Shown: in pieces, positions 1 through 64,000 of the stretch | Layout: the number at the start of each line of letters is the position of its first letter | Numbering within the stretch: the stretch's first letter is position 1 | Source of the DNA: Fuerstiella marisgermanici | GTDB taxonomy: Bacteria > Planctomycetota > Planctomycetia > Planctomycetales > Planctomycetaceae | Length of the DNA stretch: 64,000 nt | Assembly: GCF_001983935.1 (NCBI RefSeq) | Contig: NZ_CP017641.1 | Location: 8,110,001 to 8,174,000, forward strand | Direction: 5' to 3' | Translations under genes and position numbers: made by a program | The notes under the pieces: model-generated | The model's input: the letters and a program-made list of their open reading frames with translations, nothing else | Databases searched by the model: none | Told to the model about the DNA's origin: nothing

Positions 1-561
1 ACGGAATCCGTGATTGTGCGAATAGTTGTAATGCAGGTCCAGCAGGAATTCGTTGGTCAGTTCTTCCAGACGACTGGCAAGATCGTCGACGTGTGAGAAG
101 CTGCCGTACTGAACCGCCACGGGCTTGCTCACGACATGGCGTCCGCTAATCGATGCCGTCTGTGGAGTATAAAAATACTGGCCGTTGTGGACATGGTACG
201 TGTCGTGGTGATTTCCATGATGTGGCACGATGTAGGTCGAATTCTGATGAACGACATCGTGATGATAGTTGCCGATCACGTGGCCGTGTGAGTCTTTGAT
301 CACATGGTTGTGGTGATCGATGTGATAGCCAGGCGTGTAGTGGTTCTGGTGCGAGCTATGGCCGTTGTGAATAATATGGTTGTTGTGGCCACTGTGGTGC
401 TGCTGGTGGTTGTTGTGGTTGTTGTGGTTGTTGTGCTGAACGCCGTTGATGATCCGCCCGACTTGATTGCTGTAGCGGCGTATCTGGGCTGAGGCGTCCT
501 GCGAAGTTGCGGTCAGCAGCAGTCCTGCCAGTGCCGCAAACGCGATGCGAGAAACGTTCAT
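1..561 (-). CDS. His/Asn-rich secreted protein, C-terminus beyond window edge
   Basis: The reading frame starts at ATG 561 on the minus strand and is still open at base 1, so at least 187 residues are coded and the C-terminus is missing. The first 25 residues form a signal peptide (basic start, Ala/Leu core, ending near DASAQ). Residues about 40-75 are almost only His, Asn and Gln, coded by a 9-bp tandem repeat near 403-436. Further His pairs are spread over the next 80 residues, and a more ordinary segment (DDLASRLEELTNEFLLDLHYNY) follows. The His content suggests metal binding or a low-complexity envelope role, but no family is recognised. The metal cluster that begins at 4.1 kb makes metal binding worth considering, though four unrelated genes lie between. 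Confidence 0.72.
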   Translation of the reverse strand, partial: MNVSRIAFAALAGLLLTATSQDASAQIRRYSNQVGRIINGVQHNNHNNHNNHQQHHSGHNNHIIHNGHSSHQNHYTPGYHIDHHNHVIKDSHGHVIGNYHHDVVHQNSTYIVPHHGNHHDTYHVHNGQYFYTPQTASISGRHVVSKPVAVQYGSFSHVDDLASRLEELTNEFLLDLHYNYSHNHGFR

Positions 562-950
562 TGTGAGCTTCCTTCCGTCTATGGAGAGAGATGACTTCCG
601 TGTGGTGAGATAATGGCCCGCCGCTCCGCAACGTTCCTCGTGTTTCAGTTTACTGCAGCGTAGTGGCAGTTTGATAGTCTGCGAAGAATGCACACCTTGT
701 GCCAGTTGGCCAGAATTCGCTTTCGGTCAAAAATTCCTTGACTAAACGGCAGGTCATGGGAAAGTCGCAGATTCAAACCGTCATCCACGCGATATGCTCT
801 GTCGTCAAAATGACATCCCATCACACGACCGCGTCAGTGTACGGAATGGGTCACTTCTCCATCGCTGTTTCGCCTCCGACACCGCCAAATGCGAAGAATT
901 CGTGACATCTGAGTCGGACATCCGGAAGACCGAAAATTCGAATACGGTCA
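562..950. other. 389-bp stretch without a supported gene
   Basis: Short open frames exist here but none has a recognisable protein, ribosome-binding site or signal peptide. The stretch lies between the divergent start of the His-rich protein and the decayed membrane gene, and may hold the promoter of the former plus lost 5' sequence of the latter. Confidence 0.4.
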
Positions 951-1505
951 TTGGCTGGTGCTACGCGTTCTTCTCGTGTCCGGGCTACGGCTTCGATTCT
1001 GGAAATCTCGTGGGCTCGTCAGATCGGGTTGCTGTTCGGACACACGACGCATGCTGCTGCTGTCGTGCTGGCTGCGTACCTTGTGGGACTGGCCGATGGC
1101 AATTCATTGGGCGCTCGCATGGTTCATCGTGTCAATCCATTGAAGGCGTATTCCGCTGCCGAACTCGCGGTTGCCTTATCGTCGTGCGTTGTTCCTGTGA
1201 TCTATGCGGCTGCCCATACCGAATTGGGGGCGGGTCTGCTGCGGAATGATTCCGTGGCGTCGCAAATCGCCCTGCGCGCGGTCTTCTGTATGATCGTGCT
1301 GCTCCTAGCGACGGTTGCCATGGGCACCACGTTACCGCAGATAGCGGAATTCCTGTTACGAAGCCGGCCATCGGAGCATTCTCCTGCAATTTCACTGTGT
1401 TCAGATTGCAACCGACAGACTTCTCAGGCGATCTTTGTCAGACTATTGATTCCAACAAATTCAGGGTATGTTGAAGGGGTTGCCGCTCGCCCATTTTCCG
1501 GCTGA
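951..1505 (+). pseudogene. Decayed spermidine-synthase-like (fused MFS/spermidine synthase) membrane fragment
   Basis: Residues about 19-60 of this frame (ISWARQIGLLFGHTTHA, then VVLAAYLVGLADGNSLG) match the first membrane segments of fused MFS/spermidine synthase-like proteins, whose usual pattern is a W-A/T-R motif, GHT and an ALGS-type loop. A later MGTTLPQIAEFLLRS segment matches the conserved GTTLP motif at the end of the third or fourth helix. The expected N-terminal start is missing, and after this motif the frame runs into unrelated sequence and stops; the family normally continues for several hundred residues with more helices and a methyltransferase-like domain. This is best read as a truncated remnant rather than a working gene. 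It is close upstream of the LysR gene but has no clear tie to it. Confidence 0.55.
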
Positions 1506-1513
1506 CACCGCAT

Positions 1514-2434
1514 ATGAACCATCTTGACGCTCAGTTGCCTCACTTGGAAACGTTTTCCGTTGCCGCTGAATTGTGCAGCTTCACAGGGGCTGGGAAGACG
1601 TTGAAGCTGACACAGGCAGCCGTCAGCCAACGCATTCGGGCTTTGGAATGTTCAATCGGCAAACCGCTGTTTCATCGCCAAGGCGGGCGTGTGTCGCTGA
1701 CCGATGCTGGCATTCAGCTGTATGGTTACGCTCAGCAGATTCTGAACCTGCATCGTGAAGCTCGCCAGGCTGTCGCGGGCGAGGAGGTACCTCTTCACGG
1801 GAATCTGTCGCTGGCTGCAAGCTCCATTCCGGGGCAGCATCTGCTTCCCGCCGGTCTATGTGTGTTTCGAAATCGCTTTCCCGATGTTGCCGTGCGAGCT
1901 TCGATTGAGGACAGCATGGCGGTTCTTGATCGGGTGGAATCCGGTCAGGCTCATCTTGGGTTGGTTGGTCAGCAGACGGAGCGTGGGCACTTTCACTTTC
2001 GCCCCTTCGTGTCCGATGAACTTCTGCTGATCGTCAACGCTGATGACAGATGGAAGAAACGTCAGCGAATTCGATTGCCGGACTTGTTGCGGCGACCGAT
2101 CGTGCTTCGGGAATCGGGTTCCGGAAGTCGATGGTGCCTTCAGCAGGCCCTGCTGCGCAAGGGCCATACGCTGGACGATCTCAATGTAACTTTGGAACTT
2201 GGCAGCAATGAGGCAGTCAAAGAAGCAGTCCTGAACAACACGGGAATCGCCGTGTTGTCCCGATTGGCTGTACAGCGAGAACTGGATGACGGGCGACTCA
2301 TCAGTCTGAAGATTCAGGACGTTGATTTGGTTCGAGACCTGTTCGTTGTTTCTGACACACGGCATGCACTGCCCCGATCCGCTCAAACCTTCCTGCAGTT
2401 CTGGCTGGCAAGTCACTGCACTGCGAGCGCCTGA
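1514..2434 (+). CDS. LysR family transcriptional regulator
   Basis: A 306-residue protein of normal LysR length. The winged helix-turn-helix occupies residues about 6-66 (ETFSVAAELCSFTGAGKTL, then LTQAAVSQRIRALE, then PLFHRQGGRVSLTDAG), the usual LysR pattern. A two-lobed periplasmic-binding-like effector domain follows from about residue 92 (GNLSLAASSIPGQHLLP) to the end, including the typical late motif GSNEAVKEAVLNNTGIAVLS. Its inducer cannot be read from the sequence; the late motif is shared with CysB- and CbbR-like members. It is the only DNA-binding regulator I recognise in the first 45 kb, but distance and orientation do not show that it controls the metal cluster. The start is ATG 1514 with only a weak ribosome-binding site. 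Confidence 0.9.
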   Translation: MNHLDAQLPHLETFSVAAELCSFTGAGKTLKLTQAAVSQRIRALECSIGKPLFHRQGGRVSLTDAGIQLYGYAQQILNLHREARQAVAGEEVPLHGNLSLAASSIPGQHLLPAGLCVFRNRFPDVAVRASIEDSMAVLDRVESGQAHLGLVGQQTERGHFHFRPFVSDELLLIVNADDRWKKRQRIRLPDLLRRPIVLRESGSGSRWCLQQALLRKGHTLDDLNVTLELGSNEAVKEAVLNNTGIAVLSRLAVQRELDDGRLISLKIQDVDLVRDLFVVSDTRHALPRSAQTFLQFWLASHCTASA

Positions 2435-2617
2435 TCCCAGTCAGCGCTGCCAACTGCGAACGCCGTTTTGTCTCGATGGTCGCTCACCGCCATCGACTAT
2501 CACTGCGGAGTGTCGTTACGTCCTCGCCATAACTGTGGCTTATGAACACGCCACGTGTATCACCAAAGGTCTCTCACGGCAGTTGGTCTTCGTCGATACG
2601 ATTGACGTCGTCAATCA

Positions 2618-3517
2618 ATGAAAGGCTCGACGATCACTGCCGCAGGTTCCCCCATGCTCGCCACAGAGCTGATCTCCTTGCAAAACCTTTTCAGCCTTCG
2701 ATTTGCTTTGCCGGTGATTCTGCTGGTCTCGCTGTGGACGTGGGAATCCGTCAGGCCGTTTTGTGAGAATTCGCCAGGTCGCGGCCGACATGCTCTGCGT
2801 AATATCACAATCGCAGTCGTCAACGCCATTGTGACGGGCGCATTGTTTGGAGCGTCAACGGTGTTCGTGGCCGACTGGACAGTGGAGAACAGTTTTGGGC
2901 TCCTTCAATTCACCGATCAACACGCCATCGGTCGATTTTTCGCCGGACTCATTCTTCTGGACCTTTGGATGTACGTCTGGCATCGATTGAATCACCACAT
3001 TCCTCTCCTGTGGCGATTTCACCGCATGCACCACAGTGACTCTCGGATGGACGTCACGACGGCGACGCGATTTCATATCGGGGAGCATATGATTTCCGCC
3101 GGGCTGCGTTTGCTGTTGATTCCGCTGCTCGGCGTTAGTATCTGGCAGATCGTGGCTTATGAAATGGGAGTGGTGGCGATGACTCATTTTCACCATGCCA
3201 ACATCAGTATCGGGCGAGCAGACCACGTGCTGCGATGGTTAGTTGTCACGCCGGACATGCACAAAATTCACCATTCTCGTTGGCAGCCGGAAACAGATTC
3301 CAACTATGCGGTAGTTCTTTCAATTTGGGACCGGATCGCCTGTTCCTTTCGAATGAGAGAGGATGTGACGACCATCGACTTCGGTCTTGACGAGTTTGAA
3401 AACGAACGTTGGCAGACGATCGGCGGGATGCTGAAAACTCCATTTGCCAATAGTGCGGATTTATCTGCCCCGAAAGCTGCCGAACCTGAGATTGTAGGCG
3501 AGGATCGATCCGTTTAG
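2618..3517 (+). CDS. Sterol desaturase / fatty acid hydroxylase family membrane protein
   Basis: A 299-residue integral membrane protein with the four histidine clusters of the fatty acid hydroxylase superfamily: HRLNHH near residue 122, HRMHH near 135, HFHHAN near 190 and HKIHHS near 215. In this family the clusters hold a non-haem di-iron centre that hydroxylates or desaturates a lipid. About four membrane helices precede and separate the motifs. The lipid substrate cannot be told; hopanoid, sterol and fatty acid enzymes share this fold. ATG 2618 is used; ATG 2654 is also possible because residues 1-12 are polar and carry no helix. The ICMT-like gene follows 153 bp downstream on the same strand, so both could be membrane-lipid modifying genes. 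Confidence 0.88.
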   Translation: MKGSTITAAGSPMLATELISLQNLFSLRFALPVILLVSLWTWESVRPFCENSPGRGRHALRNITIAVVNAIVTGALFGASTVFVADWTVENSFGLLQFTDQHAIGRFFAGLILLDLWMYVWHRLNHHIPLLWRFHRMHHSDSRMDVTTATRFHIGEHMISAGLRLLLIPLLGVSIWQIVAYEMGVVAMTHFHHANISIGRADHVLRWLVVTPDMHKIHHSRWQPETDSNYAVVLSIWDRIACSFRMREDVTTIDFGLDEFENERWQTIGGMLKTPFANSADLSAPKAAEPEIVGEDRSV

Positions 3518-3670
3518 TGCGGCACAACGGCTTCCGAATCTTCGACTTCGAATTCCAGTGTCGAGTGTGGAACGCTGTAGAGTTGTGGTCACCGTTCCTC
3601 ATTGCCCGCTTCGCATCTGGAACGTATTGTTCGAATTCCCCGCTCAGTCACTTCACTTCTTCGCCTCACG

Positions 3671-4129
3671 ATGTCCCTGTCTCTCCGCATTCCGCCACTG
3701 GTTCAAGTCTTCGTTCTTGGTCTGGCGATGTACGGGCTGAAGATTTCCTTTCCTCAGTGTTCGTATGAATCTGAGGGTTCAATGTGGGTTGCGATCGCCT
3801 TTGCCATTCTCGGTGCCGGCGTGCTTGCGATCAGCCTTTATCAGTGTTGGGCCATTCGAACGACCGTCGATCCGCGGCTTCTGAATCAGCCGGTAGGCCT
3901 TGTGACGTCGGGAATCTATGCGTTCACTCGGAATCCGATGTACGTCGGCTTTTTCTGCGTCCTCGCGGCGTGGGCAAGTTTCCTGTCGCACTTTCTGGCG
4001 TTCGGTCTGCTGCCAGTGTTTGTCCTGTACATGAACCGCTTTCAGATTCGCCCAGAAGAAGCCTACCTCGAAACGCACTTCACGGATGAGTATCGCTCCT
4101 ATAAATCCAACGTCCGCAGGTGGATCTAA
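3671..4129 (+). CDS. ICMT/PEMT-like membrane methyltransferase
   Basis: A 152-residue protein with about four membrane helices. The signature is RNPMYVGFF followed by the C-terminal EEAYLETHFTDEYRSYKSNVRRW, typical of bacterial isoprenylcysteine carboxyl methyltransferase / phospholipid methyltransferase relatives, in which these segments bind S-adenosylmethionine. Bacteria lack prenylated CaaX proteins of the usual kind, so the real acceptor is unknown and is probably a lipid or small molecule. The frame is open upstream to 3602, but ATG 3671 (MSLSLRIPP) fits the family's N-terminus directly before the first helix. It converges on the CDF gene, with only 19 bp between the stop codons. Confidence 0.82.
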   Translation: MSLSLRIPPLVQVFVLGLAMYGLKISFPQCSYESEGSMWVAIAFAILGAGVLAISLYQCWAIRTTVDPRLLNQPVGLVTSGIYAFTRNPMYVGFFCVLAAWASFLSHFLAFGLLPVFVLYMNRFQIRPEEAYLETHFTDEYRSYKSNVRRWI

Positions 4130-4148
4130 GTTACGGCCCGGTCATACT

Positions 4149-5135
4149 TCAATGTGGCACGATGGCGTCGGATTCGTCGCAGTCCTGGTCATCTGAATCA
4201 CCGATTTCGAATTCCAGCGTCGAATGTGGAATTTGATAGTCTTCGACCAGACAGGATTTGATCCCGTTCTTAATCGATTCCAGATCGCCGATTCTCGCTT
4301 CAGCAACAACGATGTGAGCTTCCAGTGCGCGGTGCTGTTCGTCCAGCTCCCAGACATGCACGTGGTGCAGACCTTCGACGCCGTCGATCTTCCTCACGTC
4401 GGCGGTGAGTGCGTCGAGATCCAAATCCAGTGGTGTGCCTTCCATCAGGACTCGCGTTGCCTGCGGAAACATCTTCACCAACTGCCACAGAACGTAGCCC
4501 GCGATCACCAGCGTGATGGCGGCATCCACCCACAACCAATTGAACCAGATAATCGCGGCTGCCCCGATCAGCACGGCCACAGAACCCAGTGCGTCAACGA
4601 TGTTGTGAATGAAGGCGGCTCGCACATTGAGCGATCCGCGACTCATTGACCACAGCAATGCCGCCGTACCAACGTCGACGACCAATGCCAGGACGGCCGT
4701 CGCCGCCATGACCCAGCCGATCACTTCTTCCGGCTGCACGAGGCGAGCGATCCCTTCGTACACCAGATACAGTCCAATGACTGCTAACAGCGTCAGGTTG
4801 ATCAACGCCCCAATCATTTCGGCTCGGCGGTAACCGAACGTATAGCGTGCGTTCGCATCCTTCTTCGAGATGCGTCGAGCGATGTAGGCGATCAGCAGAG
4901 CGTTGGCGTCGTTGAAGTTGTGTGCCGCGTCGGACAGCAGAGCAATGCTGCCCGAGAGAATCCCGGCAACCACCTGGCCCACCGTCAGCATTTGATTCAG
5001 CCCGACCGCCCACAACAGCCGAGCGTCACTCACTCCTGCGATTTCATCAGCACGCACTAAACCGTGGGAATGACCAGCGTGGTCGTGTCCTTCATGAGCG
5101 TCATGCTGGTGGTCGTGGTCATCGTTGTTCGACAT
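4149..5135 (-). CDS. Cation diffusion facilitator (CDF) metal transporter
   Basis: A 328-residue CDF protein with six membrane helices. The N-terminus is His/Asp-rich ([13 protein letters not shown], then AGHSHG), a metal-scavenging loop common in CzcD-type members. The transport site is visible as D69/H72/D76 in helix 2 ([11 protein letters not shown]) and H177/D181 in helix 5 ([11 protein letters not shown]), giving a His-Asp pair in both helices; the HD-HD arrangement is linked to Zn and similar divalent ions. A cytoplasmic C-terminal domain follows from about residue 230, with [14 protein letters not shown] good ribosome-binding site (AAGGG) precedes ATG 5135. The protein likely moves Zn2+, Co2+ or Cd2+ from the cytosol to the periplasm, from where the RND pump further right could expel it. 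Confidence 0.93.
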
Positions 5136-5261
5136 GTTTCCCTTGTCCGTCGTCTGCGGCTGTTCCCAGTCCTGAATTTTAGGGTTCGATTCTTCCGCTA
5201 CACCCTGACGACGAAAGTAAAATCGACCGTGCGAATCGAAGATTCTGTCGCCGTACCGGCT

Positions 5262-5822
5262 TCACAATCTGCGTCCGAAGAAACGATTCACACGCGACTT
5301 GTACTCCCTGAATGAGTCGCCGAAATGATCTTCCAGCCAAGCTTCTTCAAGAAATGGAACGACCATGTAGGCAATCGCCCAAAGCGACAGCAGGATGTAG
5401 ACCAGCGTCGAATGCACGAAGAATCCGGCTCCCGCCATTCCAACCAATGAAGCGACATAAATCGGGTTTCTGCTCCACGCGTAAGCTCCCGTTGTTTTCA
5501 GCTTGTCTGAGTCTCCATGGGCAGTTCGCCAGCCGAGACCAAAAGTAATCGCGAACGCGGCACCAAAGCCGATAACCGCCAGTCCCAACCCAATCGCGGC
5601 TTGCGCCAAAGCAGGCTCGGCGAGTCCGTGAAAGTCGAGAATGCAGGTCGCCACCAGACAGATCACGAAAATACGAAACAACGCCCAGAACGTGCGATAC
5701 TGCCAACAGTGAAGGTTTGGAGGAGGCCAGAACTCAAATTTGCCAGTCAACAGGCTGCAAGTCGCCAGGCCACAGATAACAACGATGGCAGCCACGGAAA
5801 CTACAAAGAAAGAGAATGCCAT
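5262..5822 (-). CDS. ICMT/PEMT-like membrane methyltransferase (second copy in window)
   Basis: A 186-residue membrane protein with about five helices. WSRNPIYVASL and the C-terminal EEAWLEDHFGDSFREYKSRVNRFF match the S-adenosylmethionine-binding half of the isoprenylcysteine methyltransferase/PEMT family. An N-terminal FEFWPPP segment is typical of a subgroup in environmental bacteria. It is longer than the copy at 3.7 kb and only distantly similar, so this is not a recent duplication. It lies directly upstream of the CDF gene on the same strand (126-bp gap) and could be cotranscribed. The methyl acceptor is unknown. The ATG at 5822 has only a weak ribosome-binding site. Confidence 0.8.
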   Translation of the reverse strand: MAFSFFVVSVAAIVVICGLATCSLLTGKFEFWPPPNLHCWQYRTFWALFRIFVICLVATCILDFHGLAEPALAQAAIGLGLAVIGFGAAFAITFGLGWRTAHGDSDKLKTTGAYAWSRNPIYVASLVGMAGAGFFVHSTLVYILLSLWAIAYMVVPFLEEAWLEDHFGDSFREYKSRVNRFFGRRL

Positions 5823-5962
5823 TTCACTGCGATCTAAACTAAAGCGTTCATGCTATTCCGACAGAAAGCGACATTGTTGAGTGTAGTGGGCAAGCAGACA
5901 TAATTCTGTGAAACCGATTATTGACGCTTACTGAACTGCAACGCACCGCCACTTTCATAAGT

Positions 5963-6001
5963 GTGCAGCACCCGCGAGGACAGAAGGTGCGGGTGCTGCA
6001 C
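5963..6001. repeat. Perfect 13-bp inverted repeat (hairpin 1 of 2)
   Basis: The arm GTGCAGCACCCGC at 5963-5975 is mirrored exactly at 5989-6001 around a 13-nt loop. It lies between the DUF3147 gene and the ICMT-like gene, both on the minus strand. A very stable, GC-rich hairpin without a T-run is more like a REP-type palindrome or RNA-processing element than an intrinsic terminator. Confidence 0.75.
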
Positions 6002-6003
6002 GA

Positions 6004-6029
6004 CGGTGAGCAACACAGGTTGCTCACCG
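6004..6029. repeat. Perfect 11-bp inverted repeat (hairpin 2 of 2)
   Basis: CGGTGAGCAAC at 6004-6014 is mirrored exactly at 6019-6029 around a 4-nt loop, two bases after the first hairpin. The two form a tandem hairpin pair in the only sizeable gap of this leftward gene string. Confidence 0.75.
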
Positions 6030-6053
6030 AATGTCTGTGCTGTGAGCCATTGC

Positions 6054-6395
6054 TTACGACGGAGGCGGCGGTTGCGGCCCCAGCCAGAACCAGCAGCCTA
6101 TGGTGACAGATGCCAGAACAAACCCTGCGGCGAAGGCACTCCAGAAACTCAGACCAAGGCGTTCGGAGAATGCCAGCGGTACAAAAAAGGGTAGCCCAAG
6201 CGGAACCAGCACGAGCGTTTCGCGGGCCAGTCGCGAGACTGTGGTCATGTCCTGTTCTTTGTTCCACACGGCGACGAAGGCCACGATGCTCACGATCGGA
6301 AGTGTCAGCAACAACGCCCCGAGTCGTGGGAAGCGATCGGCGAGTTCCGATACGCCAGCCACAACCAGACCGGCAACAATGGCTCTCCACCACAT
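6054..6395 (-). CDS. DUF3147 family small membrane protein
   Basis: A 113-residue protein of four short hydrophobic helices and little else. The run GALLLTLPIVSIVAFVAVW, the segment SRLARETLVLVPLGLPFFV and the final GLSFWSAFAAGFVLASVTIG are the pattern of the DUF3147 (GlpM-like) family of unknown function. A strong ribosome-binding site (GGAGG) lies upstream of ATG 6395. Its neighbours are the His-rich lipoprotein and the RND pump, with 38 bp to the lipoprotein gene, so it probably belongs to the leftward metal operon. Whether it moves a solute or supports the pump is not known. Confidence 0.85.
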   Translation of the reverse strand: MWWRAIVAGLVVAGVSELADRFPRLGALLLTLPIVSIVAFVAVWNKEQDMTTVSRLARETLVLVPLGLPFFVPLAFSERLGLSFWSAFAAGFVLASVTIGCWFWLGPQPPPPS

Positions 6396-6433
6396 GTCTT
6401 ATCCTCCGAAAGTGAACGTGAACAGCGTGCCTT

Positions 6434-6988
6434 TTACTCATCCCCGTGGTCGTGAGCTTCTTCCTTGAAGTTGCCTGCATAGGGAGTGCCATCGACCTCA
6501 GCACTCATCGTGCCTTCGTATTCCATGACGGTGGCCAAACCATCGTGCGTCCCGACAAAGCGAGACGACTTGCCGTCCGACTCACCATCCAGCGGCACTG
6601 GCATCAGGTCGACCTGCATTTGAGGTACCTTGATTGTCAGAAGAAGCGATTTGGACGTAACCGGTTCCGGTGTCTTTTCATCGCCGCCAAGAACGTAAAC
6701 AGTTGCTTCTTTCTTGTCGTGGTCGACGGTGAACTCGACGTGGTACTTGCCGCCGCCCCAGTCGGCGACCGTTCCGTCGTGCGGACCTGCTCCGTGAGCG
6801 TGGCCTTCGACTTTATGCGAGTCACCATGATCGCCGTCGTCGTCATGCGGGTGACCGTGATCAGATTCCGACTGTGTGCCTGACTGTTGATTGGTTGGTT
6901 GTTCTGCCGTCTCGTCTCCGCAGCCAGCAATGACTGAAATCGACAGGAGTACGCTGGCGGACAAGAGAGTGAATCGAATGTTTTTCAT
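6434..6988 (-). CDS. His/Asp-rich metal-binding lipoprotein, unknown family
   Basis: A 184-residue protein with a lipoprotein signal peptide whose lipobox ends at C23 (SVIAGC), so it should be anchored in the outer or inner membrane facing the periplasm. Residues 40-75 are rich in His and Asp (HGHPHDDDGDHGDSH, then HAHGAGPHDG), and the C-terminus ends HDHGDE. The middle is a small beta-rich domain with KYHVEFTVDHDKKEATVYV and a later FVGTHDG segment. Such His-rich lipoproteins beside CusA/CzcA genes probably collect metal in the periplasm, but that is inference from context. AAGGA lies well placed before ATG 6988. The pump gene follows upstream in the operon with a 106-bp gap. Confidence 0.82.
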   Translation of the reverse strand: MKNIRFTLLSASVLLSISVIAGCGDETAEQPTNQQSGTQSESDHGHPHDDDGDHGDSHKVEGHAHGAGPHDGTVADWGGGKYHVEFTVDHDKKEATVYVLGGDEKTPEPVTSKSLLLTIKVPQMQVDLMPVPLDGESDGKSSRFVGTHDGLATVMEYEGTMSAEVDGTPYAGNFKEEAHDHGDE

Positions 6989-7094
6989 CGTGCTTTCCTT
7001 TTCTAGGTTGGTAGCCGTCTAAGCAACATTGCCTGGACGTGTGGATTACTTGTGCCAACGGTAAGTCCCGCTTGCACGGTTTCAAAAGCTGAGT

Positions 7095-10000
7095 CTATGG
7101 ATCGATGTGTTCTCCTGATTCTTCAAGTTGAGTGAGCCGTTCCGCGTCCTTGCCGCTAAATCGCCAGAAGATTCCGGGGTGAATCAGAAACTCACAGAAC
7201 GTCGATGTTATGAGTCCACCGAGGATCACGGTGGCGACGGGGTAAAGGATTTCGCGGCCCGGTTCCTGTCCGCCGAGAACGAGTGGAAGCAGACCGAATC
7301 CAGCCGTCAGTGCCGTCATCAATACTGGAGCGAGGCGTTCGAGACTCCCTCGCAAAATCATTTCGCGGCTGAAGTCTTCGCCTTCTTCCTTCATCAGATG
7401 AAAGTAGTGAGTGACCAGCAGGATTCCGTTTCGCACCGCAATGCCACCCAGCGAAATGAACCCGACAAGGCTGGCAACGGTGAGCGACTGGTTGGTAATC
7501 ACCAACGCCAGCACTCCGCCGATGAATGCGGTTGGCAATGCGTTGAGAATCTGCAAAACAACTCGAACGGAAGGAAACAACAGCATCAGCACGACGAACA
7601 TGCCGACAATGGAAACGCCCGCCAGCACCACGATGGTGCGAGTTGCTCGCTGCTGGCTTTCAAACTGACCGCCGTATTCGATGAAGTAGCCTTCCGGCAG
7701 ATCGATCTGACTATCGACACGTTGCGTGATCTCTTTCACGGCACTCGCGAGGTCGCGGTCCTGCGTGTTGCAGCGAATCACCATGCGACGTCGGGCGTTT
7801 TCGCGGTTGACTGCGTTCGGGCCAGTGCCGGGACCGATGTCGGCCAGTTCCCGAAGCTCGATCTGCCCGCGATCGTTTGGGAGGTCGATTCGCAACCGAC
7901 CGAGATTCGCGTAGTCGGTGCGGTAGTCTTCCTCCAGTCGAACCAACAAATCGAATCGTCGCTGACCTTCCAGAACCTGCGAAACCACTTCTCCCTGAAG
8001 TGCCGTTTGAACAATGTTGGCAACGTAAGCTCGCGTGACACCGTGGAAGGCGAGGTCGTCTGTGCGAAGCTGTATGTGCAGTTCTTCGGTCTGCTTGATC
8101 GGTTCAATCACCGGCGGCGTAATGCCGTCGATGTTCTGCACCGTGGATTTCACCTGCTCGGACAGTTGTTGCAGCACGTTCAGATCGTCGCCGTGAATTT
8201 TGATAGCGATCTGAGCGTAAACACCGGAGACCATGTGACTGATCAGGTGAGCCAGCGGTTGTTCGACTTCGAGGTCGACACCGGGAACTTCTTCACCCAA
8301 TTCATCGAGAAGCTGTTTCAGAATGTCTTCGCGACGATGCTGACTGTCCGGGTTCATACTCAGGATGTATTCGCCTGCGTTCACGGGCGAGGCATGTTCG
8401 TCCATTTCGGCTCGCCCGGTGCGACGCACAAAATGAAGAATGGCACCGTCGGGGTTCCTCTCAGACTTCTGCATCTCACGCAGTTTTTTGTCGATGAGAC
8501 CAGACGTCTGATTGGACGCATCCAGTGACGACCCCGGCGGTAGTGTCATGTTGATCTGCACGCTGCCTTCGTCAAATTCCGGCAAGAAGTTTCTGCCAAG
8601 CTGGGCCATCTGCCAGCCTGCGAATCCAACGGCGACCCACGTCAGCAGTAACAACAACGCAGGCTGTGCCATGCTGAGCCGAATGAGATAGCTGACCATC
8701 CATTTCATGGACCGCAGCAGAATTCCATCCTTTTCGGCATGAGCGGCTTTCGACTGCGGCAGCAGGTAGTACGACAAAACTGGCGTGACCGTCAGCGAAA
8801 CGAACAACGATGCCAGAATCGAAATGATGTACGCCACGCCCAACGGCGTGAACAATCGGCCTTCCACGCCGGAAAGCGCGAATAGTGGCAAGAAGACGAG
8901 AATTACAACGACAGTACCGAAGACGATCGCACTGCGAATTTCCTTGCTGGCTTCGTAGACGACCTGAATTGCCGGTCGCGGTGTTTCGAGGGAATTGTTT
9001 TCCTTGAGCCGTCGAAAGATGTTCTCCACGTCAACAATGGCATCGTCGACGAGTTCACCCATGGCGACTGCCAGCCCGCCGAGCGTCATCACGTTGATGG
9101 AAAGCTCCGTTCCCGAGAGCCATCCAATCAAACGAAACACAAGTGTGGTAATCACCAGTGATAACGGAATCGCGGTCAGAGTGATGAACGTTGTGCGGAA
9201 ATTCAGCAGAAACAGAAACAGAATGATGATGACGAGCACGGCACCAATCACGAGTGCTTCACCCACGTTGAAGATACCGCGATCGATGAAGTTACGGAGT
9301 TGGAACAATTCAGGATTGATGGCAATGTCTGCCGTCAGCGATTCTTCCGCTTCCGCAAATGCAGTCTCCAGTCGCTCCGTCAGCCCGCGTGTATCGACAT
9401 GCGGCTGTTTCACAACGGTGAACACGACGCCGGGGCGGCCGCTGACGCTTCCATCGCCGCGTTTGAATTCGGCACCTTCAACGACACTGGCCACCTGACC
9501 GAGCAGCACGGATCGTTTTTCGTTAGCTTTCACCGGAATCTGCCGCAGATCATGCAGCACTTTGTATGGTTCAGGGCCAAGGCGTCCCAGGACTCGGATG
9601 GGACGCTCCGTTTCGCCTTTCACCGCGAAGCCACCACTTGTGTTGATGTTGCTGTCTTTGAGAGCCTGTTCGACTTCCTGCAACGTCACGTCATATTCGA
9701 GCAATGCGGATGGATCGATTCGCACCTGATACTGTTTGCGGTCGCCGCCCAGAATGAACGCTTCCGCAACGCCCGTCACCTTGAGAACTCGCGGGCGGAT
9801 GATCCAATCCGCTGTGGTTCGCAGTGAAAGTTGACGAGAAGCGTTACTTGGGAAGTCAACGTCGTGTAGTTTGCCGTCGATGGTAATCTTCGCACTGGCC
9901 GACTCTTCAATTTGAAAGAGATCGTCGCTCCGGCTCGGTGCTTTCCAACTGAGGTCGTCGACAGCCACGGCCTTCCAAGATTCCACGCGGTTTCGTTCGA

Positions 10001-10547
10001 CAGGCTGCCAGACATGAATCGTTGGTTGTGCCTCGGCACTCGGAATAACTTCTGCAATCAGCCCGGTCTTTCCGATCGGATACAGCTCGCCATCGTTTGG
10101 TCCCTGTTGCCGATAGATTCCGGCAACCACAATCTGTCCCATAATGGACGCAGGTGGCGTCATCTGAGGACGAATGCCTTCCGGTAAGATTCCGTCGAGC
10201 GTTATCAGGCGTTCCTGAACGGTTTGACGGGCTGACTTGATTTCGGTTGACCAGTCGAATTCGATGTAGATGACGTTTAGCCCGGCAGTCGACTGACTAC
10301 GAACGGCCTGAACTCCATTGGCACCGAGCAAAGCGATTTCAATGGGTTGAGTGACAAGCGTCTCGACTTCTTCAGTCGCAAGACCGGGACATTCAGTGAT
10401 GATGATGACGCGAGGCCGGTCGAGGTCTGGGAAGACGTCGATGGGCATCTGCGTCGCGAGATAAGAACCGTACACCAGCATCACAATGCTGATTACGAGG
10501 ACCAGCATGCGGTAACGCAGCGCAAATCGAATAATGGCGTTTAGCAT
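7095..10547 (-). CDS. HME-RND heavy-metal efflux pump, CusA/CzcA family (pump 1)
   Basis: About 1150 residues, the normal RND length, with the first helix (MLVLVISIVMLVYGSYLA), a large periplasmic loop, helices 2-6, a second loop, and helices 8-12. The proton-relay segment in helix 4 reads GELVDDAIVDVENIFRR and keeps two aspartates and a glutamate, as in CzcA-type pumps. It uses proton entry to push metal from the periplasm through the adaptor and TolC out of the cell. The frame is open to 10616, but ATG 10547 is chosen because a GAGGA site precedes it and it leaves an 11-bp gap after the adaptor stop instead of an overlap. The periplasmic segment HLISHMVSGVYAQIAIKI differs from the MLxxGIK motif of pump 2, so the two pumps probably have different substrates. 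Confidence 0.95.
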   Translation of the reverse strand: MLNAIIRFALRYRMLVLVISIVMLVYGSYLATQMPIDVFPDLDRPRVIIITECPGLATEEVETLVTQPIEIALLGANGVQAVRSQSTAGLNVIYIEFDWSTEIKSARQTVQERLITLDGILPEGIRPQMTPPASIMGQIVVAGIYRQQGPNDGELYPIGKTGLIAEVIPSAEAQPTIHVWQPVERNRVESWKAVAVDDLSWKAPSRSDDLFQIEESASAKITIDGKLHDVDFPSNASRQLSLRTTADWIIRPRVLKVTGVAEAFILGGDRKQYQVRIDPSALLEYDVTLQEVEQALKDSNINTSGGFAVKGETERPIRVLGRLGPEPYKVLHDLRQIPVKANEKRSVLLGQVASVVEGAEFKRGDGSVSGRPGVVFTVVKQPHVDTRGLTERLETAFAEAEESLTADIAINPELFQLRNFIDRGIFNVGEALVIGAVLVIIILFLFLLNFRTTFITLTAIPLSLVITTLVFRLIGWLSGTELSINVMTLGGLAVAMGELVDDAIVDVENIFRRLKENNSLETPRPAIQVVYEASKEIRSAIVFGTVVVILVFLPLFALSGVEGRLFTPLGVAYIISILASLFVSLTVTPVLSYYLLPQSKAAHAEKDGILLRSMKWMVSYLIRLSMAQPALLLLLTWVAVGFAGWQMAQLGRNFLPEFDEGSVQINMTLPPGSSLDASNQTSGLIDKKLREMQKSERNPDGAILHFVRRTGRAEMDEHASPVNAGEYILSMNPDSQHRREDILKQLLDELGEEVPGVDLEVEQPLAHLISHMVSGVYAQIAIKIHGDDLNVLQQLSEQVKSTVQNIDGITPPVIEPIKQTEELHIQLRTDDLAFHGVTRAYVANIVQTALQGEVVSQVLEGQRRFDLLVRLEEDYRTDYANLGRLRIDLPNDRGQIELRELADIGPGTGPNAVNRENARRRMVIRCNTQDRDLASAVKEITQRVDSQIDLPEGYFIEYGGQFESQQRATRTIVVLAGVSIVGMFVVLMLLFPSVRVVLQILNALPTAFIGGVLALVITNQSLTVASLVGFISLGGIAVRNGILLVTHYFHLMKEEGEDFSREMILRGSLERLAPVLMTALTAGFGLLPLVLGGQEPGREILYPVATVILGGLITSTFCEFLIHPGIFWRFSGKDAERLTQLEESGEHIDP

Positions 10548-10557
10548 CGTGCTTTCC

Positions 10558-11967
10558 TCAATGGCTTGCGTGGACGGTACCGTCCGCATGAACATGAACG
10601 TCAGCACGCATGCCACTTGCCGCTTGTGCTTTCAGCACGCGGTTGAGTGACGCCGCAGCACTTTGTGCGAGAAAGAGACCGGGCGTAACACTTCCATCAT
10701 TGGCAACGACGATATTCCGTCGATCTTCGTGCAATACCTGCACGGGAATTCGGTTGAACAGGTCGCCGTTTTGCTGGAAGACGTATGCCTCCGGCCCTTC
10801 GCGAACGATCGCCGCACTCGGCAGCACAAGCACGTCCGTCATCTCTTCGACGGGAACATGCAGGCGTATTCGCTGCCCCGGACGAAACCGCCAAACCACA
10901 AACGTCTCGCCGCTCTTCTCATACGATCGCGACTGATTGGTGAGCGGGATGAAGAAGTCGAACGTGCGGCTATTTTGATCGATGGAGTTCGACAGGTACC
11001 GAATCTCAAACGACTGATCCAGTTCCGGCCAGTTCTCCGGTTCGTCTTCCGCGAACTCAACGGAAATTTCCCAGCCGTTCTGTGCCGCCTTTTCGAGATA
11101 CGGTGCTTCGCGTTTGAAGGCATGACCTTCCAGATAGAGCGAGCTGTGATTTGCCAGCGTGATCAGCAACTGTCCCGCTTGAACCTGCTGTCCAAGTTCA
11201 GCGTTTAGTTCCTGCACTTCAAAAGCGAAACCGTCAGCATCCGTCTGCCCTTCCCGAAACGACGCTTGACGAATGCTGACCAGTTTCTCACGTTCCTTGA
11301 TGCGAGATGGCGTCACCACGTCGACGGTCGATACAAATTGCCCGTTGGCAACTTGGTCAACTTGTTGTGGATTCAATCCTCTTGTGAGCAGGTCTTGCCT
11401 GTGGGCCTGAATGACCGCTTGCTGTCGACGAAGTTCATTTTCCAGATCGATGATCTTCGTCTTGGATATTCCGCCCTTGTCAGCCAGTGGGCTCAATCGA
11501 GCCAATTGTTCCTGAGCAATCTGAGACTCTTTCGTCGAACTAAAGAGTTCCTTCTGCGTGCTTTGCAGGTATTCGCTGAACAGTCGGAGCGTAAAAAGCC
11601 GATCGCCCGGACGGACTGTATCACCGGGAAATGCATGCACTTCCGAAACGACGCCAACTGCTGGCGATGTGACGCCGCGATCCGATTGTCCGGGACGGTC
11701 CACGATCTCACCGGGCACCTGAATGGTTCGCCAATACGTCTGCGGTCTCGCAGGTTTGGAAACCAATTCCAGATTCTTGCGAGCCTGCGGTGACAGCTTC
11801 AACACCTTGGGCTCTTCGACAGGTGGCGGAGAGTCTGCCGCGTGCGATTCAGGCTCCGGCAGCGAGAAAATCGTCATCCAGCGATCGCGGGTGAAGAAAA
11901 CCACTCCGACGACTATCGCCGCGAAGGCTACGCCGCTGAGCAGACGTAATGATTTTGGGAAACGCAT
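10558..11967 (-). CDS. RND efflux periplasmic adaptor (CusB/CzcB-like, adaptor 1)
   Basis: A 469-residue membrane-fusion protein with an N-terminal membrane anchor (residues 7-27). Barrel-sandwich halves flank a long alpha-hairpin of about residues 135-200, and beta-barrel and membrane-proximal domains follow, ending in a His-containing tail (MRADVHVHADGTVHASH). Unlike adaptor 2 it has no CPxC metal-binding motifs. It links pump 1 to an outer-membrane TolC channel. The gene is first in a leftward adaptor-pump pair with an 11-bp gap before the pump. The C-terminal His-x-His-x-His tail is unusual and may hold metal near the pump entry. Confidence 0.93.
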   Translation of the reverse strand: MRFPKSLRLLSGVAFAAIVVGVVFFTRDRWMTIFSLPEPESHAADSPPPVEEPKVLKLSPQARKNLELVSKPARPQTYWRTIQVPGEIVDRPGQSDRGVTSPAVGVVSEVHAFPGDTVRPGDRLFTLRLFSEYLQSTQKELFSSTKESQIAQEQLARLSPLADKGGISKTKIIDLENELRRQQAVIQAHRQDLLTRGLNPQQVDQVANGQFVSTVDVVTPSRIKEREKLVSIRQASFREGQTDADGFAFEVQELNAELGQQVQAGQLLITLANHSSLYLEGHAFKREAPYLEKAAQNGWEISVEFAEDEPENWPELDQSFEIRYLSNSIDQNSRTFDFFIPLTNQSRSYEKSGETFVVWRFRPGQRIRLHVPVEEMTDVLVLPSAAIVREGPEAYVFQQNGDLFNRIPVQVLHEDRRNIVVANDGSVTPGLFLAQSAAASLNRVLKAQAASGMRADVHVHADGTVHASH

Positions 11968-12170
11968 GGTGATGTGACCTCGGAATCGCTGACGACGGAT
12001 AGCGATTACGCCGACGGGACGGCGGTTCGCGGATATCGTGTGTGAGGAGACTTCAGAGGTTCAATCTGCGCATCGTCATCGAATGAAGTGCGGCAGGAGA
12101 CCTAAGAAGTACGCCGGAAAGAGGCAGCTTTTGTCCTCACGGAGAAACCGGAGACATAGCTGCGGTGGCG

Positions 12171-12602
12171 TTAGCAGCGCATCGAGAGAAGCTGCAAGTA
12201 TCGCGCGCATTTCGGGCGCAGCAGCAACGGCTGTAAACCAAACTGACTCCAGAGTCGCCCCACCGCCGCGTTTGCAGACGAATCGTCTGCAATGAAGTAC
12301 ACCGCTGCCAGTTCAGTCTTGGCAACTTTCGCGACCCTTCCGTCGTGCAGAAGCTGGTCATCGCCAGCGTAAACCGTGTCGGAATCGTGGTCGGGAACCT
12401 GCTCACCCGTCGATGACGGCGTGTCGTCGCCATCTTCGTGATGCCCATGATCATGGTGGGAATCGTGTAAATGGACGTGCGGGCGAGCGGCATGGCCGTC
12501 CGGCTCAGCAATCGACGATCCCGCATGCGAATGAGGCACAGAGAACAAGCTCTGGCTCACCAGCAAAAGTGGAATCAGGATTGAGGAAACGGCTCGGTTC
12601 AT
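12171..12602 (-). CDS. His-rich secreted protein upstream of adaptor 1
   Basis: A 143-residue protein starting at ATG 12602 (MNRAVSSILIPLLLVSQS) with a signal peptide. The frame is open further upstream, but this start places the signal directly at the N-terminus. Residues 24-65 carry a dense His/Asp patch (PHVHLHDSHHDHGHHEDG). The second half has a small domain (DTVYAGDDQLLHDGRVAKV) of unknown fold. It lies upstream of adaptor 1 on the same strand, with a 203-bp gap, and is probably a periplasmic metal-binding partner of pump 1. No named family is recognised. Confidence 0.72.
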   Translation of the reverse strand: MNRAVSSILIPLLLVSQSLFSVPHSHAGSSIAEPDGHAARPHVHLHDSHHDHGHHEDGDDTPSSTGEQVPDHDSDTVYAGDDQLLHDGRVAKVAKTELAAVYFIADDSSANAAVGRLWSQFGLQPLLLRPKCARYLQLLSMRC

Positions 12603-12977
12603 TGTTTCGCAAACAGTACGGACTTGGACAAGTTGACACGTAACGATACGTCGCTGATGGGTTTCGGTCAATTCCAGCGTCGAAACAAACTTGTTCGGCC
12701 ATTTGAGATCGAAGCGTTTCCAAGCGTTATTGGCGGACGAACTGCCAACAGAGAAGCACAAACTCTTCAATCGCAGTTTTCATCGATTGGTTTCGGGGCT
12801 GGCAGAATTCGCCGAACTCCCGTCTTGTGCGTCGTGCCGGTTGTCTCGATCAGGAGATCCGTGTCGTCCGATGCCAATTCGAACGGCTGGTTTCAGGCGT
12901 AACGATCTCTACGGATCGGACACGAAAGGTGGTTATGACGAAAGAACCTGCAAGGACAGGCAAGGAAGCCAACAATC

Positions 12978-14435
12978 ATGAAACGGATAAACCTGATCGC
13001 GGCCATCATGGTCGTGTGCATCACCGCTGGCTGCAGTCAGAATCGGTGGCAGGTGCGCGATTCGTCGCCTGTCGATTTGGATGTTTCGGATTCGACACCC
13101 ACCTCTGCCGTACCAGTCGAAGATCAGACTCCTTACATCAGCCTGGTTTCGGCAACCGATGATTTGGCAGACGAAAACGCAGCAGCGACCGCGGAACCGC
13201 AAGTCGTTCACTCAGTTCCGGCGGGCATGTCACTGGCCGACTTTGAATCGCTGGCGTACTCCAACAATCCTTCCATCCGTGAATTGGCAGCAACGACGCA
13301 GAAAGCGGCTGGCTTCCGCAATCAGGTCGGCCTCAAAGCCAACCCGATTGTCGGATATCAGGCAACGCAGCTGGCCGACCGTAACACGGACCAACACGTT
13401 GCTTTCGTGGAACAGGAATTCGTCACCGGCGGCAAGCTGGAACTGAATCGCCGAGTCCTGAACGAAGCTGTTCGCGCTCAGTTGCTGGAACTGGAAGCCC
13501 AGAAACTGCGAGTGTCCACGGACATTCGTGTGAAATTCTACGAAGCTCTGGCTGCTCAGCGACGCATTCAGTTGATCAGCGATTTCCAGTCAGTGACGAC
13601 CAAAGGGATCGAGGTTGCTGATTCTCGCATCGAAGCCGGCGAAGGGACACGAATTGACACGCTGCAAGCCACCGTTCAAAAGAACGAAGTTGATCTGGCG
13701 TTGCAACAGTCACAGATTCAGTTCGACGCCGCGTGGCGAGGACTCGTGGCGCTGACCGGCACGTCTCACATGGAACCCACCACGCTGATCGGCGAACTTC
13801 CGCGGCAGATGGAAGCAAAGGACTGGGCGTATCTGAGTTCCACGATCGTGAACAGCAGCCCGGAATACAGTGCAGCACAAACACGAGTCGCACAGGCTCG
13901 TGCGGCATTGCAGCGACATGGCGTGCAGGCGACTCCCAACATCACGGTTCAGTTTGGTGCGGGTGTCGACAACTCAACCAACAACGGCATGATGAATTTT
14001 CAGGTCGGAGCCCCCATTCCAGTCTTTAACAAGAATCAGGGCAACATCTGCGCGGCGCAAGCCGAATTCTGTCGAGCGTCGATCGAAGTGCAGCGAATTC
14101 AGAAGTCGATCGAAGCACGTCTGGCTGAAGTGTCCCGAGACTATGACTCCGCCCTGGCTGCTGTCACGAAGTATGGCCGGGAAATCCTGCCGAACGCTGC
14201 TGAATCTCTTAAACTTGCGGAACAAGCTTACGAGGCCGGTGAAACCAGCTTCGTCCAGGTACTGGTGGCTCGACGCACATATTTCGATTCGAACCTGCAG
14301 TTCGTTCAGGCTCAGTCGCAGCTTGCTCAAGCCAGTTCAAAGGTTGACGGCTACGTACTGACCGGCGGACTTGATGCCGTGGCCGACAACAGCGGCGACG
14401 ACAGTCTGCGAGGACTAACCTTCAGTCAGCAGTAA
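12978..14435 (+). CDS. TolC-family outer-membrane channel lipoprotein (TolC 1)
   Basis: A 485-residue outer-membrane efflux protein with a lipoprotein signal (lipobox ITAGC, C19). After a Pro/Ser-rich linker of about 70 residues come the two tandem helical OEP repeats. Segments such as SLADFESLAYSNNPSIRELA open the first, and the paired helices include the repeated pattern LRVSTDIRVKFYEALAAQ. It divergently faces the leftward adaptor/pump 1 genes and is the nearest channel to them. AAGGA lies 12 bp before ATG 12978. It resembles TolC 3 more closely (shared FVTGGKL and DIR-H/K-FY motifs) than TolC 2. Confidence 0.93.
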   Translation: MKRINLIAAIMVVCITAGCSQNRWQVRDSSPVDLDVSDSTPTSAVPVEDQTPYISLVSATDDLADENAAATAEPQVVHSVPAGMSLADFESLAYSNNPSIRELAATTQKAAGFRNQVGLKANPIVGYQATQLADRNTDQHVAFVEQEFVTGGKLELNRRVLNEAVRAQLLELEAQKLRVSTDIRVKFYEALAAQRRIQLISDFQSVTTKGIEVADSRIEAGEGTRIDTLQATVQKNEVDLALQQSQIQFDAAWRGLVALTGTSHMEPTTLIGELPRQMEAKDWAYLSSTIVNSSPEYSAAQTRVAQARAALQRHGVQATPNITVQFGAGVDNSTNNGMMNFQVGAPIPVFNKNQGNICAAQAEFCRASIEVQRIQKSIEARLAEVSRDYDSALAAVTKYGREILPNAAESLKLAEQAYEAGETSFVQVLVARRTYFDSNLQFVQAQSQLAQASSKVDGYVLTGGLDAVADNSGDDSLRGLTFSQQ

Positions 14436-14718
14436 ACGCGGCAACGGAACGGAGATTGGCGCGGCGAATGGTTCGTACTCCTGAACGGAATCGTGGTCAA
14501 CCTTCAGACGCGATGTCTCGACCGTCGACAAAGTCAGCCACATTGTTATGACTGCCACTTTCCGGCAAGCGTGAGCAGGTTTCACAATCGTTCGCCGTCG
14601 TCAGACATCGCCGCACGACGATCTTCATCATGGAACCGTGCCTTCTTCGAATCATTCACCGGACGTCTGCGTGCCATTCACTGGCTGGCGGACATCACAC
14701 GGTACAGGGAAGTTGGCT

Positions 14719-16245
14719 ATGTCAGGGATGGAACCCTCAAATAAAAGCTATGGAGATCGTTCGCCGCGAAAGTGGCATGCGGCAGCGGCAGGAGTCCGGC
14801 AGCTTCTGCTGGTGTTGATGCTGGCTGGCTGCGCGACGTCCCGAACGAATGAATCCGTCCAGCTTCACCATGAGGCGGAACGGCCGGTTGCGGAGGTAGA
14901 ATCGCAAGGCGTACCGATTGCGCTGGCTTCGCATCAGACTGAAGAACAGAGTGAACCTGCTGATGCAGAAGTCACAGTGGCTGATGACTCCAAGCCAGAC
15001 ACAGCAGGCGGCGAAGCACCCATTGGGATTCCGCTACCTGTCTCCACCCTGTTTGCGATTGAGTCGCTGCCACAACTTGAATCGTACGCCGTCAATCAGA
15101 ATCCGAAGCTGAGACGGCTCGCTCAGCAGTTTGAAGCAGCTCGGGCGAAAGTTGGCTACGTCGATGGGCTGCCTGATCCGAAACTGGGGGCCAATTTCTT
15201 CGTATCGCCGATTGAAACCGCCGCAGGATCTCAACGAGCCAACCTGACGGTGTCGCAGATGCTTCCATGGCTGGAGCGACTGGACGCTCAGAAGCAGCAG
15301 GCGTGTTTTGAAGCGATGGCCGCTCAGCAAATGGTTGCGGCAGAACGGTTGCGGATGATCGCTGACCTGCGCGAACTCTGGTTTCGAATCTATGTGCTCG
15401 ACCGACAGCTTGAAATCAGCGAAACGAATCAATTGCTGATCAAAGATCTGATCGAAGTGGCAAATGCTCGTGTCGCCACCGGCAAGGCAGCTCAGGGCGA
15501 CGTTCTGGCGGGTACGCTGGAGTACAGCCGAATCGAAGAACAGCTTGTGTCCATGCGGCAGCAGCGGGAATCGACGGTTGCTCAACTGAATCGAGTGATT
15601 GGTCGCGCGGCCGACATCGCGGTCACCGTGCCGGAGACTCTGGATGTGACTCTTCCAGAATGGGACCATGATCAGCTTCGACGGCTGTCAGCACAGTACC
15701 AGCCCATGATTCAATCGGCCCGCATTACAACCCAGGCGACGCGTTGGGGGATCGAAGTCGCAAGGCTGCAACGCCGCCCCGAGTTTCTTGTCAGTGCGTC
15801 CTGGTTCGAGATCGACAGCAATCGACCTCAACCGAGTATCGTCGACGTTGGGCAGGACGCATGGTCGCTGGGAGCGTCGGTGTCGATTCCACTGTGGGAA
15901 CGGAAATATGATGCCATCGAGAACGAGGCACGCTGGGAGCACGCGGCCGCTCACGCGGGAGTCGATGAGCTTCAGCAGCAGTTTGATTCCCGTATTCTTG
16001 ACCTGTGGCAGCAAGCCGTGGCGGCAAACGAGACAGCGGAACTGTATCAGGACACAATCCTTCCACAGGCAAAGGACACGCTCGCAGCCGATCAGCAGTC
16101 GTACGCGACCGGCACCGTCGAATTCGACCGCGTCATCAAAGATGTCCGCAACCTGTTGACTCTGCAGGCAGGTTACCATCGTGCGGTCGGGCAACTCGCA
16201 ACCGCACTGGCACGCATCGAACAGGCGGTCGGAACACGACCGTAA
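14719..16245 (+). CDS. TolC-family outer-membrane channel lipoprotein (TolC 2)
   Basis: A 508-residue protein starting at ATG 14719, which gives a lipoprotein signal ending LMLAGC (near residue 38) preceded by an unusually long charged N-region. An upstream ATG at 14638 would make the N-terminus still longer and less signal-like. After a low-complexity linker come two OEP helical repeats, with VSQMLPWLERLDAQKQQA, the segment ADLRELWFRIYVLDRQL and VSIPLWERKYDAI. It follows TolC 1 by 283 bp on the same strand. The divergence from TolC 1 and 3 suggests it pairs with another pump, possibly CusA2. Confidence 0.9.
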   Translation: MSGMEPSNKSYGDRSPRKWHAAAAGVRQLLLVLMLAGCATSRTNESVQLHHEAERPVAEVESQGVPIALASHQTEEQSEPADAEVTVADDSKPDTAGGEAPIGIPLPVSTLFAIESLPQLESYAVNQNPKLRRLAQQFEAARAKVGYVDGLPDPKLGANFFVSPIETAAGSQRANLTVSQMLPWLERLDAQKQQACFEAMAAQQMVAAERLRMIADLRELWFRIYVLDRQLEISETNQLLIKDLIEVANARVATGKAAQGDVLAGTLEYSRIEEQLVSMRQQRESTVAQLNRVIGRAADIAVTVPETLDVTLPEWDHDQLRRLSAQYQPMIQSARITTQATRWGIEVARLQRRPEFLVSASWFEIDSNRPQPSIVDVGQDAWSLGASVSIPLWERKYDAIENEARWEHAAAHAGVDELQQQFDSRILDLWQQAVAANETAELYQDTILPQAKDTLAADQQSYATGTVEFDRVIKDVRNLLTLQAGYHRAVGQLATALARIEQAVGTRP

Positions 16246-16601
16246 CGTCGCCGATTTCGCCAGAGGCCGGTGCGGCCAGTTGAATTCCAGGCAAGGTCAG
16301 ATTGATCGCTCACCGGCCAGACGGGACGTTCATCGAGCGGTTCGTCCATCAGTTGGAATGCTCTGAGGGTGCCATTGTTGCACGCCGTTGCCTCGGAGCA
16401 ATTCCGGTGCTCCTATGGCGACCGGCTTGTCAGAACACCGTAACAAGCTTCATCAAACGCTTCAGCCAACCGCAGAAATTGCGGCCGAAGTCCCTGGCGA
16501 CTTCCGCTACGAGGAACGTGATGGCGAGTTTGGCACAGGCGTTGCGACCACCGCCTGTCGGAACCGTGCCGACGTCCCCTTTTCTCGAACTCAAAGGAAG
16601 A
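16246..16601. other. 356-bp stretch upstream of the copper-binding gene, no supported gene
   Basis: The frame of the downstream Cys-rich protein is open through most of this stretch but shows no conserved protein. I see neither a clear hairpin nor a regulator-binding palindrome. It probably holds the promoter of the Cys-rich gene. Confidence 0.4.
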
Positions 16602-16925
16602 ATGATGAGCTACGAAAAGTGTATTCAGGAATGTCAGGCATGTGTGGCGGCGTGTCAGGAATGTCTGTACGAAATGGCCACGGGCGACAGCAACAATGAC
16701 TGTCCGAAATGCTGCATCGAGTGCAGCGACATCTGTGAACTGTGCGCGAAGGCGATGGCTCGCGGCAGCAAATACACTGAGCAGTACTGTCAGATGTGTG
16801 CAGAGATCTGCGACTGGTGTGCAGATCAATGCGAACAGCACGAACACGACCACTGCCGAAAATGTGCGAAAGCGTGTCGAACTTGTGCGGAATCGTGTCG
16901 CAGCATGGCTGGCGCGACTGCGTAA
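16602..16925 (+). CDS. Four-helix-bundle copper-binding protein (DUF326/Csp-like)
   Basis: A 107-residue protein with about twenty cysteines spaced in helical CxxC/CxxxC patterns (CIQECQACVAACQEC, then CPKCCIECSDICELC, then CQMCAEICDWC). This is the pattern of DUF326 / copper storage proteins, in which the four-helix bundle binds many Cu(I) ions in its core. No signal peptide is present, so it should act in the cytosol, like the Csp3 group. The frame is open upstream to 16302, but AAAGGAAG directly before ATG 16602 decides the start. It is the one obvious cytosolic copper sink in the cluster and the strongest pointer that the cluster handles copper. Confidence 0.92.
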   Translation: MMSYEKCIQECQACVAACQECLYEMATGDSNNDCPKCCIECSDICELCAKAMARGSKYTEQYCQMCAEICDWCADQCEQHEHDHCRKCAKACRTCAESCRSMAGATA

Positions 16926-17157
16926 TCACGCGAAAAGCTTCGCCGCAACAACGCTGTTCGTACGATCGAAGGGGTGAACGGCTGAGGTCCGGAACCTCGG
17001 CCGTTTGCACCTTTCTTGATCGGTCACGGTTATCGGGCTCGTGGAAATGGGCCTCGTCTTCTGTGTGGGGTGGAGAGCTGATTCATTCGTAGAGCATCCG
17101 CAGGCAGCAGACGGACATTCCGATATTCCTTCAGGCCCACGTGCGTAGAATAGAATC

Positions 17158-17922
17158 ATGAAGACGATCACAGTTGAAACCAGTATGAAATGTCAAAGTT
17201 GTCTCAGCAAAGTTGAGCCGGTGCTGGAGTCTGACACTTCAATTCACGACTGGACTGCCGACCTTGCCGATCCGCGAAAACCGATTACGCTGACGGTGGC
17301 TGATGATGTTGACGCGGAACACGTGGTTCGCCTGGTAAATAGTGTGGGAATCGACGCAACGCCAGCATCCACGACCGCCGACGCGGTTGCTCAGACTTCC
17401 GAAGATAGAAAACCGTCGTCCGAGGAAGATTCCTTTCGCTTGTCCAACTATCGGCCCCTGCTTCTCGTGGTGGCTTACGTCGTTGGAGGAACTGTTTTTG
17501 CCGAGTCGCTGCTGCCGGGCTGGAACTGGTCGCGTGCCATGACGTGGTTCATGGGTTTCTTCTTTGTTGCGTTTGCGTTCTTCAAGCTGCTGGATATCAG
17601 TAAGTTTGCCGACGCGTTTTCGACGTACGACATTGTCGCAAAGCGTTCACGAGTGTATGGCCTGTCGTACCCGTGGATTGAATTGAGCCTCGGAATTGTA
17701 TTTCTTTCACAACACTTGCTGTTGATCGCTGCCATTGTGACGCTGATCGTGATGGCCGTCGGATTGGTCGGAGTGATTTCGGCCGTTCGCAGGAAACAGC
17801 AAATCCAATGCGCCTGTCTCGGCACGGTTTTCAATCTGCCGATGTCGGCGGTCACGATCGTGGAAAACAGCGTGATGATCATCATGTCAGCGGTCATGAT
17901 CTGGACAGCATTAGTCGGATGA
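17158..17922 (+). CDS. HMA metal-binding domain fused to MauE/DoxX-like membrane protein
   Basis: A 254-residue protein. Residues 1-66 form a heavy-metal-associated (HMA) ferredoxin-like domain with the metal pair C12/C15 (MKCQSCLSK) in the right place. A linker of about 30 residues follows, then four membrane helices from about residue 100. Residues 218-222 read CACLG, like the CxCxG motif of MauE-type redox membrane proteins, which pass electrons or support disulfide formation. The fusion suggests a metal chaperone coupled to a membrane thiol-redox or metal-transfer site. It lies between the copper-binding gene and TolC 3. No ribosome-binding site is obvious before ATG 17158. Confidence 0.85.
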   Translation: MKTITVETSMKCQSCLSKVEPVLESDTSIHDWTADLADPRKPITLTVADDVDAEHVVRLVNSVGIDATPASTTADAVAQTSEDRKPSSEEDSFRLSNYRPLLLVVAYVVGGTVFAESLLPGWNWSRAMTWFMGFFFVAFAFFKLLDISKFADAFSTYDIVAKRSRVYGLSYPWIELSLGIVFLSQHLLLIAAIVTLIVMAVGLVGVISAVRRKQQIQCACLGTVFNLPMSAVTIVENSVMIIMSAVMIWTALVG

Positions 17923-18154
17923 TGGAGCTTCGGCAACACCTGCCGGAACAGTTCTCATCAAGCTGTGCGGCTCACATCGTCTTTGACGCGATCGCCCGGA
18001 TGCATCTTTCCACGGCGTGCTTGAGCGACAGGTTTTAATCATGAGCTCCGATTTTCGTGCCGACGACTGCTTTCGGAACCGTGCGTCATTGTGTCTGACC
18101 TTCTCAGGAAGTCAGGCGTCTGGACTCACAACAATTCGTTGACAGGACTGCGCG

Positions 18155-19678
18155 ATGGAATCGCCTGCACGGTTCGCGGCTGCACTCATTTTTCTGTGCG
18201 TCAATTCTTTTTCCGCTTCCGGGCAGGATGCCTCCCGCCGCCTGCATCTTCCGGATGCCGATGGCGGCAACCACACCGGCCACGATCAGCACGACGATTC
18301 ACGTCGCCGCGACGGCACACCGATGTCGGACATACAGCACCGGATTACGAATCCGCTCGCCGTGTCTGGCGACGAAGCGGTTGGCAAGTCGTACACAAAT
18401 CCACCGCCTGTTCCGTCAGCGACGGCTCCCGAATGGTTCGATCCGGGTGGTATGGACGTATTGCAGGTTCATAATCTGGAATCCCTGTTGAGCCTCGCTG
18501 CAGCAAACAATCCCACGTTGCGACAGGCGCGACTGCACATCAATGCTGAACTCAACCGAGCCGTCCAGGCGGGACTCTATCCCAACCCCACCGTGGCCGT
18601 CATCGGTGAACAGATCGGCCTGAATGGCACGGCAGGCGAATGGGTGGGCGCTGAAATCGGGCAAACGTTCGTCACCGGCGGAAAACTGAAACTCAGTCGG
18701 AACAAGTATCTTCAGCGGGCAAAAGTCGCAGAACATAAGGCGATGGCTCAGCAGTTCCGAGTTTGCAATGACATCCGCATTCATTTCTATCGCACACTCG
18801 CCGCACTGGAGATGCTTTCACTGAAGCAGGAATTACTGAAGACCGCGGAAGATCACATGCTGACCGCTCGTGAAATGTACAACCTCGGTCAGGCTAATCA
18901 GGCATCTCTGCAGCAGGAAGCCACTGCATTGCAGATGCATCGCCTCACCGTCATGCGAGCAAAAAATCACGTTCGTCGCAGCATGCTGGAACTGTCGTCA
19001 CTGGCAGGTTCTGAGATGACAGACATTCAGATCGATGGCGTGTTGCGATCCGATCAGCCACTGATCGACTTCGATGTTGCTCTCAATAACCTCATCGAAT
19101 GCAGCCCGGAGTTGCTGGCGGCGAATGCCAAATTGCGAGAAGACTGTATCACGGTGAATCGTGAACGAGTGGAGTGGATTCCAAACCTGCAGGTGTCCGC
19201 CGGCCCCGGCTACAACAACGTCGACCGCCAGACAACGGTTGCCGCTCGGATCGGTATTGAAGTTCCGCTGTTCGATCGCAATCAGGGAACGATCGAGCAG
19301 GCTCAGGCAGACTACACACGGCAGATGCACGAGATTCGCCGGTTGCGTCTGGATCTCCGGAAACGACTGGCGGGCGAATACGACAACTACATTTCTGCCG
19401 TCCAGCATGTCACGGAGTTCGAATCCGTAATTCTTCCGGCGAAACGTAAAGCCTACGAATTGGCTCTCACGGGCTACAAACGCAGTCGCAGTGAATGGCC
19501 GGATGTTCTGGCGGCTCAGGAAGCTTACACGAACGCCCGACTGCAGTTTGTGCAGCACCAGGAATCGCAACGCACCAGCGAAGTGCTAATCAACGGATTT
19601 CTGCTGCACGGGGGGCTCGCGACGCCGGAAGGACCTGTTCCTGGTGGCCACATCGATGCAGTGCCAAAGCCACGCTAA
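18155..19678 (+). CDS. TolC-family outer-membrane channel (TolC 3)
   Basis: A 507-residue outer-membrane efflux protein with a normal signal peptide (FAAALIFLCVNSFSASG) and no lipobox cysteine, unlike the other two. A linker carries a His cluster (DDSR and NHTGHDQHDDS) at about residues 32-50. The OEP repeats start near VHNLESLLSLAAANNPTLRQA and keep FVTGGKLKLSRNKYL and EVPLFDRNQGTIEQAQADY. The multicopper oxidase gene follows 86 bp downstream, so the two are probably cotranscribed. Three TolC proteins for two pumps in 7 kb is more than usual. Confidence 0.92.
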   Translation: MESPARFAAALIFLCVNSFSASGQDASRRLHLPDADGGNHTGHDQHDDSRRRDGTPMSDIQHRITNPLAVSGDEAVGKSYTNPPPVPSATAPEWFDPGGMDVLQVHNLESLLSLAAANNPTLRQARLHINAELNRAVQAGLYPNPTVAVIGEQIGLNGTAGEWVGAEIGQTFVTGGKLKLSRNKYLQRAKVAEHKAMAQQFRVCNDIRIHFYRTLAALEMLSLKQELLKTAEDHMLTAREMYNLGQANQASLQQEATALQMHRLTVMRAKNHVRRSMLELSSLAGSEMTDIQIDGVLRSDQPLIDFDVALNNLIECSPELLAANAKLREDCITVNRERVEWIPNLQVSAGPGYNNVDRQTTVAARIGIEVPLFDRNQGTIEQAQADYTRQMHEIRRLRLDLRKRLAGEYDNYISAVQHVTEFESVILPAKRKAYELALTGYKRSRSEWPDVLAAQEAYTNARLQFVQHQESQRTSEVLINGFLLHGGLATPEGPVPGGHIDAVPKPR

Positions 19679-19764
19679 AGCGAAAAGCGATCTACCGCCG
19701 CCACCGGTCGACAACACCGGTCCGCATCCTCAGCAGCCCCCGCGCAACGACAAGGAAACTTAAC

Positions 19765-21288
19765 ATGACCAGCCATCACCCCAATCCGGGCCGACGTGAA
19801 TTTCTGAAACACGGCGGCTTTGCCGCGGCTGTTCTGACCGCTGCGACTGCGGCCGCTCAGGACGAAAAGCCGGGGACCGGACATCATCAACACGGTCAGC
19901 ACAATGCGGCACAGGCTCCACCAGCTATGCCACCCACGGTCGAACACCGGCATGACCATGTCGAAGCGGTGTACGATGGGTTTTCACGCTATGTTCCGAG
20001 TCGAGGCAATGATCCTGACAGCGACTACTATATCGGCAAACTGGTGCCCGGATTTCGTAAAGCGGAAGATGGGCCGGCACCTTTCGAAGCTCCGGATCTG
20101 GATAAGCTTCCCTTCACTCTGAAAGACGGCGTGAAAGAATTTCACCTTGTCCCGCAATCAGTGCAGCGAGAATTCCTGCCGGGGCAAATGATGAACGTTT
20201 GGGGCTTCAACGGTTCGATGCCGGGACCGACGATTGAGATCAATCAGGGCGATCGAGTTCGCATTGTCGTGACCAACGAGCTGCCGGAAGAAACGACTGT
20301 CCACTGGCACGGATTCGAACTGCCGGTGCAGTACGACGGTTCGCACACGATGACCCAGAACCCCATCAAACCGGGGGAGACTTTCGTCTACGAATTCGAC
20401 GTCCACGAACACGGCACGTTCTGGTACCACACGCATGTTGCCATGCAGGAGACGCACGGAATGGTGGGCTGGATGATCGTTCATCCGGCAAAGCCGATTG
20501 GACCACCCGTGGATCGAGACTTCGGTCTGTTGTTTCAGAACTTTGCCATCAAGCCAAACCAGACGATCAACAATTCGTGGTCCATGGACTGGAACTGGCA
20601 CACAATCAACGGACGCAGCGGACCATACTCAACACCACTGGTGGTTAAGCACGGGGAACGTGTACGAGTTCGCCTGATGAACTTCTCACCGATCCAGCAT
20701 CATCCGGTTCACCTGCACGGCCACACGTTCTGGGTCACCGGCCACGAAGGAGCACGGATGCCGAAGTCTGCCTGGGTTCCTCGAAACACGGAACTGGTCG
20801 CGGTGGCTCAGGCGAGCAACTTTGAGTTCATCGCCAACAATCCCGGCGACTGGATGTTCCACTGTCACATGACTCACCACATGATGAATCACATGGTGAA
20901 CCATGTCGGCCCGACGATTCGCGACTTCGAAGACGTCGATCAGTATCTCACGAATCTCGAAAGTCGACCTTCAGTGCCGCTGCAACGCACCGATCCGAAA
21001 TTCGATGTGCCCGGATATCCTCAGGGAATGAAACACGGTTCGATGAGCCCGGAGTTCATGAAGGCCATCTGGGGCCGCCGCGAATTCATGGGCATGCGAT
21101 CGACTGTTGCGATGTCACTGATGGGACTGATGACATGCCTGCGCGTGCTGCCGGAAGACCTTTATCACAAGGTAATGGAAACCGATGAGCCAATTGAAAA
21201 AGGGGCTGTGTTTCAGGCAATCGTCAACCGTTTCGGCAACCCGGCTGACTACAAACAAGCTCCCATGAACATGATGCACGGGCGCTGA
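19765..21288 (+). CDS. Tat-exported multicopper oxidase
   Basis: A 507-residue protein. The Tat signal RREFLKHGGFAAAVLTAA is near the N-terminus and defines ATG 19765; the frame upstream belongs to the TolC gene in another phase. All four copper-ligand blocks are present: HWHGFE near residue 180, HEHGTFWYHTH near 215, HPVHLHGH near 313 and HCHMTHHM near 366. The T1/T2/T3 sites therefore look complete. A His-rich segment (GHHQHGQHNAA) follows the signal. Members near Cus genes oxidise Cu(I) to the less toxic Cu(II) in the periplasm. It is short for CopA/PcoA but fits a two-to-three domain oxidase. A Met-rich C-terminal tail (MKHGSMSPEFMKAIWG, then MNMMHGR) may hold extra copper. Confidence 0.93.
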   Translation: MTSHHPNPGRREFLKHGGFAAAVLTAATAAAQDEKPGTGHHQHGQHNAAQAPPAMPPTVEHRHDHVEAVYDGFSRYVPSRGNDPDSDYYIGKLVPGFRKAEDGPAPFEAPDLDKLPFTLKDGVKEFHLVPQSVQREFLPGQMMNVWGFNGSMPGPTIEINQGDRVRIVVTNELPEETTVHWHGFELPVQYDGSHTMTQNPIKPGETFVYEFDVHEHGTFWYHTHVAMQETHGMVGWMIVHPAKPIGPPVDRDFGLLFQNFAIKPNQTINNSWSMDWNWHTINGRSGPYSTPLVVKHGERVRVRLMNFSPIQHHPVHLHGHTFWVTGHEGARMPKSAWVPRNTELVAVAQASNFEFIANNPGDWMFHCHMTHHMMNHMVNHVGPTIRDFEDVDQYLTNLESRPSVPLQRTDPKFDVPGYPQGMKHGSMSPEFMKAIWGRREFMGMRSTVAMSLMGLMTCLRVLPEDLYHKVMETDEPIEKGAVFQAIVNRFGNPADYKQAPMNMMHGR

Positions 21289-21543
21289 TAGTTGTTGTAG
21301 ATCGGTCAGCCAAGATCGTTCACACGGAGAGTTCTCGCCTTCAATTTGATGATGGCAGACTTCGCCGCAGTTCGTTCGGATGCGTTCGCAGCAGTCGTTC
21401 GCAAGAGGACAGAGAAAGTTGCGACTTTGCCCTGACGGCAAGCTAGATTTTCACTCAGATGCGGCGTTTCGGCCGGGCTATGGGCTTCCGGCTGTCACAG
21501 GTTGAACGGTCGCACGTTGTCAAATTTGACTCTTGTAGTGAAT

Positions 21544-23298
21544 ATGCGGATGAAGTTTGCACTTGTCATCACTGGCGTGCTGGCTGCGCTGGCGATCGCA
21601 GTTCCGATGCTGGTCGTCGCGGGGTATTTCCTGCTGATCGTTCCGGGGCTTGTTCTCACCGCTGCCCCAACGGTTTTTCTGTATCTGGCTGCCACGGCTG
21701 CAGTTCGTCGTTTACTGATGAAATCAACATCAATACAAGCCACAGCGGCCGCGTTTGGTGTCGTGATTTTTCTAGGTTTGGCCGTGATGCAACCCTTTCG
21801 AGCGGCGGCGCTGGCGACATACACGGCGAAATCCTTGCCGGATGTCGTGCCTGCCAATGCCGTCGAGCTGGACGGGCATGTTCGTTTGGAGTTTCCGGAT
21901 TCTCGCCGTCAGCCGGACTGCGATTATCTGAGTCTTGCCGTGCTGGAGTCGCCCAGAGTTCAAAGCGTCACCACATCGACTGGCGGCCATGGGGGGCAAC
22001 GCGAGCCCGCGGAGTCCGCTTCTTATGCGTTGGTTTCCGCAGATGGAAATTCGCCTGTCGGAATTTTCCCGTCGGAGCCGGGCCGGATTGTTCGTGAGGA
22101 CCCGTTGCTCGTGCAGAAGCACCGTGGACGCCATTTGGTCATGGCTGCCAAAGCGGTGGAGGCGAACTGGGCTCTTCGGTTATCCGGAGACGAGCGACTG
22201 CAGCAGGTCGAACCACATGCCGCCGACACCGCGGATTGGATAGTGCAGATCGAGGATAGAACAACCGATCAGACGTCGAGGCTTCGGCGAATCACGATTC
22301 TCGATGCGACCGGCGCGGTTCGCTTTCGCAGAAGCTATCGAAAACAGGCAGTGCCCGCTCGTCTGTTTTACCTCGGTTTTCACGTCAGCGGGGGCGCTGG
22401 TACGATCTCGAATGCGTCTTTTCATGTCGGACGGCAGGTTCTGGAATCGGGCGATCGGTCGCTGAACCCGGAGTCCGCACTGTTGACGGCCATCAGTCGT
22501 CCCGCCCCGCGGTGTGATGTCCAAGACATCGCTCTGCTGCGCGAACGAGTTGAACAGATCCTTGAAGGCCCGGAAGCTTCGAGGGCTCAGCTTGAGCTGC
22601 CGCGCCGATTCCTCGGGCTGTTCTTCTTCGATACAAGTGAAGAGGATCACTCGCTGATCGCCCGAATCGTGGCGGACGATCGCGTGACCGATCTGGAACA
22701 GCCGATGAAGAACGTCTTTTCGAAAGACAAGATACCGGTTGCACTGCGTGACGCTTATGCGAGGCGAATTCTCATGAACCACACGTCCGCCAACATGCGG
22801 TACCGGCTGGCCGAACAGTTGGCGAATCTGCCGCGCGGGACGTTCGCCGATCCGACTGAAGAACATCTCGCGATCTGGAATACGCCGGAAGTCTATCGAG
22901 AAGCCGCGCCGTTTCTTGTGGCGCTGGCTGATCTCAGTCCTGAACGAGCCGTGCCAGCACTTCAGGCGGCACTCGATACTGCGCTCGGCGTACCTGACTG
23001 GAATGAACGACGAAGACTGGTCAACGGCATTTGCCAGGCGTTCGTTCGACTTGGCCCGAACGCGGCTTCCGCGGTACCTCGAATCCGCGAACTGTTTCTT
23101 CGCCGCCCATCGCCCATTCTGAGAACCTCAAAAGGCGCCGATCAATGGCGATTCACGTTGGCGCGGATGGGTGTGCCGATTAAAGACCTGCCTGTCTTCC
23201 CGAATCAATCTCCGCGCACCTTTGAGCTGATCTGTAGGCGAATCGCCGACAGGCTTCGACAGTACGAGCGCGACCACGCTAAGGAGATTGCGTCGTGA
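21544..23298 (+). CDS. Unknown protein: N-terminal membrane helices and large soluble region
   Basis: About 584 residues from ATG 21544; a TTG 14 codons upstream is also possible. Residues 1-90 hold three membrane helices, and a large soluble part follows. Its final 200 residues read like alpha-helical repeats (FLVALADLSPERAVPALQAA, then RRLVNGICQAFVRLGPNAA), perhaps HEAT-like, while the middle is beta-rich (ADWIVQIEDRT). I recognise no family and no metal motif. Its position inside the metal cluster may be accidental. It overlaps the next gene by 4 bp (GTGA), so the two form a translationally coupled pair. Confidence 0.7.
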   Translation: MRMKFALVITGVLAALAIAVPMLVVAGYFLLIVPGLVLTAAPTVFLYLAATAAVRRLLMKSTSIQATAAAFGVVIFLGLAVMQPFRAAALATYTAKSLPDVVPANAVELDGHVRLEFPDSRRQPDCDYLSLAVLESPRVQSVTTSTGGHGGQREPAESASYALVSADGNSPVGIFPSEPGRIVREDPLLVQKHRGRHLVMAAKAVEANWALRLSGDERLQQVEPHAADTADWIVQIEDRTTDQTSRLRRITILDATGAVRFRRSYRKQAVPARLFYLGFHVSGGAGTISNASFHVGRQVLESGDRSLNPESALLTAISRPAPRCDVQDIALLRERVEQILEGPEASRAQLELPRRFLGLFFFDTSEEDHSLIARIVADDRVTDLEQPMKNVFSKDKIPVALRDAYARRILMNHTSANMRYRLAEQLANLPRGTFADPTEEHLAIWNTPEVYREAAPFLVALADLSPERAVPALQAALDTALGVPDWNERRRLVNGICQAFVRLGPNAASAVPRIRELFLRRPSPILRTSKGADQWRFTLARMGVPIKDLPVFPNQSPRTFELICRRIADRLRQYERDHAKEIAS

Positions 23299-23759
23299 TA
23301 GAAAAACTGCTGCTTCACTTCATTGGATATGGTGTGTTCATCGGCGTGATGTACGGCATGTGGAAAAGCAACGCGCGGCGCTGGAGCCGCCTCGCACGGA
23401 AATACAGCGCAGGTGATCAGATACCGTCACAGGAGTCCGTGTGCTTCGCCAAACGAACCATGCAAACGGTGATTTTGGTTGGAGGCGACATTGCGTGGAA
23501 TTCATACAAGGGTATCGTGACTGTGGGCGTTACCTCAGAGGGAATCTTGCTGCAGCTGTTGCTCCCCTTCTCAATCTTCCACGCTCCACTACTGATTCCT
23601 TATCGCGACTGCAGCATCGAGCCAAAGAAGTGGTACTTGTTTGGCAAATCGCATCAGTACACGTTGACACAGGTCAGCAATGTGCAACTCATTGTCGACG
23701 ATGAGTTACAGCATTGGATCGAAACCCAGTGCGCCAGTTTAGCTGTCGCCGTTAGTTGA
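23295..23759 (+). CDS. Unknown small membrane protein, coupled to the preceding gene
   Basis: A 154-residue protein starting at GTG 23295, with AAGGAG eight bases upstream and a 4-bp overlap with the previous stop, which together decide the start. One N-terminal membrane helix (FIGYGVFIGVMYGMW) is followed by a mixed domain with a hydrophobic segment near LLLPFSIFHAPLLIPYRDC. The later part (TLTQVSNVQLIVDDEL) looks like a small beta domain. The family is not recognised, and no metal ligands stand out. Confidence 0.65.
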   Translation: MIEKLLLHFIGYGVFIGVMYGMWKSNARRWSRLARKYSAGDQIPSQESVCFAKRTMQTVILVGGDIAWNSYKGIVTVGVTSEGILLQLLLPFSIFHAPLLIPYRDCSIEPKKWYLFGKSHQYTLTQVSNVQLIVDDELQHWIETQCASLAVAVS

Positions 23760-23894
23760 TTGTGGGGCGAGGGATGGCCTTGCCATGGGCCTGATGCAGA
23801 GGAATCATGAGCGAACGTGCGTCCAACCGGATGCCGTTTCGTCGCAGAATTTTTCACTTCGATCAAAATTGATCTCGACTGATGTCACTTTGTG

Positions 23895-24350
23895 ATGAAC
23901 AATACTGCTATGCGTCGTTCAACCGCTCACATCCTGATCTGCCTGCTCACGACCGTGATGGTTGCTTTGCAGTGTATTGCACCAGCAACTGCGGGCTGCC
24001 TTTGTGCCGGGAATTCCGTGGAAAGCAGGGCTGAGGCGTCGTGTTGTTCTGAAACAACGACGGAAACGGAATGGTGCTGCGAAACGTCGAAATGCACGTG
24101 CGGCGAGCGATGTGGCGAGGGAAATACGGACTGCGAATGCGGTTGCGGTGAACGCCCTCAGAAGCCGCAACCTGCTCAGGAATCTGAATCGCCAGCCGAA
24201 TCCCACGTGAAAGTACTGGCAGATGTCAGTCTCGACGAATCAATCGTCGACGTGCTGAACGCGGCCGAGACAACAGCGATGTCTCGCAGCCACCGTACTC
24301 CATCCAACCCTTTGAACGTGCAGATTCTGCTCTGCACCTGGCAAACCTAG
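23895..24350 (+). CDS. Cys-rich secreted protein, metallothionein-like composition
   Basis: A 151-residue protein with a signal peptide (residues 1-33, ending APATAG). The next 50 residues hold about twelve cysteines, mostly as CC, CxC or CxxC pairs (SCCSETTTETEWCCETSKC, then TCGERCGEGNTDCECGCG). The spacing recalls metallothioneins, but the protein is exported and the similarity may be compositional. The C-terminal half is polar and without cysteines. Its place before the metal-binding lipoprotein and the CusBA pair suggests periplasmic binding of soft metal ions such as Cu(I) or Ag(I). The ATG at 23895 follows directly on a GTG that could also start. Confidence 0.7.
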   Translation: MNNTAMRRSTAHILICLLTTVMVALQCIAPATAGCLCAGNSVESRAEASCCSETTTETEWCCETSKCTCGERCGEGNTDCECGCGERPQKPQPAQESESPAESHVKVLADVSLDESIVDVLNAAETTAMSRSHRTPSNPLNVQILLCTWQT

Positions 24351-24496
24351 AGGCAGCGCTACACGCGACTTCGTGAACGCCTCTGTGGCCACTTCTTTTC
24401 GGCCGCTATTTTAATTGGTTTGTCTCTCGCTGTTTCGCCGCCTCGCTGTGTCGTGCGCGGTCGACACGGCCCCTCCTTCAATAAGGACGCACTCTT

Positions 24497-24838
24497 ATGC
24501 GCTATTTAATATGCGCCAACCTCATGGCTGGACTGTTTGTAATTACTGGTTGTTCAGAATCCGGTTCGGCTCCCGCGGCCGTCGCCATGGCTTCCAATTC
24601 CGTCTGCCCCATCATGGGTCACGACGTGACAGATGACGGTGGGCGAGTGGAATTCGACGGCAAAACGATCGGATTTTGTTGTTCGGGATGCATCGAAAAA
24701 TGGAATGCTCTGTCGGCCGAAGACCAGGCGGAACATCTGAAGAACCCGCCCAGCGAAGAAGGTGAGCACGGCGATCACGATCACGGCGAGCATGAGAACC
24801 ATGAAGCTCATGGCGATCACGAAGGCGAATCTGCCTGA
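24497..24838 (+). CDS. Lipoprotein with YHS-like CPxMG/CCxxC metal-binding domain and His-rich tail
   Basis: A 113-residue protein. The lipobox VITGC ends at about residue 19. A compact domain then runs from CPIMGHDV to IGFCCSGCIEKW, the CPxM...FCCxxC pattern of small YHS-related metal-binding domains. The tail is a His/Glu/Asp tract (HGDHDHGEHENHEAHGDHE) that should also bind metal. It probably carries Cu(I) or another soft metal at the membrane to the adjacent adaptor CusB2, which ends in a similar domain. A 128-bp gap with a long hairpin separates the two genes. Confidence 0.82.
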   Translation: MRYLICANLMAGLFVITGCSESGSAPAAVAMASNSVCPIMGHDVTDDGGRVEFDGKTIGFCCSGCIEKWNALSAEDQAEHLKNPPSEEGEHGDHDHGEHENHEAHGDHEGESA

Positions 24839-24851
24839 TCGAGACACACTA

Positions 24852-24921
24852 TGAGCGGTCAGCAGGAATTGCCCTGATGGCACGGTTCCACGTTTGTCAG
24901 GTGTTCCTGTCTGACCGCTCA
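24852..24921. repeat. Long imperfect hairpin between the lipoprotein gene and CusB2
   Basis: TGAGCGGTCAG at 24852-24862 pairs exactly with CTGACCGCTCA at 24911-24921, and CAGGAA (24863-24868) with TTCCTG (24904-24909), leaving one bulged T and a loop of about 35 nt. No T-run follows directly. It may be a terminator, an attenuator or an mRNA-stabilising stem between the two genes. Confidence 0.65.
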
Positions 24922-24966
24922 CCTTTTCAATTTTGTTGCTGACATTTCTCCTCGGGAGGATGACTC

Positions 24967-26874
24967 ATGCCTTCAACTCGCAAAAACACAACTCTGCAGC
25001 GTCTCAAGGCTGTGCTGGCGTACATCGGGCTGCCGCTCATGTTCTTCGTTGCCGGGGCCAGCCTGTTTTTTGTGCTGGGGCTGATGCAGCGAATCGGCTG
25101 GATCTCGGCGGGTGAGGGCACTTCAACAGTCTCAGCGTCGGCTGCTGCTGACGTTGAATACATCTGCCCGATGATGTGCGTTCCCCCGCTGAAAGAACCC
25201 GGTCGCTGTCCAGTGTGTGCCATGGAACTGGTTCCCGCAACGGGAAAGAACGCTGACGGAGACGATCGTTCGATTATTGTCGATCCGGCGTCGCGGCGAG
25301 TTGCCAACATTCAAACGGTTTCGGTGAAATCAAGATCCGTTGAACGGACAATCCGCTCCGTTGGTGAGCTGCAGTACGACGAAGGCAGTCTGAAAACGAT
25401 CACCGCATATTCCGGTGGCCGTATCGAACGGTTGTTCGTTGATTATACGGGAGCCGTCGTTGAGAAAGGCGACCGGCTGGCGTTTTTGTACTCTCCACAA
25501 CTGCATGCAGCTCAGGTGGAGTTTCTCCAAGCGTCGAAAATGCAAACCGGAAGCTCGCGACTGCAGGCCGTCGCGGAAGCCAACCGATTGCTGCGGCTGA
25601 ATGCTCGCCAGAAACTGGTTGAGCTGGGTATGAGTGAAACGCAAATCGCGACGCTCGAACGCAACGGAAAACCAGACAGCCGTCTCGACATTCTCGCACC
25701 GCTGGCTGGCACGGTGATCAATCGTATGGTGTCTCAGGGGCAAACGGTCCAAGATGGCGAACCTCTGTTTCAACTGGCCGACCTTTCGTCCGTCTGGCTA
25801 ATGCTGGAACTGTTTCCACAGGACGCGGCTGCCGTCCGGTACGGACAGCGTGTTGACGCCACGCTAAAGTCGATCCCGGGAGAAACATTCTCCGGCAGAA
25901 TTGCTTTTGTCGATCCAGACGTCGATCCGAAAACTCGAACGGTCAATGTTCGAGTCGTCATCGGTAACAAGGACGGGCGACTACGCATCGGTGACTACGC
26001 TCGCGCAGAAATCGTGGTGCCGGTCGGTGATTCGGATCGGAAGCAGATCTATGACCCGGAACTGGCCAGCAAATGGATCAGCCCACGGCATCCCCACATC
26101 GTTTCCGACAAACCCGGCCAATGTCCGTTGTGCGGAGACGACCTGATTGCCGCGTCGAAACTGGGATTTACCATTACGCCGCCAGCAGAATTCAAATCGC
26201 TGGTCGTGCCTCGAAACGCCGTGCTTCAGGCGGCGGGACACAGTGTGACCTATGTGGAAGAAGAGCCTGGTCGGTTTGCTATTCGCCGAGTCATCGCGGG
26301 GCCGACTGTTGGTGATGAAATCGTGATAGAACAGGGTCTCGCGGCTGATGAGAAGATTGCGACTCGCGGAAACTTCCTACTGGATTCGCAGATGCAGCTT
26401 GCCGGGAATCCGTCTCTGATTGATCCCACGCGGGCCGCCGAACCGTTGAAGATGATTCCCGGGTTCGATGCAACGATGCTGGCGGCCATTCAAATGCTCC
26501 CGGATGCCGATCAACCGGCGGCGTTAGAGCAGGTCATCTGTCCGGTGACGAAATTCAAGCTGGGATCGATGGGTATTCCGCCAAAGGTCTCGGTCGCCGG
26601 CAAAGACATCTACTTGTGCTGCGAAGGTTGTCGCGACAGCCTGATGAAAGACCCAGAAAGCTACGTCAGCATGCTGGAAACCATGAAGGCGGAGGGCACG
26701 CTCCATGATGCCGCCAGTGAAGATGCCACGATGCCGGAAATACCTGCCATCGGAGCCATCGAAGACGTCGAGGCCATTGACGACAGCGCACTGCCACCAA
26801 TTGGCGAGATGCAGCTTGTGCCACCACCTGGGATCATTGAATCGGCCGACTCAACGGAGGGCGATCAGCAATGA
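24967..26874 (+). CDS. cusB: CusB-type periplasmic adaptor with three metal-binding domains (adaptor 2)
   Basis: A 635-residue adaptor, longer than usual. After an N-terminal membrane anchor (residues 17-45), a heavy-metal-binding motif CPMMCVPPLKEPGRCPVC lies at about residues 66-83. The HlyD-type core follows (barrel-sandwich, alpha-hairpin near residues 170-220, beta-barrel). A second motif of the same type, HPHIVSDKPGQCPLCGDDL, interrupts the sequence near residue 380 before the membrane-proximal part. A third domain at about residues 523-570 (CPVTKFKLGSMG, then LCCEGCRDSLMKDPESY) resembles the neighbouring lipoprotein and the four-segment protein at 30.4 kb. CusB proteins hand Cu(I)/Ag(I) to CusA, and here the metal-binding capacity is built in. 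Start ATG 24967 has GGGAGG upstream. It overlaps the pump gene by 4 bp. Confidence 0.95.
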   Translation: MPSTRKNTTLQRLKAVLAYIGLPLMFFVAGASLFFVLGLMQRIGWISAGEGTSTVSASAAADVEYICPMMCVPPLKEPGRCPVCAMELVPATGKNADGDDRSIIVDPASRRVANIQTVSVKSRSVERTIRSVGELQYDEGSLKTITAYSGGRIERLFVDYTGAVVEKGDRLAFLYSPQLHAAQVEFLQASKMQTGSSRLQAVAEANRLLRLNARQKLVELGMSETQIATLERNGKPDSRLDILAPLAGTVINRMVSQGQTVQDGEPLFQLADLSSVWLMLELFPQDAAAVRYGQRVDATLKSIPGETFSGRIAFVDPDVDPKTRTVNVRVVIGNKDGRLRIGDYARAEIVVPVGDSDRKQIYDPELASKWISPRHPHIVSDKPGQCPLCGDDLIAASKLGFTITPPAEFKSLVVPRNAVLQAAGHSVTYVEEEPGRFAIRRVIAGPTVGDEIVIEQGLAADEKIATRGNFLLDSQMQLAGNPSLIDPTRAAEPLKMIPGFDATMLAAIQMLPDADQPAALEQVICPVTKFKLGSMGIPPKVSVAGKDIYLCCEGCRDSLMKDPESYVSMLETMKAEGTLHDAASEDATMPEIPAIGAIEDVEAIDDSALPPIGEMQLVPPPGIIESADSTEGDQQ

Positions 26875-29800
26875 AGTGGCTGCTGACATTCTGCCTTCGA
26901 GAACGCTTTCTCGTTTTACTGGCCATGTTCGGTTTGATTGCCGCTGGCTGGTATTCGGCGCAAACAGTTCCGATTGATGCCATTCCCAACGTCGGTGAAA
27001 ATCAGGTGATTGTTCTGACCGAATGGATGGGACGATCCCCCAAGGACATCGAAGACCAGGTGACATATCCTCTGTCCGTCGCCCTGCAGGCCGTGCCTGG
27101 TGCCAAGAGTGTTCGTGGCAAGAGCATGTTTGGCTTTAGCTTTGTGCAGGTCACGTTTGGCGACGACATCGATTTCTACTGGGCCCGATCGCGTGTTTCT
27201 GAACAGCTCACCACTGTTGCCGGGTCGCTGCCGGATGACGTCAGTCCCGTGCTGGCACCGGATGCGACGGCTCTGGGACAGATTTATTATTACGTCCTCG
27301 AACCGCCTGCAGGCATGGACCTTGCCGAACTCAGGTCGAAGCAGGACTTCTTCGTGAAGTATTCGCTGCAGTCCGTGGAAGGCGTCGCTGAGGTCGCATC
27401 GATTGGTGGCTACGTTAAGCAATACCAAATCGACGTTGACCCCGACGAACTGCGGTACCACAACCTTCCGTTAAGTTCCGTCATCACTGCCGTCAAAGCG
27501 TCAAACATCGACGTCGGTGCCAAAACGATCGAACAAAGCGGAATGGAATTCATCGTTCGTGGTCGCGGTTTCATTGGTTCCGGAAAGTCCGAAGCTGAGA
27601 CAATCGAACAGATCAAAGACACAGTCGTAGCTACGCGCGATGGTGTCCCCGTCACCATCGGTCAACTTGCCGCAGTGCAGACAGGTCCGGCATTCCGTCG
27701 TGGTGCGCTGGACTTCAACGGGCAGGAAGCGGTCGGTGGTGTCGTCGTGATGCGGTACGGTGAGAACCCTCGTGCGGTCATCGATCGACTTGAAGAAAAG
27801 ATCGCCTCGCTGGAAAAAGATCTCGGCGGTATTCGGATCGTCGGCGTCTATGACCGCACACTGTTGATCGACGAAACGATCGGCACGCTGACGAAGGCGC
27901 TCACGGAAGAGACCATCATCACCATCATTGTGATGATCTTGTTTTTGCTGCACATTCGAGCCAGTCTGATCATTGCCTTGACGCTGCCGACGGCTGTGTT
28001 GATGTCGTTTATTGCGATGAGAGTTTTCGGTGTCGACGCAAATATCATGTCGCTGGCAGGTACCGCGATCGCCATCGGTACGATGGTCGATATGGGCATC
28101 ATCGTGCTGGAAAACATCTACGAAGGCTTGGCTGAGTGGGAAGTGGCACAGGCGTCCGGGGACAGCACATCAGCAAAAGCTGGTGCGACGCAGTTCGACG
28201 TCATTCGCGACTCTGCTGCGGAAGTCATTCCAGCAGTGATGACGGCTGTGACGACAACCATCGTCAGTTTTCTGCCCGTCTTCTTCCTGACAGGGCGCGA
28301 TCATCGAATGTTCTCCCCGCTGGCATGGACAAAAACATTCGCACTCGCCGCCAGCCTGATTGTTGCCGTGACGCTCGTTCCGATGCTGTGCCGCATGCTG
28401 TTGACCGGTGGCAAAAAGAAGACGTTTACGACAGTCGCATCATCCCTTGGATTCGCCGTGCTGCTGACATCGCTCACTTATTTGTGGCGTTCACAATTGT
28501 CGAGTGCCACCCACCTGCCGGTAAGTCTGTTGATGCTGCTTGCTGTCTGTGTCGGCTTGCTTGTGGGGTGGTGGATGTCGCGCGAACGCGTGCGGTCAAT
28601 GGAAGAGAATCCCGTCAGTCGGTTCGTTCGCTGGCTGTACGGTGGACGGTTGCAATTCGCCCTGAATCACAAACTGATCGCATTGGCATTTCCCGCAACC
28701 ATTCTGTTCGTCGGACTCGGAGCGTGGCTGGGCTTTCCCACGATTCTGCAACCGGTCGAACGTTTTGCCCGCAGCATGGGTGCGGAACTCAACAACGTGC
28801 CGGGCTACGTAGACGCCAAGCACACGTTCACCGGGCTAAAGAGTGACGACTGGATCGCTCTGGACGAAGGCAGTTGGTTTTACATGCCCAGTCTTTACCC
28901 AGCGGCCGGGTTTACTCAGGCGATGGAAGTCCTGCAGACTCAGGACGCCATGATCAAGCAGATTCCGGAAGTCGCGAATGTGTTGGGCAAGATTGGGCGA
29001 GTCGAATCAGCGCTCGATCCGGCACCGGCCGCGATGATCGAAACCTACATCATGCTGAAGCCAAAGTCCGAATGGCGCGAGGGCGTGACAGAACGATCAA
29101 TCTGGGACGAAATCAACAAAGTGGCCACCGTTCCCGGAGTCACTCCCGCATCGCCGCTGCAGCCGATTGAAGGTCGAGTGGTGATGCTGCAGAGCGGTAT
29201 TAAGGCCTCGATGGCCATCCGAATTTACGGCGACGATCTGCAGGGGCTTTCGGAAGCGGCTTTGGCAGTTTCCGATCATCTCAAGTCGCTTCCCATGGTC
29301 AACGCGGGAACCGTCAGCCCAGACATCGTAATGGGCAAACCGTACGTGGAATTCGAGGTCGATCGCAAAGAAGCGGCTCGCTACGGCATGAATACCATGA
29401 TGGTGAATCAGATCGTCGCGGCAGGACTGGGGGGACTTGACGTCACTGAAACCGTCGAAGGACGCGAACGCTACCCGATTCAGGTGCGATTCGATCGCAG
29501 CGTGCGAGACCATGTGGAGGACATGAACGAAGTTGCGGTGGTCACGCACACTGGCGAAGTCGTGCCGCTCAAACACCTCGCAACCATGACTCAGGTCTGG
29601 GGCCCCGGAGCGATCAACAGCGAAGACGCTCGGCTGGTCGCCCACGTTTCGTTCTCGCCCGCTCGACAGGGAGGGGATCTGGAAACGGTGGAGGCCGTGA
29701 TGGCGTCATTGACTAAGGCCCGAAACGCGGCATCGGCGAATCCGCAGGACATCAGTGATGGCCTGCACTTTCCAGACGGTAACTTTGAATTGCAGGCGGT

Positions 29801-30404
29801 CGGTTCCTTTCAAAATCAGATCGAAGCCAATCAGCGGCTGATGTGGATCATTCCGGTGGTGGTACTGATCAACCTGCTGCTGCACTACCTTCACTTTCGC
29901 GACCTCCCGCTGTCACTGGTTGTGTTCTCAGGCATTCCCTTCGCAGCGGCGGGAGGCATGATTTGTGTGGCAGTCATGGGAGTCGACACAAACACGGCCA
30001 TGTGGGTCGGCTTCATCGCATTGTTCGGCCTCGCTGCCGACGACGGCATCGTGATTGCAACCTACATGAAAACGGTGCTCGACGAACGAGACATTCGCAG
30101 CGTCGCAGAACTTCGCGAAGCCATTTACTTCGCGGGCCTCAAGCGAGTCCGTCCCTGCCTGATGACCACGATCACCACGCTTGCTGCTCTGGTGCCGGTC
30201 CTGATCTCAACGGGACGAGGAGCCGATGTCGCACGAGCAATGGCGCTGCCGGTGTTCGGTGGCATGCTGATTGAACCGTTCACGTCGTTCATCGTGCCCA
30301 CACTGTACTGCGCTTATCGAGAATTCACGATGCGAACCGGGCTGGAACAGGTTCCGGAAACATCGCCTGTGGCAACTTCAAACATCGCTGAAGTACCCCA
30401 ATGA
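26871..30404 (+). CDS. cusA: HME-RND heavy-metal efflux pump, CusA-like (pump 2)
   Basis: A full-length RND transporter of 1177 residues with the standard two halves. Helix 4 reads GTMVDMGIIVLENIYEGL, with one Asp and one Glu as in CusA pumps for monovalent ions, unlike the two Asp residues of pump 1. The second periplasmic loop has VVMLQSGIKASMAIRIYG, which parallels the MLxTGIK motif of E. coli CusA. An insertion in the middle of the first half (residues about 525-580, TFTTVASSLGFAVLL and a hydrophobic helix pair) is longer than in E. coli CusA. ATG 26871 overlaps the adaptor stop by 4 bp (ATGA), so the two are translationally coupled. The expected substrate is Cu(I) or Ag(I). Confidence 0.95.
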   Translation: MKWLLTFCLRERFLVLLAMFGLIAAGWYSAQTVPIDAIPNVGENQVIVLTEWMGRSPKDIEDQVTYPLSVALQAVPGAKSVRGKSMFGFSFVQVTFGDDIDFYWARSRVSEQLTTVAGSLPDDVSPVLAPDATALGQIYYYVLEPPAGMDLAELRSKQDFFVKYSLQSVEGVAEVASIGGYVKQYQIDVDPDELRYHNLPLSSVITAVKASNIDVGAKTIEQSGMEFIVRGRGFIGSGKSEAETIEQIKDTVVATRDGVPVTIGQLAAVQTGPAFRRGALDFNGQEAVGGVVVMRYGENPRAVIDRLEEKIASLEKDLGGIRIVGVYDRTLLIDETIGTLTKALTEETIITIIVMILFLLHIRASLIIALTLPTAVLMSFIAMRVFGVDANIMSLAGTAIAIGTMVDMGIIVLENIYEGLAEWEVAQASGDSTSAKAGATQFDVIRDSAAEVIPAVMTAVTTTIVSFLPVFFLTGRDHRMFSPLAWTKTFALAASLIVAVTLVPMLCRMLLTGGKKKTFTTVASSLGFAVLLTSLTYLWRSQLSSATHLPVSLLMLLAVCVGLLVGWWMSRERVRSMEENPVSRFVRWLYGGRLQFALNHKLIALAFPATILFVGLGAWLGFPTILQPVERFARSMGAELNNVPGYVDAKHTFTGLKSDDWIALDEGSWFYMPSLYPAAGFTQAMEVLQTQDAMIKQIPEVANVLGKIGRVESALDPAPAAMIETYIMLKPKSEWREGVTERSIWDEINKVATVPGVTPASPLQPIEGRVVMLQSGIKASMAIRIYGDDLQGLSEAALAVSDHLKSLPMVNAGTVSPDIVMGKPYVEFEVDRKEAARYGMNTMMVNQIVAAGLGGLDVTETVEGRERYPIQVRFDRSVRDHVEDMNEVAVVTHTGEVVPLKHLATMTQVWGPGAINSEDARLVAHVSFSPARQGGDLETVEAVMASLTKARNAASANPQDISDGLHFPDGNFELQAVGSFQNQIEANQRLMWIIPVVVLINLLLHYLHFRDLPLSLVVFSGIPFAAAGGMICVAVMGVDTNTAMWVGFIALFGLAADDGIVIATYMKTVLDERDIRSVAELREAIYFAGLKRVRPCLMTTITTLAALVPVLISTGRGADVARAMALPVFGGMLIEPFTSFIVPTLYCAYREFTMRTGLEQVPETSPVATSNIAEVPQ

Positions 30405-30438
30405 AATCACCCTCTGTTTTTCACAAAGGAATGAACTG

Positions 30439-31302
30439 ATGAAACGTCAAACCTCTCTGCTGCTGATGCTGGCCTGCATTGCGTTCTTGCCCGGAGTCCA
30501 CGCTGAGGATTCGTTACCGGACTCGACCAAGGCGCTATCGCAACACGATCAGCTGAAAATTGCGGCTCAGAAGATCTGCCCTGTCATGGGCAAACCACTT
30601 GGCAGCATGGGTTCACCAATCAAAGTCAGGATCGGCGATCAGGAACTGTTTCTGTGCTGCGAAGCCTGTCGCACGAAGCAGGTCGATCGACAACACTGGG
30701 CAACGATCCATGCCAACTTTCGGAAGGCTCAGGGAAAATGCCCAGTGATGGGCAAGCCACTCCCGGTCAACGCCAAATACACGATTGCCAACGGACAGCT
30801 TTTCTACACCTGTTGCCCGCCCTGCGTGGACAAGATCAAAGCTGATCCGAAAACGTATCTGACAAAACTCGACGACCTGTATGCCACCAACCTCGCCGAA
30901 CCGCAAACTCACGACGAAATCAAGATCGCCGTACAGAAGATCTGCCCCGTGATGGGAAAGCCTCTGGGAAGCATGGGTGAGCCCGTCAAAGTGAAAATCG
31001 GTGACGAGGAACTATTTCTGTGCTGCGAAGCGTGCAGAACGAAGCAGGTTGACACCACGCACTGGGCCACGATTCACAAGAACTTCCGCAAGGCTCAGGC
31101 AACGTGCCCGATCATGGGGAAGCCGATCCCGGCAAACGCAAAGTGGACGTTCGTCAACGGTGATATCGTTTACGTTTGCTGCCCTCCTTGTATTGCAAAG
31201 ATTAACGCCAAACCGTCACTGTACTCGGAGCGGCTGACGGAACTCTACGGGAAGCATCTTAGAATGGTTGCGGGCAATGCCAGACGGGAATCCGCTTTTT
31301 GA
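30439..31302 (+). CDS. Secreted protein with four CPxMG/CC-type metal-binding segments
   Basis: A 287-residue protein with a signal peptide (LLLMLACIAFLPGVHA). Two tandem repeats of about 120 residues follow; each has two halves. The first half has CPVMGKPLGSMG then LFLCCEACRTKQVD; the second has CPVMGKPLPVNAKYT (or CPIMGKPIPANAKWT) then YTCCPPCVDKI. The four CP motifs lie near residues 47, 101, 169 and 221. Each half resembles a YHS-like domain of about 50 residues, with a CPxMG loop and a CCxxC pair. The two repeats are about 80% alike in their first half, so this is an internal duplication. ATG 30439 is chosen because AAAGGA lies eight bases upstream; the frame upstream runs inside the pump gene. 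It probably buffers or delivers periplasmic copper for CusBA. Confidence 0.85.
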   Translation: MKRQTSLLLMLACIAFLPGVHAEDSLPDSTKALSQHDQLKIAAQKICPVMGKPLGSMGSPIKVRIGDQELFLCCEACRTKQVDRQHWATIHANFRKAQGKCPVMGKPLPVNAKYTIANGQLFYTCCPPCVDKIKADPKTYLTKLDDLYATNLAEPQTHDEIKIAVQKICPVMGKPLGSMGEPVKVKIGDEELFLCCEACRTKQVDTTHWATIHKNFRKAQATCPIMGKPIPANAKWTFVNGDIVYVCCPPCIAKINAKPSLYSERLTELYGKHLRMVAGNARRESAF

Positions 31303-31423
31303 CAGAAGCGAACATGTGCGCGGCCTGCCGAGGCCGTTGCGATTCGTCTCCGACCTGGATTGTCGTATTCCTCTCTGAGAACTCGATCCGCCACTGCAAT
31401 GGCGACTCATTCGAAAGGCTGTC

Positions 31424-32539
31424 ATGAAATTTTATCTTCTTGCCTGGTGGTCCGCATGTGCCACAATGCTGACTGCGCATGCTCCGTTGTCCGCTGCATC
31501 GATCGTCAATGTTGTCGAATCTTCCGTAGTGCAGAATTCTCGACAGCCGCAGGCTGCCGTGCGTGCCAACGGAACAATCTTCGTGGCGTTTGGGGCTGAT
31601 GACACGATTTACTGCTGCCGGTCTGTCGAGGACGGCACGGCATTCCAGCCGCCGGTTCGCGTTGGTCACCTTCCGGCCCTTGCTCTCGGCCGTCGTCGTG
31701 GCCCGCGAATCGTGGCGAACGATGAGGCCATTGTCGTCACGGCCATTAGTCACGACAACGGAAACCTGTTTGCCTGGCGATCAACCGATGATGGAGAAAG
31801 CTGGAGTGACCCGGTTCAGGTCAACGACTCCGTGAAAGACTGTCGAGAAGGACTTCATGCGATGGCCCTGGCTCCGAACGGCAACGTCTTCTGCACGTGG
31901 CTGGATCTGCGGAGCCGAGGCACAGAAATCTTCGGGAGTCACTCAGCCGACGGCGGGGCATCATGGAGCAAGAACCACCGTGTTTATCGATCGCCCTCCG
32001 GCACAGTGTGCGAATGCTGCCATCCGTCAGCAACCTACCACGCTGACGGAAGTCTGCACGTAATGTGGCGCAATTCACTGAACGGCTCTCGCGACATGTT
32101 CCTTGCGTCTTCGGCGAATGACGGGCAGACATTCTCTCAGGCTAAGAAGCTTGGGCAGCAGACATGGAAGCTCAATGCCTGTCCAATGGATGGTGGCTAT
32201 CTGGCATCGACCGGCTCGGGAAAGATCACAACTGTCTGGCGACGCGACAACACCGTCTACCGGACAGACTCTGCCGACGGTGCTGAAACCGTGCTCGGGC
32301 GTGGACTCCAGCCATGGGTCGCCGGCACCGACGACGGCGCGTTTATCGCCTGGCTTAGTCGACTCAACGGCCCTCTGATGTATGTGGTGCCTGGTTCAGC
32401 AACACCCCGGAAGGTGGTGGATGCCGCTGCTGACCCGGTCATTGTCAGTCCCGTCAATGCCAAAGGTCCGGTTGTCATCGTTTGGGAGACCGGTACGCGA
32501 GAAGATTCTTCCATCAAGGCCACCATCATTCGGCAATGA
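31424..32539 (+). CDS. BNR/sialidase-like secreted beta-propeller with CECC motif
   Basis: A 371-residue protein with a signal peptide (residues 1-24). It shows repeated BNR/Asp-box motifs (STDDGESWSDP, SADGGASWSKN, SANDGQTFSQA), so it should fold as a six-bladed propeller like bacterial sialidases. The catalytic Arg triad and Tyr/Glu of real sialidases cannot be assigned with confidence, so sialic-acid cleavage should not be assumed. An unusual SGTVCECCHPSATYHADG segment near residue 205 and CPMDGG further on could bind metal or form disulfides. It closes the rightward metal string and shares its orientation, with a 121-bp gap. Confidence 0.8.
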   Translation: MKFYLLAWWSACATMLTAHAPLSAASIVNVVESSVVQNSRQPQAAVRANGTIFVAFGADDTIYCCRSVEDGTAFQPPVRVGHLPALALGRRRGPRIVANDEAIVVTAISHDNGNLFAWRSTDDGESWSDPVQVNDSVKDCREGLHAMALAPNGNVFCTWLDLRSRGTEIFGSHSADGGASWSKNHRVYRSPSGTVCECCHPSATYHADGSLHVMWRNSLNGSRDMFLASSANDGQTFSQAKKLGQQTWKLNACPMDGGYLASTGSGKITTVWRRDNTVYRTDSADGAETVLGRGLQPWVAGTDDGAFIAWLSRLNGPLMYVVPGSATPRKVVDAAADPVIVSPVNAKGPVVIVWETGTREDSSIKATIIRQ

Positions 32540-32577
32540 CTCGTCAAGTATGAACAAAGCAACAAGGTCGCCTCATA

Positions 32578-33651
32578 ATGACAGCGCCAGATTCTCCATC
32601 AGATGCTCAACCTTCGACGGGAACGTATGGCAACTTCAGCAACCCGCTCGGGCTCGTGTACCGGATGTTGCGATCCGGGAAACGTTCAGCGCGTGCCGCG
32701 TTGTTCCGTGAAGGATTCCGGCTGATTCTAACCCCGGTCGATCTGGTAATGTCGTTAATCGAACGTCGGTCGCTCAGAAACCCACCGCCTCGACAACACC
32801 CGATGGTTCTCGTGGTCGGCCCGCCGCGATGCGGCACCACACTGGTTTACCAGGTTCTGGCTCGGTATTGCGACGTGTCCTGCCTGACAAACCTAAGTTC
32901 GTTGTTTCCCCGAGCGCCGCTGACGGCCTCCCGCTGGTTCGGAAGACCATTGGACAACGTGCCTCCTGCGATCGAAAGCTATTACGGTCAGACAGCTCGC
33001 CTGTGTGATCCAAACGATGGATTTCACGCCTGGAACCGCTGGCTAGGGGATGACCGCTATCAAACTGCGCAGGACATTTCCGCCGCCGCAGCCAGCGAAA
33101 TGAATCGCTTCTTTGCGGCATGGACAAGTGCATTGCCGAAACCGTTTCTTAACAAGAACAATCGGAATACCGAATGTATGCGTCTGCTGTCGGAGAATCT
33201 TGCAGACATTTTTTTCGTCGTTGTTCGACGTGATCTCACCGCTTCCGCAAGATCGCTTATCCGGTCACGTCTGGACATTCAGGGCGACAGGAACACACCT
33301 TGGGGTCTTCGCAGCCGACAGTTGAAGGGCAACGACGATCCGCTCGGATACGTTGACGATGTTTGTGATCAACTCTACGAAATCGAATCACGGATTCAAC
33401 GGGAAACGTCCGGCATCGATTCAAAGCGGATGATCGAAGTAACCTACGAAAAGTTCTGTGACGATCCGAAATCCGTTTTGCAACAACTTCGGCAAACTGT
33501 GCCTGGGTTACAGCTTAGAGAATCACTGATCGCGGACGAACTCCAACCGTTTCGTCGCTCGCTCGGAAAAGAACTGTCGCCGGCCGAAGAACAACGGCTT
33601 TCGCAATCCCTGAAGACGTCAAAGCCGACGCAACCGACCAGCTCAACATGA
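32578..33651 (+). CDS. Sulfotransferase family protein
   Basis: A 357-residue protein with the PAPS-binding P-loop GPPRCGTTLVYQVLARY at about residues 81-97 (PxxGTT, the 5'-phosphosulfate loop). The second PAPS-contact region is VVRRDLTASARSLIRSR near residues 216-232. A final VTYEKFCDDPKSVLQQL segment matches the C-terminal part of bacterial sulfotransferases. It would move sulfate from PAPS to a glycan, lipid or small molecule; the acceptor is unknown, as is common for the many planctomycete sulfotransferases. The gene follows the propeller gene by 38 bp but shows no metal link, so it may mark the end of the cluster. A hairpin lies 12 bp after the stop. Confidence 0.85.
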   Translation: MTAPDSPSDAQPSTGTYGNFSNPLGLVYRMLRSGKRSARAALFREGFRLILTPVDLVMSLIERRSLRNPPPRQHPMVLVVGPPRCGTTLVYQVLARYCDVSCLTNLSSLFPRAPLTASRWFGRPLDNVPPAIESYYGQTARLCDPNDGFHAWNRWLGDDRYQTAQDISAAAASEMNRFFAAWTSALPKPFLNKNNRNTECMRLLSENLADIFFVVVRRDLTASARSLIRSRLDIQGDRNTPWGLRSRQLKGNDDPLGYVDDVCDQLYEIESRIQRETSGIDSKRMIEVTYEKFCDDPKSVLQQLRQTVPGLQLRESLIADELQPFRRSLGKELSPAEEQRLSQSLKTSKPTQPTSST

Positions 33652-33663
33652 GTCGAGGCAGCA

Positions 33664-33684
33664 GACACGACATTTTGTCGTGTC
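33664..33684 (+). terminator. Possible terminator hairpin after the sulfotransferase gene
   Basis: GACACGAC and GTCGTGTC form a perfect 8-bp stem around a 5-nt loop, starting 13 bp after the stop. Only a weak AT stretch follows, so this may be a partial terminator or a stabilising stem. Confidence 0.45.
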
Positions 33685-33837
33685 ATAATGGAGGCCTAAA
33701 GTTTTCAGTCGGCAGCTGGATTACTGTGAATCCTTGCGCTTTACATTGAGTGCGATTGAGAAACGCACCACAACCGCGACTGCGAAATGGCCGAGACAGA
33801 ATTCTTCGGCCAGGACTCAAGCGGGAAGAGTCATTAA

Positions 33838-33868
33838 AAAAACACCACGTGCATCACGTGGCGTTTTT
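33838..33868. terminator. Bidirectional intrinsic terminator
   Basis: CACGTG at 33846-33851 and 33855-33860 are the centre of a 14-bp stem with one C-A mismatch. An A-run precedes it and a T-run follows (33864-33868), so it can stop transcription in both directions. It stands between the rightward sulfotransferase gene and the leftward low-complexity gene, as expected for convergent units. Confidence 0.8.
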
Positions 33869-33912
33869 CTGCTGTTGGGCGAGCTGAAGCGAGTGTTGCT
33901 GACCACCGAGAA

Positions 33913-34383
33913 TCAGAATCCACGACCTCGCAGGTGCTGACGACCGTAGCCATCTTCAACGTCAATGTGGTTGCCGTGGCGATAAGCAACCGGCTGGCGA
34001 CTGTTGTTGTAGAAGCCGTTTCCGTAATTCGACTGGCTTCCGTAAACCCCGTTTCCGTAGTTTGCGTTGTACCTTGAATTCAGATTACTGTTGTAGCTCA
34101 GGCCCAGTGACAGCGACGGACGCTGGTTTGAGTAACCTCGATATCCGGACGTCAGGCCGTAGTTGTTGTAGCCGACGTTCGCTCGGTTGTTGAAATTACT
34201 TCCATAGTTGTAGTTGTTTCCAGTGACTCCGTAGCCACTGTTGTAGCCGTAGCCAGCGTTGCCACCGATTCGACACTGGGCAGCCGCTTCACCAGCCGTC
34301 ATGACCCCCAGTGCCATGATTGCACAGGCAGCCAGTCCGAAGTTCTTGATCTTGTTCGAGTTCTTTGAGCGTTTCGTGTTCAT
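33913..34383 (-). CDS. Asn/Gly/Tyr-rich secreted low-complexity protein
   Basis: A 156-residue protein with a Lys/Asn-rich start and a signal peptide (FGLAACAIMALGVMTAGEAAA). The mature part is nearly all Gly, Tyr, Asn, Ser and Arg in short repeats (GYGYNSGYGVTGNNYNYGS and further NYGNG copies), with few hydrophobic residues and one Cys. The composition resembles extended, aggregating or adhesive envelope proteins; no family is recognised. Two ATGs stand six bases apart; the second, 34383, has AAGGG at normal distance. The gene is divergent from the other low-complexity gene at 34793. Confidence 0.72.
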   Translation of the reverse strand: MNTKRSKNSNKIKNFGLAACAIMALGVMTAGEAAAQCRIGGNAGYGYNSGYGVTGNNYNYGSNFNNRANVGYNNYGLTSGYRGYSNQRPSLSLGLSYNSNLNSRYNANYGNGVYGSQSNYGNGFYNNSRQPVAYRHGNHIDVEDGYGRQHLRGRGF

Positions 34384-34792
34384 CTTCATTGCCCTTTTCA
34401 GCGGGTTTCAGATTGCCGTGAGATTGTGTTACCGGCGAAAGAGAAAAGCGAAGGACGTGCCAATCCCTCGCTGCAGCTTCAAGTTGCTTCTGTTGAATCA
34501 CTTACGTCTGAAACAGACGTTGCCTGGCGTTCAACGTTTCGAGTTCAAACGGATCACACGTGAGATCACAGGGATCACAAACGGACAGCAATGCTGAGTC
34601 ATAAGCACGACAAGCTGCGATGTCTTTGCGGTGTGTAACGGCCAATCGGCTTGGAAAACGCAGTCCCGAATTCAATGTGATTCCGGTGGCACATCGTTTG
34701 CCACGGAGTGAAGTCACGATGACCGTTCGACGCCGTTTCAGTTCGCAACCTGATCATCGATCACACCAACAACACGCGAATAAGGAATCACG
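34384..34792. other. Divergent intergenic region between two low-complexity secreted genes
   Basis: About 409 bp. It must hold both promoters, but I cannot place -35/-10 boxes with confidence. A short duplicated phrase (GATCACACGTGAGATCACAGG) near 34552-34572 is the only obvious structure. Confidence 0.4.
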
Positions 34793-35542
34793 ATGAAACG
34801 TCCCATCGTTCTCACGGCTGCTTTCGGGCTGGCACTTATCACCGCCGAGGCGGCTTTCGCTCAGGGCTACGACTGCCCGTTCGGTCGTGGCAGCAGCTAT
34901 GTTCCATCAAACCTCGATCGAGCTGCCGAGTATCCCGATTGCTACGGACTTACAGATTGCCGCGACGGGGCCTGCCCGTACGCTCAACGTTTGTCGCAGC
35001 AGTCACAGTCAATCCAAAACCGACTCGAACGATCATGGGACAGCCAGGCGTATCCCACGCAAACACCGGCATACGATCGCTCCGGGTTTGATAACTCCGG
35101 CTACGATCGACGTCAAACGTACGACCTGCGTTCCAACAACAATCGGCCGTCCAGCTATGATCTTCGAGACAACTACAATCGCAACGGTCGATACGCACCG
35201 CCGTCCACCTACGAATCACAAAGCCGCTTCGAACAGCCATCCGCCTACGACCGGCCTCAAACGTACGGCCGCAGCTTCACATCTGGTCCGCCAGCATCAT
35301 TCGATCGTTCCCCAACGAATCGCCAGCCTCCTCTCGACGACTTCCAGGCTCACCAGCACGACGGATCCTGCAACCACGACCACGGCCCGGTTAGCAGCAG
35401 CCCTCCGGCCTTCGATCGTCGCCCTTTAGACAACCGACCTTTGTCCGCAACCCCACGATACGCCCCACCAACACGGCAACTGTCGCCATCACAATCCAGC
35501 CCAATTTCAGACGGCCCACCGCCATTGCCGCCACAGCAGTAG
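34793..35542 (+). CDS. Tyr/Asp/Arg/Pro-rich secreted protein
   Basis: A 249-residue protein with a clear signal peptide (VLTAAFGLALITAEAAFA). A short Cys-containing part follows (GYDCPFGRGSSYVPSNLDRA, then DCRDGACPYAQRLSQQ), with four cysteines near residues 28-61. The rest is disordered and rich in Tyr, Asp, Arg, Ser and Pro, with repeated YD-R/L segments and one HQHDGSCNHDHG metal-like cluster near residue 190. AAGGAATC lies before ATG 34793. No family is recognised; it is probably an envelope protein of the same general type as the divergent neighbour. Confidence 0.72.
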   Translation: MKRPIVLTAAFGLALITAEAAFAQGYDCPFGRGSSYVPSNLDRAAEYPDCYGLTDCRDGACPYAQRLSQQSQSIQNRLERSWDSQAYPTQTPAYDRSGFDNSGYDRRQTYDLRSNNNRPSSYDLRDNYNRNGRYAPPSTYESQSRFEQPSAYDRPQTYGRSFTSGPPASFDRSPTNRQPPLDDFQAHQHDGSCNHDHGPVSSSPPAFDRRPLDNRPLSATPRYAPPTRQLSPSQSSPISDGPPPLPPQQ

Positions 35543-35695
35543 CGTTGGCGTTGCCGTGGAACGCGCGTCACACACGGGCGCGAGATTTCCTGAACACACT
35601 TGAGAGTCACGGATTGATCCTTGCGGTGTCGTTCAAACACATCGTCGAACTGCTGCGTCATGAGAACAATGACACAGTTTGTTAACTGCCAACGT

Positions 35696-35737
35696 TTCCT
35701 AAAGCATAGGCCGTCAGTTCAAATCTGACCGGCGGTT
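35696..35737 (+). pseudogene. 3' half of a tRNA-Arg(CCU)-like gene
   Basis: The anticodon loop TTCCTAA (35696-35702), five 3'-stem bases, five variable-loop bases, a perfect T-arm GTCAG/TTCAAAT/CTGAC, seven acceptor bases and a discriminator follow in exact tRNA spacing. The 5' half (acceptor, D-arm and matching anticodon stem) is absent upstream. A half-tRNA starting in the anticodon loop is the usual scar of a tyrosine-recombinase attachment site. Confidence 0.65.
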
Positions 35738-36076
35738 CGGCACTTTCATTGGCGACAAGAATCCCCACCCAAGCAATACGCTGACGACACCCGTTACGAT
35801 ACCCATCTCTGCGCCGACGTGGGTCCGTTTCACACGTCGGATGTCCAAAACAGAGCGGCTGTTTCACCGCGGGAGTTTCACCTTTTCCGCTCGTGTCAGG
35901 AGGCGGTTTTGCCTCGGGGCCTTGCCGTCGCTACGCCGACACAGTCACTTACCCTTTTACAAATTCCGAAAATGCAACAGCTTGAAAAAGGCTGGCAAAA
36001 GATGCATAGACTTGCAATCGCGCAAAAGGGTAAGTACACCTCGAAAACACTGGGCTTTGAGTGGTTTTTGCAGGGT

Positions 36077-36167
<91 letters not shown>

Positions 36168-36480
36168 TTGGTCGAATTCTGCTGAAACCCGCGTGTAGGT
36201 TAATTGCCGTTGGTTGGCAGTGCGGCTCAAAGCCATTTGCTAAGGTAGGGGGCTCTCCGGAACTTACCCTGTTGGTTTCTGAGCAAAGGGCTGAGAAAGC
36301 CTCATCAACCCTCGCCGTGAGTCGCCAGCCACGCTCCAGCGACATGGCCCGCAAACCAAAGCGCTGCACTGTCCGACCGCCGTCTACAGATACCCAAAGC
36401 CAAGCCGGAAACGCAGTGGACGATGAACTACACTCCCGTCACCATCGGCATGAAGCATGCCAAGCACCTCAAGCGAGCGG

Positions 36481-36760
36481 TCGCCGTGATCCGGTGGCTG
36501 ACGCCACCGGCAATGAATATTTCGCCCTCCGGGCTATGCAGTTACGTTAAGGGCGGAGCCCGGAAGAGGGCTTATCCAGTCATCTAAGGGCGGAGCCCGA
36601 CAGAATGCCTGCCGGTGGCGTCAGCCACCGGATCCCAAGTCCCCCACAGTCAAGGCCGGAGGCCGACACAGCATGATGTTGATCGGCCTAGGTCAATCCA
36701 AGGCGTTAAAACACAACAACCGTATTTGGTTCCTGAGACCTCGTTACCACTAACACATTT
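36481..36760. repeat. REP-type palindromic repeat, copy A
   Basis: The palindrome CCGGTGGCTGACGCCACCGG lies at 36491-36510 and its inverted partner GCCGGTGGCGTCAGCCACCGG near 36611-36631. Between them stand paired GCCCTCCGGGCT and AGGGCGGAGCCC phrases, so the whole unit can fold into a large cruciform. A tail (AAGGCCGGAGGCCGACAC and a further 70 bp ending in GTATTTGGTTCC) recurs in copy D. Copies B, C and D surround the RAYT gene. Confidence 0.85.
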
Positions 36761-36789
36761 TTAGCTTTCTCAAATAGGGCCCGGGCAAC

Positions 36790-37775
<986 letters not shown>

Positions 37776-37779
<4 letters not shown>

Positions 37780-38783
37780 AACTCTCTGGTACCGAACTTA
37801 CCGAACTCGCCAACCTTGCGATCGACGCGGCCACGTCGGCGGGTGAGATGATCGCTCGCTCCCGACCAAAGCAGATCGAGCACAAGTCCGGTGGCGGCAG
37901 TCTCGCGTCGCAGGTGGTTACCGAAGTCGACCGGCGCAGCGAGGCCATCATCCTCGAGACACTTACCCCGACGCTTCAGCGTTTCGAACTTGGACTGCTC
38001 ACCGAAGAACAACCAGACGACGGCGGCCGATTTCGCACCGACTACTTCTGGTGCATCGACCCGATCGATGGCACGCTGCCCTTCATCGAGGGCACACCTG
38101 GATACGGAGTGTCAATCGCACTGGTTCGCCGCGACGGAACTCCAACGATTGGCGTTGTCTACGACCCGGTGGAGAAGACGGTGGTTCATGCGATTGCCGG
38201 TGCAGGGTTATTCCGAAACGGGCAACCCTGGGACCAGCCGTCGTCCAGCGGGACGGTCAGGGCGACGCAGGTTTACAAGGCGGGCAATGTAGTGGACTTC
38301 GCCAGAAGTCCCCCAAAGCGTGAAAAGCAGGACTTCTGGCGAAGTCCACTACAACGCGCGCATATGCATTGTGAAAAACTGAGTTTCCCAGGCGGGACGG
38401 CGCTCTCACTGTTCACTGATAGAAGTTTTCTCTCCAGTGAGCGACGCGACCAGATCACTGCAGGCCTGGAGCTGATTGCCCGAGACATGGGGCTGACAGG
38501 TCTGCATGTTGATGCAACCGCCGGAGCGGTCATGAATGCGAGCAAAGTGCTCGCGAACCCACTCGCGTGCTATGTGAAGTTGCCAAAACAAAACGGCGGC
38601 GGAAGCTTGTGGGACTACGCAGCAACGTCGTGCATCTTCAGCGAAGCGGGTGCGGTTGCCACCGACATCAACGGCCAACCATTCGACCTCAACCGAGCCG
38701 ACTCGACGTTCATGTGCCACCGAGGTATCCTCTTCGCGACGAACGAAATGCTCGCGCAGCGAATACGAAGTCTGTTTCGCTGA
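37776..38783 (+). CDS. Inositol monophosphatase family protein with a palindrome-coded insertion
   Basis: A 335-residue protein from ATG 37776, overlapping the kinase stop by 4 bp. Metal-binding motifs of the Li-sensitive phosphatase family are visible: TEEQ near residue 75, DPIDGT near 95, and [14 protein letters not shown] near 278, so it is probably active on a sugar or inositol phosphate, or on PAP. Residues about 172-193 ([20 protein letters not shown]) are coded by a 64-bp perfect palindrome and look like an added surface loop. The frame stays open through it. No other signs of decay are seen. Confidence 0.85.
38289..38352. repeat. 64-bp palindromic element inside the phosphatase gene
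   Basis: Two exact 23-bp arms (38289-38311 and 38330-38352; they begin GTAGTGGACTTCGCC and end GGCGAAGTCCACTAC) surround an 18-nt loop. The element is unlike the REP copies nearby. Its position in frame within a coding gene suggests a mobile palindrome that has been tolerated. Confidence 0.88.
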
Positions 38784-38868
38784 GATCAATGGGAGCACGG
38801 GGTGTAGGCGGGGCTCCGCAACTTGCCTGGTGCAGAAGATTGTCGTAGTGAGGTCGTGACTGTGCTGC

Positions 38869-39066
38869 CATGTGTCGCCCTCCGGGCTCAGGATGTGATG
38901 CAACTGGGTCCGGTGGCTCGCGCCACCGGCAATGATTGTTCCGCCCTCCGGGCTACGTAGTTATCCGGACTTTGCAGTCATCTTGAGGGCGGAGCCCGAC
39001 AGAATCTCTGCCGGTGGCGTCAGCCACCGGTAACAAAGATTGAGCCAACAAAGGCCAGAGGCCGAT
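38869..39066. repeat. REP-type palindromic repeat, copy B
   Basis: It has the same order of parts as copy A: CGCCCTCCGGGCT, CCGGTGGCTCGCGCCACCGG (with a changed centre), AGGGCGGAGCCCGACAG, then GCCGGTGGCGTCAGCCACCGG reading inverted, then a degenerate AAGGCCAGAGGCCG. It ends eight bases before the stop codon of the RAYT gene. Confidence 0.85.
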
Positions 39067-39073
39067 ACATCTT

Positions 39074-39526
39074 CTACTCCCAAATGTACTTCGAGTCGTA
39101 ATCGACTTTATGCCGTTTCAAAATCTGCAGGAACTCTTCCTGAAACGACTGCTTGCGATGATGCTCGACCTGTCGGTCGATGTACGCAACGACGGCATCC
39201 TGCTGCGACGGACTGACGGTGAACGCTCCATACCCGTCTTGCCAATGAAACTTCATTCCGACACCACGAGATTCATTAATGTGCTTACTTGTGTTCGCTT
39301 TTAGTTTGCCAACAAAGTCGGACACGGCGACCTTGGCTGGAATCCGCACCAGTAGGTGAGCGTGATCGTGATAGCCACCAATTCGGATGGCGAAACCACC
39401 AAGGTTCTTTGCGATGCCCGCCATGTATGCCCACACATCTTCTCGGAACGAATCGTCTTGCAGGAACGGTCGGCGCTCTTTGGTGCTAAACACAATGTGG
39501 TAGAGAAGTTGTTGATGAGCAGCCAT
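39074..39526 (-). CDS. IS200-like REP-associated tyrosine transposase (RAYT)
   Basis: A 150-residue Y1 transposase starting at MAAHQQLLYHIVFSTKERRP. The HUH motif is GYHDHAHLLVRIP, and the catalytic tyrosine is probably in AVVAYIDRQVEHH. Also typical are WQDGYGAFTVS and the C-terminal EEFLQILKRHKVDYD. Such single-strand transposases mobilise REP palindromes, and copies B and C lie directly on either side, supporting that this protein acts on them. The frame is open 24 codons upstream, inside copy C, so ATG 39526 is preferred. It seems complete. Confidence 0.92.
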   Translation of the reverse strand: MAAHQQLLYHIVFSTKERRPFLQDDSFREDVWAYMAGIAKNLGGFAIRIGGYHDHAHLLVRIPAKVAVSDFVGKLKANTSKHINESRGVGMKFHWQDGYGAFTVSPSQQDAVVAYIDRQVEHHRKQSFQEEFLQILKRHKVDYDSKYIWE

Positions 39527-39529
39527 GCG

Positions 39530-39745
39530 CCGTCCTCCGGGCTCAGGTGTGGTGCAACTGTGATCCGGTGCTGACCTCACCGGCAATGATGATTTCACCC
39601 TCCGGGCTATGGGGCCATGACAAGGGCAGAGCTCGAACGAGGGCTATGCGGGCATTCTAAGGGCAGAGCCCGACAAAATCCCTGCCGGTGGCGTCAGCCA
39701 CCGGTTCCCAGGTTCCCCACATTCAAGGCCGGAGGCCGACACATC
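39530..39745. repeat. REP-type palindromic repeat, copy C
   Basis: A diverged copy: the first palindrome is decayed (CCGGTGCTGACCTCACCGG), while the distal GCCGGTGGCGTCAGCCACCGG is intact. It directly follows the RAYT start and may hold its promoter. Confidence 0.8.
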
Positions 39746-39765
39746 AAGTTGTTGATCGGTAACCA

Positions 39766-40045
39766 CGTGTCGCCCTCCGGGCTCGGGATGTGATGCAACT
39801 GCGTCCGGTGGCTGACGCCACCGGCAATGAATATTCCGCCCTCTGGGCTTTTGAACCATGACAAGGACGGAGCCCGAAAGAGGGCTATGCAATCATTCTA
39901 TAGGGCGGAGCCCGACAAAATCCCTGCCGGTGGCGTGAACCACCGGTTCCAAAGTCTCCCACAATCAAGGCCGGAGGCCGACACATCATGATGGTCTTGG
40001 GCCAAGGTGAATCCAAGGCGTCAAGGAACTGTATTTGGTTCCGAT
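39766..40045. repeat. REP-type palindromic repeat, copy D
   Basis: CCGGTGGCTGACGCCACCGG is intact near 39804-39823; the distal partner is GCCGGTGGCGTGAACCACCGG. The tail (AAGGCCGGAGGCCGACACAT and about 70 bp more, ending GTATTTGGTTCC) matches the tail of copy A, which suggests that A and D bound an older unit or derive from a longer repeat. Confidence 0.82.
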
Positions 40046-40325
40046 GGAGAGATAGAGCATTTTCCCCCTTGTCGTTGACGGTTTGGGCTCGTGAGTAGTA
40101 GCCTTTATCGTCCGACATGCCTGATCCGTGGCCACAGTTCAGCGAGATTCGCTGTGGTCCCGTGTTAGCCGTTACCTGGCACAATTTTCGCAAGGCCGTT
40201 TCACTGCCACGACCGACTTCGCGGTGCCCTTTTGGTGGAGCGGCTTTCGGTTCCTGCGCCTTAAGCGACGACGCGAAGAGAAATTGCAGGAACAGTGAGC
40301 TGAAGAGTGTCATCTCCGTTTTCAT
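39885..40325 (-). pseudogene. Possible relic of a small secreted protein, cut by repeat copy D
   Basis: The frame begins with a good signal peptide (TLFSSLFLQFLFASSLKAQ) and continues with a polar segment, but its last third lies in repeat copy D, so its present C-terminus is not original. No family is recognised. It might be a chance open frame. Confidence 0.25.
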
Positions 40326-40437
40326 ATCAGCACTTTCGAAGACGGCGGTGAAATTTGGGCCGCCCTTTCAGCATCGGAGCCCGTCACTCATAGCTTCTGT
40401 TGAAGTCTGCATCTGCCGATCCGACGGTACCTCAGGT

Positions 40438-41745
40438 TTATTTAAACACAACCGTTGTGCTGACGATGGCTCCTGTTTCGTCGGTCAATGTCAGGAACCA
40501 CGTGTTGGCCGATTCAGGAGGAGCATCGGCTGTGATCGTCGTGCCATCGATCGTCCCAGGTATTGTTTTCCAGTCGCGGTTCATTCGTGGCCCTTCGTCG
40601 GTTGTGAAGTGCAACTCGGCCGACGTGACTTTGGTTTTTGAATGAAACGACACCGTCACGCGATTGTCTTTGACCACCGGAGTTTCCGGAACGGGCAGAG
40701 GGATACCGTCGCGACATTTGGCATCGATGAACTTGCCAATTTCAGGTGGTTCCCAGCCCGGCTGGTGTCCGTGAGGCATTTTCACGGTAATGCGAAGCTG
40801 CTTCTCGCCGGGCACAACCTGAAAGCTTTTCATGTAGCTGTCCAGCGGATAGTGCTTGTCATTTGTTCCGTTCACAAACAGAATTGGAACGCGACAGCGT
40901 GGCAGCAGACTACCGGGATCGTAGGCGCGTACCCAGTCCATACGTCGTTGCTTCAGTGCATCAATTGCTTGCTTCTGGACAGACTCGCCCTGATGCAGAA
41001 AGCCGCAACCGTAGACAGGAACCGCCGCTTTGAAGCGGTCGTCCAGCGAGGCCGCAAGACAGGTTGTGTAGCCGCCCCAGCTAATGCCGGTGACAGCTGT
41101 GCGGTCTTTTTCGACTTCCGGAAAGCTGCGAATCAACGAGTGTGCTCGAACAACGTTTGCCACCGCATGAAACGGCCAGTCGTCGCTGATGGCGCCTCCA
41201 ATCGAATCAAACTTTTGCGGGTGGCCATGTAACGGACCGCCGTTTTCCAGGCGAACTCTGCCCTTGTTGCGTCGAGGGCCAATGGCAAGTCCGGTTGCTT
41301 TGTCGTATTCAGGAGCCGGTGGACGCATGCCGGACAGGTCCATCGCGATAGCCGCGTAACCACGTTTGGCCCAAAGATGAACCCATTGGGCGAATGCCGT
41401 TCCGCCTCCACCGTGAATCAAAACGACTCCGGGAAACGTGTCACCCGGTTTCGCATTACCCAGCGTAATCGGCGACGCGTAGAAGGCGAAGACTTCCGTC
41501 GGCTTCCCTTTGAACAATTCTCCGCCGTAAAGCAATGAATGAATCGGCTGGTCCTGATCCAGCCAGGTCACGTCCGGCACTTTCGCTTTGATCGCGTCAA
41601 TATTTTCCCACGGGTCAACAGTCATGGCCGCCTCTTTGTCGTCCTGAGCGACCGAAGTCGGACAATTCAGTCCAGTAGTAACACCGATGACACAAAGTGT
41701 CACCAGGCTGTGAAGGGTACTCGCAGGAAGGAACCGAAACGCCAT
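40438..41745 (-). CDS. Secreted alpha/beta hydrolase (dienelactone hydrolase/acetylxylan esterase-like)
   Basis: A 435-residue protein from ATG 41745, preceded by GGAG at normal spacing; a TTG six codons upstream is less likely. A signal peptide covers residues 1-34. The catalytic domain shows an oxyanion-loop motif IHGGGGTAF, the nucleophile elbow GISWGGY (Ser about 222), an acid in NGTNDKHYP (Asp about 296) and a His in MPHGHQPG (about 325). A C-terminal beta-sandwich of roughly 100 residues (KVTSAELHFTTDEG) follows, as in planctomycete acetylxylan-esterase-like and cephalosporin-C deacetylase relatives. It probably removes acyl groups from a polysaccharide in the periplasm. ISKra4 begins 86 bp upstream of its start and could affect its promoter. 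Confidence 0.85.
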   Translation of the reverse strand: MAFRFLPASTLHSLVTLCVIGVTTGLNCPTSVAQDDKEAAMTVDPWENIDAIKAKVPDVTWLDQDQPIHSLLYGGELFKGKPTEVFAFYASPITLGNAKPGDTFPGVVLIHGGGGTAFAQWVHLWAKRGYAAIAMDLSGMRPPAPEYDKATGLAIGPRRNKGRVRLENGGPLHGHPQKFDSIGGAISDDWPFHAVANVVRAHSLIRSFPEVEKDRTAVTGISWGGYTTCLAASLDDRFKAAVPVYGCGFLHQGESVQKQAIDALKQRRMDWVRAYDPGSLLPRCRVPILFVNGTNDKHYPLDSYMKSFQVVPGEKQLRITVKMPHGHQPGWEPPEIGKFIDAKCRDGIPLPVPETPVVKDNRVTVSFHSKTKVTSAELHFTTDEGPRMNRDWKTIPGTIDGTTITADAPPESANTWFLTLTDETGAIVSTTVVFK

Positions 41746-41830
41746 GCTGATCTCCGGACGCAAATGAATTCAATAGTTTGAATCCAAACCTTACCAGCAA
41801 ACGCCAGACCGACAAACCGTTCGGAGCATG

Positions 41831-43285
41831 ACGAGCGGCTCGGGGTGCATCCGCTGTCTGGGATGTTTTGTTGCAGGTTGAAAAAACAGGTGTACCCTGA
41901 TGGGTGATGTTTCCTGCAACAAGAGGCTTGGAGCCTCGCAGACCCAAGGAGGGCACCCCATGAACGTAGAAGTTATCGTACGGGTTGATGGTCGGGAAGT
42001 CGAAACTCTCAAACAGCAGATTTCGGGCCAGCCGGTTGATATTGAACAGCAAACGGAAGCACTCAAGGATCGCGTTGGGCAGGCCGTATTGTCGGAAGCT
42101 TTTTTCCGTTTTGATGGGGAACTCAGGCAGCCCCGTTGCTGCGGGCGAGTGATGCACAGGAAAGGAACTCGGTCCGTGCCAGTCATGAGTCAAAGCGGCG
42201 AAATCGACTTCAAACGCCGTCGCTATCGCTGCCCGAAATGCCGTCGGTGCTGCACTCCGGCGGACGCCCTTGTGTGGTGTGGGAAACATCGCATTACAAG
42301 GCATCTGGGCAAGCAGATTTGTCAGTTAGCCACACTGGAACATTTCACTCGACTGGAACAGCTGATGGCTGATCAGCACGCAGTCCACATCGGCCATGAT
42401 GACATGCTGCAATTGGTTCACGATGTGGGCACTGTGGTGGATGGTCAGCGTCAGACGGCCGCGAAATTTGCGATGGAAAGTCCGTCCGCAATCGAGGCCA
42501 AAGTGCGGCCGAAGCGGGTTCATGTCAGTTGCGATGGCATCATGTACTGCACCAATGAACGCGAACCGTGTCCCGCTGCCCCCAACACCAATCGATTGCT
42601 GTGGCGTCAGATGCGAGTCGGCTGTGTGTACTGGCAGGATGAAAACGAATGCTGGCAAAAGCAGGTGGTGTGGGGGCAGGAAGATCTCGGGACTTTTGCG
42701 GCGTCACTGTTTCGACTGGCCTGCGAACACGGCTATCGCGACGCCGACGAGAAGATTTTCATTGCCGATGGAGGGGAATGGTGCTGGGGCATTCACGACA
42801 AGTACTTTGCTGATGCGGACGGCATTCTGGATTGGTATCACGCCTCGGAACACGTGTGGGACTGCGGGAAGGTTCTGCATTCGGCGGATGACGTCAAGCC
42901 ATGGGTCGATGAGGGGCTGGAGTTGCTGCGAACCAAAGGGGGTGAAGGACTGCTGGACTGGCTGCAACCTCAGTTGTCTGGACTGCGTGGAAGAAAGCGC
43001 AAGGCGATGAATTCACTGTTAGGTTACTTCCGAAGTCGAGTGGGCCTGACAAACTATCCCGCCTACCGTGAGAACAACTGTCAGATCGGCTCGGGCATGA
43101 TCGAATCCACGGCCAAACAGTTGGTCGGAATTCGCCTGAAAGGCCCAGGCATGCACTGGTCGCCGATTGGAGCATCAGCAGTGACCGCACTGAAAGCTCA
43201 CAACATTAACAACAACTGGCACAACCTCTGGAAAAACCTCGTCCTCTAAAAACGGACCAGACAGCGGATGCACCCAGCGGCTCGT
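41831..43285 (+). mobile_element. ISKra4-family insertion sequence
   Basis: The ends share the inverted repeat GGGTGCATCCGCTGTCTGG, with a looser outer part (ACGAGC-GCT); the left end lies at 41831-41861 and the right at 43257-43285. One complete transposase gene fills the element. I see no obvious direct target duplication next to the ends, so the exact borders are uncertain by a few bases. Confidence 0.85.
41960..43249 (+). CDS. ISKra4-type transposase
   Basis: A 429-residue transposase starting at ATG 41960, with AAGGAGG eight bases upstream. A zinc-ribbon-like part (CCGRVMHRKG and CPKCRRCCTPADALVWC) lies at residues 54-105. The DDE-type core follows: VSCDGIMY for the first Asp, FIADGGEWCWGIH for the second, and GSGMIESTAKQLVGIR for the Glu. 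DWYHASEHVW and the C-terminal SPIGASAVTALKAHNIN are typical for this family. No frameshift is visible, so the element may be active. Confidence 0.93.
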   Translation: MNVEVIVRVDGREVETLKQQISGQPVDIEQQTEALKDRVGQAVLSEAFFRFDGELRQPRCCGRVMHRKGTRSVPVMSQSGEIDFKRRRYRCPKCRRCCTPADALVWCGKHRITRHLGKQICQLATLEHFTRLEQLMADQHAVHIGHDDMLQLVHDVGTVVDGQRQTAAKFAMESPSAIEAKVRPKRVHVSCDGIMYCTNEREPCPAAPNTNRLLWRQMRVGCVYWQDENECWQKQVVWGQEDLGTFAASLFRLACEHGYRDADEKIFIADGGEWCWGIHDKYFADADGILDWYHASEHVWDCGKVLHSADDVKPWVDEGLELLRTKGGEGLLDWLQPQLSGLRGRKRKAMNSLLGYFRSRVGLTNYPAYRENNCQIGSGMIESTAKQLVGIRLKGPGMHWSPIGASAVTALKAHNINNNWHNLWKNLVL

Positions 43286-43708
43286 CCGGCAGGTCCGCCC
43301 CACCGTGGCCAAATAACGGACAGGTCTCTGCGCAAGCTGGACTCTGTTCCTCGCAAAGACGTCACCAAGGCTGTCGTGACAGACCTTCGACTCTTCAGAC
43401 GCAACGGTGAAACAATTCAGCGTGAACACGTAGCGCCGCCAAAGGACGCGGGCTTCGACCAAAGCGGACCAGGCTCAACAGCAACAATCAGTTTTGTGAT
43501 TGACGGCAAAGAGTTAGCATGCGGCAGGAAGCGCGGGAACTATATGGACGGAGAATCGATCGCCGGCCGACGTAGAATGGCGATGTGGACGCAAGCAAAT
43601 CCAGCAGACGGTGGCGGAGGGATTGTGCTGCGAGATCAACTCGGTACGTTCCCGATCGGAAGCGGTATGTTTGGCGAGGAGCTTCGTGCTTGCTTAACCT
43701 GAATTGCT
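43286..43708. other. 423-bp stretch right of ISKra4, no supported gene
   Basis: An open frame on the plus strand crosses the IS end and runs to 43702; its last part (LRDQLGTFPIGSGMFGEEL) could be the end of a gene interrupted by the insertion, but no family is recognised. It converges on the glycosyltransferase gene with a 6-bp gap. Confidence 0.35.
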
Positions 43709-44470
43709 TTATCGCCGGAAGCCGTACAGGGCAATCAGGTACAGAATCTTCGAACCGGCTTTGATGGTCCCGGTGATCGTTCCGCTGATTTTGCTGGTGC
43801 CGATGCGGCGGCGGTAAGGAACCGGGATTTCTAAGGTCCGCAGCTCCGCCCTGGCCGCTTTAATCTGCATCTCCACTGTCCAGCCAAAATTGCGGTCGAC
43901 CATCTTCAAGCCGCATAAGCTTTCGTACGCGATCGCGCGGAACGGGCCGAGGTCGGTATAGCGGACACCGAAGCGAAGACGCATCAGGAAGCAGGCAAGG
44001 CGGTTTCCGTAAACGCTCTGCGGTGGCATTGCTCCGGGCTCACGTCTGCCCTGCAGCCGTGAGCCCAGGACCAATTCAGTTTGGCCATTCAGGATGGGTG
44101 CGACCAGTTGCGGAAGCAAGTCCGGATGATCGCTGTAATCGGCATCGAGAAACACGACGACTCGCGGGGCGGGGTCACCGGACAGAATCGAATGGCGAAT
44201 GTGGTCCAGTCCGGCCAGGCACGCGGCTCCGTAGCCACGATCAGGCTCTTCGACAACCGTCGCGCCTGTGTCAGCGGCAACTCGTGCCGTGCCGTCGACG
44301 GACCCATTATCAACGACGATGATTTGACCGACTTCCGGCAAGTCGCCAAGAACCAGCGGCAGCGAAGCCTCTTCGTTTAACGCCGGGATGATGACGGTAA
44401 CTGACGAAAGATCATGAGGCGATTCAGTGGTCTCAGGAGTTGTGAATGAAGTCGGCAGCGGTTCTGGCAT
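43709..44470 (-). CDS. Family 2 glycosyltransferase (dolichyl-phosphate-mannose-synthase-like)
   Basis: A 253-residue GT-A enzyme. The nucleotide-sugar site has VIIPALNEEASLP near residue 26, VDNGSVDGT near 54, and the DxD-like FLDADYSDHPDLL near 107. The acceptor/catalytic region has NFGWTVEMQIKAA, a typical WT-E motif of this subgroup, followed by VPYRRRIGTSKISG. No membrane helix is present apart from the short hydrophobic C-terminus. It probably transfers a sugar to a polyprenyl phosphate. The start has no strong ribosome-binding site. Confidence 0.87.
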   Translation of the reverse strand: MPEPLPTSFTTPETTESPHDLSSVTVIIPALNEEASLPLVLGDLPEVGQIIVVDNGSVDGTARVAADTGATVVEEPDRGYGAACLAGLDHIRHSILSGDPAPRVVVFLDADYSDHPDLLPQLVAPILNGQTELVLGSRLQGRREPGAMPPQSVYGNRLACFLMRLRFGVRYTDLGPFRAIAYESLCGLKMVDRNFGWTVEMQIKAARAELRTLEIPVPYRRRIGTSKISGTITGTIKAGSKILYLIALYGFRR

Positions 44471-44892
44471 AGTGAAAGTTTGCTGGGATAATTTGCTGGA
44501 GAAGATGGTCCGTCAAGCCGCCCCCCCAATCGACTTTCTTTCCGGTTGAAAGACTTTTCCTGTTCGAGCATAGGATACGATTCCGACGTGCCGATCAAGT
44601 CGACTGCCTGAGTGTCTGGTGACATGCGTTTTGTCTCGACCTGGCTGCTCACCCGCTGTCGTTTCCGTCGGAGGATTCACCGTTTGTTGTTGCACTGCCT
44701 TCAGCAACGCTGGCTGGTTTGTTGGCCGGCTATGGGGACTGTTTCGCGACCGGTCGGTTCTTCGCCATGTCCAACAATCAGGACATCTGGTAACATGATC
44801 GACGTCAGCAATGTAATTCGTCCCACGACACGATGCACGTAGTTGCGCGTGTGGTATCAGCAGCTTGGTCACGCGAGCCGAACAGCCCTCTC
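44471..44892. other. 422-bp stretch without a supported gene
   Basis: Open frames on both strands are rich in Arg, Cys or Trp and resemble no protein I know. It separates the glycosyltransferase gene from the anti-sigma-like gene, both on the minus strand. Confidence 0.4.
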
Positions 44893-45180
44893 TTAGAGGT
44901 TGTCGTCGTCGGTGTTTCGCTGTTCATTGTCCGCAGACACCACCAATGTCTGCAGCCGCGAACGAGAGCTTTCTGAAAGCCGTGCCGTCTGTTGGTCCAT
45001 TTCGCCGGTCACCGGCTTTGCCCGTTGAGCTGAGCTTTGAATGTTGTGTTGCAGTCGACGAAACTTTCTGCAGATACCGCACATCGACGTGTGGATCCAC
45101 ACATTCATGCGCTCGCTGAAGGTCAGCTTCCGATGAAAGGACTCGGAAACAAGTCGAGTTAGGTCGCGGCAATTCAACAT
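44893..45180 (-). CDS. Small zf-HC2-like (anti-sigma-type) protein
   Basis: A 95-residue protein, MLNCRDLTRLVSESFHRK..., with the pattern C-x(n)-H-x3-C-x2-C (WIHTSMCGICRKF), as in zinc-finger HC2 domains of anti-sigma factors. The conserved order of an early Cys (C4) in the NCRDLTRLVSES segment, a helical region and this cluster recalls short planctomycete anti-sigma-like proteins, which often end in LS-x-SR-R-QTL, as this one does (LSESSRSRLQTL). There is no membrane helix. The sigma factor gene starts 450 bp away on the other strand, so it may be controlled by this protein. The longer frame to 45207 is less likely. Confidence 0.65.
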   Translation of the reverse strand: MLNCRDLTRLVSESFHRKLTFSERMNVWIHTSMCGICRKFRRLQHNIQSSAQRAKPVTGEMDQQTARLSESSRSRLQTLVVSADNEQRNTDDDNL

Positions 45181-45630
45181 GACGGTGGCACTTTTGTGGC
45201 TACCCAAAGGTATGTGGTGCAGATCGCTTTACTGTGACCAGTCATACCTGGGACTCAGCAGTCACTGATGTTAGCGAACGTACTTCGCCGCTGAAACGGC
45301 CGGTCGTCGGTTTTCGGCGCGTTTGGACATCAGTTTTGCGGTAGACGCAGATCGATGTGGTTGCTTACTGCAATTCGTGCCACTTTTATAAAATCCGGTC
45401 GACAAGCGGTGCCATCACAACCTCGCTTGGCGTGCTTCCGTTAGAAGCGTGCATCGGCTTGTGATGTATCTCACCAAAGGCTTCGACTTCACCCCTTAAG
45501 CCCGTGAAGTCGCCGCAAAACAGGCCACAGGGTCGCTGCCCTGATGCGACCAATCCTGCTACGATCAGCCTCCCCGAGACAGGACCAGCCTGCAAAGGTC
45601 TCGGTGAAGCTGGTGGATGGGAAGTCAGAT
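45181..45630. other. Divergent intergenic region between the anti-sigma-like and sigma factor genes
   Basis: 450 bp, likely holding promoters for both genes; ECF genes are often autoregulated. I cannot identify a promoter motif reliably. Several weak hairpins are present. Confidence 0.4.
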
Positions 45631-46215
45631 ATGAATAAGAAAGATCCCGCGGCAGGCCCAGACAAATTGCCGCCCGATCAATGGGTCGGAGCCTACGGAG
45701 ACTATTTGTTCCGCTATGCCGTGTCACGATTGCGCGACCAAAACGCGGCCGAAGAAGTCGTCCAGGAAACGTTGCTCGCAGGCATCCGCTTTCAATCGCA
45801 GTTCGCAGGCAAAGGATCACAGCGTGGCTGGCTGATGGGCATTCTGAAACGCAAGATCATCGACTTCGTTCGCCGTCGAGACAAGCACGCTCGCGACAGC
45901 AAGGCGAACCCCAACGCGGATGCGACTGACGAACTGTTCAAAGAGAATGGCTTCTGGAAGAAGGGCGTGGCGACATGGTCAGCCGTTCCGGATGGAAATC
46001 TTGAATCGTCGGAACTGTGGGAGATTGTCGCCGAGTGTCTGAAACATCTGCCCGACGGACAGGCTGATGCGTTCGTGCTGAGCGTGCTGGAAGAAATGGA
46101 TTCCGACCGCATTTGCGAAGCGCTGGAGATCACTGACACGAACCTGTGGGTCCGACTGCATCGAGCACGATTGCGGCTGGCTGTCTGCGTGGGAAGCAAG
46201 TGGAACGACGAATAG
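45631..46215 (+). CDS. ECF-type RNA polymerase sigma factor
   Basis: A 194-residue sigma-70 family protein. Region 2 reads YGDYLFRYAVSRLRDQNAAEEVVQETLL, then GWLMGILKRKIIDFVRRR. Region 4 reads LKHLPDGQADAFVLSVLEE, then SDRICEALEITDTNLWVRLHRARLRL, the last part being the -35-recognising helix-turn-helix. The linker is long and contains a segment DELFKENGFWKKGVATW, typical of planctomycete ECF subgroups with this insert. ATG 45631 is preferred to the start at 45544 because it begins where the family does, after GGGAAG. Confidence 0.87.
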   Translation: MNKKDPAAGPDKLPPDQWVGAYGDYLFRYAVSRLRDQNAAEEVVQETLLAGIRFQSQFAGKGSQRGWLMGILKRKIIDFVRRRDKHARDSKANPNADATDELFKENGFWKKGVATWSAVPDGNLESSELWEIVAECLKHLPDGQADAFVLSVLEEMDSDRICEALEITDTNLWVRLHRARLRLAVCVGSKWNDE

Positions 46216-46521
46216 GACTACAGCCGGGGCTGAGAATTCGCATACGAAGCGAGCCCGTCAATCGTCAGCCAGCGTCCAGTGATGGAAGATGCACAACCAC
46301 ACGGGCGATCAGCGCCAATGTTCATTGCCGTGGCACGGAAGTTACCGTGGCAGGCCGTCTATATTCGTTCTTAGATCCGACTCAACAGCAGGGCACGAAT
46401 ACTATCCGGAAAGTATTCGCGGCAGGACAAATTCTGCTTTCAAGGGGTCCCTGAAAATGCATCGGCGTGCGGCGCGACAATGTCGCAAGTGCCAGCACGC
46501 CGAGACACCTGAACAGGACGA
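46216..46521. other. 306-bp stretch without a supported gene
   Basis: Only short open frames of Arg/Gln-rich composition are present. The sigma factor and the minus-strand HesB-like gene converge here; no convincing terminator stem was found. Confidence 0.4.
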
Positions 46522-46803
46522 CTAGGTTTTGGGGATTCCGGGAGTCGACTTCAGACGAAGGCGGCGGCCACGACCGGTTTTGGGAGCGTGCAGCGTTTCC
46601 TGACTGAGGTCTGATGCAACGGTGGGGGTCATGAGCAATGTTGGCGTGCCGGATTGCTCAATCACCTGATCATCCGGCTTGCAAACGCCTTTCCGGCATT
46701 TCACGATCCCGTCCTTATGCGTCAGCCGGAAGGCTGAGATCTCTGGTCTTTTGGATTGAATTTTCGTCAAGCGATTCCATGCGGATTTTGTGATCTTCAA
46801 CAT
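46522..46803 (-). CDS. Small IscA/HesB-like protein, function unsure
   Basis: A 93-residue protein, MLKITKSAWNRLTKIQ..., with FRLTHKDGIVKCRKGVCKPDD and then LLMTPTVASDLSQETLHAP. The start and the overall strand-helix order resemble A-type Fe-S carrier proteins, but the CxGC-x-type cysteine triad of IscA is not present in the right place (only two Cys, four residues apart). It may be a non-cluster-binding relative common in planctomycetes. ATG 46803 gives this start; the frame is open 24 codons upstream. Confidence 0.5.
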   Translation of the reverse strand: MLKITKSAWNRLTKIQSKRPEISAFRLTHKDGIVKCRKGVCKPDDQVIEQSGTPTLLMTPTVASDLSQETLHAPKTGRGRRLRLKSTPGIPKT

Positions 46804-46941
46804 TGGCGGTCTCTGTTCAATTCGAGAGTCTAAGTAAGATTGTGAGTGCGGCAGGGGCTGAACATTGAAGTTCACCCTCCGCCGATTTCGACGCGCATTG
46901 CAGCAACCAGTATGTTGTGGAAAGCAGTCCTGCTGACGTCA

Positions 46942-46977
46942 GATTCGTTCTTGATTCGTTCTTGATTCGTTGATTCG
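46942..46977. repeat. Short tandem repeat, 11-bp unit
   Basis: GATTCGTTCTT occurs twice in a row, followed by two truncated copies (GATTCGTT and GATTCG). It lies in the intergenic gap right of the IscA-like gene. Confidence 0.8.
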
Positions 46978-47079
46978 ACGCGTCCGCGAAAAGTTGTTGG
47001 CTTTGAGTCGCGCCGTTCAGAATGCCGGTGCGAGTTTCTGAAACACTGCAGTTCCAGAAGCGTCAGCGGCAAATTGTCA

Positions 47080-47343
47080 CTAATTGCGAGTTCGCTGCTC
47101 GCGAGGTTTGGCAACGTTAACTTTCAGGTTGCGACCATCCAGGTCCCGATCGTTCATTGCATCAATGGCTGACTGTGCATCGCCATCATTTGGCATCTCG
47201 ACGAAGCCGAACCCTTTTGAACGTCCGCTCTCGCGGTCTGAAACGACCGCTGCCCTGGACACGTCCCCAAATTCGCCAAAGGCGTCTTCCAGGTCAGTCG
47301 ATGAGGTCTGATAAGCAAGGTTGCCTACGTAAATATTTGTCAT
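47080..47343 (-). CDS. RRM-domain RNA-binding protein
   Basis: An 87-residue single RRM protein. RNP2 is IYVGNL (residues 4-9) and RNP1 is KGFGFVEM (near 44-51), and the fold is complete (beta-alpha-beta-beta-alpha-beta) up to RNLKVNVAKP. A short basic tail ends the protein. Such single-RRM proteins in bacteria, best known from cyanobacteria, bind RNA and are often cold-induced. It lies downstream of the cold-shock gene on the same strand and has a leader of about 130 bp after the terminator at 47.5 kb. Confidence 0.93.
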   Translation of the reverse strand: MTNIYVGNLAYQTSSTDLEDAFGEFGDVSRAAVVSDRESGRSKGFGFVEMPNDGDAQSAIDAMNDRDLDGRNLKVNVAKPREQRTRN

Positions 47344-47477
47344 GTCAATTCTCTCGTAAATGGAGGTTGTAAGAAGAAGCCAGCCGTTCCGCGAAACACC
47401 AATGCGGCGTGAAGAAAGGTCGACAACGGCGACTGTGGTTGGTTGACGCTCCGCAAAACTGCTGAGCGTTCAAATAA

Positions 47478-47511
47478 AGAGTGTGGCAGCAACTAACGGC
47501 TCCCACACTCT
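47478..47511 (-). terminator. Intrinsic terminator of the cold-shock gene
   Basis: Read on the minus strand, AGAGTGTGG and CCACACTCT form a 9-bp stem around a 16-nt loop, followed by TTATTTG. It begins 31 bp after the cold-shock stop. Confidence 0.75.
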
Positions 47512-47541
47512 GATTTTGTTCGAGTCGTGTGACTCAATGTG

Positions 47542-47736
47542 CTACAGGCTGCGTACGTTCTCCGCGCGAGGGCCTTTCGGGCCGCTGCCGACGCTGTAGG
47601 ACACGCGCTGGCCTTCCTGGAGACTCTCGAATTCGCCGTCCACGTTTGAGCAGTGGAAGAACATGTCCTGTGCTTCGTCTGTCGCGATGAAGCCGAAACC
47701 TCGGTCTGTAATTCGTTTGACTGTACCTTCTGCCAT
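47542..47736 (-). CDS. CspA-type cold-shock protein
   Basis: A 64-residue OB-fold protein. RNP1-like RGFGFIATDE and RNP2-like MFFHCSNVDGEF hold the aromatic residues for RNA/DNA binding. ATG 47736 (MAEGTVKRITD) is the proper start; the frame is open 29 codons upstream but with no conserved sequence. Neighbours are a DEAD-box helicase upstream and an RRM protein downstream on the same strand, a set that fits removal of RNA secondary structure in the cold. One residue of the usual KGFGFI motif is changed (R for K). Confidence 0.95.
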   Translation of the reverse strand: MAEGTVKRITDRGFGFIATDEAQDMFFHCSNVDGEFESLQEGQRVSYSVGSGPKGPRAENVRSL

Positions 47737-47826
47737 TATCTTCACTTCACTTTCAAGAATAGTGATCACTCGGCTGAAACGTTCGGCCTTGTGAACACAA
47801 AAAACTGTTCGTCGTTGTATCAATAG

Positions 47827-49131
47827 TTACTTCGTTGCCACCGCGGTTGGGTTTCGCGTACGACGTCGTGTGTGCCGCGAACGCCTTGCGGCGGGTTGCG
47901 CTGATGCTGTTTGTCCGTTGTCCGATTTGGGCCTGCTTTGTTTTTTCTTCGCGGCGTGCGAGCCGCTGTTGCTCGGTCGCTGAAGTGTCGTTGTGGGTTC
48001 AGAAGCTCCGTTTTCGCCGACTGGTAGTTTGTGCCCAATGAGCCGCTCGATGGCCTTCAATTCGCTGCGTTCGGCAGGTGTGCAGAAGGCGATTGCTATA
48101 CCTTCGCGACCGGCTCGGCCCGTCCGGCCGATGCGATGAACGTACGCTTCCGGTTCGCGCGGGAGGTCGAAGTTCACAACGTGAGTGATGCCTTCAATGT
48201 CGATGCCTCGTGAAGCCACGTCCGTTGCGACGAGGACAGTGATCTTCCCTTCGCGGAGGTCTGACAGTGCTCGCTCACGAGCGTTCTGAGACTTGTTTCC
48301 ATGAATAGCCGTCGCCGCGACGTCTGCGTCTCGTAGCGCCTGAGCAACGACGTTCGCACCGCGTTTGGTTCGCGTAAACACCATCGCGCGATCGACGACG
48401 GAACGTGTGAGGAGTCGCTTGAGAAGCTGATGCTTGTTGCGCGACTCCGTGTGAATCACTTCCTGAGTGATTTTCGCGACGCTGGTTTTCTTCGGCGTGA
48501 CGTTCACACCAATCGGCCGGTTCTTTAGTAGCTTCTTTGCCAGCTTCACAATCGGTGGCGCAACGGTTGCAGAAAAGAAGAGTGACTGTCGTTGCTTTGG
48601 TAACATAGAAATGATTCGATTGATGTCGGGCAGAAATCCCATATCCAGCATGCGGTCAGCTTCGTCCAGAACAAAGAACGATAAGCGTGAGAGATCTATG
48701 TGCCCCTGTGCAATCAGGTCCAACAGACGACCGGGTGTTGCGACCACAATGTGCATTCCGCGAGCCAACGCGCGGACCTGCTTGTGCTGACTGACGCCGC
48801 CGTAGATTACACAAGTTCGCAATGGCAGATACTGGCCGTACTGTGCAAAGCTGCTTTCGATCTGGCTCGCCAGTTCTCGCGTGGGGGCCAGCACAAGTGC
48901 GCGCGGCTGGTTCGGAACCGCTTTTTGGTTCTGATTACCCAGAGCATTCAGGATCGGCAATGCGAACGCTGCTGTCTTTCCTGTTCCTGTCTGAGCACAA
49001 CCGAGCACGTCGCGTTGATTGAGCGCGTGCGGAATTGTTTTCGCCTGAATGGCAGTTGGTGTTGTGTAGTTTGCTTCTCGCAGAGCCTTCGCAATCGGCT
49101 CAATCAAAGAGAGGTCTTCAAATTTCGTCAA
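47827..49131 (-). CDS. DEAD-box RNA helicase (RhlE-like)
   Basis: A 434-residue helicase. In order: Q motif (FEDLSLIEPI and PTAIQAKTIP), Walker A AQTGTGKT, PTRELASQI, DEAD as VLDEADRML, SAT motif (SATVAPPIV), then the second RecA domain with ARGIDIEG-like ASRGIDIEGI and HRIGRTGRAG. The C-terminal 75 residues are basic and disordered (HAAKKKQSRP and many Arg), as in RhlE/CsdA relatives. The start codon is TTG 49131, since no ATG or GTG fits; the N-terminus begins exactly where the family does. It probably unwinds mRNA or rRNA in the cold. Confidence 0.95.
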   Translation of the reverse strand: MTKFEDLSLIEPIAKALREANYTTPTAIQAKTIPHALNQRDVLGCAQTGTGKTAAFALPILNALGNQNQKAVPNQPRALVLAPTRELASQIESSFAQYGQYLPLRTCVIYGGVSQHKQVRALARGMHIVVATPGRLLDLIAQGHIDLSRLSFFVLDEADRMLDMGFLPDINRIISMLPKQRQSLFFSATVAPPIVKLAKKLLKNRPIGVNVTPKKTSVAKITQEVIHTESRNKHQLLKRLLTRSVVDRAMVFTRTKRGANVVAQALRDADVAATAIHGNKSQNARERALSDLREGKITVLVATDVASRGIDIEGITHVVNFDLPREPEAYVHRIGRTGRAGREGIAIAFCTPAERSELKAIERLIGHKLPVGENGASEPTTTLQRPSNSGSHAAKKKQSRPKSDNGQTASAQPAARRSRHTRRRTRNPTAVATK

Positions 49132-50429
49132 CGTAATGTTTTCTTTAACTGGTGTGTGTGTGCAGGCAGTAGTCCGCCATGCGGGAAGCTCGCCAACGGT
49201 TCGGCCTATGCGACAGCTGTCGATGCTGATGCAAATGGGTGTTCCGGTCGGACGTGCGGTCTGGGAATACGAACGCGCAGAACTTCAGGCGAGTGCGGCG
49301 ATCGCAAGTCGTCGGGAACTGCTCGCCCAGTAAGCCGCGAAGATTCAATGGCAAAGGCGCAGTTGATGCTGACGAACCCGCTATCCAACAGCTCGTAAGC
49401 TGCTCGTTTTGGAACGTCGAGGTCCGGAAGCTGGACGGGCAGGATTCGTAGCGGAGTCCTTAACCGAAAGGGGAGATCGTGAGGTTAGGGCCTCAAGATC
49501 ATCAGCTGCGATGCTGTAAGCGAGAAGAGAAAGCGTGGCCGCACTGGGCTGAATGATTGCAATTTGCAAAGAATACCTGCAGGAATGAGTTCCTTTAACT
49601 CAGCTGCACAAAGGAAATGTGCAGACAGAGTTCGCCATCAAAGTGAGGGCGTGCCGGACGATTTATTGCCCGAGCAAACAAAGAAAGTTCCGAGGATCAC
49701 CGAGTGCAAGGCGTTGCAGAACAACGCTGAGCGAAGAACGATAACTTCGATGGGTGTGCCTGAAGAGCCAGCTTGAGGTGGCCACTTCACTTGAGCGATT
49801 CATCTTCCAGGGAAGAACTGAACAGCTGAGTCAGGTCGAATCCTTGTTTCAACTAACCGTAGTATAGTCTGTAATCGGCGAGACCACAGCGCCAACTGGC
49901 CGACATGTGCGTCAAACTTCTGTCACCGTCCATAAGCCCTGCCCAGCGTGCGGATTATGAACAGCTTTTCTTTCGGCCGGAACTTTCGTTCGACGGAAGG
50001 GGCTGCTTAACACGTGGCTCTCAGAAGCCGTCCCTGTTTTACCCACTTGTTGGCCGCAGCAGTATTCTTCGTTATCACGCGGTTCTTCGCAGGAAGGGAA
50101 CACGTTAGTCGAAGCAGCGTCGAACGGATTGATGTACTTGAGCACTTCAGCCATCAAGGCCCTGCAGTCCCGCGATTCGGCTCATCACAAATCGCGGTCT
50201 TCTATTGGTGCTTGCCCCAGCTGGCACACTGCCGCCCAACAGATTGGCAAACATGAATTGGCAGCCCGATTTTATCAGACATTTTTCTGACCAATAGGAA
50301 TTGGGTGCAAACCGCAGTAGAGTAGCAGGATGAGCGAGCTCCGAGTTCCCATAGGAATTTGTGCGAACTCAAGCGATATTGGTTCACTGCCTACCTGCCC
50401 TCAATTTGCCCGCCCCCTGAGGACCTAAC
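49132..50429. other. 1.3-kb stretch without a supported gene
   Basis: I find no recognisable protein here. The open frames (for example 49564-49776 on the plus strand) lack family features, signal peptides and good ribosome-binding sites. The left end must hold the promoter and leader of the helicase, and the right end that of the DUF1552 gene. No tRNA, rRNA or common small-RNA signature such as RNase P was seen. It may hold an unknown RNA gene or a decayed gene. Confidence 0.4.
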
Positions 50430-51794
50430 ATGAATGTCTCTCGTCGCAGCTTCTTGCGAATTAATGGTGGCGCGTGTGTGCTGCCTTTCCTGCCGTCGCT
50501 TGCGTGGGCGGATGGAACGTCGGCTAAGGTCGGCAAGCCCAGCAAGAAAATGGTGATTGTTTACCTGCCCAACGGAATTGTGCGACGGTGTTTCTTTCCG
50601 GGCGAAGAAAACGCTGACGTTCCGGATTTTATCGGCAATTTCGAAGCGGACAAAATCAAAAACCAGCGGCGGTTTAAGCACAAGCCGGGTTTCTATCCGA
50701 TCGAACTGACGGAGACGATGCAGCCGCTGGCGGATCACGTGAATGATCTGTCGTTGATCACGGGACTCGACCGAACCTACAAGGACGGGCAGGATGTGCA
50801 CGCTCAGGGAGCGTCGTGTTATCTGACCAGCTTGTCTCCGGAACAGGCCACCGAGCAAGGGATCGCCCATCCCAATGGTCGGACGCTGGATCAGGTGATC
50901 GGCGATGCAGTCGGTCGCTCAACGGTGTTCAGGACTCTGGAAATCAGTTGCAACGGCTTCACAGCACCGAAGGAGCCGATCGAGTTCGACAATATTTCCT
51001 GGTACGGTCCCGGCCAAATCGCACCATCAATCCGGGAACCTCAAAAACTGTATGACCGACTGTTTCTGCGTGAAAGTTATCGCCAACACGTCGGGGATGT
51101 CACCGATTTAGTATTGGCGGATGCGAAGACATTGCATCGAAAGCTGGCCAACGAGGATCGTCATACTCTGAATGAGTTTATGGAGATGGTTCGCGGCATT
51201 GAATTGCGGATCAAAAAAATGGAACGCATGTTGTCGACAGTGGATGTGAAAGTCCCCAAAAACGAAGTGCTGCCTCGGGGTGAATACATTCGTCTGCAGA
51301 TGGACCTGATGTTGCTGGCCTTTCAGATGGGCATCACCAACATCTGCACGTTCATGCTGGGGCCGGAACGTTGGGATGCGACTTTGATGTACGAAGGTGT
51401 CTTCGACCAGCCCGTCCAGCATCACAACATGACTCATAACCAAAAAGGCGACGGCTACAAAGATCTGCAGAAGATTGACGTGTTCCATATGCAGCAGTAC
51501 GCCTATCTGATTCAGCGAATGAAAGAGATGAAAGAAACCGACGGCAGTTCGATGCTGGATAATTCGCTGGTCGCTTTCGGAGCCGGTCTGGGCGACGGTG
51601 CGACGCATCAGTATTACGATCTGCCGATGATGGTTGCCGGAAAGGCTCAGGGGCAAATCAAGCAGGGGCGGTTCATCAAATTGCCAAGCGGGACGCTGAA
51701 TTCAAATCTCTGGCTGACATTTGCCCAATTGATGGGTGTGGAGATGGACTCGTACGCCGACAGCACCGGCGTGATTTCCGACTTGTGGACATAG
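50430..51794 (+). CDS. DUF1552 secreted protein
   Basis: A 454-residue protein with a Tat signal (SRRSFLRINGGACVLPFLPS). The family DUF1552 is found mostly in planctomycetes and relatives and is related to the alkaline-phosphatase-like DUF1501 group. Conserved-looking segments are KMVIVYLPNGIVRRCFFPG near residue 37, LITGLDRTYKDGQDVHAQGA near 110, and LVAFGAGLGDGATHQYYDL near 380. Its true substrate is unknown. It is followed after 28 bp by the DUF1592 protein, its usual partner. A GAGGA site precedes ATG 50430. Confidence 0.93.
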   Translation: MNVSRRSFLRINGGACVLPFLPSLAWADGTSAKVGKPSKKMVIVYLPNGIVRRCFFPGEENADVPDFIGNFEADKIKNQRRFKHKPGFYPIELTETMQPLADHVNDLSLITGLDRTYKDGQDVHAQGASCYLTSLSPEQATEQGIAHPNGRTLDQVIGDAVGRSTVFRTLEISCNGFTAPKEPIEFDNISWYGPGQIAPSIREPQKLYDRLFLRESYRQHVGDVTDLVLADAKTLHRKLANEDRHTLNEFMEMVRGIELRIKKMERMLSTVDVKVPKNEVLPRGEYIRLQMDLMLLAFQMGITNICTFMLGPERWDATLMYEGVFDQPVQHHNMTHNQKGDGYKDLQKIDVFHMQQYAYLIQRMKEMKETDGSSMLDNSLVAFGAGLGDGATHQYYDLPMMVAGKAQGQIKQGRFIKLPSGTLNSNLWLTFAQLMGVEMDSYADSTGVISDLWT

Positions 51795-51822
51795 TCTCCA
51801 TCTGAACTTCGAAGGCCATCGA

Positions 51823-54780
51823 ATGTTGATGATGAATCGTTGTTGCGCTGTCGCTTGTCTGTTTTTCCTCGTGTGCAACATATCACGGGCTGAAGATCAG
51901 GCTTTTGAAAAAGTACTGATGCCGTTGTTTCAGCAGCATTGCCAGGGTTGTCACGGAGCTGACGAAGCAAACGCCGACATCGACTTCGATAAACTGGCCA
52001 CGGCAGACGATTTACTTGCTCGCCCCGCATGGATCGACAAAGTGTTGGATGCGGTCTCCAGCGGTGCCATGCCGCCGGATGGAGAACCGGGATTGGAACC
52101 GAAGCAACAAACGCAGGCGGTGACTTCGCTAAAGATCATGCTGCGGAAGGCAACCGAACATGCGCCGCGACCAGATGTCCCGGTCAGTCGGCTGAATCGT
52201 TTTCAGTACAACAATACCGTGCGAGATTTATTCCAGCTTGATCGCGACATTTTTCCATTGCCGGAAAAGCTGATGACTCGTCATCATAACTATCTGCACG
52301 ACAGGAAGCCGAACGCCAGCGAAATGCAAATGCCGGATTCGGTTCAGGTGGCGTCGCATTCACTACAGCCACTGCCGGGAATGGAAGGTGTCAATCCGTT
52401 TCCGAAGGACCTGCGAGCGGAACATGGTTTCGACAATCAAGCGAGCCAATTGACGTTGTCGCCGCTGTTGCTGGATGCGTTTTTGCAGCTCAGTGTTTCG
52501 ATCATGGAAAGCCCGCAGTTTAATGAACAGACTGTGGGCATCTGGAACGACTTCTTTGTAGAACCGGCTGATCAAAACAATCGCGACGGAGTTGTTCGAC
52601 AACGATTGGCGAAGTTCCTGCGTATGGCTTTCCGAGGCCCGGTCGACGACGAAACGATTGGTCGGTACACCACCTACGCGATTGCAAAAATCGATGCCGA
52701 GATGTCGTTCTCGAATGGCATGAAAAAGGTCGCCGCTGCGGCGTTGTCGTCGCCTTTGTTTTTGTATCGATCGCCTGCAAGCGATCCGTCTGAACAACCA
52801 TTTGTGCTCGCGTCGCGGCTGTCGTATTTTCTGTGGGGCAGTTGTCCGGATGAAACCCTGTTACAGCTTGCCGCAACGGGGCAGCTTTCTGATCCAAAAA
52901 TCCTTGACCAGACCATCGCACGGATGTTGGCGGACCGAAAGATTGAGCGGTTCCTGGATTCGTTTCCCTCCCAATGGATGCAGTTGGAAAACGCGCTTGC
53001 GGTCACTCCCGATCCAGCGATCAATCGCTACTTCTCGCTCACACCCGGGCTACCGGCAAGTGTGCAGATGGTGCTGGAACCGCTGTTGTTGTTTGACACC
53101 GTGTTCGTTGAAAATCGACCGATTGCCGATTTGCTGGCTCCTGACTTCGCTTACCAAAGCGAATTTCTGAAGACCTGGTATCACAGCGAATTGTCTCCGC
53201 CGCCAGTCGATGTGGCGGCGATCAACGTTGAGAACCAGCGAAAGGACACGCGACGACGTGAATTGCAGGAAGCCATCGCCGGCCTGGAAACAGAACGCCG
53301 CCAACTGGTCGATCCCGTCCGTGCGGCTGTGTTGAAGGAACGCCAGATCTCGGGCTCTGTTCGACCGCCGGTGGATCTGAAGCCTTACGCGAACTGGGAT
53401 TTTAACGGCGATTTGACCGAGTCCGTGCGGGGTCTGGACCTGACGGCTCACGGCGAGATTCAATTTCGCGATGGGCGGGTTGTTTTGGACGGAGCTCATT
53501 TGCTCAGCAAGCCGCTGCCCATCGACTTGAACGCGAAGACGATGGAAGTTTGGTTTCAGTTAAAAACGTTGCAGCAGCGCGGCGGTGGTTTGATGGGGCT
53601 TCAGGTGACCGGCGGGCTGTTCGAAACCATCGTTTTGGGCGAACGGCAGAACCTGCGTTGGATGTCCGGCAGCAATGGCTTTGAACGCACCGAAGACATT
53701 GTCGACGCGTATGAAGAGACCGTCGCGGACGATCTGCTGCATCTGGTGATGGTGTACCAGGAAGATGGAACCAAGACTCTGTACCGCAACGGACATCCCT
53801 ACGGCCAGCCGTATCAGAAGGGTCACGTCACGTTTCCTCGCGACGTAACGAACGTCATGTTTGGCCTGCGGCATCTTCCTCCGGGCGGCAACCGGAATCT
53901 TGCCGTCAGTATCGATCAGGCACGGTTGTATGATCGTGCGTTGACGGTCGACGAAGTCGAAGCCGCCGCAGCAGCACGCGGCACGTTTGTCACGACCAAC
54001 GATGTGGTCGCGGCGATGACTCCGGATCAGAGAATGCGGCGTGATCAATTGGTCGCTGCTCTGGCGGTTCGTCGCGAAGAGTTGAAGCAGGTGCCGGCGA
54101 ATCTCGATCCCGCATCCGTTGTCCAAGCGGCTCAGCACCAGTACGACGACCAGCTCCGTGCGATGCTTCAGGCTCGCGAGTTTCATCGAGTCCCCATCCG
54201 TGATCCGAGGTACGGCGGAATCATCACCAACGCGGCCATGCTGAGTATGACGTCAGGCCCAAAGCGTACGCATCCGGTTGCTCGTGGTGTGTGGGTGATT
54301 GAGGTGATTTTTAACGATCCACCGGACCCGCCGCCCAACGATATTCCACCTTTGAACGAGGATGCCGGGGGCAAAGACCTGACCATTCGCGAGCGGTTTG
54401 CCGCTCATCGCGACAACGAGTCCTGTGCGGGCTGCCATACGAAACTCGATCCGCTCGGATTCGCATTGGAAAACTTCGACATCACCGGACGCTGGCGTGA
54501 CGTGTACGCGAACGGTCGCGAAGTGGATGCCAGCGGCACGCTGATGAGAAAGCACAATTTTGCCGAAGCGATCAGCTTTAAGTCGGCGGTCGTGAAAGAA
54601 CAGCATCGCTTCGCTAAAGCCTTCACAAAACACCTGTTGCGATTTGCACTCGCACAGGAACTTACACCAGCCGACACACTGGAGGTTGAAGACATCCTGG
54701 CCAAAGCCGCAACCGACAATTTTCGTTTGCAGACTCTGATAAAAGAAGTGATTCGCAGCAAACGGTTTCAGGCTCTTTGA
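51823..54780 (+). CDS. DUF1592-type secreted c-type cytochrome with LamG-like insertion
   Basis: A 985-residue exported protein. After a signal peptide comes a haem-binding motif CQGCH (residues 40-44) in a short cytochrome c-like region. DUF1587 follows (SRLNRFQYNNTVRDLFQLD near residue 122), then DUF1595 and DUF1592 (LASRLSYFLWGSCPDE near 330). Residues about 520-720 form a concanavalin/LamG-like beta-sandwich, which interrupts the usual domain chain. DUF1588 (SGPKRTHPVARGVWVIEVI) and DUF1585 (TIRERFAAHRDNESCAGCH, then KLDPLGFALENFD) close the protein; CAGCH near residue 868 could hold a second haem. Function is unknown; the pairing with DUF1552 suggests a joint periplasmic oxidation or polymer-handling role. 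The LamG part may bind a glycan. Confidence 0.92.
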   Translation: MLMMNRCCAVACLFFLVCNISRAEDQAFEKVLMPLFQQHCQGCHGADEANADIDFDKLATADDLLARPAWIDKVLDAVSSGAMPPDGEPGLEPKQQTQAVTSLKIMLRKATEHAPRPDVPVSRLNRFQYNNTVRDLFQLDRDIFPLPEKLMTRHHNYLHDRKPNASEMQMPDSVQVASHSLQPLPGMEGVNPFPKDLRAEHGFDNQASQLTLSPLLLDAFLQLSVSIMESPQFNEQTVGIWNDFFVEPADQNNRDGVVRQRLAKFLRMAFRGPVDDETIGRYTTYAIAKIDAEMSFSNGMKKVAAAALSSPLFLYRSPASDPSEQPFVLASRLSYFLWGSCPDETLLQLAATGQLSDPKILDQTIARMLADRKIERFLDSFPSQWMQLENALAVTPDPAINRYFSLTPGLPASVQMVLEPLLLFDTVFVENRPIADLLAPDFAYQSEFLKTWYHSELSPPPVDVAAINVENQRKDTRRRELQEAIAGLETERRQLVDPVRAAVLKERQISGSVRPPVDLKPYANWDFNGDLTESVRGLDLTAHGEIQFRDGRVVLDGAHLLSKPLPIDLNAKTMEVWFQLKTLQQRGGGLMGLQVTGGLFETIVLGERQNLRWMSGSNGFERTEDIVDAYEETVADDLLHLVMVYQEDGTKTLYRNGHPYGQPYQKGHVTFPRDVTNVMFGLRHLPPGGNRNLAVSIDQARLYDRALTVDEVEAAAAARGTFVTTNDVVAAMTPDQRMRRDQLVAALAVRREELKQVPANLDPASVVQAAQHQYDDQLRAMLQAREFHRVPIRDPRYGGIITNAAMLSMTSGPKRTHPVARGVWVIEVIFNDPPDPPPNDIPPLNEDAGGKDLTIRERFAAHRDNESCAGCHTKLDPLGFALENFDITGRWRDVYANGREVDASGTLMRKHNFAEAISFKSAVVKEQHRFAKAFTKHLLRFALAQELTPADTLEVEDILAKAATDNFRLQTLIKEVIRSKRFQAL

Positions 54781-54869
54781 CGGTTAACGCGGGCCAATTG
54801 TGATGTGCGGGCCGTCGATTTTTGTTCGAACGATTCCACCAGTCCGCCAACCTGTGACGCCCCCGTGAT

Positions 54870-56630
54870 TCATCGAACTACATTGTGTCTATATGAGCGA
54901 GTGGCGGACGTCCATGCCAGCCAGACGAACCACGGGCAGTATTCGATCCACGTGACGACGTAGTCGAAGAACGTGACGCCAACGTAGGGTGTGCCGAGGA
55001 CTTGCGTTTCGGCAGCGTGGTAGGAAAACCAGAAGCGAGCGTAGTACAGCAGTACAAGTCCCGACACCGCCAGCCAGGCTCGCGAACGAGCAAACGGAAT
55101 AAATGGCAATGCCCATGTCCAGTACCATGGATTCTGAGTCGGCTGCAACAGCCAGAACCAGGCGATGGTCAGAAAAACGGCGCGAAGCCAGTCTTCGGCG
55201 CAATCAGATTTCATGCCTCGCCAGGCAAACCCTAGCGCCAGCATGATGAAGACGGCGCCTGTCACCAGTCGAGCGGCGAGGAATGGAATCTGGCTGCGGT
55301 GCAAAGACGTTCGTTGGGCAACGAAGGTGATGAAGTTTTCTCTCCATTCCAGCGGGACAATGACAAACCAGGGTGTTGGCCTTTTAACTGGTCCCTTCAA
55401 GTTTTCGGACACCAGCAGGAACAAGAAATCATTCATTTGCCACTGACCGGCGAATGCGGACAGACCCGTTTTGGTGGGATCGATACCCGGCGTTGACGGT
55501 TTCGGAGGTGACGTTGTCGCTGGCAACGTTGGGACCGGTGGAAGCGGCGGCGATTCATCGAACGTGTTGACCACTTGTTCCGGCTCAGGTTTGTCGCGAG
55601 ACAGCATTGGTGTGATCATCAACGCAGACAGCGTAAGGACGACGATTCTTGCGGATAGCGCAGCTACGCGGCCGACTTTACGCCACGCAGAGAAGAACAA
55701 AAGTGGAGCCAACACGATCGGATAGATCTTCGCTCCGACGGCAAGCGATAGTGCGACCGCTGCCAGAAATGTCCATTGCCGCGAGGAAAGTCGGTATTCG
55801 AAGGTGGCGCTATGATTCTTCGTGCCGGGCGGCGGATAGAAGGCTCGGACGGCACAGTAAACTGTGGCGATGGTCAGGAACACGGCGATGGAATCCAGGT
55901 GCCCGCTGTTGGCAAATTCTTTCATCACCAGCGGACACCACGCATAGGCGATAGACCATTCCGCGGGCCGCCCAACGAACTTTAGTAGTGCGATCAATAG
56001 CCAGAATGTCGCAAGGTCAAACGCAACGACAATTGACTTCATCACCAACAGCTGAGTTTGTACGGATGCCGAATGCGGAGTCACACAGGCGGCTGCTGTG
56101 AAGACAAGCTGACTCACGGGCGGGTACACGGTCGTCAGCTCCCCGAAGTGAACGCGTCGCAGAATTTCCGTGTTGGCAGCGGATCGGTCACGCAGTTCCA
56201 CAAGCCTTCTCAGGTCCTCTGCAGCATCGCCGTCTTGAGCACTCGCAGTGAGAACCTGTTCCGGGCTGTATTTGAAAGGGCTGACACTTGCCGCGGCTAC
56301 CTTTCCGTCCCACAGATAGCGATAGGCGTCGACTTCCTGAATAGGGTCGCTGAACAGCAACAGAATACGAAACGTAATAGCGAAGACGGCAATGACTGGC
56401 ATCGCAGCCCCGCTCGCTGCACATCGACGTGTTGCATACCAGACCTGGAAAACATAGAGCCCGAACAACGCCGCCAGAACGCAAAGCACAACTAGCAACG
56501 GCCTGTCCGGGCCCGGTGTTCCGTAGCGGAATCCGCGACTCAGCCAGACGATCGCGACATACAGCCACCATGAGACAAACCCGGTACCGCCCAACACCCA
56601 AACGCACCGAGGCAATCGTTTGACACTCAT
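54870..56630 (-). CDS. Polytopic GT87/mannosyltransferase-like membrane protein
   Basis: A 586-residue membrane protein with about twelve helices, typical of GT-C enzymes. The first periplasmic loop has DPIQEVDAYRYLWDGKV with the acidic D/E pair expected for catalysis, and LTTVYPPVSQLVF, a pattern common in polyprenyl-phosphate-sugar transferases. A Pro-rich loop (ESPPLPPVPTLPATTSPP) separates the halves. The start ATG 56630 overlaps the stop of the DUF547 gene by 4 bp (ATGA), so this gene follows DUF547 in the same operon. The sugar and acceptor are unknown. Confidence 0.8.
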   Translation of the reverse strand: MSVKRLPRCVWVLGGTGFVSWWLYVAIVWLSRGFRYGTPGPDRPLLVVLCVLAALFGLYVFQVWYATRRCAASGAAMPVIAVFAITFRILLLFSDPIQEVDAYRYLWDGKVAAASVSPFKYSPEQVLTASAQDGDAAEDLRRLVELRDRSAANTEILRRVHFGELTTVYPPVSQLVFTAAACVTPHSASVQTQLLVMKSIVVAFDLATFWLLIALLKFVGRPAEWSIAYAWCPLVMKEFANSGHLDSIAVFLTIATVYCAVRAFYPPPGTKNHSATFEYRLSSRQWTFLAAVALSLAVGAKIYPIVLAPLLFFSAWRKVGRVAALSARIVVLTLSALMITPMLSRDKPEPEQVVNTFDESPPLPPVPTLPATTSPPKPSTPGIDPTKTGLSAFAGQWQMNDFLFLLVSENLKGPVKRPTPWFVIVPLEWRENFITFVAQRTSLHRSQIPFLAARLVTGAVFIMLALGFAWRGMKSDCAEDWLRAVFLTIAWFWLLQPTQNPWYWTWALPFIPFARSRAWLAVSGLVLLYYARFWFSYHAAETQVLGTPYVGVTFFDYVVTWIEYCPWFVWLAWTSATRSYRHNVVR

Positions 56631-57607
56631 CGAACTTCTCGGTTGGCAACGTCGTTCAACTTCCAGTCGTAGGTAAGCCATTTGATGCTGGGGTTGCCGT
56701 TCGAAGTGATCGCCTGTTTTAGCTCAGGAACCTGCTGCGACACAAAGGCCAGCACCGACCCCTCGGATTGCTCAAAGCCGCCGCCGTACCAGTTGTATAG
56801 CTGTGTGAGTTTCAAATCTGAGCTGCCGCTATCGAACTGAAACCACGTCGCGTGCTGGTGCACGTAGGAAGTTTGCCGCGACAATTGTTCTTCCAAACGA
56901 TCACCCGAATAGACTTCGTTCAGCAATGGTGGGCAACCGATGGCCGCGCAGACCAGAGCGAAATGGATGCGCGGTTCTGCAAAGTTTGGTCGGATCAGTT
57001 CGTGTTCAATCTGACTCAAGCTGACGGTCTGCCCGGCCAGATTCCACCTGACTGCATCCCAACGTTGATCTGCCGGAATATCCTTGATCGATTCCAGCGG
57101 ATAGTTATCAACAATCAACTTCAGAGTGAACGCGTTGTAGGCATTGATCAAAAATGCCAAACGGTCATCCCGCCCGAATGTGTTCATGTCTGCCTTAGCG
57201 ATCAAATCAAGATAGGCGTCGAGGTTGCCAACCGACGAATTGATGCCGGAGTAATCAACCCAGCCATCGGCGTCTACATTCTGCTGAAGCAAATTATTAA
57301 GGATTGAATGGTCGAATTGGTGAGTCGTTTCCGTGTTCGCATAGGCTTCGCTTAGTTCTACCTGCGGTGGCCCGAGGAATTGAACGGCCAGTGAATTGAA
57401 GATGTCAAATTTCACATGCAGGACTCCCACACCAACCGCTGTGATCAACAGGAATAGAATCCCGTTTCTAGAGGTGCGTGAAACTTGCCGACCACTGATT
57501 TGATCAGCTTCAGCGGTTGTGGTCTCGGAAGAACTAACGGGTTTGCGCGTTGCCGGCGTCTGCTTTGAGGAGTCCATCTGCTGGCTCGTTGAAGCGTGAT
57601 TGGACAT
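56627..57607 (-). CDS. DUF547 membrane-anchored protein
   Basis: A 326-residue protein with an N-terminal helix (GILFLLITAVGVGVLHV) after a polar tail of about 50 residues. The DUF547 domain has VDADGWVDYSGI near residue 112, RLAFLINAYNAFTLKLIVD near 148, and IHFALVCAAIGCPPLLNE near 210, which are the hallmarks of this family of unknown function; its Cys-Pro-Pro turn may be catalytic. It is the first gene of a coupled pair with the GT87-like protein. ATG 57607 is chosen over a frame open to 57718, as AGGT lies upstream. Confidence 0.87.
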   Translation of the reverse strand: MSNHASTSQQMDSSKQTPATRKPVSSSETTTAEADQISGRQVSRTSRNGILFLLITAVGVGVLHVKFDIFNSLAVQFLGPPQVELSEAYANTETTHQFDHSILNNLLQQNVDADGWVDYSGINSSVGNLDAYLDLIAKADMNTFGRDDRLAFLINAYNAFTLKLIVDNYPLESIKDIPADQRWDAVRWNLAGQTVSLSQIEHELIRPNFAEPRIHFALVCAAIGCPPLLNEVYSGDRLEEQLSRQTSYVHQHATWFQFDSGSSDLKLTQLYNWYGGGFEQSEGSVLAFVSQQVPELKQAITSNGNPSIKWLTYDWKLNDVANREVR

Positions 57608-57955
57608 GACGATTACCTGTGGCGGATGCCTTCGGACGGGCGAGAAGGGGCTGGCACATTTGTGGCTCAGTTCGTGTGCTGCAGCCAGTTGCAGCGAAGA
57701 CGGCAGAGTGGAATGCACCTTACATCAATTCAACTCAGTTTTGCGTGATTCGCAAAATGTCGGAAGGAGCCTGTTCGCACGGATCTTAAGTGTCAGGGGT
57801 AAGTGAACTCGACGATGTCTGGCACTGTAGAGCAGCCCACCGAAATCGAATGGTTCGACGGGATCATACGGCGTCAACGGTATTCGTAGAATCAACGTTA
57901 AGGTTTCCGAAGTGCCTCCGTCTTCAGAACATTCCGGAGGCCACGGTCGGAAAGC
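57608..57955. other. 348-bp divergent region between the DUF547 and TVP38 genes
   Basis: No gene is seen. It should carry the promoters of two divergent units. No clear operator palindrome was found. Confidence 0.4.
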
Positions 57956-58861
57956 ATGCCACGTTTTGGGTTGCAAGTCTGCAGCATCACGCCTCAAAAA
58001 CAGTTTCAACCCTCGATTCACTGGAGTTCAGTTGTGGGCACTCAGGCACCTCAAGAAAATCCCCGCTCGTCGGCTGGAACCGGAAAGAAGCTACTGGTTC
58101 TCACGGTGGTGGCCGTCATCGTCGGCGTCGCCTATACACAGTTCGGCGAGTCGCTGTCGTTGCAGAACCTGGCTCGTCAGGAAGCTGAACTTCGTAGCTT
58201 CCAGCAATCTCAACCGGTGGTGGTTTACGGGGCCGCCTTTCTGGTTTACGTGCTCGTGGCCGGACTGTCACTGCCCGGCGCGGCGGTTCTGACGCTGGTG
58301 TTCGGTTGGTATTTCGGGTTCGCTCGCGGACTGGTTCTGGTCAGTTTCGCATCGACGGCGGGAGCCACAGTGGCGTTTCTGCTGAGTCGTTTCCTGTTTC
58401 GCGATGCGATCCAAAATCGGTTCGGAGAACGACTGGCGAATTTTAACGAATCGCTGGAGAAAGAAGGTCCGTTCTTTCTGTTCACACTGCGATTGATCCC
58501 CGCCGTTCCCTTCTTCGTGATCAACGCCGTGATGGGGCTGACGCCGATTCGAACGCGAACATTTTGGTGGGTGAGTCAGCTGGGAATGGTCGCGGGAACA
58601 GCGGTCTACGTGTACGCGGGGGCAAGCGTTCCATACCTGCAGACTCTGGCCGACAAAGGCATCGGAGCCGTCTTCACGCCGACTCAGATGACGCAAATTG
58701 TCGCCGCGTTCGTGATGCTCGGATCGTTTCCGCTGATCGTTCGGTTTGCCATGAACCGGCTTTCACGCAGTCAACCAGACAGGTTGAAGATGGCATCCAC
58801 CGATGTTCGTTCCAAATCGAATGCGAAGCAGACGCCATTCAGTCCGCCCGCAGCGCACTAA
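57956..58861 (+). CDS. TVP38/TMEM64 family membrane protein
   Basis: Up to 301 residues; a GTG at 58034 would give a shorter N-terminus starting shortly before the first helix, and the true start is uncertain. The SNARE-associated (VTT/DedA-like) core is clear: GLSLPGAAVLTLVFGWYFG near residue 101, FRLIPAVPFFVINAVMGLT-type LRLIPAVPFFVINA near 179, and MVAGTAVYVYAGAS near 213. Family members are thought to scramble or move lipids or small solutes. It lies 50 bp before the MerA-like gene, an arrangement that recurs in many bacteria, including as fusions, so the two are probably one functional unit. Confidence 0.9.
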   Translation: MPRFGLQVCSITPQKQFQPSIHWSSVVGTQAPQENPRSSAGTGKKLLVLTVVAVIVGVAYTQFGESLSLQNLARQEAELRSFQQSQPVVVYGAAFLVYVLVAGLSLPGAAVLTLVFGWYFGFARGLVLVSFASTAGATVAFLLSRFLFRDAIQNRFGERLANFNESLEKEGPFFLFTLRLIPAVPFFVINAVMGLTPIRTRTFWWVSQLGMVAGTAVYVYAGASVPYLQTLADKGIGAVFTPTQMTQIVAAFVMLGSFPLIVRFAMNRLSRSQPDRLKMASTDVRSKSNAKQTPFSPPAAH

Positions 58862-58911
58862 TTCCCCTTTGCCGTCAATAGCAGCATCAGGCCGTTCAAG
58901 AGGAAGATACA

Positions 58912-60522
58912 ATGACCGCCACCATCGAATCCACCACGTCGGCAGAACACGAAATTGCTGAATCCATGAAACACGAACTCGTCCAGCTCACACCGTACGA
59001 CAAACATAACCAGGAATTGGAAGCCAGCGTCCATCCGCCGGACTGGAAGAATCCCACACCCGACAAGCCCTACCACCTTGTGGTCATCGGAGCGGGCACA
59101 GCCGGATTGGTGACTGCGGCCGGAGCTGCGGGCTTGGGAGCTCGCGTGGCGTTGATCGAACGCGAGCTGATGGGGGGTGACTGCTTAAACGTGGGGTGCG
59201 TACCATCAAAGGGCATCATCCGAGCCGCTCGAGTTGCCGCCACCGTTCGCGACGCGGAACTTTTCGGCGTCAACGTACCCCCTGATGTGACGTTCGATTT
59301 CGGTAAAGCGATGGAACGCATGCGGCGACTGCGCACCAAAATCAGCCCGAACGATTCGGCGCAACGCTTTGCGGACATGGGCATCGACGTGTACTTCGGT
59401 CAGGGAACGTTTGTCGACGAAAACACCGTCACGGTGACCCAGAAAGATGGGTCAGTCAGCACGCTGAAGTTTAAGAAAGCCGTCATCGCCACGGGGGCTC
59501 GTGCTTCGGCACCGCCGATCCCGGGGCTTGACTCCGTCGACTATCTAACCAATGAAAACCTGTTCTCGCTGACCGAGTTGCCTCAACGCTTCGGCATTGT
59601 CGGCAGCGGTCCTATCGGCAGCGAAATGGCTCAGTCGTTCGCTCGATTTGGCAGTGAGGTTTTTCTGTTCGAAAGGGACGGGCATATCCTGACACGCGAA
59701 GATGCGGACGCTGCTGCTGTTGTGCAGAAGCAATTCGAACGTGATGGCGTTCACCTGATGCTCAACAGCAACAATATGGCGGTCAAGCCGACGGACGATG
59801 GAAAGATCTGCGTATCCGCAGTGCAGAACGGCGTGCCGAGTGACACGGTTGTCGACCAGCTACTCATCGCAGTCGGGCGAGCTCCCAACACGGATGGGCT
59901 GAATCTGGAAGCGGTGAATGTCAAATACGATCGGCCGGGAATTGAAGTGAACGACAATCTGCAAACGACGAATCCGCGGATCTATGCTGCTGGTGACATC
60001 TGTTCCAAGTACAAGTTTACGCACGCTGCCGATTTTCAAGCGCGCATCGTGATTCAGAATGCTCTGTTTGCTGTGGGCCCGTTTGGCAAGAAGAAGGCCA
60101 GTGATCTGATCATTCCCTGGGCGACATATACATCGCCGGAGATCGCTCACGTGGGCATGTACGAACACGACGCGAAAGATGCGGGTGTTGAGATCGATAC
60201 GTACATTCAGGAGTTCGCGGATGTCGATCGTGCGATTTTGGAAGGCCAGGACGAAGGCTTCGTCAAAGTTCACACGAAGAAGGGAACCGACGAAATTGTC
60301 GGTGCCACCATCGTCGCGGAGAACGCAGGCGACATGATTTCCGAAATCACCGTCGCGATGACCAGCAAGGTAGGCCTGTCGAAGATCGCCTCCGCTATTC
60401 ACCCCTATCCAACTCAGGCCGAAGCGATTCGAAAACTTGGCGACCAGATCAATCGGACAAAGCTGACCCCGCTGGCTCGCAAAGTTCTGAACCTGCTGCG
60501 CCGACTAAATGTTGGTGCCTGA
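58912..60522 (+). CDS. Mercuric-reductase-like FAD/NAD(P)-dependent disulfide oxidoreductase
   Basis: A 536-residue flavoprotein with an extra N-terminal 50 residues before the FAD motif VVIGAGTAGLVTAAG. The redox-active pair is CLNVGC (C91 and C96), the second dinucleotide motif is GIVGSGPIGSEMAQSFARFG, and the interface domain ends with HPYPTQAEAIRKLG. The vicinal Cys pair at the C-terminus of true MerA is absent (it ends RRLNVGA), and no N-terminal HMA domain or mer genes are present, so mercury reduction is doubtful. It probably reduces another substrate, perhaps a quinone or thiol. A GAGGA site precedes ATG 58912. Confidence 0.88.
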   Translation: MTATIESTTSAEHEIAESMKHELVQLTPYDKHNQELEASVHPPDWKNPTPDKPYHLVVIGAGTAGLVTAAGAAGLGARVALIERELMGGDCLNVGCVPSKGIIRAARVAATVRDAELFGVNVPPDVTFDFGKAMERMRRLRTKISPNDSAQRFADMGIDVYFGQGTFVDENTVTVTQKDGSVSTLKFKKAVIATGARASAPPIPGLDSVDYLTNENLFSLTELPQRFGIVGSGPIGSEMAQSFARFGSEVFLFERDGHILTREDADAAAVVQKQFERDGVHLMLNSNNMAVKPTDDGKICVSAVQNGVPSDTVVDQLLIAVGRAPNTDGLNLEAVNVKYDRPGIEVNDNLQTTNPRIYAAGDICSKYKFTHAADFQARIVIQNALFAVGPFGKKKASDLIIPWATYTSPEIAHVGMYEHDAKDAGVEIDTYIQEFADVDRAILEGQDEGFVKVHTKKGTDEIVGATIVAENAGDMISEITVAMTSKVGLSKIASAIHPYPTQAEAIRKLGDQINRTKLTPLARKVLNLLRRLNVGA

Positions 60523-60926
60523 AGCCTCTCAAGAATTTGCAACTACTACCCTGCCCCATGATGAAGCGTGTTGCTGGACGGCATCGCCCGTAGTCGTTTT
60601 GTTTACGACACGGTTGTTGTCGTGGTCGTGCAAATGGAAATTTAGGGAGTAATCAGTGCGGCGAGTTTTCGCGACCTGCTTCTTATCGCTGCAGTCCGCA
60701 CGATCGTCGTTGAATCGAATGACTGTTGGTTGCAGGTAATGCGGATTACACGTGAATGCCTTGGCGACGTGATCGAATATGTCGCCGACCAGTCAACGCT
60801 TCAAAGATCCGATTGCCTTCTTCGCATCGCCGACTGGTTCACCGGAGTGGGCTAAAGGCGGATTGTTTGTCGCATTCCGCCATCACTGATTCGCCAGGAT
60901 TTGTGCGACGTCGGCAGTGGCCCGTA
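60523..60926. other. 404-bp stretch without a supported gene
   Basis: Only short frames overlap here, one antisense into the peroxiredoxin gene. The two flanking genes converge. No clear terminator stem was found. Confidence 0.4.
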
Positions 60927-61559
60927 TTACTCAATTTTCTTCAGCTGCGCGATGATCGTTTTTGTGTCCAGCCGCTGGTGATAATTGGGATTACTGTGGG
61001 CGAAGGCGATCTTGCCGGTTTTGTCCACGATGTAGACGGCGGGAATCGGTAACGCATGATGGTTCTGGCCGGACGCTTTTTCGAGATCGATTCCAAATTC
61101 CTTGTACCTTGTGATTGTGGCATCGTCGACAATGAACGCGAGTCCAAACGCACGTGCAGCACTGACATCAGAATCGGACAGGATCGGGAACACAATCGAG
61201 TTTTTGTCGACATTCGCTTTTGAGCTTTCGACCGAGTCCGGACTGATGCCAACCATCTCAGCACCGAGCTTCTTCATCTCAGGATAGGCCTTGATAAGTT
61301 CGCCGGTGTGGCGAGAGCAAATCGGGCACCATCCGCCACGAAAGAAGACCAGCACCACAGGTTGCTTCTCATACAAAGATGCGAGCGTGACTTCTTCGCC
61401 GGACGCGTTTTTGAGTTTCAGATCAGAAACCTGTTCGCCCACCTTCAGCGGCGATGTTTTGTCAGCCGCAGCAGCAATCGGGGGCTCTTCTGCGATCGCT
61501 TTGCCGGGCGCGGTCAACAGGATCGCGCAGCCAAGAGAAAGAAGCAGTGTCTTCAACAT
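60927..61559 (-). CDS. Peroxiredoxin-like (AhpC/TSA family) exported protein
   Basis: A 210-residue thioredoxin-fold protein with a signal peptide (TLLLSLGCAILLTAPGKAIA), so periplasmic. The active site reads FFRGGWCPICSRH with Cys78 and Cys81; Cys78 is the likely peroxidatic residue, and a CxxC in this place is typical of the peroxiredoxin-like group rather than classical AhpC. VYIVDKTGKIAFAHSNPNY is the usual fourth-strand segment. It probably removes peroxides or repairs thiols in the periplasm. The nearby MerA-like flavoprotein could share a redox role but is cytosolic. Confidence 0.9.
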   Translation of the reverse strand: MLKTLLLSLGCAILLTAPGKAIAEEPPIAAAADKTSPLKVGEQVSDLKLKNASGEEVTLASLYEKQPVVLVFFRGGWCPICSRHTGELIKAYPEMKKLGAEMVGISPDSVESSKANVDKNSIVFPILSDSDVSAARAFGLAFIVDDATITRYKEFGIDLEKASGQNHHALPIPAVYIVDKTGKIAFAHSNPNYHQRLDTKTIIAQLKKIE

Positions 61560-61913
61560 TGTACTGTTCCAATACGAGTTCGTGATGACGCAGGCTCAGT
61601 CAGAGTTTAGCAGTCTAAGCGAGGCGAGCGAATCGGCTTCGTGATATTTCAATTCTGCGGCGAGTCTTGATAGAGCGAAGCGTTGAACCTTCTCGGTAAA
61701 GTTGGGAAAGGAGACTGGCACGCTCCGTAGACCGTGTGAGACTCTCGGCGTCCTTTTTTTTGTGAGCCATTGCACACGTCGAAGGGGCCTCAGGTATCGC
61801 GTCGATTGATCGCAGACAACGATAGAAACTCACAAACGAGTCGTAAGTAACGTTGGCGAAGTCCGTCTTCCGTGCGGCAGGCCGGACTACTCGACAACGG
61901 AAGGTGTTGGCGG
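61560..61913. other. 354-bp stretch left of IS66, no supported gene
   Basis: A 72-codon minus-strand frame (61615-61833) lacks a recognisable protein. It ends with the 9-bp direct repeat TGTTGGCGG at 61905-61913, which is the left target-site copy of IS66. Confidence 0.4.
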
Positions 61914-63484
61914 GTAGCTGTCCATTTCCGCGTGGTGCGCAGCGTGAGGTGTGGTGTTCAGTTGGCGGGGACGAGTTTGGACAGTCGCGACTGACCGGGC
62001 GGCGCGGAGGTCAGGCCGACTTCAAGTTTCAGTCGATCAAACAGACTGAATCCATCCTGCTGCCACGTCATGACCTCGGCCACCACGGAACTGAGCGTTG
62101 GTGTTTTCAGATGGAGATTCAGCGATTCCAGGACGCTTGTAAGAATGCTGCGGCGACGGGCTCCCTTCGATGTTTTGCTCGTTCGACCTGTGCGACGGTC
62201 CATGGCCGCGCCGCGAAGACTGCGTTCCGCTTCGTTGTTCGTTGCTGGCGCGGCCGGGCTTGTCACAAAACAAAACAACTCCTCTTCCGTCATCAGCCGA
62301 ATCAGTTCTGAGACCAGGTTGTCAAAATCCTTGCCGAAGTCGGCCGCCCGAACATCGGAATCCTCGGCGCAGTAACGCACCAGCAGAGCCGCCAGCGTGT
62401 TATCAAGTTCATCGACCTTCGCCGCACGACCGGCATCGCCAAGACGACCATCGGCGGCGTGGCGTTTGGCCGCGTAGAAAATTTCCAGCAGGCCGTCGAG
62501 CAGTCGCTGGTACTCTTCGTTGTCCGGCTTCAGCAGCGTCAGACGGATGGCCTTCCGCAGCAGGTGAGCCCAGCATTTCTGTGCGTGACTGAAACCTCGG
62601 TACACGGCCGCATCGTCCGAAACAAGCACGCCTCCAAACAATTCTTTCGACAGGATCTGAGCCAGTGTGTCGCCGTCTTTGCGGCATCCGAAGATCAGCA
62701 CGCGCGCCTTCTCCGACAAAAAAGCCCACACGCTGTTGATACTCCAACTGGTTTCGTCTGCATGCACAATCGCACTGAACGCCATCAGGTCACACAGAGA
62801 TTCGAATTCCTGTTCCCAACGCCGTGCCAGTTGATTCAACAGAGCGTCCGCCTGGGATTTGCCGAGCGGCAGATTCCAGAAGAATTCAATCAATGCACAC
62901 GTCTTGTCGATCGACAGTCCCGTGATGGTCACAATGCGAGCCAGCGCGATATGAACTTCAATGCCGAATTCGGACCGCGGCCACACGCCCGGAATTTCGG
63001 ATTTCTCGCCGTTGGGGCCGTGATAGATTTCATAGACGACCTGCACGGCTTGGCCGTTGATCACTCTCCAGACGAAACGTTCCCGAACGAAACGGCACTC
63101 TGCGACGTTGTAACCTTCCGGCAGAATGAGTTCGCGTCGTTCGGCGTTGTCCGCTTTCTGCTCGGTTGTGCGACGACCGCGACGCGCCGAGGATTGTTTT
63201 TTGCGACCTTTTCGGCGGCCCGTTTCAGCGCGGCGTCTCTCTTCCGCCGTCACCGAAAACGCCTCGTCGAGTCGCTCTGTGGGGTTCTTACCTTCGAGCT
63301 CTTCAATCCGATCACGCAGCCGCCGGTTCTCGTCCCGCAGCTCCGCAACCTCACGCTGCAGGCTAAGCACAAGCTGCTTCACTTCCACAGCGATGATCTG
63401 ACTGACATCCGTGTCCATCCACCTGTCGTATCAAAATCTAACCGACAGAAAAAGACCAGTCTCCAAGCTGAAATGGACAGCTAC
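61914..63484 (-). mobile_element. IS66-family insertion sequence with target-site duplication
   Basis: The ends carry the inverted repeat GTAGCTGTCCATTTC (61914-61928) and GAAATGGACAGCTAC (63470-63484). TGTTGGCGG stands directly left (61905-61913) and right (63485-63493), matching the 8-bp duplication usual for IS66 plus one base. The element is 1571 bp, holds only the transposase gene (no TnpB-like gene), and looks recent because both ends and target copies are intact. Confidence 0.93.
61958..63418 (-). CDS. IS66-type transposase (TnpC)
   Basis: A 486-residue transposase. An N-terminal leucine-zipper-like coil (LSLQREVAELRDENRRLRDR) precedes a basic linker (RRKGRKKQSSARRGRR). The DDE core has VHADETSWSI for the first Asp, LVSDDAAVYRGF for the second, and NNEAERSLRGAAMDRR for the Glu with the usual RxR. 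CWAHLLRKAI is typical of IS66. No zinc-finger of the long TnpC form is seen, but RELILPEGY lies where it would follow. The frame is intact. Confidence 0.95.
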   Translation of the reverse strand: MDTDVSQIIAVEVKQLVLSLQREVAELRDENRRLRDRIEELEGKNPTERLDEAFSVTAEERRRAETGRRKGRKKQSSARRGRRTTEQKADNAERRELILPEGYNVAECRFVRERFVWRVINGQAVQVVYEIYHGPNGEKSEIPGVWPRSEFGIEVHIALARIVTITGLSIDKTCALIEFFWNLPLGKSQADALLNQLARRWEQEFESLCDLMAFSAIVHADETSWSINSVWAFLSEKARVLIFGCRKDGDTLAQILSKELFGGVLVSDDAAVYRGFSHAQKCWAHLLRKAIRLTLLKPDNEEYQRLLDGLLEIFYAAKRHAADGRLGDAGRAAKVDELDNTLAALLVRYCAEDSDVRAADFGKDFDNLVSELIRLMTEEELFCFVTSPAAPATNNEAERSLRGAAMDRRTGRTSKTSKGARRRSILTSVLESLNLHLKTPTLSSVVAEVMTWQQDGFSLFDRLKLEVGLTSAPPGQSRLSKLVPAN

Positions 63485-63542
63485 TGTTGGCGGTACACGT
63501 TGCTGAAGTGTGGGCTGAAAAGTGTTTTCAGCGGGGAGTGGT

Positions 63543-63788
63543 ATGATGATACAGACATTCACAAGTGTGGCGTTTCAATGGCCGGTGGTCAGGCGGTCAG
63601 TGATCATTGCTGCCGTCGTCGGCACAGTGCTGGTCGCTATCAATCATGGCAGTTGTTTGCTGCACGGTGAGTTCAACGTCACTTGTGCTGTTCAGTCCGG
63701 TTTAACTTTGCTTGTTCCATATTGCGTCTCGACCGTCTCCTGTGTACTGACCGTGGCGGATCGGCAGAACGAAACAAGACGGCGGTGA
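63543..63788 (+). CDS. NrtS-like small membrane protein
   Basis: An 81-residue protein with two membrane helices: SVIIAAVVGTVLVAINHGSC and VQSGLTLLVPYCVSTVSCVL. The pattern (G-x-x-L-x-x-I-N then L-V-P-Y-C-V-S-T) matches the small nitrate/nitrite transporter NrtS family, known from marine microbes. The ATG at 63543 is preceded by GGGGAG; a GTG 7 codons upstream is possible. It begins 50 bp right of the IS66 right target copy, so its promoter region was probably disturbed by the insertion. No other nitrogen genes are in the window. Confidence 0.72.
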   Translation: MMIQTFTSVAFQWPVVRRSVIIAAVVGTVLVAINHGSCLLHGEFNVTCAVQSGLTLLVPYCVSTVSCVLTVADRQNETRRR

Positions 63789-63836
63789 TGGCATGTCCTG
63801 GCGGTCGTATCACAAAAGCAAATTCGAGTTGACAAT

Positions 63837-64000
63837 ATGAATCGCATACTTGAGTTCTCGGTTATGCCCATCATTTGGGGAGGAATCGTGCTGTCCGCCC
63901 TTTCGATGCACGACATGCGGGGTTTCGGCCAGCATTCTGTTTGCGGCCCCTGGGGATGTGGGCCGCCGACGAATGCTCTGCTGGCCATCCACATTGGTTG
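63837..64000 (+). CDS. Partial membrane protein, N-terminus only
   Basis: The frame starts at ATG 63837 and runs off the window end after 54 codons. One helix (SVMPIIWGGIVLSALSM) is followed by a Gly/Pro/Cys-rich turn (HSVCGPWGCGPPTNALLAI) and the start of another hydrophobic stretch. The CGPWGCGPP turn is distinctive but no family can be named. No ribosome-binding site is obvious. Confidence 0.5.
   Translation, partial: MNRILEFSVMPIIWGGIVLSALSMHDMRGFGQHSVCGPWGCGPPTNALLAIHIG

Follow-up and report, generated by a model that had tools for sequence, protein, structure and literature searches.

We observed that six modules of about 50 residues, each with the pattern C-P-x-x ... C-C-x-x-C in the ORF translations, are spread over three neighbouring proteins of a Cus-type pump gene cluster in the window, the whole 64,000-nucleotide stretch of Fuerstiella marisgermanici DNA analysed in this study. 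With a probability of roughly 0.68, we consider that these modules form a periplasmic Cu(I) capture-and-delivery set of that pump, standing in for CusF and for the CusF-like domain of SilB. The architecture is real, recurrent and unnamed, and it is built of known kinds of parts. The claim of an undescribed system in the preliminary description was therefore too strong, as the domain, the pump and the SilB/CusF layout are all known, and what stood of it is that the TRASH version is undescribed among the PMC titles and abstract starts listed.

The cluster lies within a single-contig genome of 8.92 Mb, and its gene order is lipoprotein, CusB, CusA and four-module protein. The lipoprotein (24497..24838, +), with a lipobox ITGC recognised by eye, holds one module (24596-24745) and a tail rich in His, Asp and Glu. 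The CusB-type periplasmic adaptor (24967..26874, +; HlyD_D23 at 4.5e-67 and HMBD at 3.1e-17 in two stretches) carries one module at its C-terminus (26527..26688, +; CPVT ... CCEGC), located by the profile of six and the alignment, and its end is overlapped by 4 bases by the ORF of the CusA-type HME-RND transporter (P0005; 26871..30404, +; TIGR00914). The secreted protein (30439..31302, +; secreted as judged by eye, PF08394 and PF24273) holds 16 motif cysteines in four modules arranged as A-B-A-B, namely A1 (30565..30726), B1 (30727..30885), A2 (30931..31092) and B2 (31093..31248), all on the + strand and delimited by the profile of six. These three proteins had been placed in different parts of the envelope, which is how they look by eye and, for CusB, also in the AF2 model. 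Upstream of the set are found an outer-membrane efflux protein (18155..19678, +; OEP 3.4e-26), presumed to be the third part of the pump, a multicopper oxidase whose leader, judged by eye, is Tat-like (19765..21288, +; Cu-oxidase_3 1e-36; its longest ORF begins at 19495 and the start at 19765 was inferred), and a Csp1-like protein, and the ORFs at 21502-23298 and 23295-23759, which lie in between, reached the cut-off of no Pfam family. Such a setting, with a multicopper oxidase and a Csp1-like protein beside a Cu(I)/Ag(I)-type RND pump, is in keeping with copper handling in the periplasm. Two more Cys-rich proteins are encoded nearby (23892-24350 and 16302-16925), and RNA families gave no match at the gathering score in the window.

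In the alignment of the six copies, only the C, the P and the C-C-x-x-C columns are invariant, and the cysteines are spaced as C-x23-CC or C-x25-CC, then xxC. All six copies that had been reported, one in the lipoprotein, one at the CusB C-terminus and four in the secreted protein, are present in the translations, and the view of them as a common module was borne out by cross-matches: a single-sequence search of the whole own genome led from the four-copy protein to the CusB module (E = 4.5e-8), and a search among 5946 ORFs from the window and 100 loci led from the lipoprotein to the four-copy protein (E = 5e-11). The profile of six gave 11 matches over 8.9 Mb of the own genome, of which the top six are the window copies from which it had been built, and the other five are weaker. 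These matches show that the six copies are homologous and represent one domain. As for the loop, described as CPV/IM(G) or CPVT, CPxMG occurs in five of the six copies and CPVTK in CusB, the window loops being CPVM, CPIM and CPVT; the M(G) part is not a defining feature, because Met is a minority at that place in the wider module set (64 of 248 classified modules), and CPxMG as an obligatory Met site is ruled out by the same count.

The resemblance to YHS domains suggested earlier was confirmed at the level of the superfamily, since the four-copy protein scored above the Pfam cut-off of 27 bits with both PF08394 (38.7 bits) and PF24273 (37.5 bits), and a brand-new domain is ruled out by the same matches. 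The lipoprotein reached 24.6 bits with PF24273 (TRASH), below the cut-off of 27, and the CusB module passed no Pfam cut-off, with only YHS at E = 0.06. The first A-B unit by itself scored 26.6 bits with PF08394 against the cut-off of 27, and at E <= 0.01 this model matched 31 members of a set of 33 A-B units that included two from the window. With PF04945 (YHS), the best window module reached 17.9 bits against a cut-off of 30.3, and the four PF04945 matches in the own genome all lie at places other than those of the window. Going by these scores, the modules appear to belong to the TRASH/YHS superfamily as a CC sub-type, poorly modelled at present because the CusB copy passes no Pfam cut-off, and they are apparently not YHS proper, being below the PF04945 cut-off and having a loop other than DPVC. 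The TRASH domain was reportedly founded by Ettema in 2003.

The AF2 model of an A-B unit (pLDDT 89.4, pTM 0.82) predicts for each module one beta hairpin followed by a helix, with the CC at the end of the hairpin. A Foldseek search with this model gave no match at E <= 0.001 among the best 50 of 210, and sequence search gave no useful solved relative. With weak E-values, these best 50 include the TRASH domain of ZMYM5 (2das), toluene/phenol hydroxylases and the ribosomal chains 8br8_LX, 8ev3_u and 6skf_BY, which we take to be L24e-type, and they also hold LIM domains and unrelated proteins. The usual cysteine pattern of TRASH/YHS domains is C-x(19-22)-C-x3-C, and the window pattern, C-x23 or x25-C-x3-C, has the same layout with a longer loop. 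Known members (PF08394, PF24273, PF04945; CopM, CopR, L24e and the YHS of Cu-ATPases) share with the window modules their size, the N-terminal C/D-P-x-x loop, the beta hairpin, the C-x3-C ahead of the helix and a place in metal handling, often of copper. The present modules differ in that the second loop cysteine is T, M, S or A, that an extra Cys stands beside the first Cys of C-x3-C, as in some ordinary YHS domains too, and that they occur in exported proteins, as tandem copies and as a fusion with an RND adaptor. TRASH/YHS domains are described in copper sensing (PMC4626032; PMC7830388), and toluene-4-hydroxylase is stated to bear a YHS domain (PMC4626032).

The CC pair had been presented as the module's own motif, which could not be upheld, as CC also occurs in DPVC-type YHS domains; CC as a marker of this family alone is thereby ruled out. 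We collected 55 distinct modules from 70 loci around planctomycete PF04945 matches, the own genome included, and classified them by eye, with the misread row L127 dropped. Where loop position 4 was a Cys (DPVC in most cases), CC was present in 10 of 26 modules and absent from 16, whereas among those lacking this Cys it was present in 26 of 28 and absent from two; the association of CC with loss of Cys 4 (Fisher p = 2.8e-5) is only a guide, since the classes of these 55 modules were assigned by eye, the four-module protein L155 was counted four times and nine rows seeded the profile. A CC-trained profile found a set of 268 modules, of which 261 have CC, and loop position 4 is Thr in 76, Met in 64, Ser in 50, Ala in 34 and Cys in none of the 248 that were classified, the 20 unclassified ones including a few YHS of PxCGM type. 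Judged from these alignments, the special trait would be CC paired with loss of the second YHS Cys. CC is seen almost every time that Cys is lost, and this suggests that the CC cysteine is a relocated ligand replacing that second Cys.

The pump itself is of a known type. CusA scored 805.5 bits with TIGR00914 against a cut-off of 701.45, which places it among the HME-RND transporters, and its nearest protein in the PDB is E. coli CusA. When positions were mapped by hand from an alignment to 3k07, the equivalents of M573, M623, M672 and E625, which form the Cu(I) site of CusA according to PMC8092243, were found kept in 54 of 54 aligned CusA, the own one included. M486 and M501, which that paper (PMC8092243) names as methionines of the transmembrane relay in E. 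coli CusA, are Met in none of the 54, and the other relay residues compared are Met in 44 (M391), 31 (M410), 28 (M403) and 8 (M755) of 54, this comparison covering M391, M403, M410, M486, M501 and M755. Loading of the pump from the periplasm is favoured, as the loss of M486 and M501 while the Met triad and Glu are kept points to it. CusB scored 127.8 bits with TIGR01730 (RND_mfp; cut-off 94.9), as expected of an RND periplasmic adaptor, and 86.5 bits with NF007303 against a cut-off of 390; by these scores it would be a CusB-like adaptor outside the E. coli-type CusB subfamily. Its AF2 model (pLDDT 80.5, pTM 0.58) gives a predicted N-terminal helix, two HMBD zones, a barrel-sandwich, the C-terminal module (pLDDT about 90) and a low-confidence tail. 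Comparatively, the system has in common with E. coli CusBA a TIGR00914 transporter, an adaptor, and the Cu(I)-site residues (Met triad and Glu), but differs in an adaptor N-terminus with Cys-type HMBD and in the partial loss of the transmembrane-relay Met. That another soft metal (Hg, Cd or Zn) is served, the copper pump genes being mere neighbours, could draw on L24e, in whose crystal structure Cd(II) is bound by the TRASH cysteines (PMC4626032); the Met triad of a Cu(I)/Ag(I) site in all 54 CusA and the fusion of a module to the adaptor of that same pump make this very improbable.

CusF (PF11604) scored over its cut-off in one of 119 planctomycete genomes sampled and at E <= 0.001 in three, and the own genome has none at E <= 0.001. 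A hidden CusF in the lipoprotein, CusB or the four-copy protein is ruled out, as CusF_Ec gave no match in any of them at E <= 1. CusF binds its metal via Met, His and Trp. According to PMC4446572, CusF is a small beta barrel, Cu(I) is exchanged between CusF and CusB in E. coli, and the C-terminus of SilB bears a domain resembling CusF. The same source gives, in SilB/CusF, a precedent for pairing a metallochaperone domain at the C-terminus of the adaptor with a separate, free one. CusF and the SilB C-terminal domain of Cupriavidus metallidurans likewise place a chaperone module both free in the periplasm and on the adaptor C-terminus, but the present modules are Cys-based and TRASH-type, not beta barrels. 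Among the matches listed, titles and abstract starts of open-licence PMC articles gave no description of TRASH/YHS modules in RND adaptors, and no open-licence PMC article was found for 'YHS domain' with 'CusB'.

We read the modules as Cu(I) carriers because CusF is nearly absent and the modules take both its position and that of the SilB domain; Cu(I) as the ligand, the exact ligands and the transfer from protein to protein are inferred. In the proposed mechanism, the metal site of a module would be made by the Cys at position 1 and the cysteines of C-C-x-x-C, the CC cysteine taking the place that the second Cys has in ordinary YHS domains. Outside the cytoplasm, Cu(I) would be bound by the lipoprotein and by the soluble four-module protein, and these would pass it to the C-terminal module of CusB, which would in turn present it to CusA. 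A metal relay of this sort, as had been proposed for the three proteins, is plausible. Weighing against our reading are the sub-threshold Pfam scores of the CusB module, the weak Foldseek E-values, the relay methionines that CusA partly retains, the CusA loci that lack a module or its fusion to CusB, and the patchy occurrence of the set.

The linkage of module and pump recurs in Planctomycetota. When loci were selected on CusA alone (with matches in 65 of 199 genomes and at most three candidates scored in each), 56 of 71 CusA places were examined, the 15 left out being weaker, and modules were detected in 30 of the 56 stretches (53 modules in 462 kb) and not in the other 26. Control stretches had modules in 0 of 40 (360 kb, 22 of the same genomes), the 40 places having been picked at round coordinates rather than drawn at random and the statistical test of this contrast treating related loci as independent, and the other RND places of the own genome had modules in none of nine short loci. 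The module was fused to CusB in only five of the 56 CusA-chosen loci, and elsewhere among them it stood before CusB or after CusA. A search with the CusB C-terminus gave 110 loci, of which 80 were kept, 75 being planctomycete by title and five from other MAG bins. In this set, which was chosen by the CusB module, 37 of the 80 loci have CusB with its module followed by a full CusA and at least 1.5 kb beyond it; 22 of the 37 have a module protein within 1.5 kb downstream of CusA (18 two-module, three four-module and one one-module), and 15 have none there. In relatives, the soluble protein often has two modules and lies shortly after CusA. Relatives of the lipoprotein lie 5' of a CusB-like ORF without a module in two genomes (G010 and G014). 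Of the 294 genomes covered by a looser search of the phylum, in which up to 23 candidates per genome were scored, 105 had A-type modules at E <= 1e-6.

This linkage to a Cu(I) pump (30 of 56 against 0 of 40 controls) also bears on the idea that the vicinal CC and the third Cys serve as disulfides or as a redox or folding device, metal binding being secondary. Vicinal cysteines could indeed exist as disulfides in an oxidising periplasm, and the idea is encouraged by their occurrence within exported protein and by the two further Cys-rich proteins nearby (23892-24350, 16302-16925). We nevertheless regard it as improbable, given the linkage, the place of the modules in the TRASH/YHS superfamily and the conservation of CC along with Cys 1.

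The four-copy protein has 16 of its 17 cysteines within the motifs, the remaining one, at residue 13, being in an apparent signal peptide by eye. In a tree built from 34 units, the nearest neighbour of each of its A-B units is the other one (70% identity, support 97/89), and the protein is a tandem duplication of a unit made of modules A and B. Other four-module proteins are found in L067 and L080; in this tree, which did not include L080, the doubling in L074, together with the first unit of L067, is separate from that of the window. These observations concern the main rival to delivery, a copper sponge in which the four-module protein and the lipoprotein would only retain Cu(I) in the periplasm, while the module of CusB would be a sensor by which the pump is opened or activated, with no hand-over. 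In its favour, proteins with several modules and 16 Cys have the look of capacity builders, doubling of the A-B unit took place separately in the lineage of the window and in the L074/L067 lineage, and in an adenylyl cyclase a YHS domain serves as a switch that responds to copper (PMC4626032). However, the presence of a like module on both the adaptor and its soluble partner, close to CusA in 22 of the 37 loci, fits transfer equally well or better, and we judge storage with sensing to be unlikely.

Capture and delivery by these modules may be extended to Planctomycetota as a whole, in that a Cys-shifted TRASH sub-type would have replaced CusF, with modules mobile among lipoprotein, soluble protein and adaptor, and with a chain of identical domains leading from lipoprotein to (AB)n, CusB and CusA; this extension is tentative, and we lean slightly towards doubting it. 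Our data suggest two solutions, with unrelated folds, for the carrier step in Cu(I)/Ag(I) efflux, the CusF barrel and the TRASH-type Cys module, both folds being used in the same two positions, free and on the adaptor. Many uncharacterised secreted proteins of planctomycetes gain a likely function and likely partners, a putative TRASH sub-type with a shifted Cys ligand is defined, whose modules are poorly recognised by current models, and hand-over of copper from one like module to another becomes directly testable.

The module set is patchy, because a search of seven congeners gave no multi-module protein comparable to the present one (best E 8e-9). A single-protein scan of genome contigs gave no confirmed relative of the four-copy protein, and one scan of viral contigs found none. 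Among plasmids there was one distant match, at 30.7%, on a plasmid of Phycisphaera mikurensis.

In the 54 aligned planctomycete CusA transporters, including the window's own (26871-30404, + strand), it was observed that neither transmembrane relay position M486 nor M501 (E. coli CusA numbering) is occupied by methionine in any sequence (0 of 54; loci within L224-L279), L/I and C/A/S being found there instead, and the periplasmic Met triad is unchanged throughout the same proteins.

Directly 5' of the lipoprotein gene lies a secreted-looking Cys-rich protein (23892-24350, + strand), whose 15 cysteines are packed as CC/CxC clusters, and which is possibly a metallothionein-like buffer. A Pfam search with it returned no family at E <= 1, and among 38 relatives only two congeners match it, weakly (E 3e-4 and 8e-4). 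A Csp1-like protein (16302-16925, +) is a candidate four-helix copper-storage protein, scoring 39.3 bits against TIGR04401, below the cut-off of 100, and 22.9 bits against DUF326, above the cut-off of 20.4. At 17158-17922 (+), an HMA-like N-terminal stretch, with a CxxC noticed by eye, is fused to a MauE membrane domain (PF07291). The four-module gene is adjoined by that of a BNR-repeat protein (31424-32539, +), whose VCECCHP motif is retained as SVCECCHPS or TVCECCHPS in relatives from L038/L117, which lie on one contig, and from L098 and L118, all of them metal loci.

Further heavy-metal RND-like transporters are encoded inside the window (7095-10616, - strand) and 9-12 kb ahead of its start (G000:C1:8097919-8101005, same contig); the metal island may extend beyond the module-bearing Cus gene set. 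Likely mobile elements within the window are an IS66 transposase (61958-63418, -) and a weak UPF0236 match, below its cut-off (41900-43249, +).
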